DNA of 64,000 nucleotides from Humibacter ginsenosidimutans (lineage in GTDB: Bacteria; Actinomycetota; Actinomycetes; Actinomycetales; Microbacteriaceae). Positions 1 through 64,000 of the stretch are shown here, piece by piece. Every line of letters begins with the position of its first letter. Within the stretch, counting starts at the first letter, position 1. Where the stretch lies: positions 1,178,001 to 1,242,000 of the forward strand of contig NZ_CP042305.1 in NCBI RefSeq assembly GCF_007859675.1, written 5' to 3'. Both the position numbers and the translations under genes were made by a program. Below the pieces are notes generated by a model. It had not been told where the DNA came from. It made no database searches and saw only the letters and a list, made by a program, of their open reading frames with translations.

Positions 1-2
1 CG

Positions 3-368
3 GACTGGCTGTGGGAAATCGGCATCGCCGACCCGTGGCATCCCGGCGCCGTCGTCGCGACAGTTCAGGTCGTCAGCGGCGCTGTCGCGACCTCCGGCAC
101 GGCGGAGCGCGGGTCTCACATTCTCGACCCGCGCTCCGGTGCGGCGGCTGCCTCCGTGCTGAGCGCCACCGTCGTCGCCGGGAGCCTGGAGACGGCCGAC
201 CTCTGGGCGACGATCGCGGTGATCGCGGGGTTCGACGACCTCTCCTGGATCACCACCGCCGGGATCCGCTCGGGCGTCCTGGTCGCACCCGACGGGCGCA
301 TCCGCCGCTGGGCGGACGGGGTCGAGCTCGGCCCCGTGACGTTCACGACGGTCACACCGCGATCGTGA
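3..368 (+). CDS. apbE: FAD:protein FMN transferase (ApbE family), C-terminal part
   Basis: The gene enters from the left edge, so only the last 121 residues are visible. They read through without a stop and end at TGA 366-368. The segment has the typical ApbE C-terminal pattern: a '[10 protein letters not shown]' strand, then 'HILDPRSG', then '[17 protein letters not shown]', which in the family lies around the FAD/Mg site. ApbE enzymes transfer FMN from FAD to Thr/Ser residues of extracytoplasmic flavoproteins. The 3' end overlaps the convergent CoA-transferase gene by 17 bp. Assignment rests on motif recognition in a partial protein; the signal sequence and N-terminal half lie outside the window. 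Confidence 0.7.
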
Positions 369-993
369 GCGGCGGCTCCGTGGCGGCGATGACCTGGTCG
401 ACGGTGACGCCGGGGGCCAGTTCGACCAGCCGCAGACCGTCGTCGGTGATGTCGATGACGGCGAGGTCGGTGATGATGCGGTCCACCACGCCCTTGCCTG
501 TCAACGGCAGGCTGCACGCGTTCACGATCTTCGGGGACCCGTCACGGGCGACGTGCTCCATCAGCACGATCACCCTCCGGGCGCCGTGCACCAGATCCAT
601 CGCACCGCCAGGACCCTTGACCATCTTTCCCGGGATCATCCAGTTCGCCAGATCCCCCGTGGCTGACACCTGCATGCCGCCCAGGATCGCGGCGTCGATC
701 TTGCCGCCGCGGATCATCCCGAAGCTCATCCCCGAGTCGAAGAACGCCGCACCGGGCAGCAACGTCACCGTCTCCTTGCCCGCATTGATGAGGTCCGGGT
801 CCACGGCGTCCTCGCTCGGGTAGGGGCCGACGCCGAGGATGCCGTTCTCCGACTGCAACACCACCGTCACCCCGTCGGGCACAAAATTCGGCACCAAGGT
901 CGGCAACCCGATCCCGAGGTTCACATACGCACCATCCGGCAACTCCCGGGCAGCACGCGCCGCCATCTGCTCACGACTCAACGACACGATCAC
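352..993 (-). CDS. scoB: 3-oxoacid CoA-transferase subunit B
   Basis: A 213-residue protein of the size expected for the beta subunit of succinyl-CoA:3-ketoacid (or 3-oxoadipate) CoA-transferase. It starts '[21 protein letters not shown]' and carries '[14 protein letters not shown]' and 'QSENGILG'; the Glu of the SENG motif is the family's catalytic residue that carries the CoA thioester. With subunit A it moves CoA from succinyl-CoA to a 3-oxo acid. Its ATG overlaps the subunit A stop by 4 bp (ATGA, 990-993), so the two are translationally coupled. The sequence does not settle whether the substrate is acetoacetate or 3-oxoadipate, and no other aromatic catabolism gene is next to it. Confidence 0.92.
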
Positions 994-1784
994 GCCTCCC
1001 CACGCTCGGCGGCTGACGCCGCGGCCCGCACGGTGCGGCGTTCGATGCGCTTCTCCACATCACGACCGACCACCACGATGCGGTCGACGTAGACGCCGGG
1101 AAGATGCACGGCATCCGGGTCGATGCCGCCGGCATCCACCACCTCTTCCACCTCGGCAATGCACACCCGGCCCGCCATCGCGCACAGTGGGGAGAAGTTA
1201 CGCGCCGACTTGTCGAACACCAGATTGCCCTGCCGGTCCGCGAGCTTCGCGTGCACCAACGCGAAATCCGTGCTGATCGCCTCCTCCAGCACGAAGTCCT
1301 TGACGACACCGTCGACGGAAAACGGCTGCACCGGTTTCGGCGGGGACGCCACCGCGATCGACCCGTCGGCGTTGTAGCGCCGCGGCAGACCACCCTCCGC
1401 CACCTGCGTACCCACCCCGGTCTGCGTGAAGAACGCCGCGATCCCGCTGCCACCCGCCCGCAACTTCTCCGCCAACGTCCCCTGGGGCGTGAGTTCCAAC
1501 TCCAGTTCGCCGGAAAGGAACTGCCGCTCGAACTCCCTGTTCTCCCCCACATACGACGACGTCATCTTCCGAATCCGACGCGCCGCCAACAACACACCGA
1601 GCCCCCAATCATCCACACCACAGTTGTTCGACACCACCGACAGATCCCGCACCCCCGACGCCAGCAGCGCATCGATCAGCACCATCGGGATACCGCACAG
1701 GCCGAAACCACCCACCGCCAGACTCGACCCGTCCACGACGTCCGCCACAGCATCCGCCGCAGAACCCACCACCTTGTCGATCAC
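990..1784 (-). CDS. scoA: 3-oxoacid CoA-transferase subunit A
   Basis: A 264-residue alpha subunit with the family's glycine-rich '[16 protein letters not shown]' motif near the N-terminus, '[13 protein letters not shown]', and '[27 protein letters not shown]' split across the middle. Starts at GTG with a strong Shine-Dalgarno (GGAGGAGGTGG) about 8 nt upstream. It forms a heteromer with the downstream B subunit and shares its transcript. The last ~15 residues are Arg/Ala rich and variable. The upstream 371 bp gap separates it from a divergent FAD oxidase gene, so its promoter must lie there. Confidence 0.92.
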
Positions 1785-2155
1785 CGCCGACCACCTCCTC
1801 CGGGTGCGTCCACGGTCGCTGGATGATGCTGCATGCCGGCCTCCTCGCCTGCCAGGGGTCGCCTTCCCTTCTGGGGATGCGTCGACCCGCCTCGTCGCGT
1901 GCGCTGTCGGCGAGCGTGTCGTGACACTCGCCGGAGCTCATCTCTCAGCGTGGCACGCCGACGTCGCGGGTGCACGGAATCGTGTCGAGATCGCGGCATC
2001 CGCCGGGCATCACCGCCGTCGCCCGCCGAGGCCACGAGGCGGCGGGACCCCGCAGACCGGGGATGGCAGAGGATGACCCACTGCGTGATACTGAGTTTGT
2101 CTCACCTTGCACGTCGAGGGAGTCCCTCTCGGCGCATCATCCGAAGGGGACGCCC
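1785..2155. other. Divergent intergenic region between scoA and FAD oxidase gene
   Basis: This 371-bp stretch holds the promoters of two divergent genes. On the minus strand the scoA ribosome binding site lies at its left edge; on the plus strand GAAGGGGA at about 2142-2149 serves the oxidase gene. An imperfect inverted repeat (CGGCGAG...GTGTC / GACAC...TCGCCG) spans 1908-1934 and could be an operator or terminator. A TGATACT element near 2085-2091 is a possible -10 for the plus strand. I see no convincing short gene here. Confidence 0.4.
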
Positions 2156-3538
2156 ATGACCGATGTGCTGTCTGCGGCCGAGGCCGCCGAATCCCTGCGC
2201 GGGCTCCTGCCCGGCCGCCTGTTCCTGCCGGGCGATGACGGCTACGACGCCGCCCGCACACCGTGGAACACGGCCGCTGTGCTCGCCCCGGCAGCCGTAG
2301 CCGTGCCCGAGTCGGTCGCCGACGTGCAGGCCGTCGTGCGCGCCGCCGCCGATGCGCACCTCCGACTCGCACCCATGAGCACGGGCCACGCGGGGATGCT
2401 GCTGTCGAGCGTCGACCTCGCCTCCACCGTTCTCGTGCGACTCACCTCCCTCACCGGCGTCAGCGTCGACGAGCGGGCCTGCGTCGCTCGCGTGCTCGGC
2501 GGCACAGTATGGGACGACGTGGTCGCGGCGGCGCATCCGCACGGGCTGACCGGGCTGCATGGCAGTGCAGGCGGCATCGCCGTCGCCGGATTCGCGCTCA
2601 ACGGAGGCCTGTCGTTCTACGGCCGCAAGCACGGACTGTGCGCGAACAGCGTGCGCGCCGTCGAGCTCGTCACCGCAGACGGTGGGCTGCGTCGCGTCGA
2701 CGCCGAGCACGATCCCGACCTGTTCTGGGCGCTCCGCGGTGGCGGCGGCAACTTCGGCATCGTCACGGCGATCGAGGTCGAACTCGTGCCGTACTCCGAT
2801 GTCGTGGCCGGCATGATGCTGTGGGACCGCTCTCGAGCGGTCGATGTGATGCGTGCATGGCGCGATCTGACGGTGGATGCCCCAGAGTCCGTCACGACGT
2901 CACTACGGGTCATGAGCTTTCCACCGCTTCCCGACCTGCCGCCCTTCCTCGCGGGGCGCGACGTGATCGTGGTCGACGGTGCGTTCCTCGAATCAGACGA
3001 ACGGGCATCCGCGTTGCTCGCGCCCCTGCGTGCACTGCAACCGGAGATCGACACGGTGCGGCGCATCCCGACCTCCGAACTGCCTCTGATGCACATGGAC
3101 CCGCCCCGGCCGTCGCCCGCGGTGAGCGGCCACTGCGTGTTGGGCGAGCTGTCCGACGACACCATCGACGCCTACCTCGATCAGGTGGGACCCGGCACGC
3201 GCTCCGGCCTGCTCTCGGCGGAGCTTCGGCAGCTGGGCGGTGCGTTCGCCCGACGCTCCGACGACGGCGGCGCCGTGTCGAGCATCGACGGCGCATACGC
3301 GCTCTACGCCGTCGCGATCGCGCCGACGCCGGAGGCCGTCGCACACGGCCGAGCCTCGGCGAGCTCGCTCGTCCAGGCGCTCGAGCCATGGTCGTTGCTG
3401 CACTCCAGGGTGCCGACGTTCATCGACGACGCCGTCGACGCTGCGGATGTCTACGGCGACGCCTGCGATCGGCTCGCGTCGGTCGCGGCACGCGTCGACC
3501 CGCAGGCGACGTTCCAGGCGGGGCACAGCATCCGCTGA
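2156..3538 (+). CDS. FAD-binding (PCMH-type) oxidoreductase
   Basis: A 460-residue oxidase of the berberine-bridge/6-hydroxynicotine-oxidase group. The N-terminal FAD domain shows 'PESVADVQAVVRAAAD', 'LAPMSTGHAG' (the His that in many relatives carries covalent FAD), 'GGTVWDDVVAAAHPHGLTGLHG', 'GLSFYGRKHGL' and 'DPDLFWALRGGGGNFGIVT'. The second attachment residue of bicovalent members (a Cys before the G-G motif) is absent, so at most mono-covalent FAD is expected. The C-terminal BBE tail is short and atypical. Start chosen at ATG 2156 because GAAGGGGA precedes it and family similarity begins there; an in-frame upstream start at 1970 has no support. Substrate unknown. Confidence 0.8.
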   Translation: MTDVLSAAEAAESLRGLLPGRLFLPGDDGYDAARTPWNTAAVLAPAAVAVPESVADVQAVVRAAADAHLRLAPMSTGHAGMLLSSVDLASTVLVRLTSLTGVSVDERACVARVLGGTVWDDVVAAAHPHGLTGLHGSAGGIAVAGFALNGGLSFYGRKHGLCANSVRAVELVTADGGLRRVDAEHDPDLFWALRGGGGNFGIVTAIEVELVPYSDVVAGMMLWDRSRAVDVMRAWRDLTVDAPESVTTSLRVMSFPPLPDLPPFLAGRDVIVVDGAFLESDERASALLAPLRALQPEIDTVRRIPTSELPLMHMDPPRPSPAVSGHCVLGELSDDTIDAYLDQVGPGTRSGLLSAELRQLGGAFARRSDDGGAVSSIDGAYALYAVAIAPTPEAVAHGRASASSLVQALEPWSLLHSRVPTFIDDAVDAADVYGDACDRLASVAARVDPQATFQAGHSIR

Positions 3539-3542
3539 CAGT

Positions 3543-4442
3543 TCAGCGCTCGATCGTGAAGTTGAAGATCGATGTGTCGAAGTGGTTGTAGGCCTCGTAG
3601 TCGATGAGGTCGTAGAGCTCCGACCTGTGCTGCATCTCGCCGAGCCTGCCGGTGAGCGTGCCGTTCTCGGTCAGCTCGTCGAGCCCCCGCATCGCGGCAC
3701 CCATCGCCAGGCGCAGCAACGACACCGGCCATATCACGATGTTCATGCCCACGTCGGCGAGCTGCTGCACCGTGAAGAGCTCGCTCTTGCCGAACTCGGT
3801 CATGTTGGCCAGCAGCGGAACGTCGACCGCGGCCCGCACCGCGGCGAACTCCTCGAGCGTCGCCATCGCTTCGGGGAAGATCGCGTCGGCGCCGGCATCC
3901 ACCAGCGCCTTCGCCCGGTCGACAGCTGCCTGCAGGCCGTCCACCGCGCGGATGTCGGTGCGCGCCATGATGAGAAAGTTCGGGTCCCTGCGCGCATCCA
4001 CCGCCGCCCGGATGCGCTGCAACGCGGTGTGCTCGTCCACCACCTGCTTGCCGTCGAGGTGGCCGCAGCGCTTGGGGTTCACCTGGTCTTCGATGTGGGT
4101 GCCGGCGAGTCCGGCATCCTCGAGCTCCTGCACCGTGCGGGCCACGTTCATCGGCTCTCCGAAGCCGGTGTCGGCATCCACGATCGCAGGCAGGTCGGTC
4201 ATCCGCGCGATCTGCTTGGCACGGCCGGCCACCTCGGTGAGCGTTGTGAGGCCGATGTCGGGAAGGCCGAGGTCGGCGGAGAGCACGGCACCAGAGATGT
4301 AGACGCCCTCGAAGCCCTTGCGCTCGATGAGGCGGGCGCTCAGCGGGTTAAAGGCACCGGGAAAGCGCAGCAGCTCACCCGACGCGAGCGCGGAACGGAA
4401 GTCGGCGCGCTTCGCGGCCGGAGACTTGCCGGAGTACAGCAT
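3543..4442 (-). CDS. prpB: Isocitrate lyase/PEP mutase family protein, probable methylisocitrate lyase
   Basis: A 299-residue (beta/alpha)8 enzyme with the PrpB features: 'RFPGAFNPLSARLIERKGFEGVYISG', 'DADTGFGEP', 'THIEDQVNPKRCGHLDGK' with the catalytic KRCGH loop, and 'ARTDIRAVDGLQAAVDRA'. Family members cleave 2-methylisocitrate to pyruvate and succinate in the methylcitrate cycle. No prpC or prpD lies beside it, so the pathway role is inferred from sequence alone; oxaloacetate hydrolase or another PEP-mutase-like lyase is possible but the KRCGH loop favours PrpB. Start at ATG 4442 follows AAAGGATG on the minus strand; a longer in-frame reading upstream is low-complexity and unsupported. 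It ends only 4 bp from the convergent oxidase gene. Confidence 0.85.
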   Translation of the reverse strand: MLYSGKSPAAKRADFRSALASGELLRFPGAFNPLSARLIERKGFEGVYISGAVLSADLGLPDIGLTTLTEVAGRAKQIARMTDLPAIVDADTGFGEPMNVARTVQELEDAGLAGTHIEDQVNPKRCGHLDGKQVVDEHTALQRIRAAVDARRDPNFLIMARTDIRAVDGLQAAVDRAKALVDAGADAIFPEAMATLEEFAAVRAAVDVPLLANMTEFGKSELFTVQQLADVGMNIVIWPVSLLRLAMGAAMRGLDELTENGTLTGRLGEMQHRSELYDLIDYEAYNHFDTSIFNFTIER

Positions 4443-4713
4443 GGAGGCATCCTTTCGACCCGTCGTCACGCGCGAACGTGGTGCTCGCGCCGTGCGTATC
4501 GACCGTAACAGCGGGGACCGGGCGGAGCCTGCGCCGGCCGCACGGATCCGTCGACCGCGAGCATCGCGTAGCACCGGCGCGGTTGCCCGGCACTTGACGT
4601 TCCGCGGCCACCGTCTCACGCTGAAGGAGAGAGACACGCGATGAAGCTCGCGCACCGGCCATGTGGGCCTGATGGCTTCTGTTCCGTCCGTCCTAGGACG
4701 CGAAGGGAGCACG

Positions 4714-7116
4714 ATGGACCTGTTGGAGCGATACCGCAACCTGCGCCTCGACCTCGGCGACGCCACACGCTCGCTGCTCTACCTGGCTCGGGCGCGGCAG
4801 AACGAAGCGATCGAAGCAGCGTGCCGGCGCCTGCTCAAACGACTCGCAGACGACCGGTTCGCCGTCGCCATCGTGGGTCAGCACAGCCGTGGCAAGACAA
4901 CGCTCATGAATGCACTTCTGGGTGCCGAGTTCTTGCCGACGGGCATTCTGCCGATGACCTCGGTCATCACCGTCATCCGGTACGGGTCTGAGCCACGGGC
5001 GCTGTATTACCGGCGCGGCAGCGACCTGGCGATGCCCACCACCTTCGAAGAGGTACCCCGGCTCGTGGCCAGAGAGAGCAGCACCCGCGCCCAGCTCGAG
5101 GTGGTGCGCGTCGAGTTGGAGGTCCCGGCCGAACTTCTACGGCTGGGCCTCACCTTCGTGGACACGCCGGGGGTCGGATCAACCGACCTGAGTGGGGCGC
5201 TGGCGGCACGAGACTTCTTGCCCGATGCCGACGCCGTTCTGCTCGTCACCGCCGTCGACTCCGCGCTGACCACGCCGGAACTCGAGCTGCTGGCGGCAGT
5301 GCCGCCGAGCGCGCCGGTGTTCTGCGTCGTGAACAAGGTGGATCTGGTGAGCACTGACCAGACGAATGCGGTCGTCGGCTTCGTGGAGCGCACGCTGCTC
5401 GAGTCGGCGCGCCGCGAGTCACCCGAGGTGTTCGCGTTGTCCGCGTTGCAAGGCTTGCGGCATCGACTCGGCGGCGGCGAGCTGACGGCAATGCCGGCGA
5501 GTCTCTCTGCGGCCGCGATTCCCGACGGCGGCATGGATGCCTTCCAGGCGCGCCTGGAGGCGACGCTCACGTCGGTGCGCGCCCCCGTGGCGCTCGCGAC
5601 GGCGCTCGATGTCGCACGCGGCATCCTCACCGACGAACGGCGGATGCTCGACCTCGGCGAGCGGGCCGCGCACCTCTCCGAGGCCGAGGCCATCGTCTTG
5701 CGCACGACCATGTCGGCTGCCGCCGGACGTGCGGAGACCGAACGCGCCCGCGTGGTCGCCGCGATGCGCGAGGACTCGCAGCACACGCTCGACGTGGCGC
5801 TGACGGCACACCGGCAGGAATGGCACGACCTCATGGTCGATGCCTGGGCGCATGCAGACGATGCCGGTGCGCCGGTCGATCTGGACAGCGCCGGATCCAC
5901 TGTTGACGCCGCGCCGACGCCCGGAACGCCTGCCTGGTGGTCGGCGATCACCGCATCTCTGTCGGAGGCATCGGCTGCGGCCGTGCTCCGGCGGGCAGAC
6001 GAGCTGGGCCCTACCCTCGACGCCGCCCTGTCGTCGGCGCTCGACACCGTGCAGCTCGACGGCGATGCCGTGTCCACACCCTGGGCCTCCCAGGAGTTGC
6101 CGGGATTCGGGGCATTCAGCATCGTGCGTGACGCCGCTGAGCGACCCGACGATCACGGCGTACAGACGCGCTCGCGAAAACGCCGCGACCGTCAAGCGGA
6201 TCGAGTGCTCGGCCTCTTCGGCGATCACCTGCACGAGCAGAACGACCGCCGTGCCGAGTGGATCGGACGCGACGCCGCGCGCCGCACGAACGACAGTCGC
6301 GCTCGCCTCGAGCGGTACCTCCAAGCCCCACCCTCCGAGTTCGAGCGAGACGCGATCGCGCGCATCGCTGCCCGACTGGATGCCGTCGGCGACAACCTCA
6401 CGGATCGCTCGAGACGACAGCGCACCGCAGGGCCCGCGCATCGCCCGACGCCGTCACTCCACGAGGCGGCGCGCCCGACGCCCGCCAGACCCGCGCCGTT
6501 CGATTGCGTCGTCTGCGCTCACGAGCGCACCGCGCTGATCGAAGACCTGCGTCACCGCCAGTTCTTCGTCGCCACCCGTGATCGGGATCAGGCGGAGTTC
6601 GCGCACATCGGAGGACTGTGCGCGCAGCACACCTGGACCTACGCTTCGCTGGCCTCGCCCGTCGGCATCGCCTCGGCCTATGCGCCGTTGGTCTCGCGAG
6701 CCGCGGAGACACTGGATGCCGCACCGACGGCATCCAGCCTGCTCGACGCGGCGACGGAATTCGGCGGCAACCCCGAGGCCTGTCCGGTGTGCCGGGTGGT
6801 CGCCGATGCGGAGCGGGATGCCCTCTGGGCGCTCGACACCGCAGACGGCGGTGCGACCGTGTGCATGCGGCACCTCGAGGCGGCCGCCGCGGTCGGCCTC
6901 CGGCCCGAAGCGTTGCGGTGTCTCGCGCGGCGCCTCGCGGAGAACCTGCACCGGCACGCGGAGGACATGCGCGCGTATGCGCTCAAGCGTGAAGCTCTCG
7001 CCGTGTCGTCACTCACCGTCGAGGAGAGCGACGCGTACCGCGAAGCGCTGCTGATGATCGCCGGCGATCCACTGCTGGCGCGACCGACGTCACTCGACGG
7101 CGACGCGGAGATGTGA
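4714..7116 (+). CDS. Dynamin-like GTPase with tandem Cys/His-rich C-terminal modules
   Basis: An 800-residue protein. The N-terminal GTPase domain has P-loop GQHSRGKTT (about residues 55-63), switch region 'MTSVITVIRYG', DTPG near residue 152 and NKVD as the G4 motif, the pattern of bacterial dynamin-like proteins. The middle (about 240-560) is helical and charged. The C-terminal 210 residues contain two Cys/His sets: C598-x2-C601 with C636-x2-H639, and C690-x2-C693 with C717-x2-H720, which look like metal-binding modules and resemble DUF6062-type sequences. No transmembrane segment is evident. Start at ATG 4714 with GAAGGGA upstream. The stop overlaps the next gene by 4 bp. Function (membrane remodelling or stress-linked scaffolding) is inference. 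Confidence 0.75.
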   Translation: MDLLERYRNLRLDLGDATRSLLYLARARQNEAIEAACRRLLKRLADDRFAVAIVGQHSRGKTTLMNALLGAEFLPTGILPMTSVITVIRYGSEPRALYYRRGSDLAMPTTFEEVPRLVARESSTRAQLEVVRVELEVPAELLRLGLTFVDTPGVGSTDLSGALAARDFLPDADAVLLVTAVDSALTTPELELLAAVPPSAPVFCVVNKVDLVSTDQTNAVVGFVERTLLESARRESPEVFALSALQGLRHRLGGGELTAMPASLSAAAIPDGGMDAFQARLEATLTSVRAPVALATALDVARGILTDERRMLDLGERAAHLSEAEAIVLRTTMSAAAGRAETERARVVAAMREDSQHTLDVALTAHRQEWHDLMVDAWAHADDAGAPVDLDSAGSTVDAAPTPGTPAWWSAITASLSEASAAAVLRRADELGPTLDAALSSALDTVQLDGDAVSTPWASQELPGFGAFSIVRDAAERPDDHGVQTRSRKRRDRQADRVLGLFGDHLHEQNDRRAEWIGRDAARRTNDSRARLERYLQAPPSEFERDAIARIAARLDAVGDNLTDRSRRQRTAGPAHRPTPSLHEAARPTPARPAPFDCVVCAHERTALIEDLRHRQFFVATRDRDQAEFAHIGGLCAQHTWTYASLASPVGIASAYAPLVSRAAETLDAAPTASSLLDAATEFGGNPEACPVCRVVADAERDALWALDTADGGATVCMRHLEAAAAVGLRPEALRCLARRLAENLHRHAEDMRAYALKREALAVSSLTVEESDAYREALLMIAGDPLLARPTSLDGDAEM

Positions 7117-7556
7117 CCGTGAGCGGATTCGACGAGCGGCCGATCGCCGCGTCCGACCTGATCGCGACCGGCCGAGCCTATTGGCTGCCTCCCGTCGGGT
7201 ACGGCAACGGGCTGGACGCGCTGTTCTGGGCGGAACTCGCCCGCGCACCGCATCCGATCGCCGACGCGCTGCTGCGTGCGCTCGCCGACAAGGGCATTCC
7301 CGGCTGGATTGCGCCCGTCGACCGCCACCATCCCGAGTCGGGCGAGGCGCTCTACGACGTGTGGACCGCCACGGTCGACATCGATGCCGCCGAGGACACC
7401 GCGATGTTCGTGCTCAACGCGCTCACTGCGGAGACATCGCCGGTTTCCCGGGCGGCGCCGATCCCCCGGAGGTCCGCGGAACCTGATCCACCAGCACGAC
7501 GGTCCACACGCCGCCTTCGCGCACGAGCTCGTTCCACGAACCGGTCGGAGTCGTGA
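7113..7556 (+). CDS. Hypothetical protein coupled to the dynamin-like GTPase
   Basis: Up to 147 residues starting at GTG 7113, which overlaps the GTPase stop (GTGA), so the two are probably co-translated. The first ~110 residues look like a folded domain ('GRAYWLPPVGYGNGLDALFWAELARAPHPIADALL', broken by Pro/Gly turns). The last ~35 residues are Arg/Ser rich and lie antisense to the 3' end of the convergent phosphatase gene (134-bp overlap), so the true end could be shorter if a frameshift or sequencing error is present. I do not recognise the family. No signal peptide or membrane helix is seen. Confidence 0.6.
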   Translation: MTVSGFDERPIAASDLIATGRAYWLPPVGYGNGLDALFWAELARAPHPIADALLRALADKGIPGWIAPVDRHHPESGEALYDVWTATVDIDAAEDTAMFVLNALTAETSPVSRAAPIPRRSAEPDPPARRSTRRLRARARSTNRSES

Positions 7557-8058
7557 GGTCGGTGTGCGACGGATCGATCGCGCGGATCAACGGCTTGATC
7601 ACGGCGTCGTGAGTGACCACCACGACCGGGCCATCGAGGCCGGAACGGGCAGCGTCGTCGAGCACCGCGTCGAGTGCTGGACGGGCGCGCTCCAGCACGG
7701 ATGCCGTTGGCTCGACGCCGGGCGCGGCATCCACGCTTCCGAACCGCGCGATCACTTCCTCACGCACTTGGCCCGTCCATGGCCCGTAGTCGCGATCCAT
7801 GAACCGCGGATCGGCCTGCACCGGGGCTCCGCAGAGCTCGCCGATCGCCTCGGCGGTTCTCACCGCCCGGTCGAGCGGACTGCAGTACACGTGCACCGGC
7901 CCCGTGCGCGCGAGCACCTCACCCACCGCTTCGGCCTCTTTCAGTCCGATCTCGTCGAGCGGCGGGTTCGCGTGCCCGCGCAGGCGGCCCTCCGCGTTGA
8001 GCGCCGTGCGGCCGTGCCGCACCAGATACAGCGTGTGAGAATGCGCGGCGTCGTTCAC
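7423..8058 (-). CDS. Histidine phosphatase family protein (phosphoglycerate mutase-like)
   Basis: A 211-residue member of the branch-1 histidine phosphatase superfamily. 'YLVRHGRTALNAEGRLRGH' carries the catalytic RHG His; 'VYCSPLDRAVRTAEAI' and 'VVVVTHDAVIKPLIRA' supply the second Arg and His, and 'DYGPWTG' matches the family's acid loop. Substrate cannot be told; such proteins include broad-specificity phosphatases, alpha-ribazole phosphatase and PGM-like enzymes. Start GTG 8058 is preceded by GAAGG with about 9-nt spacing. It is the last gene of the ettA-led minus-strand run (23 bp after the previous gene) and its C-terminal tail overlaps the opposite gene. Confidence 0.85.
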   Translation of the reverse strand: MNDAAHSHTLYLVRHGRTALNAEGRLRGHANPPLDEIGLKEAEAVGEVLARTGPVHVYCSPLDRAVRTAEAIGELCGAPVQADPRFMDRDYGPWTGQVREEVIARFGSVDAAPGVEPTASVLERARPALDAVLDDAARSGLDGPVVVVTHDAVIKPLIRAIDPSHTDLTTPTGSWNELVREGGVWTVVLVDQVPRTSGGSAPPGKPAMSPQ

Positions 8059-8081
8059 CTGGTCCACCCTTCGGCCTGCCG

Positions 8082-8462
8082 TCAGTTCCACCCTGGCGAA
8101 GCCGCGGTCATCACCGCAAGGTCCTCCGCGGCGCGGACTGCCGAGTCGAAGCATCCGTACGCCGCTCCGCCCAGCGGCACCGCCACCCAGCGCTCCGGCC
8201 AATGATGCGGGTTGAGCCGGCGTACGCGACCGATGTGCCGCCCCTCCAGCGTGACCGCGTGGATGACGGGTGCTTCCACGAAGAGCGGCGCGAACGCCAC
8301 ACCGAAGGTGCCCTCCAGCGATCTGACCGCGAACTCCTCGTGCGTCACGAGCGTGGCGTGTGCGAGGATCGCCTCCGCTCGTGAGACCACCGTAGTCTCG
8401 TCGTCGAGACCACCGTCGAACCGATTGTCGTCGAACACGTTGTCGTCGTACACGGCGCTCAC
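8082..8462 (-). CDS. Hypothetical protein downstream of ettA
   Basis: A 126-residue protein starting at GTG 8462, overlapping the ettA stop as GTGA, which points to coupled translation. An alternative GTG three codons on (8453) has slightly better spacing from the AGGGGG. The N-terminus is Asp/Asn rich ('DDNVFDDNRFDGGLDDE'); the rest contains 'LVTHEEFAVRSLEGTFGVAFAPLFVEAP' in two pieces and 'NPHHWPERWVAVPLGG'. No signal peptide, membrane segment or known catalytic motif is seen. I do not recognise the family. Its place between ettA and a phosphatase suggests shared transcription with both. Confidence 0.65.
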   Translation of the reverse strand: MSAVYDDNVFDDNRFDGGLDDETTVVSRAEAILAHATLVTHEEFAVRSLEGTFGVAFAPLFVEAPVIHAVTLEGRHIGRVRRLNPHHWPERWVAVPLGGAAYGCFDSAVRAAEDLAVMTAASPGWN

Positions 8463-10141
8463 CCCCTCGCCAGCCTGCGGTGCGCTCCGCGCGACGGCCG
8501 AGCGGCATCCGGGCCGAGACGGGCCGCACGGTCGACCTCGTAGCCCGCGAAGTCGCCTTCGAACCAGTGCCAGCGCGCGGGATCCTGCTCCGTGCCTTCC
8601 CAGGCGAGGATGTGCGTGGCCACCCGGTCGAGGAACCACCTGTCGTGCGCGGTGACGATCGCGCACCCGGGAAAGTCGAGCAGCGCGGCTTCGAGGCTCG
8701 CCGAAGTCTCGGTGTCGAGATCGTTCGTCGGCTCGTCGAGCAACAGCACGTTGCCGCCCTGTTTCAAGGTGAGCGCCAGGTTGAGCCGGTTGCGCTCCCC
8801 GCCGGAGAACAGGCGAACGGGCTTCTGCTGCGCCGACCCCTTGAACCCGAAGGCGGCGATGTAGGCGCGCGACGGAATCTCGACCTGTCCGACGGTGATG
8901 ACGTCTCTGCCGCCTGAGACCGCCTGCCACGCCGTCTCCTCGGAGTCGATGCCCGCTCGGCTCTGGTCGACGTAGGAGATGCGTACGCTCTCACCGATGA
9001 CGAACTCGCCGGAGTCGGGATGCTGTCGGCCGGCCATCATCTCGAACAGCGTCGTCTTGCCGACTCCGTTCGGCCCCAGAACACCCACGATTCCGCCCGG
9101 CGGCAACGAGAACGAGAGATCGTCGATGAGCGGACGATCACCGAACCCCTTGCAGACGTGCACGGCGTCGATCACGAGCGTGCCCAGTCGCGGCCCCGGC
9201 GGAATCTGGATCTCGTCGAAGTCCAGCCTGCGCGTGCGCTCGGCCTCCGCCGCCATCTCCTCGTACCGGGACAGCCGCGCCGCGGAGATGCGCTGCCTGC
9301 CCTTCACACCCTCGCGCACCCAGGCCAACTCCTCGCGGATGCGCCGACGCCGCTTCTCGTCCTTCCTTCCCTCGATCGCCATCCGCTCCTGCTTGGTCTG
9401 CAGGTAGGTCGTGTAGTTGCCCTCGTAGGCGTACGCACGTCCGCGATCGAGCTCGAGGATCCACTGCGCCACGTTGTCAAGAAAGTACCTGTCGTGCGTC
9501 ACCGCGATGACCGTGCCCGGGTATGCGGCCAGGTGCTGTTCGAGCCACGCCGTGCTGTCGGCGTCGAGGTGATTGGTCGGCTCGTCGAGCAGAAGCAGAT
9601 CGGGCTGGCGCAGAAGGAGTGCGCAGAGTGCGACCCGACGGCGCTCTCCCCCCGAGAGATCCGCGACAGGAGTGTCGGGCGGCGGGCAGTCGAGAGCGGC
9701 CATCGCCTGCTCGAGGCGGGAGTCCAGATCCCATGCGTCGCGATGATCCAGTTCGTGCTGCAGCTCGCCCAGCTCGGCCAGCAGCTCCTCGGAGAAATCC
9801 TCGGCGAGGCGCTCGGCGATCTCGTTGAATCGCCGCAGCATCTCCGTGGTCTCGGCCACGGCATCCTGCACGTTGCCCAGCACCGTCTTGGTGTCATCGA
9901 GCCGCGGCTCCTGCAGAAGGATGCCGATGCTCACCCCTGGCGCGCCCGTCGCCTCTCCGGCCGACGGCGTCTCCAAACCCGCGATGACGCGCAGCACCGT
10001 GGACTTGCCTGCGCCGTTCGGCCCGACGACGCCGATCTTCGCGCCGGGCAGGAACGTCAGCGAGACGTCGTCGAGAATGACCTTCTCGCCCTTCGCCACC
10101 CTCACGTGGCTGAGCTGAAAACACCACTGTGTCGCGGCCAT
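8459..10141 (-). CDS. ettA: Energy-dependent translational throttle protein EttA (ABC-F)
   Basis: A 560-residue ABC-F protein with two ATPase domains in one chain and no membrane segments, close in length to E. coli EttA. First cassette: GPNGAGKST, the inserted arm, 'LSGGERRRVALC' and 'DEPTNHLD'. The linker (about 240-300) is rich in Arg/Lys. Second cassette: GPNGVGKTT, 'FSGGERNRLNLA', 'DEPTNDLD'. EttA binds the ribosomal E site and gates entry into elongation according to ATP/ADP level. Start at ATG 10141 follows GGTAGGAG. That ribosome binding site can pair with a degenerate fluoride aptamer just upstream, which would place EttA in the fluoride response. Downstream genes overlap or follow closely. 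Confidence 0.92.
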   Translation of the reverse strand: MAATQWCFQLSHVRVAKGEKVILDDVSLTFLPGAKIGVVGPNGAGKSTVLRVIAGLETPSAGEATGAPGVSIGILLQEPRLDDTKTVLGNVQDAVAETTEMLRRFNEIAERLAEDFSEELLAELGELQHELDHRDAWDLDSRLEQAMAALDCPPPDTPVADLSGGERRRVALCALLLRQPDLLLLDEPTNHLDADSTAWLEQHLAAYPGTVIAVTHDRYFLDNVAQWILELDRGRAYAYEGNYTTYLQTKQERMAIEGRKDEKRRRRIREELAWVREGVKGRQRISAARLSRYEEMAAEAERTRRLDFDEIQIPPGPRLGTLVIDAVHVCKGFGDRPLIDDLSFSLPPGGIVGVLGPNGVGKTTLFEMMAGRQHPDSGEFVIGESVRISYVDQSRAGIDSEETAWQAVSGGRDVITVGQVEIPSRAYIAAFGFKGSAQQKPVRLFSGGERNRLNLALTLKQGGNVLLLDEPTNDLDTETSASLEAALLDFPGCAIVTAHDRWFLDRVATHILAWEGTEQDPARWHWFEGDFAGYEVDRAARLGPDAARPSRGAHRRLARG

Positions 10142-10192
10142 GGATGCTCCTACCTTCCGTTGCCGTCCGCAGAACTGCACGGACGTCGGTCA

Positions 10193-10240
10193 GGTAGGGG
10201 CCATTGGCATTCGTCGCGGTTATGGTGAGCCCCTCCACCA
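10193..10240 (-). promoter_or_regulatory. Degenerate fluoride riboswitch-like element upstream of ettA
   Basis: On the minus strand this holds the fluoride aptamer layout: GGTG/CACC stem 1 enclosing GAGGGGCT, then AACCGC, then AATGGCCCCTACC. GGGGCT can pair with GGCCCC (six pairs, one G-U), the pseudoknot expected of the class. It departs from consensus in GATGG (here GAGGG), in CTGATG (here CCAATG), and in having only a weak stem 2. The 3' strand GCCCCTACC can pair with the ettA Shine-Dalgarno GGTAGGAGC (10146-10154), eight of nine positions, around an internal hairpin CGTCCG/CGGACG. The same platform is used by the clear copies nearby, so I favour a diverged riboswitch over chance. Confidence 0.5.
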
Positions 10241-10249
10241 CGTTGTCGC

Positions 10250-11794
10250 TCAGGTCCCTCTCGTCGTCGCGAATGCCTCGACAGGTCGTCCGTTCGCCGG
10301 ATCCGTCCTGAAGATGTCGCGATAGAGGTCCCCTCCGAAACTCGTCGGCAACGGCTCTCCGACGACGAGCCTGAACGTGCGCTCCCGTTCGGCTCGAAGG
10401 AAGAAGGCGTCGGCATCGCCGACGAAACCGTGCGCGAGATCGTACAGGTGCGTGACGTAGACCACGCGAATGCCCGAATCGAGCAGAGCACGCACGATCT
10501 GCCTGGCGATCTCCGACCCCTCGCGCTCGTTCGTGGCGGCGAACGACTCGTTGAACAGCATGAGCGAGGCGGGCGTGATCTGTCCGACGATCTCGTTCAT
10601 GCGCGCCAGTTCCTCGTCGAACTTGCCGCTGGCCAGCTCGGTGTCTTCTTCGCGCTTGAAGTGCGTGAAGACACCAGACGCGACCGTCGCCGTCATTGCC
10701 CGAGCCGGCACGACCATGCCTGCCTGCATCATCAGCTGGGCAAGACCCCTGCTTCGCAGAAAGGTGGACTTGCCCCCGCGGTTGGCCCCGGTGACCATCA
10801 TGAGTGGGTGCGAGCCTGCATCGATGGTGTTGCCGACGACGGCGACGCCTTCGCCGCCTGCCGCGGAGCCGACGAGCGCCAGGCTCGGGTCGTAGAGCTC
10901 GTCGCACGCGAACATCTGCTGCGCCTGCGCGACCGGAACGGGCATCGATGTGTGCTGGGTGCGGTCGTCGAGCGCGTGGATGAGATTCAGGCATCCGATG
11001 TAGAAACCCAGCTCGAGCCGCAGCATCGAGAAGAAGCTCAAGATGTGATCGGTCGACCTGGCCAGCGCGTCGGCGACCAGGTTCATGCCCTTCCCGCGGA
11101 ACTCGTTCAGGGCGTCGGCACCTGCCTCATCACGCTCGGCGATGCGGAATGCCGGAATCGGGTGCGTCAGCGCGCTCCACCGCTCACCGATGGTGCGCTT
11201 CTCCCGCTCCGGGCGTCGAAGCACGAGCGCCGACGGCTTGCCGCCGCGGTCGAGATGCGCGCTGATCATCACGCTGCCGCGAAAGCGCAGTCGCCGCAGG
11301 TGACGGTCGATCTCGGCGAAGTAGGCGTCATCCAGCTCACGCACGGTCATCTCGAAGAAGCGGCGGAAGCCTGCCGACTCGAACTCGTGGGCGTGATCGA
11401 CGGCGATCAGTCGCAGGGTGCGCAGTTCGGAGACGAAGATCTCCAGCACCTGCACCGCGTGCGAGAGCGTTGCGCCCGGATTGCGGTCGCTCAGCCACCC
11501 GTAGACCTTGCGCTGCCTCGTGAACGCATCCAACGCGAGGGCATACAACTCACGCACGATGCCCTCGTTTCGCATGCAGTCGCTGAGAACCTGTTGCCGG
11601 TAGAGGATGTCGTCGACATCGACGAGCGGTTCGAGCAGCAACCTGCGTGCGGCATCCTCGAGGAACCCGTCGCCGGTGCCCATCGCCGCGATCAGCGGGT
11701 CGAGGCCGAGGTCCTCAGTGAGCGCCTCCGCGTTCGGAAGCGGATTCGGTTCGGCGGGCAGGTCGCGATCGGCGAACAGCAGATACGTCTTCAT
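10250..11794 (-). CDS. MutS-like ATPase, second of a tandem pair
   Basis: A 514-residue protein ending in a MutS-type ATPase domain: Walker A GANRGGKST (about residues 333-341), 'MLFNESFAATNEREG' as Walker B/signature, and a conserved 'VVYVTHLYDLAHGF'. The first ~300 residues are helical and resemble the core/lever part of MutS proteins; the N-terminal mismatch-binding and connector domains of MutS are missing, as is the Smr domain of MutS2. Its ATG overlaps the stop of the upstream paralogue (ATGA, 11791-11794), so the two likely form a heterodimer made in equal amounts. The pair sits behind a fluoride riboswitch. DNA repair or another DNA/RNA-bound role is inference. Confidence 0.8.
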   Translation of the reverse strand: MKTYLLFADRDLPAEPNPLPNAEALTEDLGLDPLIAAMGTGDGFLEDAARRLLLEPLVDVDDILYRQQVLSDCMRNEGIVRELYALALDAFTRQRKVYGWLSDRNPGATLSHAVQVLEIFVSELRTLRLIAVDHAHEFESAGFRRFFEMTVRELDDAYFAEIDRHLRRLRFRGSVMISAHLDRGGKPSALVLRRPEREKRTIGERWSALTHPIPAFRIAERDEAGADALNEFRGKGMNLVADALARSTDHILSFFSMLRLELGFYIGCLNLIHALDDRTQHTSMPVPVAQAQQMFACDELYDPSLALVGSAAGGEGVAVVGNTIDAGSHPLMMVTGANRGGKSTFLRSRGLAQLMMQAGMVVPARAMTATVASGVFTHFKREEDTELASGKFDEELARMNEIVGQITPASLMLFNESFAATNEREGSEIARQIVRALLDSGIRVVYVTHLYDLAHGFVGDADAFFLRAERERTFRLVVGEPLPTSFGGDLYRDIFRTDPANGRPVEAFATTRGT

Positions 11795-13386
11795 CGGTGC
11801 GCCTCCCCAGCGATCGCTTCGATGATCTGCGGACCGCGCAGATGGTATTTGTCGGCCAGGGCGAGTGCATAGGCAAGGCCATCGGCCGGTCGCCGTTCCA
11901 GCTTGAAGGTGCGTTTCGTCGGCTCCGCCGGATCCACGGCAGCGACGAGGCTCACCGTCGTGTCGCTCAAGGTGCTGAGCTCATCCACGAACGTGACGCA
12001 CACCGCGAGGATGTCGCGAGCGATGATCTGCCTCAGCACGGCGGTGCCGAGCAGTACCGCGTCATCGAGAGTCGTCGAACTGAAGATCTCGTTCAGGATC
12101 ACGACGCTGTCACCCGTCGCGCGCTCGAGGATGTCGTGGATGCGCACGAGCTCGTCCTCCAGCTTGCCGCGCAGGCTCGTGACGTCTTCCTGCTGCTCGT
12201 AGTGCGTGTAGATGTCGTCGAATGCGAAGAGCGACGCGGCCTCTCCGGGCACCGGAAGCCCCAACTCCGCCAGCCAGTGCAGCTGGCCGAACGTGCGTGA
12301 GAAGGTCGTCTTTCCGCCCTGGTTCGCGCCGGTGACCACGATGAGCCGTTCGCCCCGTCGCAGCTCGAAGTCGTTGGTGACGAGCGAAGCACGCTCTCGC
12401 CCCATCCGTGAGGCGAGTGCCAGATCGAACGTGTGACGAGCCGAGACTTCTTTCGATGACGACACGTTCGGCATGCAGAACGCGAGTCCGTCCTCGATCA
12501 TGGGCGCGACGTGCTCGCGATACGAGAGGAAGAATTGAAGCTCTCGATCGACGCGGGCGACCGTGGGATCGAGGTACCGGCGTTGTCTGGTCGTCACGTA
12601 CTCACGCAAGGCAGCGAAGACAGTCGGGTTCTCCTGTGCCACCAACTGGAGAACGCCTTCTTCGACGCGATCGACATCCACGTACTCTCGGAACCTCACG
12701 AGGTGCTCTTTCACGTCGCCCTGTCGGAATCGGGCGAACGTGGCCTCGACCTCGCCGCTGTAGTCCGGTTCGTCGGCGAACGGAGCGACCTCGACGCGAA
12801 GTCCGTCGATGCGCACCGTGAAGTGGATGCTGTCGAGCTCTGCTCTGATCTCTCGCCCTTCGCGTTCCGCCGAGATGAACGCTTCGCTCCCGACCAGCTG
12901 GGCGAGCCACTCGCGCAGCGCGTTCAAGCCGTTCGAGTGCAACGTCAACTCCGTGAGTGCGGCGCTGAACGCGCGCACGGCGGCGTAGTACGTGAGCATG
13001 CCGGACAGCATCCAGAACGGCCGCTGCTCTGCTGCATACAGCTTCGACGCCTGCTGCATTCGTGCGCGATGCAGCCTCAACTGTTCGGCGAAGGTCGACA
13101 CGGCGTCGTGCACCGGCTGCTGCGCGAGATCGGTGTACACCTCCTGGCGATACACGACAACCTCGGGGTCTCGTGTCGGCGTGCGATAGATCGGCACGAG
13201 GTCGTACTCTGCTCGGTTCGTCGCGATCGCCTCGACGAGCTGATCGAGTCCGAGGTCGTGAAAGCACTCCGGTTCGCCGGTGGCCAACGTCGTTTCGGGG
13301 CCGGGAGAGAGCAGGCTTCGGAACGATGGGCCCGTCGCGGCCTCTGCCGCCTGGTCGCTGCGCAATTCGAGATTCTGATTGATCAC
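11791..13386 (-). CDS. MutS-like ATPase, first of a tandem pair
   Basis: A 531-residue paralogue of the following gene, about 20-25% alike by eye. Walker A GANQGGKTT lies at about residues 347-355, followed by 'VVILNEIFSSTTLDDA' and 'VCVTFVDELS'. The N-terminal 300 residues are helical with 'EVVVYRQEVYTDL', matching 'DILYRQQVLSDC' of its partner, so both share one architecture without the mismatch-recognition domain. Start GTG 13386 lies 6 nt after GGTAGGAG. That ribosome binding site is complementary to the 3' strand of the fluoride aptamer at 13430-13480, so translation should rise with fluoride. Target nucleic acid and activity unknown. Confidence 0.8.
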   Translation of the reverse strand: MINQNLELRSDQAAEAATGPSFRSLLSPGPETTLATGEPECFHDLGLDQLVEAIATNRAEYDLVPIYRTPTRDPEVVVYRQEVYTDLAQQPVHDAVSTFAEQLRLHRARMQQASKLYAAEQRPFWMLSGMLTYYAAVRAFSAALTELTLHSNGLNALREWLAQLVGSEAFISAEREGREIRAELDSIHFTVRIDGLRVEVAPFADEPDYSGEVEATFARFRQGDVKEHLVRFREYVDVDRVEEGVLQLVAQENPTVFAALREYVTTRQRRYLDPTVARVDRELQFFLSYREHVAPMIEDGLAFCMPNVSSSKEVSARHTFDLALASRMGRERASLVTNDFELRRGERLIVVTGANQGGKTTFSRTFGQLHWLAELGLPVPGEAASLFAFDDIYTHYEQQEDVTSLRGKLEDELVRIHDILERATGDSVVILNEIFSSTTLDDAVLLGTAVLRQIIARDILAVCVTFVDELSTLSDTTVSLVAAVDPAEPTKRTFKLERRPADGLAYALALADKYHLRGPQIIEAIAGEAHR

Positions 13387-13429
13387 CCGTGGCTCCTACC
13401 TAGACGTGCACCGAGGGTCGGTCGGTGCC

Positions 13430-13480
13430 GGTAGAAGCCATCAGCGGGTCATTCCGCGGTTGCGGCGAGCTCCATCGCCG
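13430..13480 (-). promoter_or_regulatory. Fluoride riboswitch controlling the MutS-like pair
   Basis: Minus-strand aptamer: GGCG/CGCC stem 1 around ATGGAGCT, AACCGC, stem 2 GCGG/CCGC with a 6-nt loop, then GCTGATGGCTTCTACC. GGAGCT pairs with GGCTTC as the class pseudoknot. The 3' strand GGCTTCTACC (13430-13439) can instead pair over 10 positions with GGTAGGAGCC (13391-13400), which contains the Shine-Dalgarno of the MutS-like gene, around a hairpin GCACCGA/TCGGTGC. This predicts that ligand binding frees the ribosome binding site. No U-tract terminator is present. Confidence 0.9.
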
Positions 13481-13578
13481 TGTTCCGTCTACCAGTCTGC
13501 ACGAGCGGGCACGGAATCGCCATCACCGCGCCGTCGAGCCTTGCGTTCCGGCACTCGAGAGGCAATAGCATGTGAGCA

Positions 13579-13638
13579 CGGCGATGGATCCCGCCGAGGC
13601 ACCGTCGCCTGAACCGCACACGCTGATGGCTTCCTACC
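13579..13638 (+). promoter_or_regulatory. Fluoride riboswitch controlling ppa and the MFS gene
   Basis: Aptamer GGCGATGGATCCCGCC, an inserted hairpin (AGGC/GCCT), GAACCGC, a very short stem 2, then GCTGATGGCTTCCTACC. CTACCTC (13634-13640) can form a 7-bp hairpin with GAGGTAG (13649-13655), covering the AAGGAGG ribosome binding site 5 nt before the ppa ATG. Translational control is inferred. A TTGCGT / TAGCAT pair at about 13543 and 13566-13571 is a possible promoter. It lies head to head with the riboswitch of the MutS-like pair, 98 bp away. Confidence 0.88.
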
Positions 13639-13659
13639 TCGTTTCAAGGAGGTAGCACC

Positions 13660-14166
13660 ATGTCTGCAAGCGGTATCGAGATGGTCGTGGAGATCCCGGC
13701 CGGCAGTCGGAACAAGTACGAGGTCGACCACGAGACCGGCAGGATGCGGCTCGACCGCACGCTGTTCACGGCCATGGTCTATCCGGCCGACTACGGGTTC
13801 ATCGAGGACACCCTCGCCGACGACGGCGATCCGCTCGACGCGCTCGTGCTTCTCGACGAGCCGACCTATCCGGGAGTGGTCGTGCGTATCCGTCCGATCG
13901 GCCTGTTCCGCATGGACGACGAGAACGGCCACGACGACAAGCTGATCGCCGTTCCCGACGGCGACGCGCGCTGGAACGACCTGCGCGACATCGACGATGT
14001 GCCGCAGACCACCCGTGATCAGATAGCCCACTTCTTCGCGCACTACAAGGAGCTCGAGCCCGGCAAATTCGTCACAGTGCACGGCTTCGCGCCTCGTCGC
14101 GACGCAGAAGTGCTGCTGCACGACGCTGAGCGAGCATTCCGTTACGGCGAGACGTACGAGAGCTGA
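13660..14166 (+). CDS. ppa: Inorganic pyrophosphatase, family I
   Basis: A 168-residue soluble pyrophosphatase with 'EIPAGSRNKYEVDHETG', 'YPADYGFIEDTLADDGDPLDALVL' (signature with the Mg-binding Asp residues of DGDPLD), 'DDKLIAVP' and 'HFFAHYKELEPGK'. It hydrolyses PPi to phosphate and keeps biosynthetic reactions pulled forward. Family I enzymes are strongly inhibited by fluoride, which fits the riboswitch directly upstream: more enzyme when fluoride rises. Start ATG 13660 with AAGGAGG. The MFS gene follows after 8 bp, so both share the riboswitch-controlled transcript. Whether the genome has a second, housekeeping ppa cannot be seen here. Confidence 0.95.
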   Translation: MSASGIEMVVEIPAGSRNKYEVDHETGRMRLDRTLFTAMVYPADYGFIEDTLADDGDPLDALVLLDEPTYPGVVVRIRPIGLFRMDDENGHDDKLIAVPDGDARWNDLRDIDDVPQTTRDQIAHFFAHYKELEPGKFVTVHGFAPRRDAEVLLHDAERAFRYGETYES

Positions 14167-14174
14167 CCGCACCG

Positions 14175-15425
14175 ATGGCGACCGAACACGAGGATGCCCG
14201 CCGCCCGCGCTGGCTCACCCTCGGCGTGTTCAGCATCGGAGCGACGAGCTTTCTGTCGGATGCCGGCCACGAGCTCGTCACGTCGGTGCTGCCCGCGTTC
14301 ATCACGAGCGTGCTCGGCGCAGGGGCGGCGGCGCTCGGCATCATCGACGGTGTGGCGGATGCTCTCACCGGCCTGGCCAAGCTGGCCGGCGGCCCGCTCG
14401 CCGACGATCCGCGCCGCCGGCGTACGGTCGCCGGCGCCGGATACACCACGACCGCCGTGGCGACGGCCGCCATCGGGCTCACCACCGCGGTGTGGCAGGT
14501 GGGTGTGCTGCGCGGTATCGCGTGGATCGCGCGCGGGTTCCGCTCTCCGGCGAGAGACAGCATGCTCGCATCGCTCGCGGGATCCGGCGCCTACGGCCGC
14601 GCCTACGGTGTCGAGCGCGCGGGCGACAACCTCGGCGCGGTCGTCGGACCGCTGCTCGGCGGGGCTCTCGTTGTGTGGCTCGGGCTGCGCCCGGCGATCC
14701 TGCTTTCCGTGGTGCCCGGCCTGCTCGCCGCCGTCGCGATCGGCGTGGCCGCTCGCCAGGCTCGCAAGCTCACGACCGATGCCGGCGAGCGGGTGGTGAC
14801 ACGGGCGCGACTGGTCGAGGGCTACCGCCGGCTACGCGGCACCGGTCTCGCCAGAGCGCTCGTTCCCGTCGCGCTGTTCGAGGGCGGAAACCTGGCCGCC
14901 ACACTGCTGATCCTGCGGGCGTACCAGCTCTTCCTCGACGGCGGTATGACCGAGTCGCAGGCGACGGGCCTGGCCACGGTGCTCTACGCCGCCTACAACG
15001 CCGCGGCGGCCCTGATCGCGGTGCCGGCGGGCGCACTCATCGACCGCATCGGGCCGCGCACGGTGCTGGCACTCGGCGCCGCGGCGTATGTGGTCGCCTA
15101 TCTCGGCTTCGCGTTCGCACCCGATGTCTGGCCGGCCGTTCTCGTGTTCTTCGTGCTCGGCGGCGTGGGCATCGGCCTCGGCGAGACCGCGCAGTCGACG
15201 CTTATCGCGCACGCCCTTCCCGACGCCCTGCGCGGCTCCGGGTTCGGCATGCTCGGCCTCGTGCAGGCCGGCGGCGACCTCACGGCCACCGTAGTCGGCG
15301 GCATCGTCTACGCCACGGCCGGTCCGCTGTGGGCGTTCGCGTACGCGGCGGCGTGGATGGCGGCATCCTGCTTCGCGGCCCTCAGCGGTCGCCGTCAGGA
15401 TCGGCTCAGGCTCGCAGAGCGCTGA
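14175..15425 (+). CDS. MFS transporter in the ppa operon
   Basis: A 416-residue membrane protein with about 12 hydrophobic segments in two six-helix halves and the MFS loop-2-type sequence 'GPLADDPRRRRTVAG', plus 'ALIDRIGPRTVLALG' at the start of the second half. It begins 'FSIGATSFLSDAGHELVTSVLPAF', typical of the MFS branch found beside phosphatases and heavy-ion genes. It follows ppa by 8 bp and so is probably controlled by the fluoride riboswitch at 13579-13638. The substrate is unknown; export of fluoride-related or toxic metabolites is inference only. No DNA-binding or regulatory domain is attached. Confidence 0.8.
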   Translation: MATEHEDARRPRWLTLGVFSIGATSFLSDAGHELVTSVLPAFITSVLGAGAAALGIIDGVADALTGLAKLAGGPLADDPRRRRTVAGAGYTTTAVATAAIGLTTAVWQVGVLRGIAWIARGFRSPARDSMLASLAGSGAYGRAYGVERAGDNLGAVVGPLLGGALVVWLGLRPAILLSVVPGLLAAVAIGVAARQARKLTTDAGERVVTRARLVEGYRRLRGTGLARALVPVALFEGGNLAATLLILRAYQLFLDGGMTESQATGLATVLYAAYNAAAALIAVPAGALIDRIGPRTVLALGAAAYVVAYLGFAFAPDVWPAVLVFFVLGGVGIGLGETAQSTLIAHALPDALRGSGFGMLGLVQAGGDLTATVVGGIVYATAGPLWAFAYAAAWMAASCFAALSGRRQDRLRLAER

Positions 15426-15455
15426 ACCACATCGTCGATCACAGCACCGAGCCGA

Positions 15456-15833
15456 TCACAGCACCGAGCCGAGCCAGAGTCCCCCGAAGCCCGCCGCGAC
15501 CGTGGCGACGAGCACGACGAACCCGTTCGTGATCGCCATCACGTACTCGCGCTCCTGGACGAGCCGCATGGTCTCGATGCTCGCCGTGCTGAAGGTGGTG
15601 TAGCCGCCCATCAGTCCGGTGCCGAGCACGAGAACCCACGCCGGCGCGAGCAACGAGCTCAGCGTCAGTCCGGTGAGCAGGCCGAGCACGAGCGATCCGG
15701 ACACGTTGATCACCGCCGTTCCCCACGGAAAGACCGACCTCACCCGCGAGCGCATCAGCCCGTCGACGAAGAAGCGCAGGGCGGAGCCCGCGCCGCCGGC
15801 GACGCACAGGGCCGCGAAGACGCCCGGGTTCAT
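15456..15833 (-). CDS. crcB: Fluoride channel FluC/CrcB, subunit 2
   Basis: A 125-residue protein with four hydrophobic segments. It has the FluC motifs: 'GGAGSALRFFVD' near the N-terminus, 'GTAVINVSGSLVLG' with the pore Asn, and 'GTGLMGGYTTFSTAS' in helix 3. Starts at ATG 15833, overlapping the stop of the other subunit by 4 bp. Pairs of different small FluC proteins in one operon usually form an antiparallel heterodimer that lets fluoride leave the cell. The pair is downstream of a riboswitch-controlled enolase. A longer in-frame reading upstream (to 15953) lies inside the other crcB and is not used. Confidence 0.95.
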   Translation of the reverse strand: MNPGVFAALCVAGGAGSALRFFVDGLMRSRVRSVFPWGTAVINVSGSLVLGLLTGLTLSSLLAPAWVLVLGTGLMGGYTTFSTASIETMRLVQEREYVMAITNGFVVLVATVAAGFGGLWLGSVL

Positions 15834-16369
15834 CTGCTCTTCCTTCCCGGCAGGGCGCGCCAGCGCTGGATCTCTCCGCCGACGGCGATGCCGGCGAACG
15901 ATGCAGCCGCGCCCACGATCACCGTGAGCACGCCGTAGAGGATGCCCACCCACGCGTGGCCCCCCACGAACGTCTGCGCGACGCCGACCGCGAGCGTGCT
16001 GTAGGTGGTGTAGCCGCCCATGAACCCGGTGCCGATCAGCAGGCGGAGCGTGCGCCGCACGCCCTCGTCGCCGCCCAGGTGCAGCAGGGTCTCGAGAACC
16101 ACACCGAGAGCGAACGCGCCCGTGACGTTGATCACGAAGATGCCGAGCGGGAACACGCCGGCCGGGATGACCAGGCTCAGAGCCTCGCGCGCCGCGGTGC
16201 CGACGGCCCCGCCGAGCGCGACCACCCCGAGGTACGACCAGCGCAGGTGCACGGGGCGAGGACGCGAGGGCGGCCTGGCGTCTGCGACCTCGATGTCGCT
16301 GTCGATCGGCAGGTCGTGCGACGCCGTCGGGTGCGGCCGGCCCACGGCATCCGATTGCGGCGGGGTCAT
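15830..16369 (-). CDS. crcB: Fluoride channel FluC/CrcB, subunit 1
   Basis: A 179-residue FluC subunit. The first ~45 residues are hydrophilic and Pro/Asp rich, an extension not needed for the fold; the core then has 'GGAVGTAAREAL', 'GIFVINVTGAFALG' and 'GTGFMGGYTTYSTL'. It probably pairs with the overlapping downstream subunit. It begins 43 bp after the enolase stop, so the order eno-crcB-crcB is likely one transcript behind the riboswitch at 17748-17812. A start nearer the core (within the extension) is possible, but no internal ribosome binding site stands out. Confidence 0.93.
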   Translation of the reverse strand: MTPPQSDAVGRPHPTASHDLPIDSDIEVADARPPSRPRPVHLRWSYLGVVALGGAVGTAAREALSLVIPAGVFPLGIFVINVTGAFALGVVLETLLHLGGDEGVRRTLRLLIGTGFMGGYTTYSTLAVGVAQTFVGGHAWVGILYGVLTVIVGAAASFAGIAVGGEIQRWRALPGRKSR

Positions 16370-16412
16370 GGTGGTCGTCTCGTCGTTCAGGGTCGTTCCT
16401 CTCGAGGGCGTG

Positions 16413-17717
16413 TCAGCGCAGTCCGTAGCGCAGCCGCGGTTCGCTGCGCTCGATGCTCATCAGGCGGTTGTACTTGGCGACGCGTTCTCCCCTGGCCGGG
16501 GCGCCCGACTTGATCTGCCCGACGCCTGTGCCGACCACCAGGTCGGCGATGAACGTGTCGGGCGTCTCGCCCGAGCGATGGGAGACCATGCAGGTCATGT
16601 CGTTCTCACGCGCGGCGGCGATGGCGTCGAACGTCTGACTCACGGTGCCGATCTGGTTCACCTTGATGAGCGCACTGTTCGCGTAGTGCTCGGCTGCACC
16701 CTGGCGGATGCGCGCGGGATCGGTCACGAAGAGATCGTCGCCCATCACCTGTGCTCGATCGCCGACTCGCTCGAAGAGCAGCTGCCAGCCCTCGAAGTCG
16801 TTCTCCGCCATGCCGTCTTCGAGGCTCCAGATCGGGTAGTCGCCCAGCAGCCCGTCGTAGTAGTCGACGAGCTGGCGGCGATCGAGGCGTCGTCCGTCCA
16901 CCTGGTAGTTGCCGTCACCGAGGTAGAAGCCGTTCGCCGCCGGATCGATCGCGACCTTCACCTGGTCGGTCGTGTATCCGGCGGTCGCGATCGCGGCCAC
17001 CAGCAGATCGAGCGCCTGCACCGGATTCGCGATCGGAGGAGCGAAACCTCCCTCGTCGCCGAGACCGGCGGTGTGGAACTGGTCGCGCACCGCCGCCTGC
17101 AGAGCGTGGTAGGTCTCGGAGCCCGCGCGCACGGCATCCTGCTCGGAGCCCACTCCGACAGGAGCGATCATGAACTCCTGGAAGTCGAGGTCGTTCGCGG
17201 CGTGCGCGCCGCCGTTGAGCACATTGAAATGCGGAACCGGCATCAACGGGTCGGAGCCGGTCTGGGCGGCGATCCACACGTACAGGGGCACTCCGGCGAG
17301 GTGGGCGAAGCCGCGGGATGCCGCCATCGACACCGCGACGATGGCATTGGCTCCCAGCCTCGCCAGATTCGGCGTGCCGTCGAGCTCTCGCAGCGCATCG
17401 TCGAGCTGGCGGATGCCATCCCACGGGGTCGCGGTGAGCGTCGCCGCCACCGCGCCCTCGACGCCGGCAACGGCATTCAGCACGCCGCGTCCGGAGTATT
17501 CGGGAGCGTCATCGCGCAGCTCAACCGCCTCGAACGCGCCGGTGGATGCACCGGCGGGAGCGGCTGCCTCGTGCACCGACCCGTCGTCGAGCGTGAGCGC
17601 GACCGAGATCGTCGGCCACCCGCGGGAGTCGAGCACTTGCTCGGCCCGCACGGACGTGATCGACAGCCGGCCGCCGTGCAGAACATCCTGGATGCCTGAA
17701 GGGGCTGTGCTGGACAT
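16413..17717 (-). CDS. eno: Enolase (phosphopyruvate hydratase), fluoride-regulated copy
   Basis: A 434-residue enolase that converts 2-phosphoglycerate to phosphoenolpyruvate. Visible active-site elements: 'GASTGAFEAVELRD', 'NGGAHAANDLDFQEFMI', 'GLGDEGGFAP', 'SLEDGMAENDFEGW', 'ALIKVNQIGTVSQT' (catalytic Lys) and 'MVSHRSGETPDTFIADL'. It diverges from typical bacterial enolases (DSRGWPT instead of DSRGNPT, a ~17-residue N-terminal extension), so it is probably a second enolase. Fluoride with phosphate inhibits enolases, which fits the riboswitch in its leader and the two crcB genes behind it. Start ATG 17717 follows GGTAGGTG. Confidence 0.93.
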   Translation of the reverse strand: MSSTAPSGIQDVLHGGRLSITSVRAEQVLDSRGWPTISVALTLDDGSVHEAAAPAGASTGAFEAVELRDDAPEYSGRGVLNAVAGVEGAVAATLTATPWDGIRQLDDALRELDGTPNLARLGANAIVAVSMAASRGFAHLAGVPLYVWIAAQTGSDPLMPVPHFNVLNGGAHAANDLDFQEFMIAPVGVGSEQDAVRAGSETYHALQAAVRDQFHTAGLGDEGGFAPPIANPVQALDLLVAAIATAGYTTDQVKVAIDPAANGFYLGDGNYQVDGRRLDRRQLVDYYDGLLGDYPIWSLEDGMAENDFEGWQLLFERVGDRAQVMGDDLFVTDPARIRQGAAEHYANSALIKVNQIGTVSQTFDAIAAARENDMTCMVSHRSGETPDTFIADLVVGTGVGQIKSGAPARGERVAKYNRLMSIERSEPRLRYGLR

Positions 17718-17747
17718 GGTTCACCTACCTCGACTCGGGATGAGTTC

Positions 17748-17812
17748 GGTAGGAGTCATCAGCCGACGTGGCGGTTCGTGCGCGCAGCGCTCGGGCGGAT
17801 ACCCCATCGCCC
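17748..17812 (-). promoter_or_regulatory. Fluoride riboswitch controlling eno-crcB-crcB
   Basis: Minus-strand aptamer: GGGCG/CGCCC stem 1 around ATGGGGTATC, an inserted hairpin (GCGC/GCGC), GAACCGCC, stem 2 GCC/GGC, then GCTGATGACTCCTACC, close to the class consensus. GGGGT can pair with ACTCC as the pseudoknot. CCTACC (17748-17753 on the forward strand as GGTAGG) can pair with the GGTAGG of the eno ribosome binding site (17724-17729), so ligand binding should open translation. Confidence 0.92.
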
Positions 17813-17862
17813 AGGTTTCGAGGGTACAGCACGGCGGCGAACACGCCGAAAGAACGAGATCC

Positions 17863-17891
17863 TTGACGGCCGCGGCACCGTTTGGTCTACT
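17863..17891 (+). promoter_or_regulatory. Promoter of the hydrogenase-like operon
   Basis: A -35 box TTGACG at 17863-17868 and a -10 box TCTACT at 17886-17891 are separated by 17 bp, the ideal spacing for the housekeeping sigma factor. Transcription would start at about 17897-17899, right at the 5' edge of the fluoride aptamer that begins at 17896. Confidence 0.65.
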
Positions 17892-17895
17892 GAGA

Positions 17896-17974
17896 CCGGC
17901 GATGGTGCTCGCCGGGATCCGACTTCCGAACCTTCTCGGTTCCGAACCGCCCACGTGCTGATAGCGCCTGTTTC
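17896..17974 (+). promoter_or_regulatory. Fluoride riboswitch controlling the hydrogenase-like operon
   Basis: CCGGCG/CGCCGG stem 1 around ATGGTGCT (17896-17915), an inserted hairpin GAACC/GGTTC, then GAACCGC, a short stem 2 and GCTGATAGCGCC. GGTGCT pairs perfectly with AGCGCC, so the pseudoknot is kept although both strands differ from the other copies. The usual TACC tail is replaced by TGTTTCC. It lies divergently from the eno riboswitch, 83 bp away. Confidence 0.85.
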
Positions 17975-18060
17975 CCCGAAGGGAACAGGTATGCGCACAG
18001 GCTCGTGGGTCCGCGCGGCGGTCAGCCGCACCCGCGAGTTCTGTGCGCATACGAGGCGCT
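17963..18060 (+). promoter_or_regulatory. Expression platform with long-range pairing after the riboswitch
   Basis: CCTGTTTCCC (17967-17976) forms a hairpin with GGGAACAGG (17981-17989), hiding an AAGGGA ribosome binding site in front of ATG 17991. A 12-bp perfect inverted repeat, GTATGCGCACAG (17989-18000) with CTGTGCGCATAC (18041-18052), and AGCGCCT (17963-17969) with AGGCGCT (18054-18060) can extend this into one long structure. AGCGCC is also the aptamer pseudoknot strand, so the two folds compete. No U-tract is seen. Confidence 0.55.
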
Positions 18061-18086
18061 TCGCACGGTCGGCGGACCCATGCTGA
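17991..18086 (+). CDS. Possible leader peptide before hyfC-like gene
   Basis: A 31-codon reading frame starts at ATG 17991 with GAAGGGA about 6-11 nt upstream and stops at TGA 18084-18086, which overlaps the ATG of the next gene (18080). The predicted peptide is basic with two Cys. The next gene has only a poor ribosome binding site of its own, so translation of this frame could be coupled to it. The hairpin described for the riboswitch platform covers this start. The peptide itself may have no function. Evidence is positional only. Confidence 0.35.
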   Translation: MRTGSWVRAAVSRTREFCAHTRRFARSADPC

Positions 18087-19039
18087 CCCTGTCGCTTCCC
18101 GTCATCCAGGCGTTGCAGGTTGCGACGATCGTCTTCGCTTCTCCCGGCATCACGGGCGTGATCTCACGGATCGAAGCGCGAATGCAGGGCAGGCGCGGAC
18201 CACGCATTCTGCAGCCCTACTACGACCTCGCCAAGCTGTTCCGCAAGGAGAGCCTCGCACCGCTGCACAGTGGGCCGCTTTTCCTGCTTGCGCCGGTTCT
18301 CGCGTTCGCGTGCTACCTCACCGTGCCCATGCTCATCCCGGTGCTCACCACGTACGCGTTGCCGCTCGGGAATATGGGCGACATCCTCGGCGGAGGCATC
18401 ATCCTCGCGTTCGCGAGCTTCATGGTGGCCGCCGCTGCAGCGGAGACGGGAGACCCGTACGCGCAGCTCGGTGCAAGTCGCGCGAAGACCTTCGGCGCCA
18501 TCACCGAGCCTGTGGTTCTGCTCGTCGTCTTCACCGTGGCGCTCGTCACCTCCACCGACCTTCCCTATGTGCTTGCCGCCACCGTCACGAGCGGACCGGC
18601 TCAGCTTGTACGACCGGCTCACCTTCTGGCATCGGCGGCGCTGTTCATGGTGATCCTGTACGAGACGGGGCGCATCCCCATCGAGACGCACACCGGCACG
18701 ATCGAGCTGGGAATGATCGAAACGGCGCGCCCGTTCGAGCACTCCGGTCCCTACTACGCGTTGCTGAAGTGGGGCTCGTCCGCGAAGCAGCTGATCTTCT
18801 ACACACTCTTCCTCAACGTGTTCGCGGCGCCATGGGGTCTTGCCTCGACCCGAGACCTCGGGCCGGTGCTGTTCGCCATCGTCGCGCTGATCGCCAAGGC
18901 GATCGTGGTCGGCGTCGTCGTGAGTGTGATCGACAACACCTTCGCGAAACTCCGGCTGTTCCGCATCACCGAGTTCGTGTCCGCGGCTTTCCTCCTGGCT
19001 GTGCTGGCCATCTTCACGCTCTATCTCGGAGGCGGATAG
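18080..19039 (+). CDS. HyfC/NuoH-like membrane subunit of a hydrogenase-related complex
   Basis: A 319-residue integral membrane protein with about eight hydrophobic segments, homologous to HyfC/HycD and NuoH. Family features: 'FASPGITGVISRIEARMQGRRGP' and 'LQPYYDLAKLFRKES' after the first helix (the loop that touches the soluble arm), 'EIGRIP'-type motif as 'YETGRIPIETHTGTIELGMIE', and 'SSAKQLIFY'. In complex I this subunit forms part of the quinone/ion coupling chamber. It opens a run of five genes with 2- to 4-bp spacing. Start at ATG 18080 aligns with HyfC; its own ribosome binding site is weak, suggesting coupling to the leader frame. Confidence 0.88.
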   Translation: MLTLSLPVIQALQVATIVFASPGITGVISRIEARMQGRRGPRILQPYYDLAKLFRKESLAPLHSGPLFLLAPVLAFACYLTVPMLIPVLTTYALPLGNMGDILGGGIILAFASFMVAAAAAETGDPYAQLGASRAKTFGAITEPVVLLVVFTVALVTSTDLPYVLAATVTSGPAQLVRPAHLLASAALFMVILYETGRIPIETHTGTIELGMIETARPFEHSGPYYALLKWGSSAKQLIFYTLFLNVFAAPWGLASTRDLGPVLFAIVALIAKAIVVGVVVSVIDNTFAKLRLFRITEFVSAAFLLAVLAIFTLYLGGG

Positions 19040-19041
19040 CC

Positions 19042-19728
19042 GTGATCGACATCCTCGCCGTGGCGCGCCCAGCGCCCACCGTCTTCGACGGCACCGCGAA
19101 CACCGTGGCCGTGATCGTGCTGCTGCTCGAGTTCGGCATGCTCCGGGCGTCCCTCTTCGGCGCCCAGGTACGGCTCTACGCTGCACAGTCGGTCGCGGTC
19201 AGTGTGTTGGCCGGTGTCGTGGCGGTCGGCCGCGGTGTACCGGAGCTCTTCATACTCGCCGTGCTCTCGCTGTTGCTGAAGGCCGTCATCGTGCCGCTCG
19301 TCATGATGAGCCAGCTGCGCGACAGCCGGGCGGAGATCGCGGGCAGCGGTTCCCTCGGCGTCGCGAGCGAGGTGATCATCTCGATCCTCGTGGCGGCGTT
19401 CGGATTCTTCGCGATCGGCGCTCTCGGCATCCACTCCGAGGTGCTGCCGGCGGCGGCACTCAGCCTGTCGATGGCCGTCGTGCTCGTCTCGTTCGTGCTG
19501 ATGATCCTGCGACGAGACGTGATCAGCCAGGCCATCGGATTCTTCTCGCTCGAGAACGGAGTCTCGATGGCGTCGCTGGTGATCGCGGCCGGCCTGCCGC
19601 TCATTCTGGAGGTGGCGTTCCTGTTCGACCTGCTCGTCGCCGTCGTGGTGTTCGGCGTTCTCATCAGGGTGCAGAGCGACCGCACGAAGTCGTTCTCCAC
19701 CGTCGCCCTCGACCGACTGCGAGGCTGA
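19042..19728 (+). CDS. HyfE-like membrane subunit
   Basis: A 228-residue membrane protein with about seven hydrophobic segments, matching HyfE (a NuoK-like subunit enlarged at the N-terminus). 'LSLLLKAVIVPLVM' and 'SQAIGFFSLENGVSMASLVIA' resemble the NuoK/HyfE region with the Glu in the membrane (here in SLENG). Start GTG 19042 lies 2 bp after the preceding stop with GGAGGCGGA upstream. It is required for the ion-translocating arm in this family. Confidence 0.85.
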   Translation: MIDILAVARPAPTVFDGTANTVAVIVLLLEFGMLRASLFGAQVRLYAAQSVAVSVLAGVVAVGRGVPELFILAVLSLLLKAVIVPLVMMSQLRDSRAEIAGSGSLGVASEVIISILVAAFGFFAIGALGIHSEVLPAAALSLSMAVVLVSFVLMILRRDVISQAIGFFSLENGVSMASLVIAAGLPLILEVAFLFDLLVAVVVFGVLIRVQSDRTKSFSTVALDRLRG

Positions 19729-19729
19729 G

Positions 19730-21223
19730 ATGAGCACGATGCTGCTGTGCGTGTTCCTGCTCCCGCTCGGGATGACGCTGCTCTCGTTTCTGCTGCCGCG
19801 TCGCGTGACCGAGATGGCCACCATCGTGGTCGGCGTCGCCACGTTCGTGCTCGCCGTCTCGCTGATGTCCGCGGTGACTCACGGAGTGGTGACCGCTCCG
19901 CCGTTCCTGCGCGTCGACGCGCTGTCGGAAATCTTCCTGCTGGCCACGGCCTTCCTCTATCCGGTGACCGCCATCTACACGATCGGCTACTTCGCCAAGG
20001 AGCGATCGATCGTCGCTCACGACGGAGCGGATGCCATTCCGCAATTCCGCCGCTACTCCCGCTTGTTCTACCTCGGCTTCAACGCTTTCGCGTGGTCGAT
20101 GATCTGCGCACCCATCGTCAACGGTCTGGCCTTGCTGTGGATCGCGATCGAGATCACCACTGTCGTCTCCGCTCTGCTCGTGGCGATCGACCGCACCGAC
20201 GGCGCCACCGAGGCCGCGTGGAAATACGTGCTGATCGCGTCCTGCGGTCTCGGGATCGGCCTGCTGGCCACGATCATCCTGTACTACGCGGGCTCGACTG
20301 TGCTTGGCGACTCCTACGACCTCGGGCTCGAGTCGATGCTGCGATCGGCGAGCAGACTCCCCGCGGTTCCTGTCCAGCTCGCTTTCGGTCTCGCCGTGAT
20401 CGGATATGGCACGAAGGTGGGCTTGTTCCCCGTGCACACCTGGCTTCCCGACGCCCACTCCGAGGCACCGACACCGATCTCGGCTCTGCTCTCCGGGGCG
20501 CTGCTCGCGACCAGTTTCTATGCCATCCTGCGCTACTACCAGATCGCGGTCGGAGCGTTGGGGCCCGCCTTTCCGCAGAACATGCTCCTGATCTTCGGGG
20601 TGCTGTCGCTCCTTCTCGCCGCTCTCTACCTCTTCGCGCAACGCAACATCAAGCGCATGCTGGCGTATTCGAGCGTCGAGCACATGGGCATCCTCGCCAT
20701 CGGCGTCAGCTTCGGCGCCCCCATCGCCTTCGCCGGCGTGCTGCTGCATGTGCTGGCTCACGCGGCGGCGAAAGGCACTGCCTTCATGGGAGCAGGAACG
20801 CTCGTGCACAAGTACGGAACCAAGGAGATGTCCGGCATGCGCGGGGCGATCCGCGCGCTGCCGTTCAGCGGCCCGATCTTCCTGATCGCGATCTTCACGC
20901 TCGGCGCGCTGCCTCCTTTCGGCATGTTCCGCAGCGAGTTCCAGATCGTCTCGGGAGGAGTGTCCAGCGGTCACGGCGTCGTCGGTGCCGTGCTGGTGAT
21001 CCTGCTCTCCACAGCCTTCCTCGGACTCATGTTCGCCACGACTCGGGTGCTGTTCGAGCCGGGCACATCCACGCCCCTTCCGTCATCGGAGCCGAGCTAT
21101 TGGATGGTCGTGCCCACCATCATCGGAGTGGTCGCGCTACTCGTGCTCGGCGTGCACCCGCCTGACACGCTGGTCGATCTGCTCACCCGCGGCGCGGCCG
21201 AGCTGACGGGAGCGGCGTCATGA
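19730..21223 (+). CDS. HyfF-like antiporter-type membrane subunit
   Basis: A 497-residue membrane protein of the NuoL/M/N (proton_antipo_M) family, about 14 hydrophobic segments. Key elements are 'WIAIEITTVVSALLVA' with the conserved membrane Glu, 'GYGTKVGLFPVHTWLPDAHSEAP' (split here for length: Lys of the TK pair and the TWLPDAH loop), 'NIKRMLAYSSVEHMG', and 'LPPFGMFRSEF'. These residues form the proton or cation path. It begins 1 bp after the HyfE-like stop and its own stop overlaps the HyfG-like start (ATGA). Ion specificity is not evident. Confidence 0.88.
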   Translation: MSTMLLCVFLLPLGMTLLSFLLPRRVTEMATIVVGVATFVLAVSLMSAVTHGVVTAPPFLRVDALSEIFLLATAFLYPVTAIYTIGYFAKERSIVAHDGADAIPQFRRYSRLFYLGFNAFAWSMICAPIVNGLALLWIAIEITTVVSALLVAIDRTDGATEAAWKYVLIASCGLGIGLLATIILYYAGSTVLGDSYDLGLESMLRSASRLPAVPVQLAFGLAVIGYGTKVGLFPVHTWLPDAHSEAPTPISALLSGALLATSFYAILRYYQIAVGALGPAFPQNMLLIFGVLSLLLAALYLFAQRNIKRMLAYSSVEHMGILAIGVSFGAPIAFAGVLLHVLAHAAAKGTAFMGAGTLVHKYGTKEMSGMRGAIRALPFSGPIFLIAIFTLGALPPFGMFRSEFQIVSGGVSSGHGVVGAVLVILLSTAFLGLMFATTRVLFEPGTSTPLPSSEPSYWMVVPTIIGVVALLVLGVHPPDTLVDLLTRGAAELTGAAS

Positions 21224-22746
21224 GCGCGACCCGGGCCGGTTCGACACCGGTCGTGACGGCGCTGCCCGACACGACCGCATGGCACGACGCCGCGGTCGAG
21301 CAGGTCAAGGGCGGAGCGCGTTTCGCAGGGCTCTACGCAGACGATGACCGGTTGATCGCCATCCTCGACGGAGGCCGCGGCTTCGAGCTCGTCGAGACGT
21401 TCGTGCGGCGCGATGCCGACGGGGCCGGCTCCTATCCGTCGCTGTCGAACGAGGTGCCGCCTGCCTTCTGGTACGAACGCGCGGCCTACGACCTCTCGGG
21501 CCTGATGCCCATCGGTCATCCGCGGCCGGACCCGCTGCTCCTGCCACTTCATCCAGGCAGCGATCGTCCGGCGCCCGGCGCATCCGCTGCCGACCTCGGC
21601 GCCTTGATCGTCTCCGCCGACACGGACACCCCGGGACCGGTCGACCTGAGCGGGCACGGCCTGCTGACCCTCACGTTCGGCCCGGTGCGCTCCGGAGTCT
21701 CGGAATCGATCGAGTTCCTGCTCGAGACGCCGGGAGAAGACATCCCGCATCTGAACATCCGGCCGCACTTCAAGCACCGTGGCATCGCCAAACGCTTCGA
21801 GTCGCTGGCCCCCCGAGACGCTGTGCTCGTGGCGGAACGTGTCGAGGGGATCGCGTCGGTCGCCCACGCCCTGGCCTTCTGCCATGCCGTCGAGTCGGCT
21901 GCCGGCACGCGCGTGCCGCCGCGGGCACAGCTCCTGAGAGTCATCTACGCGGAACTCGAGCGCATCGCGAACCACCTGGAGTGCGCCATGCGACTGAGCG
22001 AGGCAGCGGGACTCGGTGTGGCGATCTCACGGTTCGCCTGGCACAAAGAGCTCGTGATGCGAACGATGTCGGCGCTCACTGGATCGAGGTTCGGTCGCGG
22101 CGCTACCGTGCCCGGCGGCGTGCGTGCACCGCACATCGACCCTTCAGCCGCCTTCGGCGCGGAGTGGATCGCGCTCAAGGGTCGTGTGCTCGACGACGCC
22201 CGACGCGTCATGCGAACGTCGTCGTTCCTCGACCGACTGCGCGGCACGGGTGTGCTCGACGGCGACTACGCCCGGCGATGGGCCCTTCTCGGTCCCATCG
22301 GCCGAGCCAGCGGACACGAGATCGATGCCAGGTGGCAGCATCCATATGACGGCTACGAGGTGCTGCGCCTCCCCGTCGAGCCCGCTTTCGACACCGACGG
22401 CGACGCTCGAGCGCGACTTCGAGTGCGCTGGCAAGAGGTCGCGACATCGTTCGACCTGATCGCGCAGTCGGTCGCTGCACTCCCCCGATCCGACGAGCTT
22501 GCATGGTCGAGTGAGGCTGAAGAGAGTGTGTCCGACGGTCCGGCGCTCGGCGTGGCCGAGGGGCCGCAGGGCGAGGTGCTGTACTCCATCCGCTTCGAGA
22601 ACGGCGTGATCGCGCGATGCCTCGCACGCTCCCCCGCCCTGCACGATCTGGTGGCGTTCCGTGATGCGTTCCACAGCGACGTGTTCACCGACTTCGCGTT
22701 CATCGAGGCGAGCTTCGGCCTCAGCTATGCAGGGGTGGCGATGTAG
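21220..22746 (+). CDS. HyfG/HycE-like large subunit lacking Ni-Fe ligands
   Basis: A 508-residue protein with an N-terminal NuoC-like domain (about 1-150) and a C-terminal domain related to the [NiFe]-hydrogenase large subunit and NuoD. 'FLLETPGEDIPHLNIRPHFKHRGI' (two parts) and 'LERIANHLECAMRL' are family features. The Cys pairs that bind Ni-Fe are gone: the N-terminal RxCGxC position reads 'ERVEGIASVAH' (about residues 206-216) and the C-terminal DPCxxC position reads 'FIEASFGLSYAG'. It therefore cannot carry a Ni-Fe site and is not a hydrogenase. It matches the 'energy-converting hydrogenase-related' (Ehr) type of complex. Confidence 0.85.
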   Translation: MSATRAGSTPVVTALPDTTAWHDAAVEQVKGGARFAGLYADDDRLIAILDGGRGFELVETFVRRDADGAGSYPSLSNEVPPAFWYERAAYDLSGLMPIGHPRPDPLLLPLHPGSDRPAPGASAADLGALIVSADTDTPGPVDLSGHGLLTLTFGPVRSGVSESIEFLLETPGEDIPHLNIRPHFKHRGIAKRFESLAPRDAVLVAERVEGIASVAHALAFCHAVESAAGTRVPPRAQLLRVIYAELERIANHLECAMRLSEAAGLGVAISRFAWHKELVMRTMSALTGSRFGRGATVPGGVRAPHIDPSAAFGAEWIALKGRVLDDARRVMRTSSFLDRLRGTGVLDGDYARRWALLGPIGRASGHEIDARWQHPYDGYEVLRLPVEPAFDTDGDARARLRVRWQEVATSFDLIAQSVAALPRSDELAWSSEAEESVSDGPALGVAEGPQGEVLYSIRFENGVIARCLARSPALHDLVAFRDAFHSDVFTDFAFIEASFGLSYAGVAM

Positions 22747-25641
22747 ATGGCCTGGGCACCGCACGGACTCACGGCCGGCGTCGTCACCACGAAGTGGCCA
22801 CGCCGACCCGACGCATACTTCGACGGCTTTCCGGCCTCGATCGAGGTCATCCAACATGAGGGCGCTGCGGCGAGCGCAGACCCCGAGGCGCTCGCCGCCG
22901 CACAGTCGTGCCCGACGCGGGCGATCACCGTCGGAACGGAAGGCGTCTCCCTCGACCGCGGGCGCTGCATCCTCTGCGGCCGATGCACCCGGCTCGCACC
23001 GGAGACGTTCCGGCCGCAGCAGGGTTCCGCGACGGCGGCGCTCGAACGTGAAGGGCTCGTGGTCGGCGCGCACGAGGAGAGCGACGAAGCGCTCACGGGC
23101 CTGAAGGCAGAACTCGCAGCGCGCGTGCGGTATCTCGGGCGCTCCGTGCACATCAGGCACGTGGACTCCGGATCCGACGGCTCCGACGAGTGGGAGCTGC
23201 AGGCGCTTTCGTCACCGGTGTACGACATCCACCGCCTCGGCATCTTCTTCACCCCGAGCCCCCGCCACGCCGACATCCTGATGGTCACGGGCGTCGGGAC
23301 CGACGGCATGGCCGGGCCGCTGCGGCGAACGCTGGACGCCATGCCGGAGCCGATCGTGGTGATGGCGGTCGGCACGGACGCCGTCAGCGGCGGTCTGGTC
23401 GGTGGCGGCTACACCAGGGGTGCGGGCGTCGCCCCACGGCTGGCCGCCGACGGCCGTGGAGTGGATGTCTGGGTTCCGGGATCGCCCGCCTCTCCCTTCA
23501 GCGTGCTGCACGGCATCCTGCTCGCCCTGGGTCGTGTCGACGAATCGGGCGCCCGCGTCCGGAGGGGGAGCACGCGCATGACCCTCCTGGTGGTCGGGAT
23601 CGGCGTCACCGTCGCCGCGGCCGTGCTCGGCTGGTTCGCCGGCCTTACGCGCGTGCGTCCTGCCCTGGCCTCCGCGATCTCCGCTCTGACGTGGACGCTG
23701 AACATCGCGGCGGCGGTGCTCTTCGTCGTCGCCGGCTCGCTGGTGCTCGGGGGCGGCGCAGGGGCTTCTGGTGCCCTAACGACGCAGGGCGCACTCCTGT
23801 CCTCCGCCGGTCTGCGACTCGACCGGCTCGCCGCTCTGTTCCTCGTGATCAGCTTCGGTGTTGCCGTTCCGGCGCTGCTCTCGGCCGCATCTCGCGGCGT
23901 CGTCCGACGTCCTCGGCTCGCGGCAGGGATTGCACTCGTGCTGCTCGCCACAGCCGTCGTGATCACGGCCGGCGACCTGTTCACCCTGCTCTTCGGTTGG
24001 GAGGGCCTCGGCTTCGCGTTCTATCTGGTGGTCGGTTACGACCGCGACCGGCCAGGACGCCCGTTGGCAGCGGTGCTCACCGGGGGCTTCAGCGGATTCA
24101 GCGGAGCGGCGATACTGCTGGGCGGCTCCCTGCTGTTCGCCCACAGCCACACGCTCGAGCTGGCAGGAATCGCCGATGGGACGCCGAGGCTCATCCGCGA
24201 CACGGCGTACGTGCTCTTCGTCATCGGCTTCGCGGTGAAGATCGGGCTGATGCCGCTGCACATCTGGCTGCCAAGGGGATATGCCGCTGCCCCCGGGCCC
24301 GCGCGCGCACTGCTCGCCGGGAGCGCCGTCAACGTCGGCTTCTACGCGCTCTGGCGCACGTTCGACGTGCTCGGCGCTCCACCGACCTGGCTCGCCTGCA
24401 CCGTGCTCATCGTCGGCGCCCTCACCGCGCTGCTCGGCATCAGCCACGCCGCGGTGAACGCGGACCTGGCCTCTCTCATCTCATGGTCGAGCGTGGAGAA
24501 CGCGGGCCTCATCGTCACCGCCTACGGCGTCGCCCTTGTCGGCGCGATCGTGCACGCGCCCGCCCTCATCGCAGCAGGCCTCCTGGCCGCCACCGCCCAG
24601 GTCTGCGCGCACGCGCTCGGCAAGTCGCTGCTCTTCATCTCGGCCGCGGCGATCGAGGACGCCTACCTCACCACCGATCTCGACCGACTCCGTGCGATCG
24701 CCCGACGCCTCCCCTTCTCGGGCACCGGACTCGTCATCGGCTCGCTGACGCTCGCCGGCATCCCGCTGACAGCCGGATTCGCCTCCGAGTGGTTCATCCT
24801 CGAGTCGCTCATGCAACAGTTCCGGGTCGACGACCTGCCGCTCAATCTGAGCCTGGCCGTTGCCGGTGTGCTCGTCGCTCTGACCATCGGCGTGGCGACG
24901 ATCGCCTTCGTGCGACTGATCGCCTTGACGGCGTTCGGCCACGCAGGAGAAGACATCCCCCAGGAGCGAAGGGTTTACGAGCGCCGCATCACCCACCGCA
25001 TCGGCATCGTGCTTCTCGTGGCCGGTTGCCTTGGCACGGCCATGGTCGCGCCGCTCCAGGTGCGCCTGATCGCCGCCGGGCTCGTGCCGATCACCGATGA
25101 CGCGCCGAAAGCCGTCACCGGCACCTGGATCCTGCAGCCGGTCTACTCCGGGTTCTCCGCGCTGTCGCCGAGCTGGCTGTGGATCACGATCCCCGCCTAC
25201 GTGCTGTTGATCGGCATCCTCACGCTCGCGATGTCGGGCACGAGGTTCTTGCGCGTGCGACGCGTCTCGCCGTGGCGCTCCGCCTCACCCGGGGTCGCGG
25301 GCGGACGCGGCTACACGTCGTTCGCCTTCGCCAACCCGATGCGCAAGGTGCTCGCCGCCATCCTCATGACGAAGGGCGAGCTGCGCCGTGAGGAGATCGC
25401 GACGGGCGGCGAGACCGGAGGCGAACAGCGCGGTCCGGCCGGCGTGCGTCTCGGCTACACGGTCGATGTGGTCGATGTCGTCGAGCGATACCTCTACCGT
25501 CCGTTGATACCGCTGGGCATGCGCATCGTGCGCCTCGCACAACGGCTGCAGTCAGGACGGCTGGATGCCTACATCGCCTACATGCTCATCGCCCTTCTCG
25601 TGATCCTCGCCGTCGTCACCTCCATGGCGGTGAACCGATGA
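22747..25641 (+). CDS. Fusion of ferredoxin, HyfI/NuoB-like and HyfB/NuoL-like modules
   Basis: A 964-residue reading frame. Residues ~50-85 hold one [4Fe-4S] site ('SCPTRA' plus CILCGRC). Residues ~155-270 resemble the NuoB/HyfI small subunit ('FFTPSPRHADILMVTG', 'PEPIVVMAVGTDA', 'VDVWVPGSPASP') but every cluster-binding Cys is replaced. From residue ~278 there are about 16 membrane helices of the NuoL/HyfB type ('LLFGWEGLGFAFYLVVGYD', 'FAVKIGLMPLHIWLP', 'SSVENAGLI'). ATG 23578 (residue 278) is preceded in frame by GGAGGGGGAG with 7-nt spacing, so a separate ~687-residue HyfB-like protein may also be made. Starts directly after the previous stop. Confidence 0.82.
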   Translation: MAWAPHGLTAGVVTTKWPRRPDAYFDGFPASIEVIQHEGAAASADPEALAAAQSCPTRAITVGTEGVSLDRGRCILCGRCTRLAPETFRPQQGSATAALEREGLVVGAHEESDEALTGLKAELAARVRYLGRSVHIRHVDSGSDGSDEWELQALSSPVYDIHRLGIFFTPSPRHADILMVTGVGTDGMAGPLRRTLDAMPEPIVVMAVGTDAVSGGLVGGGYTRGAGVAPRLAADGRGVDVWVPGSPASPFSVLHGILLALGRVDESGARVRRGSTRMTLLVVGIGVTVAAAVLGWFAGLTRVRPALASAISALTWTLNIAAAVLFVVAGSLVLGGGAGASGALTTQGALLSSAGLRLDRLAALFLVISFGVAVPALLSAASRGVVRRPRLAAGIALVLLATAVVITAGDLFTLLFGWEGLGFAFYLVVGYDRDRPGRPLAAVLTGGFSGFSGAAILLGGSLLFAHSHTLELAGIADGTPRLIRDTAYVLFVIGFAVKIGLMPLHIWLPRGYAAAPGPARALLAGSAVNVGFYALWRTFDVLGAPPTWLACTVLIVGALTALLGISHAAVNADLASLISWSSVENAGLIVTAYGVALVGAIVHAPALIAAGLLAATAQVCAHALGKSLLFISAAAIEDAYLTTDLDRLRAIARRLPFSGTGLVIGSLTLAGIPLTAGFASEWFILESLMQQFRVDDLPLNLSLAVAGVLVALTIGVATIAFVRLIALTAFGHAGEDIPQERRVYERRITHRIGIVLLVAGCLGTAMVAPLQVRLIAAGLVPITDDAPKAVTGTWILQPVYSGFSALSPSWLWITIPAYVLLIGILTLAMSGTRFLRVRRVSPWRSASPGVAGGRGYTSFAFANPMRKVLAAILMTKGELRREEIATGGETGGEQRGPAGVRLGYTVDVVDVVERYLYRPLIPLGMRIVRLAQRLQSGRLDAYIAYMLIALLVILAVVTSMAVNR

Positions 25642-25683
25642 ACGAGCGGAGAGAGTTCTTCTGCGTCGGAAGGAAGACACATC

Positions 25684-26196
25684 ATGTCAGTGAACGATGA
25701 CTCGGGTCGTCCACGACTCGTCGTGGGCGTCGTGCGGGAACAGCCGGACGATGTCGTGCGAGAGGCGATCCGATTCGCCGAGATGCTCGGAGCATCCCTC
25801 GAGATCGCCACCGTCGACCCCACCAGCTATACGACCGGGCACAATCCCGACGGCAGCGTCGCCGCGTTCTCGATCGATCCCGATTCCGCTGAGCTGATCA
25901 CCGAGGAGTTCAACCCCGACTTCGCGGCGCACCTCGGCACGATTCTCGAATCGGCCGGTGTGCCGTGGAAACTGCACGCACTCGCCGGCGACCCGGCACA
26001 CGAGCTCGCCAGGCTCGCTCACGAGATGGATGCCCTGGCCATCGTCGTCGGCACGCGAAAGCCCGGCTTGCGCACCACCGCACACGAATTCTTCAACGGT
26101 TCGGTGGCGGTGCACCTCGCCCATCGACAGCACCATCCCGTGATCGTGGTGCCCCTCCACCCGGCTGCCCAGGGCGAGCGCCTTCCATGGGAATGA
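25684..26196 (+). CDS. Universal stress protein (UspA family)
   Basis: A 170-residue single-domain Usp. 'LVVGVVREQPDDVVREAIRFAEMLGASLEIATV' (two parts) gives the first strand and helix; the ATP-loop-like 'VVGTRKPG' followed after nine residues by 'NGSVAVHLAH' and 'PVIVVP' matches the G-2x-G-9x-G(S/T) pattern of ATP-binding Usps. ATG 25684 has GGAAGGAAG upstream. It lies 42 bp after the hydrogenase-like operon and is probably its last gene, thus also under the fluoride riboswitch. A strong inverted repeat follows at 26256-26311. Confidence 0.88.
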   Translation: MSVNDDSGRPRLVVGVVREQPDDVVREAIRFAEMLGASLEIATVDPTSYTTGHNPDGSVAAFSIDPDSAELITEEFNPDFAAHLGTILESAGVPWKLHALAGDPAHELARLAHEMDALAIVVGTRKPGLRTTAHEFFNGSVAVHLAHRQHHPVIVVPLHPAAQGERLPWE

Positions 26197-26255
26197 GGTC
26201 TCTGCGTTCACGCCACCGTAGAACGAGGAATCCCCTCGGACTACTCCCCTAGACC

Positions 26256-26311
26256 GCTCCCGCGGTCGTCGACGGGCACTGACTCTGACCTCGTGCGGCG
26301 ACCGCGGGAGC
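26256..26311. terminator. 13-bp inverted repeat after uspA, probable terminator
   Basis: GCTCCCGCGGTCG (26256-26268) and CGACCGCGGGAGC (26299-26311) form a perfect 13-bp stem with a 30-nt loop. It sits between the usp gene and the cytochrome b-like gene. There is no U-tract, as is common in high-GC actinobacteria, so intrinsic termination is not certain. Confidence 0.5.
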
Positions 26312-26392
26312 ACCTTCCCGTCGCATCGCGGCGTTCTCGTGTCGCACCGTGTCATCGCTGGCGGCCGCCGCACATCACCGTGCGATACCGTG

Positions 26393-27346
26393 ATGCCGAT
26401 GGTGACTCAGGAGCAGACCGCCCAGGGGACGCGCAGCAGATGGCGGCCGCTGGCATGGGTCGTTCCCCTCATCGTCATCGGGGCCGTCGTCATCGTGCTC
26501 GTCGTGCGCTGGCTCGTGTCGTTGACGCCGATCGCCGACTTCATGCGCACCTATCCCGGAGTGAGCGAACTGCCGTCGTGGGCCCCCGTCGGATTCCCGC
26601 TCTGGCTGTCGATCCTGCACTTTCTGGCTGGCGCGTTCTTGCTGTTCATCGTGCTCTCCGGCTGGTCCGTGCGCCGCACCCGCCGCGGCGGAGCGCGGCC
26701 GCGCGAGTTCTGGATCCGCGACAACGATCGCCTCGTGCGCACTCGCAACCCTCCCGTGCGCATCACGCTCACCTCGTGGTGGCATCTCACGGTCGACTCG
26801 CTCTGGGTGGTCACCGGCATCGTCTTCGTCGTGCTGCTCTTCGCCACCGGTCAGTGGGTGCGCATCGTGCCAACCCGCTGGGACGTGATTCCGAACGCGA
26901 TCTCCGCCGGACTGCAATACGTGTCGATGAACTGGCCGAGTGCCGACGGCTGGATCAACTACAACGCCCTGCAGTTGCTCACCTACTTCGTGACCGTGTT
27001 CGTGGCGGCTCCGCTCGCCGTGCTCACGGGCATCCGTCTCGCCCCGGGATTCTCCGTGCAGTGGAGGCGGTTCGACAAGGTGTTCCCGCTCCCGGTGGCG
27101 CGGACCATCCACTTCTCGGTGATGATCTGGTTCGTCGCGTTCACGGTCGTGCACATCTCCCTCGTGCTGCTCACGGGCGCCCTGCGCAACCTCAACCACA
27201 TGTACGCGCTGCGCGACGACCAGAGCTGGCTGGGGCTCATCGTGTTCGTCGCCTCGCTCATCGTGATCGCGGTCGCCTGGGCGCTGCTGCGTCCCCCACG
27301 GCTGGATGCCGTCGCCGAGCTCACCGGCAGCGTCAAGCGCCGGTAG
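26393..27346 (+). CDS. Cytochrome b561/b-type integral membrane protein
   Basis: A 317-residue membrane protein with about five hydrophobic segments: residues ~15-40, ~65-95, ~135-165, ~215-235 and ~290-310, plus His residues inside them ('WLSILHFLAGAFLLF', 'SWWHLTVDSLWVV', 'ARTIHFSVMIWF', 'FTVVHISLVL'), which is the pattern of di-heme cytochrome b subunits that partner hydrogenases, formate dehydrogenases or sulfite-oxidase-type enzymes. Start is uncertain; ATG 26393 and 26399 are both in frame and neither has a clear ribosome binding site. It lies beyond a terminator-like repeat, so it may not belong to the hydrogenase-like operon. Confidence 0.75.
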   Translation: MPMVTQEQTAQGTRSRWRPLAWVVPLIVIGAVVIVLVVRWLVSLTPIADFMRTYPGVSELPSWAPVGFPLWLSILHFLAGAFLLFIVLSGWSVRRTRRGGARPREFWIRDNDRLVRTRNPPVRITLTSWWHLTVDSLWVVTGIVFVVLLFATGQWVRIVPTRWDVIPNAISAGLQYVSMNWPSADGWINYNALQLLTYFVTVFVAAPLAVLTGIRLAPGFSVQWRRFDKVFPLPVARTIHFSVMIWFVAFTVVHISLVLLTGALRNLNHMYALRDDQSWLGLIVFVASLIVIAVAWALLRPPRLDAVAELTGSVKRR

Positions 27347-27384
27347 GCTTCCGCCGCACACGCGCTGCGCCCCGCCCAGCGCCG

Positions 27385-27457
27385 CCGACATGACGGTTCG
27401 CCCTCTCGCACGGGAAACATGCCCGATCGGCATGTTTCCGGCCCGATGTCATGTCGG
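27385..27457. repeat. Nested double inverted repeat upstream of the AhcY-like gene
   Basis: An outer pair CCGACATGAC (27385-27394) and GTCATGTCGG (27448-27457) encloses an inner pair GGAAACATGCC (27413-27423) and GGCATGTTTCC (27429-27439). Both are perfect. All four arms contain CATG. The element lies between two co-directional genes, 38 bp before the -10 box of the next one, so it could be a terminator of the cytochrome gene, an operator with two dyads, or both. Confidence 0.6.
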
Positions 27458-27506
27458 AGCATAGCCACACGCTCGCCGCCGGCCCGCCGTTCTTTAGGCT
27501 TGAGGG

Positions 27507-29108
27507 GTGTCCGACCTCGCTCTCGCGCGCACCGCGCTGCGCCGCTTCGCCCGCGCGACGAACCTGCTGCTGGCCGGACGCTCGTTCCGCGTGCTCGGCG
27601 ACGATGGGCAGGCGGATGCTCTGCGTCGCGTGATGATCGCGTGCGGCGGCCGTGGGGTCGCCGGCTCCCCCGACTACGTCTTCGCCTCGGCGGGCTCCAC
27701 CTGGGATCGGGCCGCGCAGGCCGACGCATCGGTCGTCGTGGATGCCTCGGGCACGCTCGAGCTGCCTGCCACCGCCCGGCCCTCGGCGCGCGACGGCATC
27801 CTCGAGGTCGACGACGTGCAGGTGGTGTCCGCCGCACCGTCCCTGCCGGCTCGGGCTGCGCTCCCCGCGGCCGCTGGCCGCATCGAGTGGGCGTCGTCGA
27901 AGATGCCGCTGACGGCATCCTTGGCGCACGATCTGCGCGACGACGGACTGGTCGCGGGACGCCGGATCGCGGTGTCGATGGTGCTGGAGCCCAAGACCGC
28001 GGTGCTCGCGCTCGCCTTGCGCGACGCCGGAGCCGACGTCGCCGTCTTCGCGCACCACTACGAGACCGACGATGCGGTGGCCCGTGAGCTGCGCGACCGC
28101 GGAGTCCCCGTCTTCGCCGACGGCTCCGGCGATGCCGGCTCCGACCGCGTCCTCGCACTGCGGCTGCTCGACACCGAGCCACAGCTGCTGCTCGACGACG
28201 GGGCCCACGTCATCCGGCTGGCGCACCGCGAGCGCCCGACGCTCGTCGAGGCGATGCTGGGCGCGGCCGAGGAGACGACCAGCGGCATCCGTGCCGTTCG
28301 CGCCCTCGGCGATGAGCTGAGGATGCCCGTCATCGCAGTCAACGATGCCGTCACCAAGACCCGTTTCGACAACCGCTACGGCACGGGGCAGTCGTGCGTG
28401 TTCGCGATCGCCGACACGCTCGAGGCCGCGAGCGCGGAGCTGCGAGTCGCGTCGTTCGACGGCGCACGCGTCATCGTGATCGGCTTCGGCCCGGTCGGGC
28501 AGGGCGTCGCGCAGTTCTCCGCAGCCCTCGGCGGCCACGTCTCCGTCTGCGACATCGACCCCCGGGCCGAGCTGGAGGCTCGGTACGCGGGCTACGAGAC
28601 CGGCTCCGCCGCCGACCTCGTGGCGGGCGCCGACATCGTCATCTCCGCGACGGGCGTGGCGCGCACGGTGCCGCAGGACCTGCTCGAGCTTGCACCCGAC
28701 GGCACGGTGTTCGCCGTGGCGGGCGGCGTCGACGACGAGATCGAGGTCGGCCGTCTTCGTGCCGTCACTGACGTCGCGGCGGTCGACGACCACGTCGAGA
28801 CGTTCACGTTCGCCGACGGCCGTTCGATCGCTGTGATCGACGACGGCGGATGCGTCAACATCACGGCAGGCGAGGGCAACCCGATCGAGATCATGGACCT
28901 CTCGTTCGCGGCCCAGCTGCAGGCCGTGCGCGCGCTCGTGACAGCCTCGGAGCGACGCGTCGGGCTGTTTGCGCTGAGCGTGGACGCCGACCGCGAGGTC
29001 GCGCGCCGGGCGCTGGACACGGCAGGTGGCAACGGCCACGGTGGCTGCGGCGAAGGCCGCGGCTCGAATCGCGACACCGACAACAGAATCCAGGGAGCGA
29101 CAGCGTGA
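27507..29108 (+). CDS. Adenosylhomocysteinase-like NAD-dependent hydrolase
   Basis: A 533-residue protein related to S-adenosylhomocysteine hydrolase. After a ~105-residue N-terminal extension come 'GRIEWASSKMP', 'LEPKTAVLALALRDAGADVAVFA' (two parts), 'LLDDGAHVIRL', 'EETTSGIRAVRAL', 'NDAVTKTRFDNRYGTGQS' (catalytic Lys; the YGTGQS form typical of archaeal enzymes), the NAD loop 'GFGPVGQGVA', and 'GEGNPIEIMDLSFA'. The next gene is a deaminase-type amidohydrolase, so the pair may act on S-inosyl- rather than S-adenosylhomocysteine. GTG 27507 is preceded at 6 nt by TAGGCT (27495-27500), suggesting a leaderless transcript. The last 30 residues are Gly/Asn rich. Confidence 0.82.
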   Translation: MSDLALARTALRRFARATNLLLAGRSFRVLGDDGQADALRRVMIACGGRGVAGSPDYVFASAGSTWDRAAQADASVVVDASGTLELPATARPSARDGILEVDDVQVVSAAPSLPARAALPAAAGRIEWASSKMPLTASLAHDLRDDGLVAGRRIAVSMVLEPKTAVLALALRDAGADVAVFAHHYETDDAVARELRDRGVPVFADGSGDAGSDRVLALRLLDTEPQLLLDDGAHVIRLAHRERPTLVEAMLGAAEETTSGIRAVRALGDELRMPVIAVNDAVTKTRFDNRYGTGQSCVFAIADTLEAASAELRVASFDGARVIVIGFGPVGQGVAQFSAALGGHVSVCDIDPRAELEARYAGYETGSAADLVAGADIVISATGVARTVPQDLLELAPDGTVFAVAGGVDDEIEVGRLRAVTDVAAVDDHVETFTFADGRSIAVIDDGGCVNITAGEGNPIEIMDLSFAAQLQAVRALVTASERRVGLFALSVDADREVARRALDTAGGNGHGGCGEGRGSNRDTDNRIQGATA

Positions 29109-30433
29109 CCGGCATCCGGGTGTTCTCCGCCTCCCTCGTGCTGCCCGTGACGGCGCCGCCGATCCTCGACGGTGCCGTGGCCGTGCGCGACGGACGCGTG
29201 CTGCACGTCGGAGACCGCCGCTGGGTGCTTGACGCGTTGCGCGAGCGGGGCGAGGCCTCTGAGGAGACGCATGCCGAGGGCATCCTCGTTCCCGGGCTCG
29301 TCAACGCGCACACGCACCTGCAGTACACGGGCATGGCCGAGGTCGGGCGAGGCAGGTACCGCGGATTCGAGGACTGGGCCGCCGCATTCGACGCGCTCTA
29401 CGAGCGAGCACACGACTGGCGAGCGGACGCTGTCACCGGCGCCGGTCAGCTGCTCGCGTTCGGCACCACGGCCGCCGCCGACGTCGTCACCGATCTCGAC
29501 GCCGTCGCCGCGCTGCACGACACCGGCCTGCACGGCATCGCCTACTGGGAGGTGATGAGCTGGGAAGACACGGCGTGGCGCGACTACGGCCGCGACCAGG
29601 TGCAGGCCGAGCTCGACCGCATCCCGACGACGCCCGGCGCAGGCCTGTCGCCGCACGCGCCGTATTCGCTCGACACGCTGCCGTTGCACGAGATCCCCGA
29701 CATCGTGCGCGAGCGCGGGCTGCGACTGCACATCCACCTCGGCGAGTCTCAGTTCGAGGGCGAGCGCGTGCCGGACGACGGCGGCGAGCGCCACGAGAAC
29801 TGGAAGTTCTCCGGCGTGCAGAGCTTCCGCGCGCTGCGCGAGCTCGGCTTCGGCACCTCCGCCACCGAGTTCGTCGACCAACTCGGCGTGCTCGGCCCCG
29901 ACTGCCACATCGCGCACGGCGTGTACATGACGGCGCAGGACCGCAGGCTGCTGCGGCTGCGCGGCACGAGCGTGGCACTGTGCCCGCGCTCGAACGAGGT
30001 GATCGGGCTCGAGCCGCCGCCGGTCGCCGACTACCTGCGCGAGGGCAACGCCATCGCCGTCGGCACCGACTCGCTCTCCTCCAGTCCGTCGCTCGACCTG
30101 ATGGCCGACGTCGCGGCACTGCACCGGCTCGCCGTCGATCAGGGCTACTCGTCGTCCGACCTGCACGCCAGGCTGCTCGCCGCCGCCACGCTCGGCGGCG
30201 CCCGCGCCATGGGTCTCGACGTCGGACCACGGCGCATCGGGCAGTTCGGGGTCGGTGCGGTCGCCGACCTCGCCGTCTTCGACATCCCGGTGGGCACTGT
30301 CGAGGATGCCCTCGCCCAGCTCATCGAGGCGGGCGCCGGGCGCTGCGTGGCCGCCTACGTCGACGGCCGACACCGCTGGTCGCGGCCCGACAAGCACGAC
30401 GCGCCCGACACGGCGCCCGAGGAGGACCGATGA
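29105..30433 (+). CDS. Amidohydrolase, probable adenosine/SAH-type deaminase
   Basis: A 442-residue metal-dependent hydrolase of the TrzN/MtaD/SsnA group. It shows 'GLVNAHTHLQYTGMAE' (HxH metal site), 'LHIHLGESQFEGE' (third metal His and catalytic Glu), 'CHIAHGVYM' and 'AVGTDSLSSSPSLDLM' (metal Asp). Members deaminate or dechlorinate purine- and triazine-like rings, including 5'-methylthioadenosine and S-adenosylhomocysteine. GTG 29105 overlaps the stop of the AhcY-like gene (GTGA), which supports a joint pathway on SAH-type nucleosides. Exact substrate unproven. Confidence 0.8.
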   Translation: MTGIRVFSASLVLPVTAPPILDGAVAVRDGRVLHVGDRRWVLDALRERGEASEETHAEGILVPGLVNAHTHLQYTGMAEVGRGRYRGFEDWAAAFDALYERAHDWRADAVTGAGQLLAFGTTAAADVVTDLDAVAALHDTGLHGIAYWEVMSWEDTAWRDYGRDQVQAELDRIPTTPGAGLSPHAPYSLDTLPLHEIPDIVRERGLRLHIHLGESQFEGERVPDDGGERHENWKFSGVQSFRALRELGFGTSATEFVDQLGVLGPDCHIAHGVYMTAQDRRLLRLRGTSVALCPRSNEVIGLEPPPVADYLREGNAIAVGTDSLSSSPSLDLMADVAALHRLAVDQGYSSSDLHARLLAAATLGGARAMGLDVGPRRIGQFGVGAVADLAVFDIPVGTVEDALAQLIEAGAGRCVAAYVDGRHRWSRPDKHDAPDTAPEEDR

Positions 30434-30930
30434 CGACAGAGTCGGACGACGTCGCGGGAGACGCGACGGACGCGAGCGCAGCAGGCGAGGCATCCACTCC
30501 CCCGATGCCGGAGCGCGCGAGGATGCTCGACCTCGCCCCGCACCCCGAGGGCGGCTGGTTCCGCCGCACGTACACGTCACCGCTCACCGTCGAGCTGCCT
30601 CGCGGCCCGCGCGCCGCGGCCTCGATCATCCACTATCTGCTCTCCGACGGCGAGGCCTCCGCCTGGCACGTGGTGCGCTCGGACGAGATCTGGCTGTGGC
30701 ACGGTCCTGGCACTCTCACGCTGCAGCTGGGCGGCAGCGGGAACGAGCCCGTCGACGGCGAGACGACGGTGCTGGGCGGCGACACGCCGAACGGCGAGAG
30801 AGCACAAGCTGTCGTGCCCGCCGGGGTGTGGCAGCGCACCCTGCCCTCCGAGGGCGAGACGCTCGTGAGCTGCGTGGTCTCCCCCGAGTTCCACTACGAC
30901 GACTGGGTGCTCGACGCGCCAGCGGGTTGA
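30430..30930 (+). CDS. Cupin domain protein (DUF985/cupin_5 family)
   Basis: A 166-residue protein. After a ~30-residue Asp/Ala-rich N-terminus comes the single-domain cupin: 'LAPHPEGGWFRRTYTSPL', 'ASIIHYLLSDGEASAWHVVRSDEIW' (two parts), 'LWHGPGTLTLQL', 'VVPAGVWQRTLP' and 'EFHYDDWVL', which match the cupin_5 family. The metal or ligand is unknown. Its ATG overlaps the amidohydrolase stop (ATGA), making it the third gene of the AhcY-like operon. Confidence 0.8.
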   Translation: MTTESDDVAGDATDASAAGEASTPPMPERARMLDLAPHPEGGWFRRTYTSPLTVELPRGPRAAASIIHYLLSDGEASAWHVVRSDEIWLWHGPGTLTLQLGGSGNEPVDGETTVLGGDTPNGERAQAVVPAGVWQRTLPSEGETLVSCVVSPEFHYDDWVLDAPAG

Positions 30931-31060
30931 CGTTGCCCACGCGTAGCGCTGGGTAACGCGATTCGCGGGCTCACAGGGTGCTCTCGTAAAATCGTCGAGC
31001 ATCAGAGAGGAACGCGGCAGCACGCGGGTCCTCTCTTCCTCTTCTCTGGAAGGCTCACCC

Positions 31061-31897
31061 GTGTCCCGCACCCCTCGCCGTCTTGCGAGCGTTCTCACCG
31101 CCGTGGTCGCCGCGGCGGCGCTCGTGGCGCTCAGCGCCTGCAGCTCGTCGTCCACCTCCACCACGCACGGTCTGCAGACCGTCACCGCGGGCAAGCTCAC
31201 GATCGCCACCGGCCAGCCCGCCTATTCGCCGTGGGTCATCGACAACAAGCCGCAGAACGGCAAGGGCTTCGAGTCCGCCGTCGCCTACGCGGTGGCGAAG
31301 AAGCTCGGCTTCTCCAAAGACGAGGTGACGTGGGTGCGCACCGGATTCGACGAGGCGATCGCCCCCGGCCCGAAGAACTTCGACTTCAACCTGCAGCAGT
31401 TCAGCATCACCGACCAGCGCAAGAAGGCCGTCGACTTCTCCTCTCCGTACTACACGACGACGCAGGCGATCGTGGCGTACAAGGGCACGCCCATCGCATC
31501 GGCGACGAGCGCTGCCGACCTCAAGGGCTACAAGATCGGCGTTCCTGCCGGCACCACCAGCTACGACGTGCTCGTCAAAGAGGTCGGCGGCACGCCTGCC
31601 GTCTTCAACTCCGAAGACGACGCCGTGCAGGCGCTGAAGAGCAAGCAGATCGATGCGATCGCCGTCGACCTGCCCGCCGCGTTCTACATCACGAGCGCTC
31701 AGCTGAAGAACGCCACCATCGTCGGCCAGTTCTCCGACACCACGGGCGGTGACGACTACGGCCTCGTGCTGCCGAAGAACTCGCCGAACACCAAGAAGGT
31801 CACGGCGGCCGTCGACGCTCTGCGCAAGGACGGCACGCTCGCCGCGCTCGAGAAGAAGTGGCTGTCCGACTCGGTGAACGTTCCCACCTTCAAGTAG
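31061..31897 (+). CDS. Polar amino acid ABC transporter substrate-binding lipoprotein
   Basis: A 278-residue secreted protein: a basic N-terminus, hydrophobic core and lipobox 'ALSAC', so it is lipid-anchored at the Cys. The mature part is an SBP_bac_3 domain ('LTIATGQPAYSPWVI', 'GKGFESAVAYAVAKKLGF', 'DFNLQQFSITDQRKKAVDFSSPYY' in two parts, 'GVPAGTTSYDVL'). It delivers an amino acid, probably polar, to the following permease and ATPase. GTG 31061 has GGAAGG upstream. The 130-bp leader holds TAAAAT near 30988-30993 as a possible -10 and a GAGAGGA/TCCTCTC hairpin just before the gene, which may regulate it. Confidence 0.92.
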   Translation: MSRTPRRLASVLTAVVAAAALVALSACSSSSTSTTHGLQTVTAGKLTIATGQPAYSPWVIDNKPQNGKGFESAVAYAVAKKLGFSKDEVTWVRTGFDEAIAPGPKNFDFNLQQFSITDQRKKAVDFSSPYYTTTQAIVAYKGTPIASATSAADLKGYKIGVPAGTTSYDVLVKEVGGTPAVFNSEDDAVQALKSKQIDAIAVDLPAAFYITSAQLKNATIVGQFSDTTGGDDYGLVLPKNSPNTKKVTAAVDALRKDGTLAALEKKWLSDSVNVPTFK

Positions 31898-31914
31898 GCG
31901 GTACCGTCCTTTCC

Positions 31915-32823
31915 GTGCCTCTTTCCTCGTCTGCACCCGATCCGTCGCCCGTGGCCACCACGGGCGCGGTCGCGTCGACCCCGCACGCGCTGAGCGCCGT
32001 CGCGCTCGACCGCGCGCGGTTCCGCAAGCGGCAGTCCAGCCGCTCCGTGCTGATCGCCCTGGTGAGCACCGTCGTGTTCGCCGTGGTCGTCTGGATCGCG
32101 GTCGTCAACACGCCGGGCTGGGCCCTCGTGCAGCAGTCGTTCTTCGATCCGAAGTCGGCATGGGAGGCGCTGCCGAGCGTGCTGCTCGGGCTGTGGACGA
32201 ACATCCAGGTGCTGTTCTTCGCCGCCATCGGTGTGGCCATCGTGGCCACCCTGCTGGCGGTCATCCGCACGCTGCGGGCTCCGGTCTGGTTCCCGCTGCG
32301 GTTCATCGCCACGGCGTACACCGACCTGTTCCGCGGGCTTCCTGTGCTGATCGTGCTCTACTTGGTGGGCTTCGGCATCCCGGCCCTCGGGGTGTTCCCG
32401 CGGGTGCCCGCCCAGGTGTGGGGCACGATCGCGCTCGTGCTCTGCTACTCGGCCTATGTGGCCGAGGTGCTGCGTGCCGGCATGGAGGCCGTGCATCCCT
32501 CGCAGCGGTTCGCCGCGCGGTCGCTCGGGCTCAGCCACACGCAGACGCTGCGGCTCGTGGTGTTCCCGCAGGGCATCCGCAAGGTGACGCCCGCGCTCAT
32601 GAACGACTTCGTGTCGATGCAGAAAGACGTGGGCCTCATCTCGGTGCTGGGCGCGGTGGATGCCGTGCGTGCCGCCCAGATCAACGTCGCCGAGACCTAC
32701 AACTTCACCGCGTACGTCGTGGCGGGACTGCTGTTCGTGCTGATCTCGTGGCCGATGATCCGGCTCACCGACTGGTACACGGCGAGGGCGCAGAAGCGCG
32801 AGCAGATGGGCGGTGTGGTGTGA
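31915..32823 (+). CDS. Amino acid ABC transporter permease
   Basis: A 302-residue permease with a ~40-residue hydrophilic N-terminus and about five membrane helices. 'LLGLWTNIQVLFFAA' opens the HisM-type domain, 'YTDLFRGLPVLIVLYL' is typical, and the EAA loop reads 'EVLRAGMEAVHPSQRFAARSLGLS'. Start GTG 31915 is the best available but has no clear ribosome binding site; a later start before the first helix is possible. It follows the binding-protein gene by 17 bp and overlaps the ATPase start. Confidence 0.9.
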   Translation: MPLSSSAPDPSPVATTGAVASTPHALSAVALDRARFRKRQSSRSVLIALVSTVVFAVVVWIAVVNTPGWALVQQSFFDPKSAWEALPSVLLGLWTNIQVLFFAAIGVAIVATLLAVIRTLRAPVWFPLRFIATAYTDLFRGLPVLIVLYLVGFGIPALGVFPRVPAQVWGTIALVLCYSAYVAEVLRAGMEAVHPSQRFAARSLGLSHTQTLRLVVFPQGIRKVTPALMNDFVSMQKDVGLISVLGAVDAVRAAQINVAETYNFTAYVVAGLLFVLISWPMIRLTDWYTARAQKREQMGGVV

Positions 32824-33605
32824 GCGAGACCGCGACGGTGAAGGATGCCGTGGGCCACGCACCCGACGCCCCCGTGCTGAGCATGCGCGGCGTCTACAAG
32901 GCGTTCGGCGAGAACACGGTGCTGCGCGGCATCGACCTCGACGTGCACAGGCACCAGGTGGTCGTGCTGATCGGGGCCAGCGGGTCGGGCAAGTCGACCC
33001 TGCTGAAGACCGCGAACCTGCTGGAGCAGATCGACGACGGGCAGATCTTCTTGCAGGGCGAGGACATCAGCGACCCCCGAGTCGACGTGGACAAGACGAG
33101 GGCCCGCATCGGCGTCGTCTTTCAGCAGTTCAACCTGTTTCCGCACCTGACCGTGCTCGACAACGTCACCCTCGCCAATCGCAAGGTGCACAAGATGCCG
33201 AAGGATCAGGCGGAGCAGATCGCCACCGACCTGCTGGCCCGCATCGGTCTCGGAGACAAGCTCAAGGACTACCCCGACCGGCTCTCCGGGGGCCAGCAGC
33301 AGCGTGTCGCCATCGTGCGCGCCATCGCCAGCAAGCCGGAGCTGCTGCTGCTCGACGAGATCACGAGCGCGCTCGACCCGCAGCTGGTCGGCGAAGTGCT
33401 CGACCTCGTCACCGAGCTCAAGGCCGACGGCTCGACCATGGTGATGGCGACGCACGAGATGTCGTTCGCCCGCAAGGCGGCCGACCTCGTGGTGTTTCTC
33501 AAGGGCGGCGTGCTCGTGGAGCAGGGACCGCCGGAGCAGGTGTTCGGCGACCCGCAGCATCCCGAGACCCGCGAGTTCCTCGCCAGGGTGCACACCGTCG
33601 CCTGA
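32820..33605 (+). CDS. Amino acid ABC transporter ATP-binding protein
   Basis: A 261-residue ATPase of the GlnQ/HisP type: Walker A GASGSGKST, Q-loop 'VVFQQFNLFPHLTVLDNV', signature 'LSGGQQQRVAIVRAIA', Walker B 'LLLLDEITSALDP' and H-loop 'VMATHEMSFA'. GTG 32820 overlaps the permease stop (GTGA). A duplicated hairpin sequence begins at its 3' end. Confidence 0.95.
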   Translation: MSETATVKDAVGHAPDAPVLSMRGVYKAFGENTVLRGIDLDVHRHQVVVLIGASGSGKSTLLKTANLLEQIDDGQIFLQGEDISDPRVDVDKTRARIGVVFQQFNLFPHLTVLDNVTLANRKVHKMPKDQAEQIATDLLARIGLGDKLKDYPDRLSGGQQQRVAIVRAIASKPELLLLDEITSALDPQLVGEVLDLVTELKADGSTMVMATHEMSFARKAADLVVFLKGGVLVEQGPPEQVFGDPQHPETREFLARVHTVA

Positions 33606-33718
33606 GGCGAGAGTCATGCGAGCTTGCTCGCATGACCGAGCCGAGGAAGAACGGTTGAGCGGCAAGGCCGCGAGCACCGTCGCCTGAGGCGAGAGTCGTG
33701 CGAGCTTGCTCGCATGAC
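33593..33718 (+). repeat. 44-bp direct repeat carrying a terminator hairpin, two copies
   Basis: The 44-bp sequence 33593-33636, which includes the last codons and stop of the ATPase gene, recurs at 33675-33718 with one mismatch. Each copy holds a hairpin: CATGCGAGC/GCTCGCATG at 33615-33634, and the slightly weaker copy at 33697-33716. The arrangement lies between convergent genes, so it probably serves as a doubled transcription terminator created by a local duplication. Confidence 0.7.
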
Positions 33719-33723
33719 TCTCA

Positions 33724-34533
33724 TCACTCACGTGCAGCGCCGGGCGACACCGCGACGACAGCCGTGGTCGACATCCACGGGCCGCTCCACCAGCCGCGCC
33801 AGCCGAGCGGTCGGCGTGAGACGTGCAGCCCCGCTGCCCGCAGGTTCTCGACGTACTCGTCGGTGCGCTGGATGTCGGCGATCACGATGGTGCCGCCTGG
33901 CGCGAGCACCCGAACCGCCTCCTCGACGGCCCGTCGACGACCCTCTCGGCTCGGGATGTTGTGAATGGCCAGGCTCGCGGTGACGACGTCGAATCGAGCG
34001 TCGGGGTACGGCAGCTCCGTCATGTCGCCTGTGTCGAAGCGCACCCGATCGGAGACTCCGTTGCTCGCAGCATTGCGCCGCGCAGCCGCGACGGTGTTTC
34101 CCGACTGATCGACGGAGCGCCACAGGTCGATGCCGACCACCTCGGCCGTGCCGAGTCGCAGCGCCGTCATGATCGACACCATTCCGTGGCCGCAGCCCAG
34201 GTCGAGGCACTGTGCTCCGGTGCCACTGACGCCTGAGCCGGGCGCAGCCGTGATGGGTGCGACGGAGGCGAGAAGTCCATTCCAGAGCACGAACTTGCCG
34301 CGCAGCGACGCGTACCAGTAGAGCGCCGCGCCGACCGCGAACGCGACGGCGACGACGGCCAGGAGCACGGCGATCCACCACCAGGCGTGCCAGAGCGTCG
34401 CAGCGAGCACGGCAAGCACGACGTAGCCGACCGAGAACCCCAGCCACATGCAGGGAACCCAGGGCGCGTCGATTCCGTAGGATCCGCGCGGCTTGATCTC
34501 GGGCATCCTCTGCCCCGCATCAGAATCGGTCAT
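33724..34533 (-). CDS. SAM-dependent methyltransferase with N-terminal membrane helices
   Basis: A 269-residue protein. Residues ~25-70 form two hydrophobic segments ('WLGFSVGYVVLAVLAATLW', 'WWIAVLLAVVAVAFAVGAAL'), so it is likely membrane-anchored. The class I methyltransferase domain follows: motif I 'CLDLGCGHGMVSIM', 'VVGIDLW', 'DRVRFDTGDMTELPYPDARFD' (two parts) and 'LAPGGTIVIADI'. The methyl acceptor is unknown. It diverges from a PadR regulator, and a perfect palindrome (34533-34548) overlaps its start codon, so repression by that regulator is likely. Confidence 0.85.
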   Translation of the reverse strand: MTDSDAGQRMPEIKPRGSYGIDAPWVPCMWLGFSVGYVVLAVLAATLWHAWWWIAVLLAVVAVAFAVGAALYWYASLRGKFVLWNGLLASVAPITAAPGSGVSGTGAQCLDLGCGHGMVSIMTALRLGTAEVVGIDLWRSVDQSGNTVAAARRNAASNGVSDRVRFDTGDMTELPYPDARFDVVTASLAIHNIPSREGRRRAVEEAVRVLAPGGTIVIADIQRTDEYVENLRAAGLHVSRRPLGWRGWWSGPWMSTTAVVAVSPGAARE

Positions 34534-34548
34534 ACTAAAGTTTTAGTA
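34533..34548. promoter_or_regulatory. Palindromic operator at the methyltransferase/PadR junction
   Basis: TACTAAAGTTTTAGTA is a palindrome of two 7-bp arms around GT. It overlaps the first base of the methyltransferase start codon (minus strand) and lies 29 bp before the PadR start. It is AT-rich in a GC-rich background. A PadR dimer bound here would block both divergent genes. Confidence 0.65.
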
Positions 34549-34576
34549 GATCGCGAGCGGAAGCGAAAGGCGCACG

Positions 34577-35116
34577 ATGTCGAGACAGACGACCAGGCTC
34601 ATGGTGCTCGGGGTCGTCGCCTACCGCGGACCCATCAGCGGATACGGCATCGAGAAGACGCTGGACGAGTGGGCCGTCTCGCGATGGACCACGATCGCCG
34701 CCGCCTCGGTGTACCAGCAGCTGCGCACGCTGACCGCAGCCGGCTTCATCGAGCCGAGCAGCGGCGCGACGGCGCGCGCCGTCGACTACGCGTGCACCCC
34801 GGCGGGCACAGCCGAGTTGCACCGCCTGCTCCTCGAGCTGCTGCACGAGCGCGACGTGCGCCCGCTCAGCCTCATTCCGCTGCTGCACTTCACTCCGAGC
34901 CTCGAGCCCGGCGAGCTGCACGACGGGCTCGCCCTCCGCATCGCGAGGATCGACGAGGCGCTCGCGCTCGAAGACGAGTTCCTGAACCGGTCGCTCGATC
35001 TCGGGCCCTCGCACGCGACCGAGATCTTCCGCCTCACCTGGCACGGCCTTCGCGCCGACAAGGCCTGGTGCGAGGGGTTCAGACGCCGGCTTCTGGTGCA
35101 GACGGAGTCGCCCTGA
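34577..35116 (+). CDS. PadR family transcriptional regulator
   Basis: A 179-residue protein with an N-terminal winged helix ('RLMVLGVVAYRGPISGYGIEKTL', 'IAAASVYQQLRTLTAAGFIE') and a C-terminal helical dimerisation part ('GTAELHRLLLELLHE', 'LALEDEFLNRSLDL'), the PadR/Vir layout. It probably controls the divergent methyltransferase gene and itself through the palindrome between them. Start ATG 34577 lies after a GGAAGCGAAAGG stretch. The inducer is unknown. Confidence 0.88.
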   Translation: MSRQTTRLMVLGVVAYRGPISGYGIEKTLDEWAVSRWTTIAAASVYQQLRTLTAAGFIEPSSGATARAVDYACTPAGTAELHRLLLELLHERDVRPLSLIPLLHFTPSLEPGELHDGLALRIARIDEALALEDEFLNRSLDLGPSHATEIFRLTWHGLRADKAWCEGFRRRLLVQTESP

Positions 35117-35181
35117 GCGGGTCGCGAGGAGCGCACCGCACGGGCGCCCACATGGCGATGGCGGCCGTCACGCGCTGCGCG

Positions 35182-35571
35182 TCACAGCACCCACGGCGGC
35201 GACACCGGCGCCGCATCGCCGCCCGGGATGGTCGCGAGCGCGCTCGGGCTGCCGCAGACGATGAACTCGCAGTCCTCCAGCGCGACGACGGTGCGAATGA
35301 CGCCGCCCGGCATGATCACGGTATCTCCGGCCGCGACGATGAACTCGTCGTTCCCCGACCGGATGGAGACCTCACCGCTCAGCAGTGTCCAGATCTGCTC
35401 GGAGTCGATGACGTGCCGGGGTCCGGCCGAGCCGGCGGACATCCTCACCCGCCAGAGGCTGATGCCCCTGCTTCCGCCGACGGTGGGCGATGCCAGGGTC
35501 AGCGCGCTGGTCGAGGCCGTGCCTGTCTCGCGCACATCGGCCGACGGCACATGGATGAGCGTTTCGGTCAT
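35182..35571 (-). CDS. Cupin domain protein
   Basis: A 129-residue single cupin. 'AGPRHVIDSEQIWTLLSGEVSI' (two parts) and 'VAAGDTVIMPGGVIRTVVA' are the two cupin motifs; the metal-binding His pattern is incomplete (one His kept in GPRH, Glu present), so metal binding is uncertain. It is transcribed away from a MarR regulator, and an inverted repeat lies between them, so it is the likely target gene of that regulator. Confidence 0.8.
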   Translation of the reverse strand: MTETLIHVPSADVRETGTASTSALTLASPTVGGSRGISLWRVRMSAGSAGPRHVIDSEQIWTLLSGEVSIRSGNDEFIVAAGDTVIMPGGVIRTVVALEDCEFIVCGSPSALATIPGGDAAPVSPPWVL

Positions 35572-35588
35572 GATCGATACTCCCTTAC

Positions 35589-35609
35589 ATAGACAACATC
35601 ATTGTCTAT
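35589..35609. promoter_or_regulatory. MarR-type operator between cupin and MarR genes
   Basis: ATAGACAA (35589-35596) and TTGTCTAT (35602-35609) form a perfect 8-bp inverted repeat with a 5-bp spacer, the size usual for MarR dimers. A partial second copy (CATCGTTGTCGAT) follows at about 35618-35630. The site lies 18 bp before the cupin start on the other strand and 50 bp before the MarR start. Confidence 0.65.
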
Positions 35610-35658
35610 ATAGTAAGCATCGTTGTCGATCTACCGCAAGGCGCGGATAATCGACGTC

Positions 35659-36132
35659 ATGACCCATCGCTTCGATGACGAGATCCCGTTGCTCTTGATC
35701 GGATCGTTCCGCGCCGTCGTCGACGAACTCCACGACCATCTCCGCGATGCCGGGCTCGGCGAGTCGCGCGCGCTGCACGGATTCGCGCTGAAGGCCATCG
35801 ACGATGACGGCGTCTCGATCAGCGAACTCGCCAGACGCCTCGGAGTGACCAAGCAGGCGGCGGCACGAACGGCGCAGTCGATGGAATCGGCCGGCCTCGT
35901 CGAGCGCCGCGCCGACCCGTCCGATTCCCGGGCGACGGTGATCACCCGCACGGCTCACGCCGACGCGGTGCTCGACGAAGGCGAGCGTTTCTACCGCCGC
36001 AAAGAGGAGCAGTGGCGCGCGCAGCTCGGCGATGAGCGCTACGAGGCGCTGCGCGACGGTCTCCGGGAGCTCGCAGGCAGCGAGCCGGTCACGAGCATCC
36101 CGGGCTGGCTGGGACGCGCGACCCGAGCCTGA
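35659..36132 (+). CDS. MarR family transcriptional regulator
   Basis: A 157-residue winged-helix regulator. 'ISELARRLGVTKQAAARTAQSMESAGLVERR' (about residues 45-75, in two parts) is the recognition helix and wing; 'DPSDSRATVITRT' is the MarR signature wing. The C-terminal helices form the dimer. ATG 35659 is preceded at 7 nt by GATAAT (35646-35651), so the mRNA is probably leaderless; the longer reading from TTG 35623 is less likely. It probably represses the divergent cupin gene and itself. Confidence 0.85.
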   Translation: MTHRFDDEIPLLLIGSFRAVVDELHDHLRDAGLGESRALHGFALKAIDDDGVSISELARRLGVTKQAAARTAQSMESAGLVERRADPSDSRATVITRTAHADAVLDEGERFYRRKEEQWRAQLGDERYEALRDGLRELAGSEPVTSIPGWLGRATRA

Positions 36133-36154
36133 GCGAGCGGGTTCTCGGGGCCGC

Positions 36155-36940
36155 TCAGCGCACCGTCCAGCCTCCGTCGATCGCGAGTGTCTGCCCCGTG
36201 ATGAGGGATGCAGCCGGCGACGCCAGGAAGACCGCAGCGCCGGAGACCTCGCGCGGCACCCCGATGCGGTGCAGCGCCGCGATGCGCTCCACCGTGTCGG
36301 CTCGGAAGGCGGGATCGGAGAGCGCCGCCTGCGTGCCGTCGGTCTCGATGAACGTGGGCGCGAGCGCGTTGACCCGGATGCCGTACCCGCCCCATTCGAC
36401 GGCGTGGCACCTCGTCAGATGCACCACGGCAGCCTTCGCCACGCAATAGGCCGACTCGCCGGGCAGCGCGACGAGACCCGCCTGCGACGCGACGTTGATG
36501 ATCGCGCCGCCGCCGGCGTCCCGCATGTGCTTCGCCGCATGCTGGGAGAGGAAATACGTCGACTTCGTGTTGAGCTCCCACACCCGGTCGAACTCCTGCT
36601 CCGTGACGTCGATCGCGTCGGCCATGATGCCGCCGCCGGCGTTGTTCACCAGTGCGTCGAGGCGTCCGAATTCGCGCGCGGCCTCGTCGATCGCCGCCCT
36701 GGCGCCCTCGAGATCGGTGACGTCGAGCTGGAGCGGAAGCGCCCGGCTCCCCAACGCGGCGATCTCGGCCGCCAGCCCCGCGTCATCCCGCACGTCGCGC
36801 AGCCCGATGGCGACATCGGCTCCGGCCGTGGCGAATTCGAGGGCGATCGCCCTGCCCAGCCCTCGGCGAGCGCCCGTGACGAGCACGGTGGTTCCTGTGA
36901 GGTCGAAGGGGGATGCCGTGCGTGCGGTCGCGAAGATCAT
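36155..36940 (-). CDS. Short-chain dehydrogenase/reductase
   Basis: A 261-residue classical SDR. 'LVTGARRGLGRAIALEFA' is the cofactor-binding TGxxxGxG motif, 'NNAGGG' the structural motif, and Ser (in NVASQAG) with Tyr-x3-Lys ('SAYCVAKAAV') the catalytic residues. 'LINGQTLAIDGGWT'-like C-terminus ('LITGQTLAIDGGWTVR') is typical of 3-oxoacyl-ACP reductase or gluconate dehydrogenase-like members. The Arg after TGA suggests NADP use. Substrate unknown. It ends 22 bp from the convergent MarR gene. Confidence 0.9.
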   Translation of the reverse strand: MIFATARTASPFDLTGTTVLVTGARRGLGRAIALEFATAGADVAIGLRDVRDDAGLAAEIAALGSRALPLQLDVTDLEGARAAIDEAAREFGRLDALVNNAGGGIMADAIDVTEQEFDRVWELNTKSTYFLSQHAAKHMRDAGGGAIINVASQAGLVALPGESAYCVAKAAVVHLTRCHAVEWGGYGIRVNALAPTFIETDGTQAALSDPAFRADTVERIAALHRIGVPREVSGAAVFLASPAASLITGQTLAIDGGWTVR

Positions 36941-36966
36941 GCGACCACGCTAGAGGGTGCGACCCG

Positions 36967-37938
36967 TCACGCTGTCAACACCCGCACGGGCTCCCCCGCC
37001 AGGTACGCCACCACGTCGGCGACCGCGTCGCCGTAGAACGCGCGATAGTTGTCCGTCGTGACGTAGCCGATGTGCGGCAGCAGGAGCGACCGCGGGGCCG
37101 ACCGCAGCGGATGGTCGGCGGGCAGCGGCTCGCTGTCGTAGACATCGAGCGCGGCTCCCGCGATCAACCCGTCGTGGAGCGCATCGAGCAGCGCGCCCTC
37201 GTCGACGATCGGCCCGCGGGACGTGTTGACGAGGTAGGCGTCCCTTCGCATCATCGCCAGCTCCGGGCGGCCAACGAGTCCGCGGGTCTGCTGCGTCAGC
37301 GGCAGGTGAATGGTGAGGAAGTCCGGCTCGCTGAACAGCGCATCCCGCGACACCGCCGTCACGCCGTGCTCGGCCGCACGTTCCACCGTCAACGACCTGC
37401 TCCACGCGATCACGCGCATGTCGAACGCCTGCGCGAGACGCGCCACCGGTGTGCCCAGACGGCCGAGTCCGAGGATGCCCAGCGTGCGCCCCGCAAGCCC
37501 CGGTCCGATCGTGTGCTGCCAGCCTCCTGACCGCACCGAGGCATCCTCCGCGACGAAGCCCCTCGCGAGTGCGATCATCATCCCGAACACCAGCTCGGGC
37601 ACGCCGTTGCCCGCCGATCCCGTTCCGCACACGGTCACTCCGCGCGCGGTCGCCTCGGCCAGGTCGATGGACGCGTTGCGCATCCCGGTGGTCACCAGCA
37701 GCCGGAGCCGCGGCAGCGACCGCAGAAGCTCGGCACCGAACGCGGTTCGCTCCCGCATCGCCACCACGACCTCGCTCTTGGCGAGACGATTCACGAGCTC
37801 GTCGCCGTCGAGGTGGTCGGTGACCACGTCGATGTCGAACTCGGCCCGCACCGACGACCAGTCGGCGGAGGAGAGCGCGACGTTCTGGTAGTCGTCGAGC
37901 ACGGTGAGGGTGCGTCGACCGCTCACCGTGCTCGCCAT
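36967..37938 (-). CDS. D-2-hydroxyacid dehydrogenase family protein
   Basis: A 323-residue enzyme of the D-isomer-specific 2-hydroxyacid dehydrogenase family. 'LGILGLGRLGTPVARLA' binds NAD, 'NTSRGPIVDEGALLDAL' holds the catalytic Arg region, 'AALDVYDSEPLP' the Glu, and 'LLLPHIGYVTTDNY' the catalytic His. Family enzymes include phosphoglycerate, glyoxylate and hydroxypyruvate dehydrogenases; the exact substrate is not clear. Start ATG 37938 was chosen over an upstream in-frame start that lies in low-complexity Arg/Ser sequence. Confidence 0.9.
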   Translation of the reverse strand: MASTVSGRRTLTVLDDYQNVALSSADWSSVRAEFDIDVVTDHLDGDELVNRLAKSEVVVAMRERTAFGAELLRSLPRLRLLVTTGMRNASIDLAEATARGVTVCGTGSAGNGVPELVFGMMIALARGFVAEDASVRSGGWQHTIGPGLAGRTLGILGLGRLGTPVARLAQAFDMRVIAWSRSLTVERAAEHGVTAVSRDALFSEPDFLTIHLPLTQQTRGLVGRPELAMMRRDAYLVNTSRGPIVDEGALLDALHDGLIAGAALDVYDSEPLPADHPLRSAPRSLLLPHIGYVTTDNYRAFYGDAVADVVAYLAGEPVRVLTA

Positions 37939-37969
37939 CCGTCCGTGTGCGTCTCTGGGTTCGTCCGCG

Positions 37970-40927
37970 CTACTTGGAGCCACTTGACGAGGAACTGCCC
38001 GACGACTGCTTGTCGATGGCCTGCGACGCGGCGAGCGCGGCGGCGATGTCCTTCTTGAGCCGGGCATCCGCGACACCGTACGCCGCCCAGTCCCCGGCCT
38101 TCAGCGCGGTTTCACGATCGGCGAGCGCCTGCTTCGCGTCGTCGAGCGCTGCCTGCAGCTGCTGGTTCTCAGTAGAGGTCGCCGACGAGCCCGATCCGCT
38201 GCCGGAACCTCCCGTGTCGCTCGAACCGCCGGTGCTGCCGGAGCCTCCCGTGTCGGAACTGCCGGCACCGGTGTCACCTGCTGTCGCACCGGAGTCGCCG
38301 CCGAAGAGCACGTCGAGTGCGCCGTCGAGGGTGTCTTCGAACGCGATCTTGTCGCCGAAGGCGACGAGCACCTTCTGCAGCAACGGGTAGCTGGTCGACC
38401 CGCTCGACTGGATGTACACCGGTTCGACGTACAGCAGTCCCCCGCCGACGGGCAGCGTGAGCAGGTTGCCGTTGATCACCTTCGTCGATCCCTGTCTCAA
38501 CAGGTTCAGTGCGGCCGAGACGCTCGGATCGGAGTCGAAGTTGTTCTGCACCTGGCCCGGGCCTGGAATGGTGTCGTCCGAGGGAAGGCGCAGAAGTCTC
38601 AGGGTGCCGTAGTCGGCGGATTTCTTGCCAGCCGTCTTGCCCGCGTTCGAGTCGACCGCGAGGTATCCCTTGAGGATGCTGCGGTTCGAACTGCTCGTCG
38701 ACTGCGGTATGTACGTGGTGTAGATCGAGAACTCCGGCGACGACTGGCCAGGCATCTGCATGGTCAGGTAGTACGGCGGCTGCTGCGACTCGGTGTCACC
38801 GCTCGGGTCGGGCGAGACCTGCCAGGCATCGGTGTTGGAGAAGAACGCGCCGGGATCCGTCACGTGGTAGCGGGCGAGGATGTCGCGCTGCACCTTGAAG
38901 AGGTCCGTCGGGTATCGCACGTGACTCATCAAGGCGCCGCTCATGTCGCTCATCGGCTTGACGGTGTTCGGGTAGATCTTCTCCCATGTCTTCAGCACGG
39001 GGTCGGAGGCATCCCAGGCGTACAGCGTCACCTTGCCGGTGTAGGCGTCGACGGTGGCCTTCACCGAGTTGCGGATGTAGTTGATGTTGTCGAGACCGAG
39101 GCTCGAGGCGTTCTGCGAGTCGGAGATGGCGTCACCGTACGACACCTCCTGCGAGTACGGGTACTCGTTGCTGGTGGTGTAGCCGTCGACGATCCAGACG
39201 ATGTGCCCGTTCACCACCGAGGGGTACGGGTCGCTGTCGAGCTTGAGATAGGGCGCCACCTGTTGCACACGGGACCGCGGGTCGCGGTTGTAGAGCACCT
39301 GCGAATCGTTGTTGACGGCATCGGACAGCACGAACTGCTCGTCTTGGAACTTCAGCGCGTACGCCAGTCGGGTGAACAGGTTGTCGAGCTTCGGTCCGCC
39401 GTTGCCTGTGTAGGTCGAGTAGGTCGCCTGCTGGCCCCCCGATCCCGCCGGGTAGTCGAGCTCGATCGGCTTCGAGCTCGCCGGCGCGCCCACGATCGAG
39501 TACTTGGGCGAGTCCTCGCCGAAGTAGACGCGGGGCTGATAGTCGCCGAGCTTGCCCGAGGTGGGGATGCCCGACTCGAAGAAGTCGGGCTGACCGTCGG
39601 ACTGCCGCTTGTTGCCGTAGGCCGCGACGAGTCCGTAGCCGTGCGTGTAGACGAACGTCTCGTTGTACTTGCCCGAGCTGCCGAGGCCCGACTGGTGCAG
39701 CTCGCGCACCGCCACCACGCTGTCCTGCTCCTTGCCGTCGATGGTGTACCTGTCGACGTCGAGGGTGGAATTGAAGCCGTAATACTGCCGGAACTGCTGG
39801 AGCTGTGCGAACGCACCCGACACCACTGCGGGATCGAGGATGCGGATGCTCGCCGTGGTGTCGGCATCCTGACGCAGAGCGCCCTGCTTGGCGTCGGTCT
39901 TGGCGTCATAGGTGCTCACCTTGACGTTGTTCACGTCGAACGCCTGCCTGGTGGAGTCGATCGACCGCGAGATGTACGGCGATTCCACCGTCTTCTCGCT
40001 CGGAGCGACGACCAGCTTCTGCACGCCCCACGGGTAGATGACGCCCACGATGATGGCGCTGACGATGAGCAGGGCGGTGCCGACCAGCGGGTAGCGCCAC
40101 CGGCCGATGAACGCCGTGAGCACGAACAGCAACGCCACGAGCACCGCGATGCCCGCGAGAATGGCCCGCCCGGGAATGGTCGCGGTGACGTCGGTGTAGG
40201 CGGCGCCGTTGACGCGGCCGTCGACCGTGGAGTCCGTGACGCTCGCGTAGCGGTCGAGCCAGATGCTGATCGCCTGCAGCAGCAGGTAGAACGCTGCGAT
40301 CACGGCGATCTGCACGCGCGCTGCCCGCGAGATGCGCACCTCACGACCGGCGACGCGCACCGAACCGTAGAGGTAGCTGGTGGCGATCGTGGCCAGCAGG
40401 GCGATGATCGTCACGGCCGACATGAACGCCACGATGCTGCGGTAGAACGGCAGCGCGAACATGTAGAACGACACGTCGAGGTGGAACTGCGGGTCGGTCT
40501 TGCCTGCCGGAACCCCGTTGAGCCAGAGCGCCGCCGTCTGCCACCTGCTGGCGGAGGCCGCGCCGGCGAAGAGGCCGAAGAGAACCGGGATGCCGTAGGT
40601 CGCCAGCCTGCGCAGCGGCTCGACCACCTGCTGGTAGCGTCCGACTCCCGGGTCGAGCTTCGCGTAGACGGGTCGCAGCCGGTAGGCGAGGAACATGCAC
40701 AGCCACAGCGGCACCGCCATGGCGAGGAACCCGATGAAGAACATGGTCGTGCCGCCGAACCACCCGGTGGTGAGCACGTTGAGGTAGCCGACCTGGCTGA
40801 ACCAGAGCACGTCGGTGTACAGGTTCGCGAAGATGAAGAACGCGATGACCAGCACCACGACGATCCCGAGCGTGATCCAGATGGCCGCACGACGACGGCC
40901 GGGAGGGCGAACTGCTGCGGATGTCAC
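37970..40927 (-). CDS. UPF0182 family membrane protein
   Basis: A 985-residue protein. The first ~330 residues have about seven hydrophobic segments; the remainder is a large, mostly external domain with many aromatic and Ser/Gly residues ('LWFSQVGYLNVLTTGWFGG', 'RPVYAKLDPGVGRYQQVVEPL', 'YGFNSTLDVDRY', 'PTDLFKVQRDILARYHVTDPG' in pieces). The tail is low-complexity Gly/Ser/Asp ending in Ser-rich sequence. The family is common in Actinobacteria and has no established function. It follows the PDZ-Lon gene on the same strand after about 175 bp. Confidence 0.92.
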   Translation of the reverse strand: MTSAAVRPPGRRRAAIWITLGIVVVLVIAFFIFANLYTDVLWFSQVGYLNVLTTGWFGGTTMFFIGFLAMAVPLWLCMFLAYRLRPVYAKLDPGVGRYQQVVEPLRRLATYGIPVLFGLFAGAASASRWQTAALWLNGVPAGKTDPQFHLDVSFYMFALPFYRSIVAFMSAVTIIALLATIATSYLYGSVRVAGREVRISRAARVQIAVIAAFYLLLQAISIWLDRYASVTDSTVDGRVNGAAYTDVTATIPGRAILAGIAVLVALLFVLTAFIGRWRYPLVGTALLIVSAIIVGVIYPWGVQKLVVAPSEKTVESPYISRSIDSTRQAFDVNNVKVSTYDAKTDAKQGALRQDADTTASIRILDPAVVSGAFAQLQQFRQYYGFNSTLDVDRYTIDGKEQDSVVAVRELHQSGLGSSGKYNETFVYTHGYGLVAAYGNKRQSDGQPDFFESGIPTSGKLGDYQPRVYFGEDSPKYSIVGAPASSKPIELDYPAGSGGQQATYSTYTGNGGPKLDNLFTRLAYALKFQDEQFVLSDAVNNDSQVLYNRDPRSRVQQVAPYLKLDSDPYPSVVNGHIVWIVDGYTTSNEYPYSQEVSYGDAISDSQNASSLGLDNINYIRNSVKATVDAYTGKVTLYAWDASDPVLKTWEKIYPNTVKPMSDMSGALMSHVRYPTDLFKVQRDILARYHVTDPGAFFSNTDAWQVSPDPSGDTESQQPPYYLTMQMPGQSSPEFSIYTTYIPQSTSSSNRSILKGYLAVDSNAGKTAGKKSADYGTLRLLRLPSDDTIPGPGQVQNNFDSDPSVSAALNLLRQGSTKVINGNLLTLPVGGGLLYVEPVYIQSSGSTSYPLLQKVLVAFGDKIAFEDTLDGALDVLFGGDSGATAGDTGAGSSDTGGSGSTGGSSDTGGSGSGSGSSATSTENQQLQAALDDAKQALADRETALKAGDWAAYGVADARLKKDIAAALAASQAIDKQSSGSSSSSGSK

Positions 40928-41102
40928 GGAATGTCCTCTACGGGGGCGTGCGGACTTCGGGCTCGTCCGCGATCGGGATCAGAACTTTCCCGTCATCCGG
41001 GCACGTCCTGACCTCCCATCCTAGGGTGGGCGGTCGAACGGCCGGTCGAACGTCGCCTGGGAGTGGTCTGGGTGAGAGGTAGGAGTTAGCGCCTCGTGCG
41101 GG

Positions 41103-42281
41103 TCACGACGCCGGGCACGTGGGCAGGCTCGCGGTGCTGCCGCCGGTGCGCACGGCATCCAGGACCTTCACCGAGTCGTCGAGCGTCTTCACCGCGTACA
41201 CGTGCAGGCCGGCCGGGATGTGCCCCGTCACCTCGTCGCAGTTCGACGCAGGGGCGAGGAAGATCGTCGCGCCGGCCGCGCGCGCGCCGTACATCTTCTG
41301 CCGGATCCCGCCGATCGCGCCGACATTGCCCTCGTTGTCGATCGTGCCGGTTCCCGCCACCTTCGCGCCGCCGTTCAGCGATCCGGGCGTCAGCTTGTCC
41401 ATGATGCCGAGTGCGAACATCTGGCCGGCGCTCGGCCCGCCGACGTCGTCGAGCTGGATCGTGACGCTGAAGGGAAAGTCGTATTCCATCTGGGCGCCGA
41501 TGCCGACGATGACGGTCCCCGCGGTCTCCTCGGGTGTGATGACGACGTCTTTCTTCACGCCGTCGCGCTCGATGGAGAGCGTGGCAGGCGTGCCTGCGCC
41601 GTTCTTCTTCAGCTCGTCGCGCAGCGACTGCACGCCCTTGACCTCGAAGCCGTCGACCGCGTCGATGATGTCGCCGACCTTGAGGATGCCCTTGGCCGGC
41701 CCGTCCGCCACCTGTCGCACCACGATGTGCTGAGGAAAGTCGTAGCCGAGCTGGTTCAGGGCCGCGGCGACGGCATCCTTCTGCGAGTCGGTCATGAGCT
41801 GGGCGTTCTCGGTGTTCTGCTGCTGCAGGTCCTGGCCAGGCGGGAAGGCGACGCCGACCGGAATGACGGACTGCGATGACGACGCCCACGCCGTGATCAC
41901 CTGCCACCAGTTGGGCAGCTGGTCGGGACTGCCCACCTCGGAGACCGTGAGCAGGTCGAGCGAGCCCTTCGTCGGGTAGGTCTTGTGGCCGTCGATGACG
42001 ATGAGCGGCTTCTTCTCGTCGGCGTTCGCGGGCGCCTGACCGACGGGATGGTTGTAGCCGAGCGTGTTGAAGACGGGTCCCGGCCGCTCGATCACGTACG
42101 GCGCAGGCGCCAGCAGCATGACGAGCAGCAGCACGAAGGCGATGACGATGAGTGCCGAGCCGACGGTGCGCGAACGTTGGCCGCGCGACCAGGCCGCGTC
42201 GTCGGCATCCGAATCGGAGGCATCCCCCGAAGCGCTCCCGGAGTCCGTCCCACCCTGCGCGTCATCGGAGAAAAGGGACAC
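41103..42281 (-). CDS. PDZ and Lon (S16) domain membrane protease
   Basis: A 392-residue protein: an acidic N-terminal ~35 residues, one membrane helix ('VGSALIVIAFVLLLVMLLAP'), an extracytoplasmic PDZ domain ('KGILKVGDIIDAVDGFEVKG') and a Lon-type protease domain with Ser in 'DDVGGPSAGQMFALG' and Lys in 'GGIRQKMYGARAAG', the S16 dyad. It lacks an ATPase domain, as does the actinobacterial YlbL-like family. It probably processes exported or membrane proteins. Divergent from the zincin gene; the 158 bp between them hold both promoters. Confidence 0.9.
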   Translation of the reverse strand: MSLFSDDAQGGTDSGSASGDASDSDADDAAWSRGQRSRTVGSALIVIAFVLLLVMLLAPAPYVIERPGPVFNTLGYNHPVGQAPANADEKKPLIVIDGHKTYPTKGSLDLLTVSEVGSPDQLPNWWQVITAWASSSQSVIPVGVAFPPGQDLQQQNTENAQLMTDSQKDAVAAALNQLGYDFPQHIVVRQVADGPAKGILKVGDIIDAVDGFEVKGVQSLRDELKKNGAGTPATLSIERDGVKKDVVITPEETAGTVIVGIGAQMEYDFPFSVTIQLDDVGGPSAGQMFALGIMDKLTPGSLNGGAKVAGTGTIDNEGNVGAIGGIRQKMYGARAAGATIFLAPASNCDEVTGHIPAGLHVYAVKTLDDSVKVLDAVRTGGSTASLPTCPAS

Positions 42282-42439
42282 CCGGAACTCCTGTTCGCGA
42301 CGAGCGGACGACGGACCAGGCTAGCGTAGGCGATTTCCCACCCAACGCTGCTGTGCGTCGGTCTAGCGTTGAAGTTGAGTCGCCAAGACTCACTTCGAGA
42401 CTCACTGACGAAGACGAACTTCCACGGAAGAGGAATCGC

Positions 42440-43831
42440 ATGTCCGACGACGACCGGGACGACCCGGAGAACGAACTGCGCGACATGCTGCGCCAATTCC
42501 TGTCGGGCGACGGCTCGTTCGACGCGAATCAGCTGGCGGGTGCGGCCGGTCTGCCGAGCGACGCGGCGAGCATCCAGGCGCTGATGAGCCAGCTGCAGAG
42601 CGCGCTGCGCTCCCCCACCGACGGCATCGACTGGGGCGTCGCTCTCGAGCAGGGCACGACCATCGCGTCGAAGGATGCCGTCGAGACGACCCCCGCGCAG
42701 CGCGCGGCCCTCGATCAGGCGTTCAACGTCGCCGGGCTCTGGCTCGACGAGGTGACGAGCATCTCCGAGCTCACGACCACACCGGTGCTGCTCAGCCGGC
42801 GCCAGTGGGTCAAGGAGACCATGCCGGTGTGGACGCAGCTGGCCGAACCGGTCGCGACGAGCATCTCGGATGCGCTGACCCAGGTCATGCAGGAACAGGC
42901 GCCCGAGGAGATGCAGGGCATGCTGCAGAATGCCGGGCACATCGTGCGTGCTGTCGGCGGCACGCTGTTCGCCGTGCAGCTCGGCCAGGTGGTCGGGCAG
43001 CTCAGCGGCGAGGTGGTCTCGGCCGGCGATGTGGGCATCCCTCTTCTCACCGACGGCACGGCGGCCCTGCTGCCGCAGAACGTCGCCGCGTTCGGCGAGG
43101 GGCTCGACATCCCCGACGACCAGGTGCAGATCTACCTCGCTGTGCGCGAGCTCGCTCACGCGAGGCTGTTCAGGCACGCCAAGTGGCTGCGTCTGCAGCT
43201 CATCACCTCGATCACCGAGTTCGCCCGCGGCGTGCGCATCGACACGGACCGCATGCAGGAGCTGGCGGAGGGCTTCGACCCCTCCAACCCCGAAGAGCTG
43301 CGCGAGGCGATGGTGAGCGGTGCGCTCATCCCACCCAAGACGGAGGCCCAGCAGGCCGCCCTGGCGCGCCTGGAGACGATGCTCGCCCTGATCGAGGGCT
43401 GGGTCGACGTGGTGACGGCGCGGGCGACCGCCCGGCTGCCGAAGTCGGATGCCGTGGCGGAGACGGTGCGCAGACGCCGCGCCGCGGGCGGTCCCGCCGA
43501 GTCGGCGTTCGCGACGCTCGTCGGTCTCGAGCTGCGTCCCCGCAGGCTGCGGGAGGCCGCAGCGATGTGGTCGCAGGTGACGGATGCCGTCGGCGACGAC
43601 GAGCGCGACGCCCTCTGGTCGCACCCCGACCTGCTGCCGACGTCGGAGGACCTCGATGACCCGAGCCGTCTCGTGGCCCGGCTCAAGGCATCCGCCGCCG
43701 GCGAGCCGCCGGAGCGCGACGAGCTCGACGACGCGATCGCCGCGCTGCTGAACGGGGAGGATTTCGGCGAGGCGCCCGGTGACGACGGCAGCACGCCGAA
43801 CGGCTCGGACGACGGGCCGCATCCGGTGTGA
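42440..43831 (+). CDS. Zinc-dependent metalloprotease-like protein (DUF2342)
   Basis: A 463-residue actinobacterial protein. The conserved core includes 'QLGQVVGQLSGEVVSAGDVGIPL' (two parts), 'YLAVRELAHARLFRHAKWLR' with a degenerate HExxH-like helix, 'LIEGWVDVV' with the downstream Glu, and 'AESAFATLVGLELRPRRLREAA'. Members are annotated as zincin-like hydrolases; the spacing of His residues departs from HExxH, so activity is unproven. The N-terminal 20 and C-terminal 40 residues are acidic and variable. Start ATG 42440 with GGAAGAGGAA upstream. Confidence 0.85.
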   Translation: MSDDDRDDPENELRDMLRQFLSGDGSFDANQLAGAAGLPSDAASIQALMSQLQSALRSPTDGIDWGVALEQGTTIASKDAVETTPAQRAALDQAFNVAGLWLDEVTSISELTTTPVLLSRRQWVKETMPVWTQLAEPVATSISDALTQVMQEQAPEEMQGMLQNAGHIVRAVGGTLFAVQLGQVVGQLSGEVVSAGDVGIPLLTDGTAALLPQNVAAFGEGLDIPDDQVQIYLAVRELAHARLFRHAKWLRLQLITSITEFARGVRIDTDRMQELAEGFDPSNPEELREAMVSGALIPPKTEAQQAALARLETMLALIEGWVDVVTARATARLPKSDAVAETVRRRRAAGGPAESAFATLVGLELRPRRLREAAAMWSQVTDAVGDDERDALWSHPDLLPTSEDLDDPSRLVARLKASAAGEPPERDELDDAIAALLNGEDFGEAPGDDGSTPNGSDDGPHPV

Positions 43832-43888
43832 GCCGCTCGTCCCCGTGCCATCCGCCCCTGGCTCGCGACTCGATCTCACGCCGCGCCC

Positions 43889-43949
43889 GTTCAGGTCGCG
43901 ATTGTGGCCCTTATAGCCCCGAACAAGGGGCCGAAATCGCGACCTGAAC
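43889..43949. repeat. Palindromic element with 15-bp arms
   Basis: GTTCAGGTCGCGATT (43889-43903) and AATCGCGACCTGAAC (43935-43949) are perfect inverted arms around a 31-nt loop that itself contains CCCC/GGGG. It lies 58 bp after the zincin gene and just before the next co-directional gene. It may be a terminator or a member of a repeated palindrome family. Confidence 0.6.
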
Positions 43950-43971
43950 GCGAGCGCTCGGAGATCGTCGC

Positions 43972-44895
43972 GTGCCGAGACGTAGCGCTGTGGACAACGA
44001 GCTCGCTGCGGCGACCGCCGCGAGCATGATGTCGGGCATGATCCATCGCCTCGATCCCACGGTGCCCCTGGTCTGGCGCGATCAGCACACGCTGCAGCTC
44101 GGCGTGGACCGCGTGGTGTGCGTCTTTCCCGAGCCGACGGCATCCATGGAGCGCATGCTCGCCGCGCTGCGAACCGGCGCGCCGACCGAGGCGCTCGAGG
44201 TGGAGGCATCCGGAACCCCCGCCCAGTGCACAGCGGAGGCGACGGCGTTGCTGGCCTCCGTCGCCGACGCGCTGCTGCCGCCCACACCGCAGTCGCTGCC
44301 CGCGCTCGTCGTGATCGACGGTGATGGACCCACGGCGGAACGGATGCACCGGCTGCTGCGGCAGGCGGGACACCGCGTCGTCGCGGGGCCTGCCTGCGAC
44401 GACGGCGTCGAGGCCGCGGCCGCCGTGATCGTGGGCTCGTACGTCATCCCGCCCTGGCGTCATGGACCGTGGCTGCGCCGCGACGTGCCGCACCTGCCCG
44501 TGGTCTTCGGCGACGACGGCGCGGAGCTCGGTCCGTTCGTCGACGCCGACGGCCCCTGCCTGCGCTGCCTGTCATTGCACCGCACCGATGCCGATCCCGC
44601 GTGGCCCGCGATCGCCGCGCAGCTCGTGAGTCGGGAACGGCATCCCGAACCGTCGCTGCTCTCCGCACAGGTTGCCGCGATGGCGGCGCGCCTGGTGGAT
44701 GCCCGCCTGCGGTCGGGCGAGCCCGTGCACTCGAGCGCGAGCATCCGCGTGCACGCCGACGGCACGATCAGTCGGCGATCGCACTCTGTTCATGCGGCGT
44801 GCGGATGCCGAGCTCTGCCAGAAAACGTGACGGCTCTCGTGGGCCGGCGGCGTGCGCGGCCCAGCTCAGGCTCAGCCGACGCCTCGCACGCGTGA
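43972..44895 (+). CDS. Cyclodehydratase/ThiF-like protein of the TOMM type
   Basis: A 307-residue protein with 'LDPTVPLVWRDQHTLQLG' near the N-terminus, a Rossmann-like middle ('ALVVIDGDGPTAERMHRLLRQAGH' in parts), 'VPHLPVVFGDDGAELGPFVDADG' and Cys motifs 'PCLRCL' and 'CGC', which resemble actinobacterial proteins annotated as bacteriocin cyclodehydratase domain proteins (partial ThiF-like). No YcaO or leader peptide gene is near, so a RiPP role is doubtful. GTG 43972 follows GGAG by 8 nt; ATG 44038 is an alternative. The 3' end overlaps the convergent helicase gene by 128 bp. Confidence 0.65.
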   Translation: MPRRSAVDNELAAATAASMMSGMIHRLDPTVPLVWRDQHTLQLGVDRVVCVFPEPTASMERMLAALRTGAPTEALEVEASGTPAQCTAEATALLASVADALLPPTPQSLPALVVIDGDGPTAERMHRLLRQAGHRVVAGPACDDGVEAAAAVIVGSYVIPPWRHGPWLRRDVPHLPVVFGDDGAELGPFVDADGPCLRCLSLHRTDADPAWPAIAAQLVSRERHPEPSLLSAQVAAMAARLVDARLRSGEPVHSSASIRVHADGTISRRSHSVHAACGCRALPENVTALVGRRRARPSSGSADASHA

Positions 44896-46519
44896 TCCCC
44901 ACGTAGAGCAGCCGACGTTCTTCATCGACCGCCTCGGCCGTGCGCGCGTAGCCGATCGGCACCAGGCCGTCGCCGAGACCCACGATGTGCACGTCGTCCC
45001 ACTCCAGGCCTTTGGCGGCATGCAGTGTGCAGAGGGTGACGGCGGCGACGGCGGGCTCGTGCTGGGCCGCCTGTCTGGCGAGCAGATCGTCGGTGAACTG
45101 TCTGAAGGTGGTGCCGTGGGGGGCGTCGTCGACGAGGCCCATGATCGCGTTCAGCGATTCCCAACGCTCCCGCACACTGCCGGAGGTCTGCGGCGCCTCG
45201 AGCGTCCAGCCCAGCGAGCGCAGCACGTCGCTGACAGACTGGAACAGCGGCTCATCCGTCGCGGCGAGCGAGGCCGCCCGCAGCGTCATCACGGCCTGCC
45301 GCACCTCGGGCAGATCGAAGAATCGTCGACCGCCGCGCACCTGGTACGCGACGCCCGCCGCGTTCAGCGCGGCCTCCAGCGGAGCGGCCTGGGCGTTCAC
45401 GCGGTAGAGCACGGCGAGGTCCTGGGCTTTGGCGCCGTCCCGGATGCATTCGGCCAGTTGGTCGGCGACCGCAGCAGCCTCCTCGGCGTCGGTGCGGTAG
45501 CCGGTGAGGGCGGGGTCGGGGAGCGGGCGAGGGTCGTCGGCCGGCTCGGGGGTGCTCGGCAGTGCGTGCAGCGTCAGCGCCCCCGGTCGGTCTCGCATGA
45601 GCCGGTTCGCGGTCTCGACGATCGGCGCCGACGAGCGATAGTTCTGCTCCAGGCGCACCACCCCGGCATCCGGGTAATGCCGCGCGAACTCGAGCAGATA
45701 GCGGCTGGATGCCCCGGCGAACGAATAGATGGTCTGGCTCGCGTCGCCGACCACGCAGAGGTCCGAGCGGTCGCCGAGCCACAGGTCGAGCAGGCGCTGC
45801 TGCAGCGGGGAGACGTCCTGATACTCGTCGACCACGAAGAAGCGATACTGCTCGCGCACGTGCATCGCCACGGACGGCTCCGCCTCGATCATCCCGGCGC
45901 ACGCGAGCAGGACGTCCTCGAAGTCGAGCTGCCTGCGATCGTCTTTCAACGCCTCGTAGGCGCGATGCAGGTCGACGACCTGCTCGGGCTTGAGGGAGCC
46001 GGGCGGCGTTCTGCGGGGCGCACCGTCTGGACCGGGGGTGAGCATCCTCTCGTAGTCGTCGATGCTGAGCTCGCTGACCTTGCGCCACTCGATCTCGGCC
46101 GCGACGTCGCGCAGCGATGCGGTGTCGATGCGCAGCCGGATGCGCTCTGCCGCCTGGGCGAGCACCCTGCCCTTGCCGTCGAGCACGCCGGGCAACCCGC
46201 CGCCGACGACGATCGGCCAGAAGTAGTTCAGCTGGTTCAGGGCGGAGGCGTGGAACGTGCGGGCGGCCACGCCTGTCGCACCGAGCACGCGGAGTCGCGT
46301 GCGGAGCTCGGACGCCGCGCGCGCCGTGAAGGTGAGCGCCATCACCCGGTTCGGCGCGTAGACCCCGGTGGCGACGCCGTAGGCGATCCGGTGCGTGATC
46401 GCCCTGGTCTTGCCCGTTCCCGCACCCGCGAGCACGCACATCGGGCCGAGCAGCGTCTCCGCGACCACCCGTTGCGCGTCGTCGAGTCCGTCGAGCAGAT
46501 CCTGCGCGGTCGGCGTCAC
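44768..46519 (-). CDS. UvrD/Rep-type DNA helicase (UvrD2-like)
   Basis: A 583-residue superfamily 1A helicase: motif I 'VLAGAGTGKTRAITHRIAYG', Ia 'ALTFTARAASELRTRL', II 'FFVVDEYQDVSPLQQ', III 'VGDASQTIYSFAGA', IV 'LEQNYRSSAPIV', V 'LHAAKGLEWDDVHIVG' and VI 'LLYVGITRARRRLSLSWA'. It resembles the actinobacterial UvrD2 group but is shorter than mycobacterial UvrD2 and lacks the HRDC and tetra-Cys tail, as other Microbacteriaceae forms seem to. GTG 46519 overlaps the nudC stop (coupled). 3' end overlaps the opposite gene. Confidence 0.88.
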   Translation of the reverse strand: MTPTAQDLLDGLDDAQRVVAETLLGPMCVLAGAGTGKTRAITHRIAYGVATGVYAPNRVMALTFTARAASELRTRLRVLGATGVAARTFHASALNQLNYFWPIVVGGGLPGVLDGKGRVLAQAAERIRLRIDTASLRDVAAEIEWRKVSELSIDDYERMLTPGPDGAPRRTPPGSLKPEQVVDLHRAYEALKDDRRQLDFEDVLLACAGMIEAEPSVAMHVREQYRFFVVDEYQDVSPLQQRLLDLWLGDRSDLCVVGDASQTIYSFAGASSRYLLEFARHYPDAGVVRLEQNYRSSAPIVETANRLMRDRPGALTLHALPSTPEPADDPRPLPDPALTGYRTDAEEAAAVADQLAECIRDGAKAQDLAVLYRVNAQAAPLEAALNAAGVAYQVRGGRRFFDLPEVRQAVMTLRAASLAATDEPLFQSVSDVLRSLGWTLEAPQTSGSVRERWESLNAIMGLVDDAPHGTTFRQFTDDLLARQAAQHEPAVAAVTLCTLHAAKGLEWDDVHIVGLGDGLVPIGYARTAEAVDEERRLLYVGITRARRRLSLSWAAHAAGPREPSRFLAELGIRTPHEQSAIAD

Positions 46520-47529
46520 ACGGCATCCGTTCGCGGCTCGCCCGCGGATGCCTGCGTGCCGGCCGCCGGCGGCGGCTCGTCGAGTGGTCCGCCGTACCAG
46601 TCGCGGACGATCTCGTGCGCGATCGACGACCCGCCGGGCAGCAGGATGTCGTCGCGCTCGGCCCAGATGTCGTCGCGGCTGAACCAGCGCAGCGCGAGTA
46701 TCTCCTCGCCGTCCGGCTGCAACTGCGTGCTGCCGGGAACGGCCCTGGCCTCCATGCCGATCATGATGGATGCCGGGAACGGCCACGGCTGCGATCCCAG
46801 GTACACCGGATCGACGACGACCACTCCCGATTCCTCCGCCACCTCGCGCGCCGCGGCGGCCTCGAACGACTCCCCTGCCTCGACGAACCCCGCGAGAAGC
46901 GACCAGCGGTTGTTCTCCCACAGGGCGTTCGAGCCGAGCAGGATGCGGTTCTGATCGTCGAGCACGCGCACGATCACGGCCGGATCGGTGCGCGGGAAGA
47001 TCTCGTTGTTGTCGACGAAGCAGCGCCGCATCCAGCCGCCCTGCTCGACCACGGTCGGCGTGCCGCAGCGCGGGCAGTGCGTGTGGGACGCGTGCCAGTT
47101 GGCGATCGCGACCGACTCGGTCACGAGCCCGGCATCGCGGTCGCCGAGGGTCGTGGCGAGCTCGCGCAGGCCGCGCCAGCGCTGCTCGTCCGGCTGCAGT
47201 TCGCCGGCAGCGGCATCGGTCAGCACCGCGAGGATGACCGGGGTTCCGGCCGGTTCGTCGTCGGATGCCGTCAGCGTGCGCCCGAGATAGACCCTGGTGA
47301 GCGCGGAGGTCACCTCGTCGGTGCGGAACAGCGTGAGCCTGGTCGACGGTGACGCCGAGTCGGCACCGGCCGGAACGTCCCGCACCAGCACGCGACCGTT
47401 CCAGAGCGGGAGCACCCGCGTCGCATCCTCGGCGAGCAGTTCGTCGAACAGGTCGGCTCTGGCACGGTGCGCGCCGTCGCGGTCCACGGCAGAGCGTGCC
47501 AGCGGAAGATCGCCGAGCGGTCGGGGCAT
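46516..47529 (-). CDS. nudC: NAD(+) diphosphatase (NudC)
   Basis: A 337-residue Nudix enzyme that splits NADH to NMNH and AMP and can remove NAD caps from RNA. A zinc motif begins 'HCPRCG'; its second Cys pair is reduced to a single Cys ('RRCFVDN'), so Zn binding may be altered. The Nudix box 'GFVEAGESFEAAAAREVAEE' is intact and the NudC-specific 'GSQPWPFPASIMIG' follows. ATG 47529 has AGGAG at 8 nt; GTG 47538 is too close to it. Coupled to the helicase gene downstream and divergent from a phosphotransferase gene. Confidence 0.93.
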   Translation of the reverse strand: MPRPLGDLPLARSAVDRDGAHRARADLFDELLAEDATRVLPLWNGRVLVRDVPAGADSASPSTRLTLFRTDEVTSALTRVYLGRTLTASDDEPAGTPVILAVLTDAAAGELQPDEQRWRGLRELATTLGDRDAGLVTESVAIANWHASHTHCPRCGTPTVVEQGGWMRRCFVDNNEIFPRTDPAVIVRVLDDQNRILLGSNALWENNRWSLLAGFVEAGESFEAAAAREVAEESGVVVVDPVYLGSQPWPFPASIMIGMEARAVPGSTQLQPDGEEILALRWFSRDDIWAERDDILLPGGSSIAHEIVRDWYGGPLDEPPPAAGTQASAGEPRTDAV

Positions 47530-47688
47530 GCAGTTCACTCCTCACGGTGCAGACGACGCGCGATCCGGCCGCAGGGCATGCCGTGCACCGCGTCGGAGCG
47601 GAGCACGACCCGATGCCGGGCCAGGGGCATCGCTCGCCGAGCGCGTGGCGAACGGGCCAGCGACCGCCTCACGCCTACCCTGGACGGT

Positions 47689-48771
47689 ATGGCCAGATCC
47701 CACCTCACTCTAGCCGCGCTGGCCACGTCGGCCGTGCCCGACCTGGACATCGCAGGCACCCGGAGTTTCAGCTACGACCTGCACGGCGACTTCGAGTCGG
47801 CGTTGCTCATGAGCAGGGACGGAACGGAGCTCATCATCCGGGTTCCCGCGTCGCAGGAGGCCGAGACCGAGCAGAGCGCCGACCTCGTCGCACTGCGTTC
47901 GCTCACCGCGGGTGTGCGAGCCAGACTGCCGTTCGATGTGCCCGAATACGTGGGCCAGACGCCGATCGGCGGCACCCGCGCGGTGGTGTACACGTTCGTG
48001 CCAGGAGACAAGGTCGCGCTCGAGAACGTGCAGCCCGGCGACGGTCTCGCCGCCTCGATCGGGCGCGCGATCGCGGCGATCCACTCGCTTCCGGCGTCGT
48101 TCGTCGCCGAAGCCGGCCTGCCGACGATGTCGGCGGCGGAATGCCTGAAGTCGGCGAAGTCACTGATCACGAGCGCGACCGCGACGGGTCTCGTGCCTGC
48201 AGCGCTCGCAACCAGATGGAACGAGGCCGTCGACGATGAGGAACTGTGGCGGTTCCAGCCCGCGGTCATCAACGGCGCCCTCTCCATCGACTCCTTCATC
48301 GTGCGCGAAGAGACCGTCGTCGGACTCGTCGGCTGGTCGGCGTTGCGCGTCGGCGACCCGGCGCGCGACCTGCACTGGGTGCTCGGCATGAACGCGGATG
48401 CCGCGGAGAGCGCCATCGAGGCGTACTCTCTTGCGCGCGGAGCGGCCTCCGACCCCAACCTGCTGTTCCGGGGCACTCTGTACGCGGAGCTGGAGCTCGC
48501 GCGCTGGCTCATGCACGGACGCGAGCTGCACGACCAGCTGATCATCGACGACGCGGTCTCCATGCTCGACAGCCTCGTCGAGCGGGTGCACGACGACGAG
48601 GTGGACCCGCTCGCGCCCCGCACCGGCCCCATCATGGCGGTGACCGAGGTGCAGGCGCTGCTGGACGCCACACCCCTCGACCGCGAGTCGGGCGACGCCG
48701 CTCAGGGCCTGCTTCCCGTCACCGAGGACCGCCCGCCGGTCGACGACGAGTTCGACCGCGACGACGACTGA
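47689..48771 (+). CDS. Phosphotransferase/aminoglycoside kinase-like protein
   Basis: A 360-residue protein of the APH/macrolide-phosphotransferase fold. 'DIAGTRSFSYDLHGDFESALLM' (split) resembles the N-lobe and 'VVYTFVPGDKVALE' the hinge. The catalytic 'HGD' loop is not kept: the equivalent reads 'VINGALSIDSFIVRE', and the Mg site reads 'GLVGWSALRVGDPARDLHW', where the GDPA-D is retained. It may be a kinase or a pseudokinase. ATG 47689 has TACCCT 7 nt upstream, suggesting leaderless mRNA. The last ~25 residues are acidic. Confidence 0.75.
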   Translation: MARSHLTLAALATSAVPDLDIAGTRSFSYDLHGDFESALLMSRDGTELIIRVPASQEAETEQSADLVALRSLTAGVRARLPFDVPEYVGQTPIGGTRAVVYTFVPGDKVALENVQPGDGLAASIGRAIAAIHSLPASFVAEAGLPTMSAAECLKSAKSLITSATATGLVPAALATRWNEAVDDEELWRFQPAVINGALSIDSFIVREETVVGLVGWSALRVGDPARDLHWVLGMNADAAESAIEAYSLARGAASDPNLLFRGTLYAELELARWLMHGRELHDQLIIDDAVSMLDSLVERVHDDEVDPLAPRTGPIMAVTEVQALLDATPLDRESGDAAQGLLPVTEDRPPVDDEFDRDDD

Positions 48772-48790
48772 CGCGTCGCTGTCCCCGTGG

Positions 48791-48880
48791 GTTGAAGAGC
48801 ACGCCGCAAGGCGCGCGTCTCGAAACCCGGACGTGTTCGCGAGCGGTTTCGAGACGCGCCGCTGCGCGGTGCTCCTCAAC
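48791..48880. repeat. Large imperfect palindrome (REP-like) between convergent genes
   Basis: A left arm 48791-48827 (GTTGAAGAGCACGCC...CTCGAAACC) and right arm 48845-48880 (GGTTTCGAGACGCGCC...CTCCTCAAC) are inverted copies with few mismatches. The arms end in GTTGA(A/G)GAGCAC and CTCGAAACC, a motif I recognise as a frequent intergenic palindrome in Microbacteriaceae. It lies between convergent genes and may act as a bidirectional terminator. A half-copy is at 59898-59928. Confidence 0.7.
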
Positions 48881-48898
48881 TCACGGAATGGGGCGCTG

Positions 48899-51800
48899 CT
48901 ACGCGGCGACGAACCCGCTGCCGTCGGCGCGCGTGCGCTCTCGCCAGAGCCGAAGCAGCTCGTCTTCGTCGAGCAGCTCGGTCGGGCGCACGATCAGGTC
49001 GTCGGCGACGTAGTAGAACGCGGCTTCCACGTTCTGCGCCTCGACACCGCGCCATCGCGAGAACGCCAGCCGGTACAGGGCGAGCTGCAGCTGCTTGCTC
49101 GCCAGGTCGGCGTCGTCTTTCGGCGGCTTGCCGGTCTTCCAATCGACGATCTCGTACCGTGAGCCGTTCTGATACACCGCATCGATCTTGCAGATGACGA
49201 GGTGCCCGTCGAAGGGCAGGTGGATCTCCCGCTCGACCTCGACCGGCCTGCGGTCGGCCCACGGCGAGTGCTCGAAGGTGCGTTGGAGCGCGCCCAGCCG
49301 CTCACGCTCCACCCGTTCGGCCTCCGACGGTGACACGGCAGCGCCCGCCTCGTGGAGATCGTGCGCCCCGCCGGCGTCGGCGTCGAGCTCGTCGGCCAAC
49401 GCGTCGATGACCTCCGTGCCGCCCGCCACTCCCGCACGCCGCTCGACCCACGCGTGGAACAGCGTGCCGAGGCGGGTGGCACGGTAGGGACGTTCCGGCA
49501 TCGGCCGCCGCAGCTCGGCGGCCACCTCGGTCGGATCGTCGACGTAGTCCTTGAAGCGGGAGGCGGGGACTCTGGTGGGCACCGCGATGTCGGTGGAAGC
49601 CGCCAGCATCCTCTCCCGCTCGGCCAGCAGCAGTCGGACATCGTCGCTCCACCGGCCGGGCTCCCCCGGCTCCGCCGAATGCACGAGTTCGGCGGCACGT
49701 TCGACCCGTGCCCGACGTCCGCCGAGCGGATCCAGCGGCCAGCTGATCGGCACTTCGTCGCCTCCGAGCGGATTCTCCTCGAACTCGGATGCCTCCGGCA
49801 GCTCGGGCACGATCCCCGCGTCGGACAGCTCTGCGAGGTACCTGCTCGGAACGCGAGGCTTCGTCTGCGACGCCCAGAACGACCCCGTCAACAGCAGTCC
49901 ATGCCGCGCGCGCGTCACGGCGACATAAGCGAGCCGCCGCTCTTCTCTCTCGTAGTGCGCGCCGACCTGCTCTTTGAACGCGTCGCGGGCCTCCTTGACC
50001 TCCTTGCGGCTCGTCGCCTCGCGCCACTCGAAGGACGGCAGCTCGTCGGCGTCGCCTCGGAACTCCCATGGCAATCGCCCGAATCCGAGCCACGCGCCCG
50101 TGCCCTCATTGGGCTTGGACGGCAGCTCGTCTTCGACAAGACGCGGCACGACGACGTGATCCCACTCGAGGCCTTTCGAGCCGTGCACCGTGAGGATCTG
50201 CACGCAGCCCGGCTCGGGCCTCTCCGATCGCGGCGCCAGCGAGTCCCTGCGCTCCGCCTCGCGCAGCCAGCCGAGGAAGCCGGGCAGGCCCGCCGATTCG
50301 CTCACCGCAAGGTAATCGGCGAGGGCGTCGAAGAAGGCATCCATGGCGCCGCGCCCTGCTGCCCGTGTCTCGTTGGCGGCCAGCTCGATGTCGAGGCCGA
50401 GCTCGTGCTCCACGAGGGTGACGAAGTCGAGCAGGTCGAGGCCGCTGCGGGCGCGGAGGCGAGCGAAGAGGCGGCCGGCATCGCGCATCCTCGCCAGTCC
50501 GACCTCGCCGATGCCGGCCAGCATGCGGTGGCCGTCGGGAGCGTGCACCAACGAGTCGAGCGCGTCGACGATGGATGCCTGTTCGCTGTCGATCACGCTG
50601 GCCCTGATGGCCGCGCGCACCTCTCCGTCGAGCCGCTGCTGCCGATAGTCGTGCTCGGCCAGCCAGCGCGCCGCGTCTTTCAGCCCGCGCAGGTCGCGCA
50701 CACCGACGCGCCAGCGAGACCCGGCCAGGAGTCGCACGAGTTCCGATCCAGCCGTGGGGTCATCGACCACCCGCAGTGCGCACACCAGGTCGGCGATCTC
50801 CGGCTCGGCGAGCAGGCCGCCGACGCCCAGCACGTGATACGGAATGCCGCGCCCGCGCAGCGCCGCGGTGAACTCGCTCTGCGTCGCGCGCGACCTGAAG
50901 AGCATCGCCGCGCTCGGCACGACGCGACGTCCCTGCTCGTCGAGAACGGGACGTCCCTTCTCGTCGAGCACCGGCTCCGCCAGCCTGTCGCTCAGCCAGC
51001 TCGCCGCGGCATCGGCTTCGTCGGGCAGCGTCTCGGCGAAGACGGTCTGCACCCCGCGCTCCGACGCGGCCGGCGACGGCCTCAACGCGTCGACGGCGAC
51101 CCGGGAGCGGGCGGTGAGCGGTTTCACGATGCTGTTGGCGGCATCCAGAATCCGCGTGCCGTTGCGCCAACTGGTGGAGAGGCCGTAACGGTGCACGACC
51201 GACTCGGCGTCGGTCGCCTCCGTCGCGGCCGGAGAGCCGGCGCGTGCACCGAACACCACCGCGAACTGGTCGAGGTTCGACGTGCTGGCACCGCGCCAGC
51301 CGTAGATCGACTGGTGCGGGTCACCGACCGCCATGACGGGCATCCCCGCGAAGAGGCCGGACAGCAGCCTGGTCTGCACCACCGACGTGTCCTGGTACTC
51401 GTCGAGCAGCACAACGGAGTGGCGCTCCCGGATGCCACTCGCAACCTGGTCGGACCGCCGCACGATCTGCAGCGCGAAGGCCACCTGATCCGAGTACTCG
51501 ACGAGCCCGCGGCGCAGCTTCTCGCGATCGAACTCGGCGGCGAGGTCGATCAGCAACGGAAGGTGCCCGACGGTCTCGACGAGCTCGACGACGTCTTTGT
51601 ATTCGCCCCGGCTCGAACCGATCGGCAGCTCGCGAATCGCGCCGAACGCGCGTGCCATGGCCGCGACATCCTGTGCCTCTGCCGTGTTCTCGCCGAGGGA
51701 GTGCGCCAGCTCGAGCACAGCGCGCGTCACCTGGTCGACCGACTTGTCGACGTCGTTCAGCCGCGGATCGTCGCTGTGCACGACGATGCTGCGGGCGAGT

Positions 51801-52222
51801 TGCCACGCGGATGCCTCGCCCAGCACAGCACCGTCGCTCTCGCGCCCGAGCAGCAGCGCGTTCTCCCGGTAGATGGTGTTCGCGAAGGAGTTGTAGGTGG
51901 CCACCTGCGGCGGGTCGAACTCGTCCGGCGCATCGATGACGCCCGCCGCCGCCAGCCTGGCGACCCGGTCGCGGATGCGCTCGCGCAGCTCCCCCGCCGC
52001 CTTGCGCGTGAACGTGAGTCCGAGAACTCGACCGGGCTCCACGAGTCGATTCGCGAGCAGCCACAGCACCCGGAAAGCCATGGTCTCGGTCTTGCCGCTG
52101 CCTGCACCCGCCACCACGAGGGCGGGCGCGAGCGGGGACTCGATCACGGCCCGCTGCTGGTCGGTCGGCCGGTAGGTGCCCAGTGCGTCGGCGATGGCGT
52201 CTGCGCTCACGAACTCAGTCAC
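48899..52222 (-). CDS. adnB: Helicase-nuclease subunit AdnB
   Basis: A 1107-residue protein close in size to mycobacterial AdnB. N-terminal UvrD-like motor: 'VVAGAGSGKTETMAFRVLWLL', 'GLTFTRKAAGELRERI', 'VVLLDEYQDTSVVQTRLL', 'GDPHQSIYGWRGA', 'LTVHGSKGLEWDHVVVP' and 'RLAYVAVTRARHGL'. The C-terminal RecB-family nuclease has 'HLVICKIDAVYQNG', 'YEIVDWKTGKPP' and 'LQLALYRLAF' (D-x-K and Q-x3-Y). With AdnA it resects DNA ends for recombination repair. The gene starts 8 bp inside the 3' end of adnA, so both are co-translated. Confidence 0.93.
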   Translation of the reverse strand: MTEFVSADAIADALGTYRPTDQQRAVIESPLAPALVVAGAGSGKTETMAFRVLWLLANRLVEPGRVLGLTFTRKAAGELRERIRDRVARLAAAGVIDAPDEFDPPQVATYNSFANTIYRENALLLGRESDGAVLGEASAWQLARSIVVHSDDPRLNDVDKSVDQVTRAVLELAHSLGENTAEAQDVAAMARAFGAIRELPIGSSRGEYKDVVELVETVGHLPLLIDLAAEFDREKLRRGLVEYSDQVAFALQIVRRSDQVASGIRERHSVVLLDEYQDTSVVQTRLLSGLFAGMPVMAVGDPHQSIYGWRGASTSNLDQFAVVFGARAGSPAATEATDAESVVHRYGLSTSWRNGTRILDAANSIVKPLTARSRVAVDALRPSPAASERGVQTVFAETLPDEADAAASWLSDRLAEPVLDEKGRPVLDEQGRRVVPSAAMLFRSRATQSEFTAALRGRGIPYHVLGVGGLLAEPEIADLVCALRVVDDPTAGSELVRLLAGSRWRVGVRDLRGLKDAARWLAEHDYRQQRLDGEVRAAIRASVIDSEQASIVDALDSLVHAPDGHRMLAGIGEVGLARMRDAGRLFARLRARSGLDLLDFVTLVEHELGLDIELAANETRAAGRGAMDAFFDALADYLAVSESAGLPGFLGWLREAERRDSLAPRSERPEPGCVQILTVHGSKGLEWDHVVVPRLVEDELPSKPNEGTGAWLGFGRLPWEFRGDADELPSFEWREATSRKEVKEARDAFKEQVGAHYEREERRLAYVAVTRARHGLLLTGSFWASQTKPRVPSRYLAELSDAGIVPELPEASEFEENPLGGDEVPISWPLDPLGGRRARVERAAELVHSAEPGEPGRWSDDVRLLLAERERMLAASTDIAVPTRVPASRFKDYVDDPTEVAAELRRPMPERPYRATRLGTLFHAWVERRAGVAGGTEVIDALADELDADAGGAHDLHEAGAAVSPSEAERVERERLGALQRTFEHSPWADRRPVEVEREIHLPFDGHLVICKIDAVYQNGSRYEIVDWKTGKPPKDDADLASKQLQLALYRLAFSRWRGVEAQNVEAAFYYVADDLIVRPTELLDEDELLRLWRERTRADGSGFVAA

Positions 52223-55200
52223 TGCAGACCGCCCTCACCCGGTGCAGCCTGCGCACGGCCACGTCACCGCGATACTCGTCGAGCTGCGCCTTGCCCTCGA
52301 ACTCGGCCACCGCGATCGCCCTTGCGGCCTGCTCGATGCGCTGGCGGAAGCCGTCGAGCCCCTCCTCGTCGAGCGCGGCCTGCGTTCCCTCGCGGTAGAG
52401 CTTGCCGCGCACCCCCTCGCGCACGAACAACAGCTTCGCTCCCGCCGAGTGGTGCGGGGCGAAGGGCGCACACAGCTCTCCGAGCTGGCCGGACTCGTAC
52501 GCCAGCTGGTACACGCCGAGCTGCGGCATGGCCGTGAGCGTGGCCTGGTTGGTGACGGGAGCTCCGGTCTTGAGATCCACGATCGTGATGCCGCCTCCGC
52601 GGTCGGCCTCGACGCGGTCGATCTTGCCGTGCACCTGGGCTCTGCCGACCTCGAGCCGGAACCCCGTCTCGGCGGCCACCACCCGGATGCCGGTGCGCTG
52701 CGAATCGGCGAGGTACTCCGACACGCCCTGCACGAGTCTGCGGACCGCGCGCTTCTCGCGGGCCGCGATCCACGGCGACTCGAAGACGAGCTCGTTCCAC
52801 CGCGACTCCACCGCGGCGAAGAGCGCGTCGACCGCCGGATCGACGGCGGTCTCCATGGCCCAGTGCACGATGGTGCCGATGCCCATCGAGGTGCTGGTCG
52901 TCGAGCCCGCGATGTCGTCGAGGAACCAGTCCAACGGCGACTCCTCGATCGCCTCGATGCGCGACGGCGACACCGGCACCGATTCCTCGTCGTCGTAGAG
53001 GGGTGCAGCACTCGACGGCTCGACGAGGCCGTGCCACTGCCCCGGGTCGGCGCCCGGCACGCCGACGGCAGCGAGTTCGGCAAGAGCGGACGCCGCCTCC
53101 GCACGACGGCGACGGGCCGCTGCACTCTCTCCGGTCGCCATCGCCCCTGCTTCGGCGCCCTCGAGCCTCGCCGCCGCATCGTCTCGCGTGAGTTCGCGCC
53201 GCAACCTGCCGGTGAGGCCCCGCAGCGTGAGGGGCGGTGCACCGGCATCCACGGCGGGTGTGCCGTGCGGAGCGAGCCCGAAGAGCACGCTCGGCGACTG
53301 ATCGTCATCGGATGCTGCGGCGAGAACGACCTGCCTCGATGCCCGCGAGACGGCGACGGCGAACATGCGCAGCTCGTCGGCGGCGACCTGCTTGCGGGCG
53401 TCGATGACGGCATCGGTCTCGCCGTCAGCCGCGCGCATCAGAAGCTCCGTGCCGAGCAGCGTGCCACGCACGCGCAGGTCGGGCCAGACTCCGTCTTGCA
53501 ACCCTGCGACGACCACCACCTCGAATTCCCGTCCCACCACGCCCGACGGCGTCGCGATGAGCACCGATTCGACCGAGCGGGAGGGCGCGAGAGTGTCTTC
53601 GGGAACATCCGCGTCGAGCATGCGCGCGAGAAAGACCGAAGGCGGCGAGTCGGGTTCCCGCTCGCCGAATCGCTTCGCCGCCGTGAACAGAGCGACGACG
53701 CCATCGAGGTTGCGATTCGCCTCGGATGCCGCCACCCCCGACCCCGCAGCCGCCTGCCGCCACTGCACCGCGGCTCCCGACCGCTCCCACACGGTCCACA
53801 GCAACTCCTCCGCCGCGGCACCCGCGACGGATGCCGTGCGCACGGCGTCGAGGATGCGCGCCAGCCGGTCGGCGTCGCGCGCGATGCGGTGGTCGATCGT
53901 CGCCAGACGCCCCGGCTGCCCGATGGCCTCGAGGAGCAGCACATCGGCCGCCCGGTCGCCGCCGGCCGCCACCTCCTCGGTGCGCAGCGCGACGCGCAGC
54001 CGGCGCAGTGCGAGCCGGTCGAGCCCGCCGAACGGGCCGAGCAGCATGTCGGTCACCGCATCGATGTCGAGCGCGGAGCGCCCGATGCCGTGGTCGACGA
54101 TGCCGAGCAGGGCGCGCGCGGCAGGGTCGTCGCGCAACGCGACGGTGGCCGTCGTCGTGCGCACCGGAACCTCCGCGGTGGCAAGCCCTCGTGCGACGCC
54201 GTCGATCAGAGCGCCGGAGCGCACCACGACGGCCATCTTCGACCACGGCACGTCGCTCATCAGGTGTCGTTCGCGCAGCACCCTGGCGACGGCCGCCCAC
54301 TCTCTCGCCTGAGTCGGCGCCTCGATCGTGAGCAGTGGCTCGAGCCCGTCATCTCCGGAACGGGCGGGCAGCGCACCGCGGTGCCCCACGACACCCGCCG
54401 TGCCGATCTTCTCCGTGACCTTGCGGGTGAGCTCGCGCAGCGCGGGCGGCTGGCGGTGCGCGACGCGCAGGGTGTGCACGAGCATCCCTGCGCCGAAACG
54501 GGCGACCGCGTCGGCCGAGCCCCCGCGGAAGACGGCGGTGGCGGCATCCGGATCGCCGAAGCCGATGACGGCGACACCGCGGTCGCGCAGCGCGCTCAGC
54601 AGCGCGAGCCCGAGCTCCGTCGCCTCCTGCACGTCGTCGACGACGACGAGGCGCAGCCGCTCGACCGCGTCGCTGACGTCGCCGCGCGACAGCGACGCCA
54701 CGGCGAACCGCACGAGCTCGGCGGAGTCGAGCTGATCGGGCCGGGCGGACGACACGACAGCGAGATAGTCGTCGAGAAAGTCGGCGGCCGCCACCCATTC
54801 CTGCCGCTCGTGCTGTCGGCCGAGCTGCCTGATGCGCTCCGGCGACAACTCGTGCTCCGTCGCCCGCATCATGAGCTCGCGCAGCTCGGTGCGGAACGAC
54901 CTCAGCGCACGAACCTGCTCGCCGAGATGCTCAGGCCAGCGTGGCCCCGCATCGTCTTCGATGTGCCCCGCCAGCAGAGCAGCGACGTCGGCATCCTGCT
55001 CGGCACCGGTGAGCAGGGTCGGAGGCTCGGAACCCGCTGCGATGGATGCCTGTGCCACCACGTCGAACGCGAGCGACGACACCGTGCGCGCGAGCGGCCC
55101 GTTCACCGCCTCGCCGATGCGCAGGCCGAGGCGATCCCGCAGCCGCGTGGCACTTGACCGGTCGAATGTGAGTGCCAGCACCGACTCCGGTGCGTAGCCG

Positions 55201-55346
55201 AGCCGGTGCACGCGATCGGCGAGCAGCTCGACCAGCGTGGTCGTCTTGCCCGTTCCAGGCGCACCGATGACGAGCGCGGACGTTCCGTCGTCGACGGCCA
55301 GCACCGCACGCTGAGAGGCGTCGAGTTCGGGTTCGGGCTGGCTCAC
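52215..55346 (-). CDS. adnA: Helicase-nuclease subunit AdnA
   Basis: A 1043-residue partner of AdnB, almost exactly the length of mycobacterial AdnA. Motor motif I 'VIGAPGTGKTTTLVELLADR' is intact; motif II reads 'VVVDDVQEATELG', with DD in place of DE, while AdnB keeps DE. The C-terminal nuclease has 'HGKIDRVEADRGGGITIVDL', 'KTGAPVTNQATLTAMPQLGVY'-type motifs (given in pieces). Start GTG 55346 is preceded by AGGGTG with 8-nt spacing; GTG 55355 is an alternative. It precedes adnB on one transcript. A weakened ATPase would fit AdnB being the main motor. Confidence 0.92.
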   Translation of the reverse strand: MSQPEPELDASQRAVLAVDDGTSALVIGAPGTGKTTTLVELLADRVHRLGYAPESVLALTFDRSSATRLRDRLGLRIGEAVNGPLARTVSSLAFDVVAQASIAAGSEPPTLLTGAEQDADVAALLAGHIEDDAGPRWPEHLGEQVRALRSFRTELRELMMRATEHELSPERIRQLGRQHERQEWVAAADFLDDYLAVVSSARPDQLDSAELVRFAVASLSRGDVSDAVERLRLVVVDDVQEATELGLALLSALRDRGVAVIGFGDPDAATAVFRGGSADAVARFGAGMLVHTLRVAHRQPPALRELTRKVTEKIGTAGVVGHRGALPARSGDDGLEPLLTIEAPTQAREWAAVARVLRERHLMSDVPWSKMAVVVRSGALIDGVARGLATAEVPVRTTTATVALRDDPAARALLGIVDHGIGRSALDIDAVTDMLLGPFGGLDRLALRRLRVALRTEEVAAGGDRAADVLLLEAIGQPGRLATIDHRIARDADRLARILDAVRTASVAGAAAEELLWTVWERSGAAVQWRQAAAGSGVAASEANRNLDGVVALFTAAKRFGEREPDSPPSVFLARMLDADVPEDTLAPSRSVESVLIATPSGVVGREFEVVVVAGLQDGVWPDLRVRGTLLGTELLMRAADGETDAVIDARKQVAADELRMFAVAVSRASRQVVLAAASDDDQSPSVLFGLAPHGTPAVDAGAPPLTLRGLTGRLRRELTRDDAAARLEGAEAGAMATGESAAARRRRAEAASALAELAAVGVPGADPGQWHGLVEPSSAAPLYDDEESVPVSPSRIEAIEESPLDWFLDDIAGSTTSTSMGIGTIVHWAMETAVDPAVDALFAAVESRWNELVFESPWIAAREKRAVRRLVQGVSEYLADSQRTGIRVVAAETGFRLEVGRAQVHGKIDRVEADRGGGITIVDLKTGAPVTNQATLTAMPQLGVYQLAYESGQLGELCAPFAPHHSAGAKLLFVREGVRGKLYREGTQAALDEEGLDGFRQRIEQAARAIAVAEFEGKAQLDEYRGDVAVRRLHRVRAVCSD

Positions 55347-55505
55347 GACGTTCACCCTATGCGCGGCCTCCGACACCCCTTCGACGACCGCCCGCAGCGG
55401 CCGAGATCCGGGCCGCGTTCTGCCGTCAGTGAACTCCCCGAACGCGCTCGCGCGGCTGCCGTAGTGTGACTGACGCACGGCATCACCGCAACGGAAGGCA
55501 TCCCA

Positions 55506-55730
55506 GTGGAAGTACGCATCGGCATCGTCAACGCCCCTCGTGAACTGAGCTTCGAGTCGAACCAGCCCGCCTCCGAGGTCGAGGCAGCCGTGAATGCCTC
55601 GCTCGCCGGCAAGGCGCTCACGCTCGAGCTGCGCGACGAGCACGGGAGCCTCTTCATCGTTCCCACGGCGGGCATCGCGTACGTGCAGGTCGGCAGCGAG
55701 GAATCGCGTCGGGTCGGCTTCGTCGCGTAA
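55506..55730 (+). CDS. DUF3107 family small protein
   Basis: A 74-residue actinobacterial protein: 'VRIGIVNAPRELSFESNQ', 'VEAAVNASLAGKALTLELRD', 'GSLFIVPTAGIAYVQVG', a compact beta-alpha-beta domain of the DUF3107 family. It is often found next to DEAD-box helicase and ferritin-like genes in this phylum, as here. GTG 55506 with GGAAGG upstream. Function unknown. Confidence 0.9.
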   Translation: MEVRIGIVNAPRELSFESNQPASEVEAAVNASLAGKALTLELRDEHGSLFIVPTAGIAYVQVGSEESRRVGFVA

Positions 55731-55823
55731 CCTTTCGGCAGGCCGTTCGCCCTTCTGGCGACCGGTTCTCGCACGCCATCGCGGGAGCCTTGATCGGCAT
55801 CCGCGCACACGAAGGTCACGGCA

Positions 55824-56135
55824 ATGGAGCTTCTGTTCATCACGCTGGGCGGCGCGATCATCGGCTTGATCGCGCGCTACACGCTTCCCTACCGCCATTC
55901 GCACGGCGCGGTGCTGATCCCCGCGCTCGGTGCCGGTGTCGCCGCCGCGGTGTGGGTGATCCTCACCTGGGTCGGCATGAAGTGGGACGGCGGGTGGATC
56001 TGGTGGATCACCCTGATCGTCACGGCCATCGTCAGCGTGGGTGTCGACCTTCTCCTCGGCGGTCTGCGCACCCGCTCCGACGAGCAGCGGCTCCACCGGC
56101 TCACCCGCACCGGGGTGAGCGCGACCGGCGCCTGA
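55824..56135 (+). CDS. Small integral membrane protein
   Basis: A 103-residue protein with three hydrophobic helices (about residues 3-20, 30-50, 58-80) and a basic C-terminus after 'GLRTRSDEQRLHRL'. No known motif is seen. ATG 55824 lies 93 bp after the DUF3107 gene and its stop is 1 bp from the phosphatase gene, suggesting one transcript. Confidence 0.8.
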   Translation: MELLFITLGGAIIGLIARYTLPYRHSHGAVLIPALGAGVAAAVWVILTWVGMKWDGGWIWWITLIVTAIVSVGVDLLLGGLRTRSDEQRLHRLTRTGVSATGA

Positions 56136-56136
56136 G

Positions 56137-56988
56137 ATGACACCGCACGACGAGACGCTCGACGGCGGGTCGGGAAACGCGGCCCAGGCGGAGGATGCCG
56201 CCCCGGGCGCCGAGCTGGCGACCAACGGAATCCCGAACCTGAGGGATGTCGGCGGCTACGTCACCGCCGACGGCCGGCGGGTGCGCCGCGGCCTCGTCTA
56301 CCGCTCGACCGCCCTCGATGCGGCCAGCGACGCCGACCTGCGCTCGCTGCGCGAGCGCGGCATCCGCACGGTCGTCGACCTGCGCACCGCCTCCGAGCGG
56401 ACATCGGCACCCGACCGGCTGCCGGAAGGCGCCGTCGCCGTCGATCTCGACGTGATGGCCGACTCTCCGGGATCCTCGCCCGCGAAGCTCGCCGAACTGG
56501 CTGCCAGCCCCGAGCAGGCCGTGCAGGTGCTGGCGACCACCGACGTCGACGCCGTGTTCGACCGCATCTACCGCGAGCTCGTGTCGTTGCCGAGCGCGCG
56601 TGCCTCGTACCGGGCGCTGTTCGGCGCGCTGGCCGACGAGGCATCCCTGCCCGCGCTGTACCACTGCACGACCGGCAAGGATCGCACCGGCTGGGCGACG
56701 GCGGCGCTGCTTCTGCTGCTCGGCGTCGACGAGCCGACGGTGATCGAGGACTATCTGCTGAGCAACCCGTACCTGGAGGGCAAGCAGGAGCAGTTGCTGC
56801 GCGTGTTCGCCGCCCACGGCGGCGACCCCGAACGACTCAAGGCCATGATGGGCGTCAAGGCGGAGTACCTCCAGTCTGCGATCGCCGAGGCGCGCTCGTC
56901 GTACGGCACGATCGAGGGCTACTTCACCGACGGACTCGGGCTGGGCCCCGACGTGCAACAGCGACTGCGCGAGATCTTCCTCGACTGA
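56137..56988 (+). CDS. Tyrosine-protein phosphatase (PTP/DSP-like)
   Basis: A 283-residue phosphatase of the Y_phosphatase3 (PtpB/Siw14-like) group. 'GIPNLRDVGGYVTADGRRVR', 'GLVYRSTALDAAS' and 'TVVDLRTASER' form the N-terminal part, and the P-loop is 'YHCTTGKDRTGWATA' (HCxxGKDR, with the catalytic Cys and Arg and the Lys/Asp of the lipid-phosphatase-like subtype). The first ~30 residues are acidic and variable. Substrate is unknown; relatives remove phosphate from tyrosine or phosphoinositides. Confidence 0.88.
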   Translation: MTPHDETLDGGSGNAAQAEDAAPGAELATNGIPNLRDVGGYVTADGRRVRRGLVYRSTALDAASDADLRSLRERGIRTVVDLRTASERTSAPDRLPEGAVAVDLDVMADSPGSSPAKLAELAASPEQAVQVLATTDVDAVFDRIYRELVSLPSARASYRALFGALADEASLPALYHCTTGKDRTGWATAALLLLLGVDEPTVIEDYLLSNPYLEGKQEQLLRVFAAHGGDPERLKAMMGVKAEYLQSAIAEARSSYGTIEGYFTDGLGLGPDVQQRLREIFLD

Positions 56989-57073
56989 GCATCGTGCTCG
57001 AGTGAATGCGCGGCCGCACGCGGCGAAACGTGTCCGCTCCGGTGCCGCCCGCGCCGCGTGATCGGACAGACGC

Positions 57074-57790
57074 TCAGGCGGTGAGGCCGAGAGCATCCAT
57101 CCGACGGGTGTGCGCCCCGATCACCTCGGTGAACACCGGGTCGATGCGCTCCTCGTCATTGCGCTCGTTGCCCGACAGCCGCAGCGCGGAGCGGGCGACC
57201 AGCAGTGTGTCGCCGACGAGCCTGCGCCCCCACATCGCGAGGCGCGAGCCGAGAGTGCGGTCGGCGGCGATCTCGGCGGCGAGGATCTCCGCGATCCGTT
57301 CGGTGCCGGTCTCCGTGCCCAACAGGCTCGCGGCCCGGGTGCCCACGTCACCGGGCAGGCCCTGGGCGAGACGCATGAAGAAGTCGCTGAGCAGCCCGTT
57401 GGTCACATAGACCGCGAGCAGAGTCTCCTGCCAGTCACGGCCCGTCGTCACCGCCTGGAATCCGTCGATCGCCGTGGCGAACGGCTCCATCACGACGGCG
57501 GGCTCCGCGTCATGCCTGCGGATCTCGGCCGCGATCGCCTGATGCTTGCTCAGCGCGGCGCCCGCGGCGAACGCCACGGCCTCCTTGCTGGCCAGAGCCG
57601 GCACCAGCTGCACGACGCGAGACAGCGACTCGAATGCCTGCAGCTGCAGATAGGCGACCTGCCCGAGATAGGGCAGCAGGTCGGGTGCTATGTCGTGCAG
57701 ATCCACCCGCAACGCGGTGGCGTGCTCCCTGCGCGGTTTGAGCTTGGGCGCGTCGACCGGTGCCGCGCGGCGAGAGAACCAGGATGCCAC
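57074..57790 (-). CDS. Ferritin-like fold protein
   Basis: A 238-residue, mostly helical protein that resembles actinobacterial ferritin-like proteins (tRNA hydroxylase-like fold) found next to RhlE-type helicases. Features are 'LLPYLGQVAYLQLQAFESLSRVV' (two parts), 'KHQAIAAEIRRHDAEP' with E and H, 'LAVYVTNGLLSDFFMRLAQ' and 'ERIAEILAAEIAADR'. The di-iron ligands are only partly present, so activity is uncertain. GTG 57790 is preceded at 7 nt by TAGACT on the minus strand, which fits a leaderless transcript; an upstream GTG (57823) is less likely. Confidence 0.75.
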   Translation of the reverse strand: MASWFSRRAAPVDAPKLKPRREHATALRVDLHDIAPDLLPYLGQVAYLQLQAFESLSRVVQLVPALASKEAVAFAAGAALSKHQAIAAEIRRHDAEPAVVMEPFATAIDGFQAVTTGRDWQETLLAVYVTNGLLSDFFMRLAQGLPGDVGTRAASLLGTETGTERIAEILAAEIAADRTLGSRLAMWGRRLVGDTLLVARSALRLSGNERNDEERIDPVFTEVIGAHTRRMDALGLTA

Positions 57791-57976
57791 CCGAGCAAGT
57801 CTAGAGGTCGGCGGATGCGGCACCCTCGCTCATCCCCGCTGCCCGCCTGCCGCTCCGGACTCCTTCTGCCCGCGTTTCGTCCCCGAATTCCTGGCGCAGA
57901 GCGCCCCATCCGCGATGAGATGGCGACGGTTTGCGCCAGGGAGCACGGGGCGCTCGACGGGCTCAATGGAGCTGGC
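57791..57976. other. Intergenic segment before the tandem repeat
   Basis: This stretch belongs to the long gap between the divergent ferritin-like and helicase genes. It holds the ferritin-like gene promoter (TAGACT on the minus strand at about 57798-57803). A degenerate relative of the tandem repeat unit begins near 57950 (CGCTCGACGGGCTCAATGGAG). I see no gene. Confidence 0.4.
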
Positions 57977-58256
57977 GACGTGAGCAAGCTCACCCGCCCG
58001 CGCACTCAATCACCAGTGGTCGCGCTGACGCGCTCGACTGGCTCAATCGGGTTGCTGACGTGAGCAAGCTCACCCCTCCGTCAACTCAATCGCCAGTAGT
58101 CGCGCTGACGCGCTCGACTGGCTCAATCGGGTTGCTGACGTGAGCAAGCTCACCCGTCCGTCAACTCAATCGCCAGTGGTCGCGCTGACGCGCTCGACTG
58201 GCTCAATCGGGTTGCTGACGTGAGCAAGCTCACGTCAGCAACCCTCAATCGCCAGT
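57977..58256 (+). repeat. Tandem repeat of an 80-bp unit, three copies plus a partial
   Basis: The sequence GACGTGAGCAAGCTCAC recurs at 57977, 58057, 58137 and 58217, exactly 80 bp apart. Each unit contains the hairpin GTGAGCAAGCTCAC, CAACTCAATCGCCAGT and GCGCTGACGCGCTCGACTGG. Copies differ at only a few positions. The block ends just before a TAGACT box (58256-58261), a likely -10 for the helicase gene. The units could be regulatory or a REP-type array. Confidence 0.8.
58211..58242 (+). terminator. Perfect 15-bp hairpin ending the tandem repeat
   Basis: GTTGCTGACGTGAGC and GCTCACGTCAGCAAC are perfect inverted arms around AA. Only the last repeat unit has the full stem; earlier units have just the inner GTGAGC/GCTCAC. 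It lies upstream of the helicase promoter and may insulate it from transcription entering the region. Confidence 0.5.
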
Positions 58257-58374
58257 AGACTGGGTTGGCCGTCGGCGCAGGATCGACGGCTGCAGCGCCC
58301 CGAGAAGACGTGTCGGGCGCAGCCCACGGATCAGCCTCGATCCGCTCACTTTCTTCGACAGGCAGAAAAACAAC

Positions 58375-59850
58375 GTGACGTTCTCCGATCTGAACATCGA
58401 TGCCGACATGGTGCAGGCACTCGCCGCCAAGGGCATCACCGAACCGTTCCCCATCCAGCATCAGACCATCCCGCTCGCGCTCACCGGGCAAGACATCATC
58501 GGCCAGGCCAAGACGGGAACCGGCAAGACCTTCGGCTTCGGCCTTCCGGTCATCCAGCGCCTCGGACTCGACCCGGCGCCCGGCGTACAGGCGCTCATCG
58601 TCGCCCCCACGCGCGAGCTCGCCATCCAGGTGGCCGAAGACCTCGAACTGGCCACCTCCGGCCGCTCCACCACGGTCGCGTCCATCTACGGCGGCAAGTC
58701 GTACGAGGGTCAGATCGAGCAGCTCAAGGCGGGCGCCCAGATCGTGGTCGGCACGCCCGGCCGCCTGCTCGACCTGGCGGGTCAGCACATCCTCGACCTC
58801 TCGCACGTGCGAGAAATGGTGCTCGACGAGGCGGACAGGATGCTCGACCTCGGCTTCCTGCCCGACGTGGAGCGTCTGTTCTCACTCACGCCGGCCACCC
58901 GCCACACCATGCTCTTCTCGGCGACGATGCCCGCTCCGATCGTGGCGCTCGCCCGCCGCTTCATGACGCGGCCCATCCACATCCGCGCGTCCGAGCCCGA
59001 CGAGGGTCTGACGCAGACGAACATCAAGCACCTCATCTACCGTGCGCACGCACTCGACAAAGACGAGGTGATCGCACGCATCCTGCAGGCGGAGGGCCGC
59101 GGCAAGACCGTGATCTTCACCCGCACCAAGCGCGCGGCCGCCAAGCTCGTCGAGGAGCTGAACGACCGCGGATTCAACGCCGCAGCCGTGCACGGCGACC
59201 TCGGCCAGGAGCAGCGCGAGCGCGCGATGAACGCGTTCCGCGCAGGCAAGCGCGACGTGCTGATCGCCACGGATGTCGCCGCACGCGGCATCGACGTCAT
59301 CGACGTCACGCACGTGATCAACCACACCATTCCCGAAGACGAGAAGGCCTACCTGCACCGCGTCGGCCGCACCGGCCGCGCCGGCAGGGAAGGCACGGCC
59401 ATCACATTCGTGGACTGGGACGACCTGCACAAGTGGGCGCTCATCAACCGCGCTCTCGAGTTCGGTCAGCCCGAGCCGACAGAGACCTACTCGTCGTCAC
59501 CGCACCTCTACAGCGACCTCGGCATCCCGGAGGGCGCGAAGGGCCGGCTCAAGCCGACGCCGCCCGTGAAGTCGGAGCGCTCGCGCACCCGCGACGAGTC
59601 CGGTGAGAAGTCGGGCGAGGCATCCTCTTCCGGTTCGAGCAGGTCGCGCAACCGCCGTCGCACCCGCAGCGCCTCGGGTGCCGCGGCGTCGACCGAGACG
59701 ACGGGTGCAGGCGCCGGCGCCGAGAAGGCTGCTACAGGCACGCACGACGGCCAGGGACACCAGCACCACGATGGCAACGCCGCGCCGGCGCGCCGCAGGC
59801 GCCGCCGCAGGCCGGCAGCCGGAGGCAGTGCGCCCGCCGCGCAAGGCTGA
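58375..59850 (+). CDS. rhlE: DEAD-box RNA helicase (RhlE type)
   Basis: A 491-residue helicase with the Q motif ('GITEPFPIQHQTIP'), motif I 'AKTGTGKTFGFGLPV', Ia 'PTRELAIQV', II 'LDEADRMLDLGF', III 'SATMPAPI', IV-V 'IFTRTKRAAAKL', 'TDVAARGIDV' and VI 'HRVGRTGRAGREG'. The C-terminal ~120 residues are Arg/Ser/Ala-rich and probably bind RNA. It remodels RNA structure, often in cold response and ribosome assembly. GTG 58375 follows a leader of about 110 nt from TAGACT (58256-58261), with AGGCAGAAAAACAAC before it. Acting on structured RNA, it may be autoregulated through its long leader. Confidence 0.92.
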   Translation: MTFSDLNIDADMVQALAAKGITEPFPIQHQTIPLALTGQDIIGQAKTGTGKTFGFGLPVIQRLGLDPAPGVQALIVAPTRELAIQVAEDLELATSGRSTTVASIYGGKSYEGQIEQLKAGAQIVVGTPGRLLDLAGQHILDLSHVREMVLDEADRMLDLGFLPDVERLFSLTPATRHTMLFSATMPAPIVALARRFMTRPIHIRASEPDEGLTQTNIKHLIYRAHALDKDEVIARILQAEGRGKTVIFTRTKRAAAKLVEELNDRGFNAAAVHGDLGQEQRERAMNAFRAGKRDVLIATDVAARGIDVIDVTHVINHTIPEDEKAYLHRVGRTGRAGREGTAITFVDWDDLHKWALINRALEFGQPEPTETYSSSPHLYSDLGIPEGAKGRLKPTPPVKSERSRTRDESGEKSGEASSSGSSRSRNRRRTRSASGAAASTETTGAGAGAEKAATGTHDGQGHQHHDGNAAPARRRRRRRPAAGGSAPAAQG

Positions 59851-59879
59851 CCGCGCGCGGTCGGGGCCGGACGAGAGAA

Positions 59880-59928
59880 GCGCACCTCCTGCGGGCCGAG
59901 GAGTGCGCGATGCGCACGACTCGAAACC
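59880..59928. terminator. Terminator-like hairpin and half REP element between convergent genes
   Basis: GCGCACCTCCT (59880-59890) and AGGAGTGCGC (59899-59908) form a stem with one bulge, placed between the convergent helicase and PHP genes. GAGGAGTGCGC...CTCGAAACC at 59898-59928 matches one arm of the palindrome at 48791-48880, so this site looks like half of that repeat family. Confidence 0.5.
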
Positions 59929-59973
59929 AGTGCACACCGGCTCGCGCCGCAAGGCGCGCGGCACCGAAGCCCG

Positions 59974-60864
59974 TCAGCCGGCCGTCGGCCCCGCCTCGGT
60001 CGCACGCGCCAGATACGACGACTCGTCGAGGATGCGCCGCAGCGCCTCCGGCGACGTCGTGTTCTCCCCCAGCCGGTTCGGCTTTCCCGCCCCGTGGTAG
60101 TCGCTCGACCCGGTGAGAACGAGCCCGTTCCGCTGAGCGATCTCGCGCAGCGCGACCTTGCCATCGTCGGTGTTCTCGCGGTGGTCGAGCTCGAAGCCCG
60201 CGAGGCCGGAGTCGATGAGGCGCTGCAGGTAGACATCCTGGATGATGCCGTCGCGGCCCCTGGTCGCCGGATGCGCCAGCACCGGCACGCCGCCCGCGCC
60301 GCGGATGAGCCGCACGCCATCGAGCGGGGTCGGCGCGTAGATGGGCTCGTAGTACCCGCCCCGAGGATGCAGCAGGGTGGCGAACGCGGCGGAGCGATCC
60401 GGCACGACGCCGCGCGCCACCAGAGCATCGGCGATGTGGGGGCGCCCCACGGTGGCACCCGGTGCCGTGTGCGCTGCCACGTCGTCCCACGTGAGGTCGT
60501 AGTCGACGCCGAGCCGGGCGACCATGGTCTCCGCCCGGCTCAGACGGGCATCCCTGATGCGCTTCAGCTCCGCCGCCAACGGCTCGTCCGTCGGGTCGAA
60601 GAGGTAGGCGAGCATGTGCACGCTCTTCCACCCGTACCGCGTGGAGAGCTCCATGCCCGGAATGAAGGTCAGGCCGACCTCGGATGCCGCGGTGCCGGCA
60701 TCCGCCCACCCCGCCGTCGAGTCGTGGTCGGTCAGCGCCACCGTGCCGAGTCCTGCCGCGGCCGCCGCGCGCACCAGCTCGTCCGGCGACTGCGTGCCGT
60801 CGGACACGCTCGAATGCGTGTGCAGATCGATCGGAGCGCGGAAGTCGCGAAGATCGGCGGCCAT
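59974..60864 (-). CDS. PHP domain phosphoesterase
   Basis: A 296-residue protein of the PHP family. 'PIDLHTHSSVSDG' (metal HxH), 'ALTDHDSTAGWADA' (metal H and D), 'PGMELSTRYG' (E), 'VLAHPATRGRDG' and 'LTGSSDYHGAGKPNRLG' (D, H) supply a trinuclear site as in RNase AM/YciV-type 5'-3' exonucleases and 3',5'-nucleotide phosphatases. ATG 60864 is preceded at 5 nt by TACGAT on the minus strand, suggesting a leaderless transcript. Divergent from the aminopeptidase gene. Confidence 0.88.
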   Translation of the reverse strand: MAADLRDFRAPIDLHTHSSVSDGTQSPDELVRAAAAAGLGTVALTDHDSTAGWADAGTAASEVGLTFIPGMELSTRYGWKSVHMLAYLFDPTDEPLAAELKRIRDARLSRAETMVARLGVDYDLTWDDVAAHTAPGATVGRPHIADALVARGVVPDRSAAFATLLHPRGGYYEPIYAPTPLDGVRLIRGAGGVPVLAHPATRGRDGIIQDVYLQRLIDSGLAGFELDHRENTDDGKVALREIAQRNGLVLTGSSDYHGAGKPNRLGENTTSPEALRRILDESSYLARATEAGPTAG

Positions 60865-60991
60865 CCCCCATCGTATTGCGGTGGCTCGCTGCGGCAGCGC
60901 GCTCGGCGCGCCGCGCCGTCCGACGCTCGATGACATCGCTTCCGGCCGCCCCACCCGACGACCGCCCAGCCGTTCGAGAGACAATGGAGGC

Positions 60992-62542
60992 ATGTCCGAC
61001 ACCGCCACCCGCCAGCCCTCAGCCACGCCCGACCAGCAGCCCGCGAGCGTGACAGACGCCCCGAAGCCGCGCGCCACGGAGAATCGGTCGACGACGCCGG
61101 CGTCATCGGCGTTCGCCGCCTACATCGGCTCCGGCTGGGCCGATCGCGACGAGACTGTGCCCGCGCCGCGTTCGGCGGTCGCCACGGCGGCTGCACATCG
61201 TGCCGAGATCTCGCGCCGTCACCCCGGCAAACGTCTCATCGTGCCGGCGGGAGCCCCGAAGCAGCGCTCCAACGACACGGACTACCCCTACCGTGCGCAT
61301 TCCGCCTTCAGCCAGCTCACCGGATGGGGATCCGACGCGGAACCCGGCAGCGTGCTCGTCCTCGAGCCGACGGGCGACGGCCACGAGGCCACGCTGTACT
61401 TCCGGGAGCGCGCCGGTCGCGATTCCGACGAGTTCTACGCCAACCCCGAGATCGGCGAGTTCTGGATCGGACCACGCCCCTCGCTCGCCCAGGTCGCCGG
61501 GGATCTCGCGCTGCCCACCAGGCACATCTCGGAGCTGCGCGAGGTGCTCGACCTCGTCGACGCCGACACCCTTGTTCTTCGGGAGGCGGACGCCGCACTC
61601 ACCGCCGATATCGACTCCCGCCGCTCGGCGCCCGCCATCGCCGCCGAGGGCGACGGTGATCCCGACCTCGTCTCGGCCGACGCGGCGCTGGCTCGCGACC
61701 TGTCGGAGCTGCGCCTGACGAAGGATGCCTGGGAGGTCGCCGAGCTGCGCGCCGCGATCGACGCCACGGCCAAGGGCTTCGATGACATCGTGCGCGAACT
61801 GCCGACGATCGGCAGGCACACCCGCGGCGAGCGCGTCATCGAAGGCGTCTTCAACGCCCGAGCGCGCCTGGAGGGCAACACCGTCGGCTACGACACGATC
61901 GCCGCGTCGGGTCCGCACGCGTGCATTCTGCACTGGACCCGCAACGACGGAGCGGTGCGCCAGGGCGACCTGGTGCTCATCGACGCCGGTGTCGAGGTCG
62001 ACAGCCTGTTCACTGCGGACATCACGCGCACGTTGCCGGTGAGCGGCCGGTTCACGCCGACACAGCGGCTGGTGTACGAGGCGGTGCGCGAGGCGGCGGA
62101 TGCCGCGTTCGCCGTCGTGCGCCCCGGCATCCGTTTCCGCGAGGTGCACGCCACCGCCATGGAGGTGATCGCCCGTCGCGTCGCCGAGTGGGGGATGCTT
62201 CCCGTCACGGCCGAGGAGGCTCTGCAGGCCGACCAGGGACAGCACCGCCGCTATATGGTGCACGGCACGAGCCACCACCTCGGACTCGACGTGCACGATT
62301 GCGCGCAGGCCCGCCGCGACTTCTACATGGACGGCATCGTCGAGCCGGGCATGACGTTCACGATCGAGCCGGGACTCTACTTCCAGCCCGACGACCTGAC
62401 CGTGCCCGAGGAGTTCCGCGGCATCGGCGTGCGCATCGAAGACGACATCCTCGTCACCGAGACCGGCGCCGAGAACCTGTCGGTCGGCATCCCGCGCACG
62501 GCCGACGACGTCGAGGCCTGGATCGCCCGCCTGCAGGCCTGA
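60992..62542 (+). CDS. Xaa-Pro aminopeptidase (M24B family)
   Basis: A 516-residue aminopeptidase P. The N-terminal creatinase-like domain spans about 40-250 ('RLIVPAGAPKQRSNDTDYPY'), and the C-terminal pita-bread domain has the metal ligands: 'LIDAGVEVDSLFTADITRTL' (two Asp), 'HGTSHHLGLDVHD' (His), 'FTIEPGLYF' (Glu) and 'GVRIEDDILVTE' (Glu). It removes N-terminal residues before proline. ATG 60992 is preceded at 6 nt by GACAAT (60980-60985), so the mRNA is probably leaderless; the GGAGG between them is too close to act. First ~40 residues are low complexity. Confidence 0.92.
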   Translation: MSDTATRQPSATPDQQPASVTDAPKPRATENRSTTPASSAFAAYIGSGWADRDETVPAPRSAVATAAAHRAEISRRHPGKRLIVPAGAPKQRSNDTDYPYRAHSAFSQLTGWGSDAEPGSVLVLEPTGDGHEATLYFRERAGRDSDEFYANPEIGEFWIGPRPSLAQVAGDLALPTRHISELREVLDLVDADTLVLREADAALTADIDSRRSAPAIAAEGDGDPDLVSADAALARDLSELRLTKDAWEVAELRAAIDATAKGFDDIVRELPTIGRHTRGERVIEGVFNARARLEGNTVGYDTIAASGPHACILHWTRNDGAVRQGDLVLIDAGVEVDSLFTADITRTLPVSGRFTPTQRLVYEAVREAADAAFAVVRPGIRFREVHATAMEVIARRVAEWGMLPVTAEEALQADQGQHRRYMVHGTSHHLGLDVHDCAQARRDFYMDGIVEPGMTFTIEPGLYFQPDDLTVPEEFRGIGVRIEDDILVTETGAENLSVGIPRTADDVEAWIARLQA

Positions 62543-62580
62543 CCGCCCGCCCGCCGAGGCGGAGATCCGGAAGGGTCCGA

Positions 62581-63315
62581 CTACCGAGAGGACTCGTCGT
62601 CGGCCGGCGGATCGTCGACACGCTCCCCGTAACGCGGCGGCTCAGACGGCCCACCGGCACGGGACGGACGATCGTCACCCGACCCGTTGTCGTCGCCGGG
62701 ATGCGTGGGGTTCTCGGAGCCCTGCCCCTGACGAGGCGGCTCCCACGCTCGTGGTGGGTCGGAGGGATGCTCGGGCGGTACGTATCGCCCGTCGCCGCGT
62801 CCAGGTGCACCGGTGGCGAACGATGCCGCACCGGCGTTGTCCAGCAGATTGCGCGCGCGGTTCGCGAGGTCGGGATCCACGATGATCGAGTAGCTCGTCG
62901 CGAGCACCTGGGTGAGCGACGTGTAGTCGCGGCGGCGACGGGTGATGGCGTACGAGACGACGCCGAACAGCATCCCGAACCCGGCACCCAGCAACAGCGC
63001 GGCCAGCACGATGCCGAGGCTCGCGGCCGGGCTGAAGATCATGAGCAGCAGGCCGAAGAAGATTCCGAGCCAGACACCGGATGCCGCGCCCGCCGCCGCA
63101 GCGCGCCCCCAGGTGAGTTTGCCCGTCACCCGTTCGACGGTCTTGAGGTCGCTGCCGATGATGGACACCTGCGCGAGCGGGAAGTCGGCGCGCACGAGCA
63201 CGTCGACCGCGGCCTGCGCCTCCGGATACGTCTCGAAGGTCGCGACGGTCTCTCCCTTGGGCACAGTCGGCAGTGCCTGCCGCGCTCGACCGCCCAGCGG
63301 TCCCTGGCTGCTCAT
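62581..63315 (-). CDS. General stress protein 17M-like membrane protein
   Basis: A 244-residue protein. The N-terminus 'GETVATFETYPEAQAAVDVL', 'VSIIGSDLKTVERVTGKLTW' is the GSP17M-like domain, followed by two close hydrophobic segments ('GVWLGIFFGLLLMIFS', 'LGIVLAALLLGAGFGMLFG') and a second stretch 'YTSLTQVLATSYSIIVDPDL'. The last ~80 residues are Pro/Gly/Asp rich and disordered. ATG 63315 is preceded at 6 nt by GACAAT on the minus strand, the same leaderless arrangement as the aminopeptidase gene. Function unknown; the family is linked to stress in Bacilli. Confidence 0.85.
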   Translation of the reverse strand: MSSQGPLGGRARQALPTVPKGETVATFETYPEAQAAVDVLVRADFPLAQVSIIGSDLKTVERVTGKLTWGRAAAAGAASGVWLGIFFGLLLMIFSPAASLGIVLAALLLGAGFGMLFGVVSYAITRRRRDYTSLTQVLATSYSIIVDPDLANRARNLLDNAGAASFATGAPGRGDGRYVPPEHPSDPPRAWEPPRQGQGSENPTHPGDDNGSGDDRPSRAGGPSEPPRYGERVDDPPADDESSR

Positions 63316-63372
63316 GCCGCCATTGTCCCATGCACCCCGCCGGCACACCCTTAGGCACATTAAGGTTGAGGT

Positions 63373-64000
63373 GTGAGTGCAGCACGGGTCTTCGTCGCGC
63401 GGCTGGCCGGATGCACGGTCTTCGATCCCGCGGGCGACCGCGTCGGCAAAGCACGCGACGTGCTCGTCGTCTACCGCCGCAACGACCCGCCGCGGGTCGT
63501 CGGCCTCGTCGTGGAGATTCCCGGCAAACGCCGGGTGTTCGTCTCCATCGGGCGCGTCACGAGCATCGGCGCCGGCCAGATCCTCACCACCGGTCTCATC
63601 AACGTGCGCCGCTTCGAACAGCGCGGCGGCGAGGTGCGGGTCATCGCCGAGATCCTCGGCCGCACCGTCGACTTCCGCGACGGGTCGGGTCCGGCCACCA
63701 TCGAGGATGTCGCGATCGAGCAGTCCGGCGCCGGCGAGTGGTCGGTCTCCCAGCTCTTCGTGCGCCGGCCGAAGACGAGTGCCTCGCCGTTCGCCAAGGG
63801 CGCCACGGCGTTCGCCGCGTGGAACCAGGTGCAGGAGCGGGTCACGAAGGGCCAGGCACAGTCGGCCGAACAGCTCATCGCCGCCTATTCGGAGCTGAAG
63901 CCCGCCGACCTCGCCAACACGCTGCTCGACCTGCCGGAGCAGCGCAGGCTCGAGGTCGCCGGCGAGCTGCCAGACGACCGGCTCGCCGACGTGCTCGAGG
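63373..64000 (+). CDS. PRC-barrel and MgtE_N domain protein (5' part)
   Basis: The first 209 residues of a gene running out of the window. 'VFVARLAGCTVFDPAGDRVGKARDVLVVYR' (split) and 'FVSIGRVTSIGAGQILTTGLIN' form a PRC-like barrel typical of actinobacterial proteins that continue into MgtE_N and CBS domains; 'LIAAYSELKPADLANTLLDLP' and 'RLEVAGELPDDRLADVLE' at the edge are the start of the MgtE_N helical repeat. Full-length relatives are cytosolic, lack the Mg channel and have unknown function. GTG 63373 is preceded at 6 nt by TAAGGT (63361-63366), so it is likely leaderless. Confidence 0.85.
   Translation, partial: MSAARVFVARLAGCTVFDPAGDRVGKARDVLVVYRRNDPPRVVGLVVEIPGKRRVFVSIGRVTSIGAGQILTTGLINVRRFEQRGGEVRVIAEILGRTVDFRDGSGPATIEDVAIEQSGAGEWSVSQLFVRRPKTSASPFAKGATAFAAWNQVQERVTKGQAQSAEQLIAAYSELKPADLANTLLDLPEQRRLEVAGELPDDRLADVLE

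Follow-up and report, generated by a model that had tools for sequence, protein, structure and literature searches.

A putative fluoride-defence cluster with six aptamers in Humibacter ginsenosidimutans, and a G6.C38-core aptamer subtype predicted in other actinobacteria

The 64,000-nucleotide stretch of Humibacter ginsenosidimutans DNA analysed here (the window) holds a predicted fluoride cluster that runs from about 4.6 to 27.3 kb, in which six predicted aptamers all sit in the 5′ leaders of fluoride-related genes (Table 1). A preliminary description had placed five such elements within 8 kb, and all five were matched at the same places and strands by the Rfam model RF01734 (51.4–24.2 bits; E-values of 4e-12 to 0.003 for a 10.5-kb stretch), although only two of the six window elements reach its gathering score of 34 bits, with others at 33.3, 29.2 and 24.2 bits and one not reported. 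This last, at 4628–4688 on the plus strand, was not reported in the RF01734 search at E<=1 but was found with a covariance model, R1, that had been built without it. It has a canonical GAUG / CUGAUGG core, a CGCG/CGCG P1 and a GAAGC/GCUUC pseudoknot, and stands in a conserved block whose Humibacter albus orthologue scores 28.0 bits with R1. The cluster is therefore wider than first described. As that description also stated, the elements share a skeleton while stems and pseudoknots vary in sequence yet stay paired in the RF01734 alignments; P1, P2 and the pseudoknot form in five elements there and in the sixth as read by eye, with two non-standard P2 pairs flagged by Rfam in the hyc-operon aptamer. 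Five elements carry the canonical A6.U38 core, the exception being the ettA leader (GGAG / CCAAUG). A further candidate elsewhere in the genome (G000 664989, 22.2 bits) was dropped, since a scan of its 14-kb locus did not return it at E<=0.1.

Table 1. Predicted aptamers and genes of the cluster, in window coordinates
Feature	Position	Strand	Match
Fluoride aptamer, sixth, before dynamin-like GTPase	4628..4688	+	R1 24.1 bits, E 3.6e-4 in 1.37 Mb
Dynamin-like GTPase, 800 aa, Cys-rich C terminus	4714..7116	+	PF00350 1.4e-23
Histidine-phosphatase / phosphoglycerate-mutase-like, after ettA	7426..8067	-	PF00300 1.8e-39
ettA paralogue (ABC-F)	8459..10141	-	NF008775 824 bits
Variant fluoride aptamer of ettA	10186..10248	-	Rfam 24.2 bits (10188..10248); R3 76 bits (R3 built with this leader)
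MutS-like ATPase B, MutS domain V only	10250..11794	-	PF00488 2.1e-19
MutS-like ATPase A, MutS domain V only	11791..13386	-	PF00488 4.1e-16
Fluoride aptamer of MutS-like pair	13425..13488	-	Rfam 51.4 bits
Fluoride aptamer of ppa-MFS	13571..13643	+	Rfam 29.2 bits; R1 65.6 (R1 built with this aptamer)
Inorganic pyrophosphatase	13660..14166	+	PF00719 2.7e-57
MFS transporter	14175..15425	+	PF07690 1e-35
FluC/CrcB subunit 2	15456..15836	-	PF02537 1.8e-22
FluC/CrcB subunit 1	15830..16369	-	PF02537 2.3e-20
Enolase	16413..17717	-	TIGR01060 488 bits
Fluoride aptamer of eno-fluC-fluC	17743..17820	-	Rfam 43.0 bits
Fluoride aptamer of complex-I-like operon	17889..17977	+	Rfam 33.3 bits
Small ORF, 31 aa, between aptamer and hyc1	17991..18086	+	Stop overlaps hyc1 start
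Complex-I/group-4-hydrogenase-like membrane complex, about 5 ORFs, without Ni ligands	18080..25641	+	Pfam
Universal stress protein	25684..26196	+	PF00582 5.8e-15
Cytochrome-b561-like membrane protein, last in gene run	26378..27343	+	PF01292 7.3e-5, below its cut-off

The cluster has the compact, multi-operon, single-ion character first attributed to it, with a FluC pair, enolase, pyrophosphatase, MutS-like pair, Usp and formate-hydrogenlyase-like complex, although the dynamin-like GTPase with its aptamer and the phosphoglycerate-mutase-like gene behind ettA had been overlooked. The GTPase is 61–62% identical in H. albus, and the order ettA then phosphoglycerate-mutase-like gene is common to H. 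albus and genome G008. The MutS-like proteins are not full MutS, matching only MutS_V in Pfam and reaching 54.0 and 64.5 bits with mutS1 against a cut-off of 641.7. The 31-aa reading frame before hyc1 is also open in H. albus (by eye), and the cytochrome-b561-like protein has a 77% match in genome G126, adjoining fluC, usp and one aptamer. In the wider survey, genes downstream of aptamers were mechanical longest-ORF picks, some of them shadow ORFs, and 36 of 127 had no assignment, with two lacking an ORF.

The large subunit of group 4 [NiFe] hydrogenases carries two nickel-binding CxxC motifs. These were absent from the large subunit in all 11 loci examined including the window (that of L044 only partly covered), and we take the closest described kind of complex to be the energy-converting-hydrogenase-related (Ehr) complexes. 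The window complex resembles group 4 hydrogenase / formate hydrogenlyase (HycE, 7z0s) in subunit make-up and a 144-bit HycE match, but has EGIA where HycE has CGIC, so the label 'hydrogenase' used previously is not supported. The lack of nickel ligands speaks against a role for formate or hydrogen in the published 'formate hydrogenlyase' association, at least in these 11 loci.

The window ettA is the second copy in its genome, 66% identical to the other (G000 805488–807158), and its product exceeds both NCBIfam cut-offs (NF008775, 824.1 versus 599; TIGR03719, 807.9 versus 806.75). The KSKARL stretch of the EttA linker, presumably the P-site tRNA interaction motif, reads ISAARL or MSAARL in the two aligned island copies (window and H. 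albus), with two lysines changed. The window protein shares two ABC domains, linker and full length with the EttA of Mycobacterium tuberculosis (7msc) and E. coli (4fin) but differs as a paralogue with an altered KSKARL. The island ettA of G008 is broken across two reading frames and that of L073 is a fragment, so constraint on the paralogue is not uniformly strong. An EttA tree neither supported nor refuted a single clade of riboswitch-borne copies (support 56/14; the G688 row mis-cut from an over-long ORF). A full-text literature search found no paper joining a fluoride riboswitch to EttA, ABC-F or dynamin, the gene list of Baker et al. 2012 lying outside its scope, which agrees with the earlier listing of ettA as a less expected member. 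The association recurs in the distant genome G688, where a canonical aptamer (Rfam 30.1 bits) precedes a second ettA copy.

Such aptamer density is not unique to this window: of 58 further loci where aptamers lie close to MutS-pair genes, seven hold at least four aptamers and two of those seven hold six, one being L044, the H. albus copy of the window cluster (its count takes in its ettA leader, at E 0.1). The window cluster is syntenic with this H. albus locus at 75–79% nucleotide identity, and the term 'genomic island', previously applied to it, better suits a second fluoride cluster elsewhere in the genome. That cluster lies on a 52.9-kb element, near-identical in H. albus (99.75–99.98% inside versus 74–84% in flanking matches), whose tRNA-Arg site, 43-base repeat at both ends, integrase (named from N terminus and place only) and sharp identity step mark it as a tRNA-integrated genomic island.

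The window leaders look like translational ON switches. Without fluoride, the 3′ pseudoknot strand and a CUACC-like tail would base-pair with ribosome-binding sites such as AGGUAGGAG, and with the Mg-fluoride complex bound the pseudoknot would keep its 3′ strand, leaving the ribosome-binding site free; we infer both fluoride binding and the direction of switching from the RNA sequences. In each of the six window leaders the tail/SD duplex equalled or exceeded the strength seen in 97% of 300 shuffles, the tail and SD windows overlapping in the short ppa and hyc leaders, and the duplex attained the 5% shuffle level in 12 of 15 leaders overall, those falling short being island-2 mutS, island-2 eno and H. 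albus dynamin. Mean tail/SD energy was -15.3 for cognate versus -11.2 for 186 non-cognate pairings. Control by transcription termination rather than a masked ribosome-binding site is unlikely: it is the mode of the fluoride riboswitches described in the available text of PMC10687018 and PMC13273304, and a GC-rich hairpin stands between aptamer and start in several window leaders, but no U-run follows these hairpins in the leaders read by eye, and the partner of the pseudoknot strand is the SD itself, both in each of the six window leaders and in six fluC leaders with the G.C core (52 of 54 tail/SD positions paired). Furthermore, by the figures in the available part of PMC13273304, a transcriptional assay of 1901 fluoride riboswitches found just 323 to be functional.

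In the ettA leader, G6.C38, with A7 and A39, stands in place of the reversed Watson-Crick A6.U38 contact, while the linchpin A40.U48 and the pseudoknot are retained (contacts as given in the accessible text of PMC10687018 and PMC8004769). As it lacks the canonical core, we term it a variant subtype rather than a canonical member. The preliminary description had called it a degenerate copy, and a rival reading would have it a decayed riboswitch that senses nothing, leaving ettA constitutive or off. Its score below the gathering threshold, four off-consensus core bases and the split island ettA of G008 would fit decay, which we nevertheless consider quite improbable: the core is conserved in the window, H. 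albus and G008 although flanks diverge (just 3 of 52 aptamer bases differ between the window and H. albus), the tail/SD pairing is retained, the changes at positions 6 and 38 are coupled, and in other families the same core stands ahead of further genes, fluC and eno among them. The leader is a compensated variant whose core recurs in other genomes, and the term 'degenerate' is not supported.

Elsewhere among the actinobacteria the G.C core lies ahead of fluC, eno, gpm and ettA as well as dynamin-like genes: before ettA in G008 and an ettA-like fragment at L073, eno at L067, fluC at L191 and gpm at L184. Where tested, the ettA leader and its G.C-core kin scored 16.8–26.2 bits with Rfam, below threshold, or went unreported. 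A model built from five variants, R3, gave 18 matches outside the window genome, of which seven were variant and six canonical (G1168, G1077, G938, G949 and two places in G1102), both read by eye; those in G675 (two places), G1148, G928 and G1233 appeared chance-like by eye and were set aside. The next gene was fluC in 6 of the 7 genomes with a variant core (Pfam CRCB in 5/5 tested, the sixth by blastp). A model of two ettA leaders, R2, hit 77 of 396 genomes of the order at E<=0.01, none above 29.4 bits outside the window genome, which we treated as background; it was too narrow, as G167, later found by R3, is absent from its list.

Across the 167 different aptamers that the canonical model picked out, positions 6 and 38 were A.U in 149, A.C in 8, G.C in 7, and G.U, C.C and a gap in one each. 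The bases are coupled (Fisher p 8.5e-8), although kinship was ignored and p therefore gives no count of independent events, and the eight A6 with C38 mean that the pair is not strict. Alignments A4, A5 and A8 were fitted to models; in A8 the pair was AU in 13, GC in 12, GU in 2, other in 3 and a gap in 5, with 100% of P1, 100% of pseudoknot and 97.8% of P2 cells paired, while a MAFFT alignment, A2, misplaced the short J1/3 in three leaders by eye, a minority that was retained. The G.C-core RNAs differ among themselves (A7 or U7, A39 or G39, U41 or C41), and the G008 gpm and usp-side variant leaders show a C.A mismatch in P1 by eye, the latter beside a usp fragment (residues 79–170). Position 41 is often C and positions 7 and 39 are also changed, so the pocket may differ in affinity. 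That these RNAs bind another ligand, such as another anion or a metal-fluoride species, and so relay a second type of stress to the same regulon is very improbable: the changes do strike pocket bases 6, 7, 38, 39 and often 41, and canonical and variant copies do coexist in one cluster in the window, G008 and G643, but G.C-core RNAs precede fluC itself and further fluoride genes, ettA, fluC, eno and dynamin-like genes bear either core depending on genome, and linchpin and pseudoknot are kept.

Judged on sequence, the G6.C38 core is probably a natural fluoride-aptamer subtype in several actinobacterial families, underscored or missed by Rfam's model. The locus probably serves fluoride defence through a cluster of six transcription units, every one of them behind a fluoride aptamer and translational ON switch, with the ettA unit under the G6.C38-core subtype. 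Its proteins would provide spare fluoride-sensitive enzymes and export; the redox-dead complex-I-like pump may serve pH homeostasis, EttA may gate translation when glycolysis is blocked and the dynamin-like GTPase may act in membrane stress. A bolder and rather doubtful proposal is that G6.C38 RNAs form a distinct natural fluoride-aptamer class with a rebuilt pocket and another set point or specificity, which would run a second regulon tier in Actinomycetota (EttA-gated translation, glycolytic spares, exporter) invisible to RF01734-based surveys.

Depictions of the fluoride pocket usually show it as almost invariant. Repeated replacement of A.U by G.C at the reversed Watson-Crick contact of this pocket would offer natural mutants in which to study how RNA grips a fluoride ion, and EttA and dynamin-like GTPases as regulon members prompt testable hypotheses about the route by which fluoride affects translation and membranes. 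The replacement also means that RF01734-based censuses, for example the 2358 sequences given in the available part of PMC13273304, probably miss fluC regulators in actinobacteria.

The ettA leader and its kin share with RF01734 (the crcB motif) P1, P2, the pseudoknot, linchpin A40.U48, a 5′ UTR location and fluoride genes downstream, and differ by G6.C38. The MutS-like, formate-hydrogenlyase-like and Usp associations named in the preliminary description are already published, as are enolase and pyrophosphatase: Weinberg et al. 2010 (PMC2864571) place mutS, formate-hydrogen-lyase and ion-transporter genes behind crcB RNAs, whereas the gene list in the available part of that paper names neither ettA nor dynamin-like genes, both present here. 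In Enterobacter cloacae, the fluoride-induced FRM operon ppaC-uspA-eno-gpmA-crcB lies on a genomic island (PMC5533749, from the text available) and shares with the window its pyrophosphatase, Usp, enolase, phosphoglycerate mutase and CrcB. However, as described there it comprises one riboswitch and one operon, whereas the window has six riboswitches and six units, together with the MutS pair, ettA, dynamin and the complex-I-like operon.

We ran the Rfam covariance models over the window and obtained matches to the fluoride riboswitch (RF01734) at all five places where the preliminary description had put fluoride riboswitch-like elements, with scores of 24.2–51.4 bits. Two of the five reached the gathering score of 34 bits, and no further match to any Rfam family lay above gathering score in the window. 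Using a canonical-aptamer model (R1), built from 17 aptamers that excluded the window ettA and dynamin leaders, we detected a sixth element, for which RF01734 gave no report at E ≤ 1. Its orthologue in Humibacter albus scores 28.0 bits with R1, and the core is kept between the two species while the region upstream has diverged. On sequence grounds five of the six elements are classed as fluoride riboswitches and the remaining one, the ettA leader, as a variant subtype.

Fluoride aptamers of the window and their covariance model scores
Element	Position	Strand	Score
Sixth fluoride aptamer, dynamin-like GTPase leader	4628-4688	+	R1 24.1 bits, E 3.6e-4 over 1.37 Mb
Variant fluoride aptamer, ettA leader	10188-10248	-	RF01734 24.2 bits
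Fluoride aptamer, MutS-domain-V pair leader	13425-13488	-	RF01734 51.4 bits
Fluoride aptamer, ppa-MFS leader	13571-13643	+	RF01734 29.2 bits
Fluoride aptamer, eno-FluC-FluC leader	17743-17820	-	RF01734 43.0 bits
Fluoride aptamer, complex-I/hydrogenase-like operon leader	17889-17977	+	RF01734 33.3 bits

The ettA leader had been taken for a degenerate copy, a description that has to be replaced, since the same variant core precedes ettA in H. albus and in G008, a different genus of the same family, and recurs elsewhere. Four of its core bases are off consensus (A6→G, U7→A, U38→C and G39→A, in T. petrophila numbering), with the A6.U38 reversed Watson-Crick contact of the pocket swapped for G.C and the linchpin A40.U48 and the pseudoknot retained. 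In trans geometry G.C naturally replaces A.U, the Levitt pair of tRNA being an example. The corresponding contacts are numbered A10-U38 and A40-U48 in PMC10687018. Between the window and H. albus only 3 of 52 aptamer bases have changed. By anatomy and company the ettA leader resembles a fluoride riboswitch, yet its core is not the canonical one, and fluoride binding is a prediction.

Beyond its five source leaders, a model of the variant (R3) found this core ahead of eno in Actinacidiphila epipremni (locus L067, 56 bits), ahead of fluC and one other gene in G643 (L191), in G008 (L184) ahead of gpm and of a fragmentary usp, and in a Streptosporangiaceae MAG (L073) ahead of a fragment that resembles ettA. 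By eye, P1 of both these G008 leaders contains a C.A mismatch. Among 396 genomes of the phylum, cores called by eye placed the variant in seven besides that of the window; the next gene is FluC in six (Pfam CRCB in 5/5 tested, G661 by blastp) and an MFS gene in the seventh, G693. An exact pattern for the U7/A7 + C41 form occurred in 6/396 genomes, with 0 for the backwards control in every row shown. With RF01734, five of these seven loci scored 16.8–22.9 bits, none reaching 34, and the other two gave no report at E ≤ 2; the L067 eno leader, the three L184 variant leaders and the L191 fluC leader were silent at E ≤ 1, and the L091 dynamin leader and the L191 10160 leader scored 26.2 and 22.6 bits, respectively, this scoring not taking in the L073, L104 and L190 leaders. 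Short, similar-looking membrane proteins with no family assigned follow the variant aptamers at L191 10160-10226 (+) and L104 2172-2238 (-).

Bases 6 and 38 were compared across 167 distinct R1-found aptamers, comprising the 127 best rows of alignment A4 (E up to 0.013) and the 40 best of A5, with 14 weaker rows of A4 and four of A5 omitted (the H. albus ettA leader among them). The pair was A.U in 149, A.C in eight, G.C in seven, and G.U, C.C or a gap in one each, a coupling with Fisher p 8.5e-8 when kinship between sequences is ignored. In A8, a variant-enriched alignment of 35 distinct rows fitted to the variant model and uncontrolled for kinship, the counts were AU 13, GC 12, GU 2, other 3 and gap 5, and over the whole structure 98.7% of cells were paired, compared with 90.4% when shuffled and 38–57% when slid. 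A covariation analysis of Rfam-derived fluoride aptamers exists (PMC13273304), in whose main text, as far as available, the terms 'reverse(d) Watson' and 'tertiary' are absent.

In all six window leaders the SD can pair with the 3' pseudoknot strand and tail, and in each this tail/SD duplex equals or betters at least 97% of shuffled SDs. The 5% level is reached in 12 of 15 leaders from the window, H. albus and the second cluster described below, the mean energy being -15.3 kcal/mol for cognate and -11.2 kcal/mol for 186 non-cognate pairings. In short leaders the window taken for the tail overlaps that taken for the SD. Of 54 tail/SD positions in six variant fluC leaders, 52 are paired. From this pairing we predict that the leaders would switch translation ON with fluoride.

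The closest named relative found, H. albus DSM 18994, has a syntenic copy of the window cluster (79% nucleotide identity over 12.3 kb and 75% over 5.8 kb), which makes this cluster a probable resident of the genus. RF01734 matched at E ≤ 0.01 in 17 of 150 genomes sampled from the family (above cut-off in eight), and R1 at E ≤ 1e-5 in 14 of 394 genomes of the class, the window genome having the highest count, seven. Three additional aptamers in this genome precede eno-fluC-fluC, ppa-MFS and a MutS pair, and the proteins of this second cluster are 58–82% identical to their first-set counterparts. It lies inside a 52.9-kb segment (3244224-3297106) with 99.75–99.98% identity to H. albus contig C13 334073-386947, against 74–84% in flanking matches of >300 bases. 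The identity step falls 77 bases ahead of a tRNA-Arg, 43 bases of whose 3' part are repeated near the opposite segment end. Next after the tRNA comes an ORF resembling an integrase, so named by its N terminus and place only. The second cluster has the look of a fluoride island that moved recently, and the window cluster does not; the earlier genomic-island reading fits the second cluster better than that of the window, which is syntenic in H. albus. The element also has metal P-type ATPase-like and cation-efflux-like ORFs (by eye).

In the window, ettA is followed by a phosphoglycerate-mutase-like gene. G688, from another family, has two EttA copies, one with a canonical aptamer (Rfam 30.1 bits) ending 44 bases before the EttA protein match, and ettA is therefore tied to fluoride through two different cores, canonical there and variant in the window, H. 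albus and G008. The window genome has a second EttA (805488-807158), 66% identical to the cluster copy; G546 and G643, in whose examined cluster stretches no riboswitch-borne ettA was seen, each carry a single copy at E ≤ 1e-120. EttA gates translation according to energy state. Fluoride would stop enolase, ATP would drop and EttA could then gate translation; alternatively, the cluster EttA may be a spare copy, as other cluster enzymes seem to be. In the G008 island, ettA (L184 1630-3307) is broken across two reading frames, by decay or sequencing error.

The other leaders precede two MutS-domain-V ATPases, a pyrophosphatase with an MFS transporter, enolase with two FluC subunits, and the complex-I/hydrogenase-like operon, which comes with Usp and a cytochrome-b-like protein. 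Such company is already published for mutS and FHL genes after crcB RNAs (PMC2864571), a ppaC-uspA-eno-gpmA-crcB island operon (PMC5533749) and enolase and pyrophosphatase (PMC11139923). Our literature search, with Baker et al. 2012 outside its reach, found no paper linking EttA, ABC-F or dynamin to the fluoride riboswitch. Within the DNA examined around each, 59 of 78 MutS-B loci carried one or more aptamers at E < 0.01. Across MutS-pair loci we counted 127 aptamers, 126 of them with E < 0.01 and one, the ettA leader of H. albus, with E 0.1 (L043 was omitted as the twin of L013). Ten of the 127 precede a relative of the window dynamin-like protein, in records from Humibacter, from further actinobacteria, from alpha- and gammaproteobacteria and from Bacillota. 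Pfam Dynamin_N was confirmed in all eight of these proteins tested, two of the ten have DUF6062-like tails (below cut-off), and one aptamer precedes a stand-alone DUF6062 protein. Other genes named by eye downstream of aptamers were acetyl-CoA synthetase-like (17 bases after L189 2673-2751 +, in G546), Nudix-like hydrolases (L191 15920-15984 + and L190 11968-12034 -) and, in two distant genomes (L184 3441-3514 + and L188 10917-10979 -), a small MDVDK/LDVDK-type, DUF211-like protein with a VIT-like membrane protein.

Between the aptamer of the complex-I-like (hyc) operon and hyc1 lies a 31-aa ORF (17991-18086), also open in H. albus, whose stop overlaps the hyc1 start, which suggests translational coupling. 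The hydrogenase-like complex of the preliminary description is present as a complex-I/hydrogenase-like operon, but its large subunit has no CxxC: HycE CGIC aligns to EGIA, and CxxC is absent from all 11 fluoride-associated large subunits (the H. albus one partial). From the small-subunit-like part, too, CxxC has gone in the window protein as well as in two actinobacterial relatives (GSDGSDEWE and like); three other loci retain it. Judged from these motifs, the complex is best read as an ion pump or as serving pH homeostasis, without hydrogenase chemistry; a review (PMC11139923) mentions formate oxidation.
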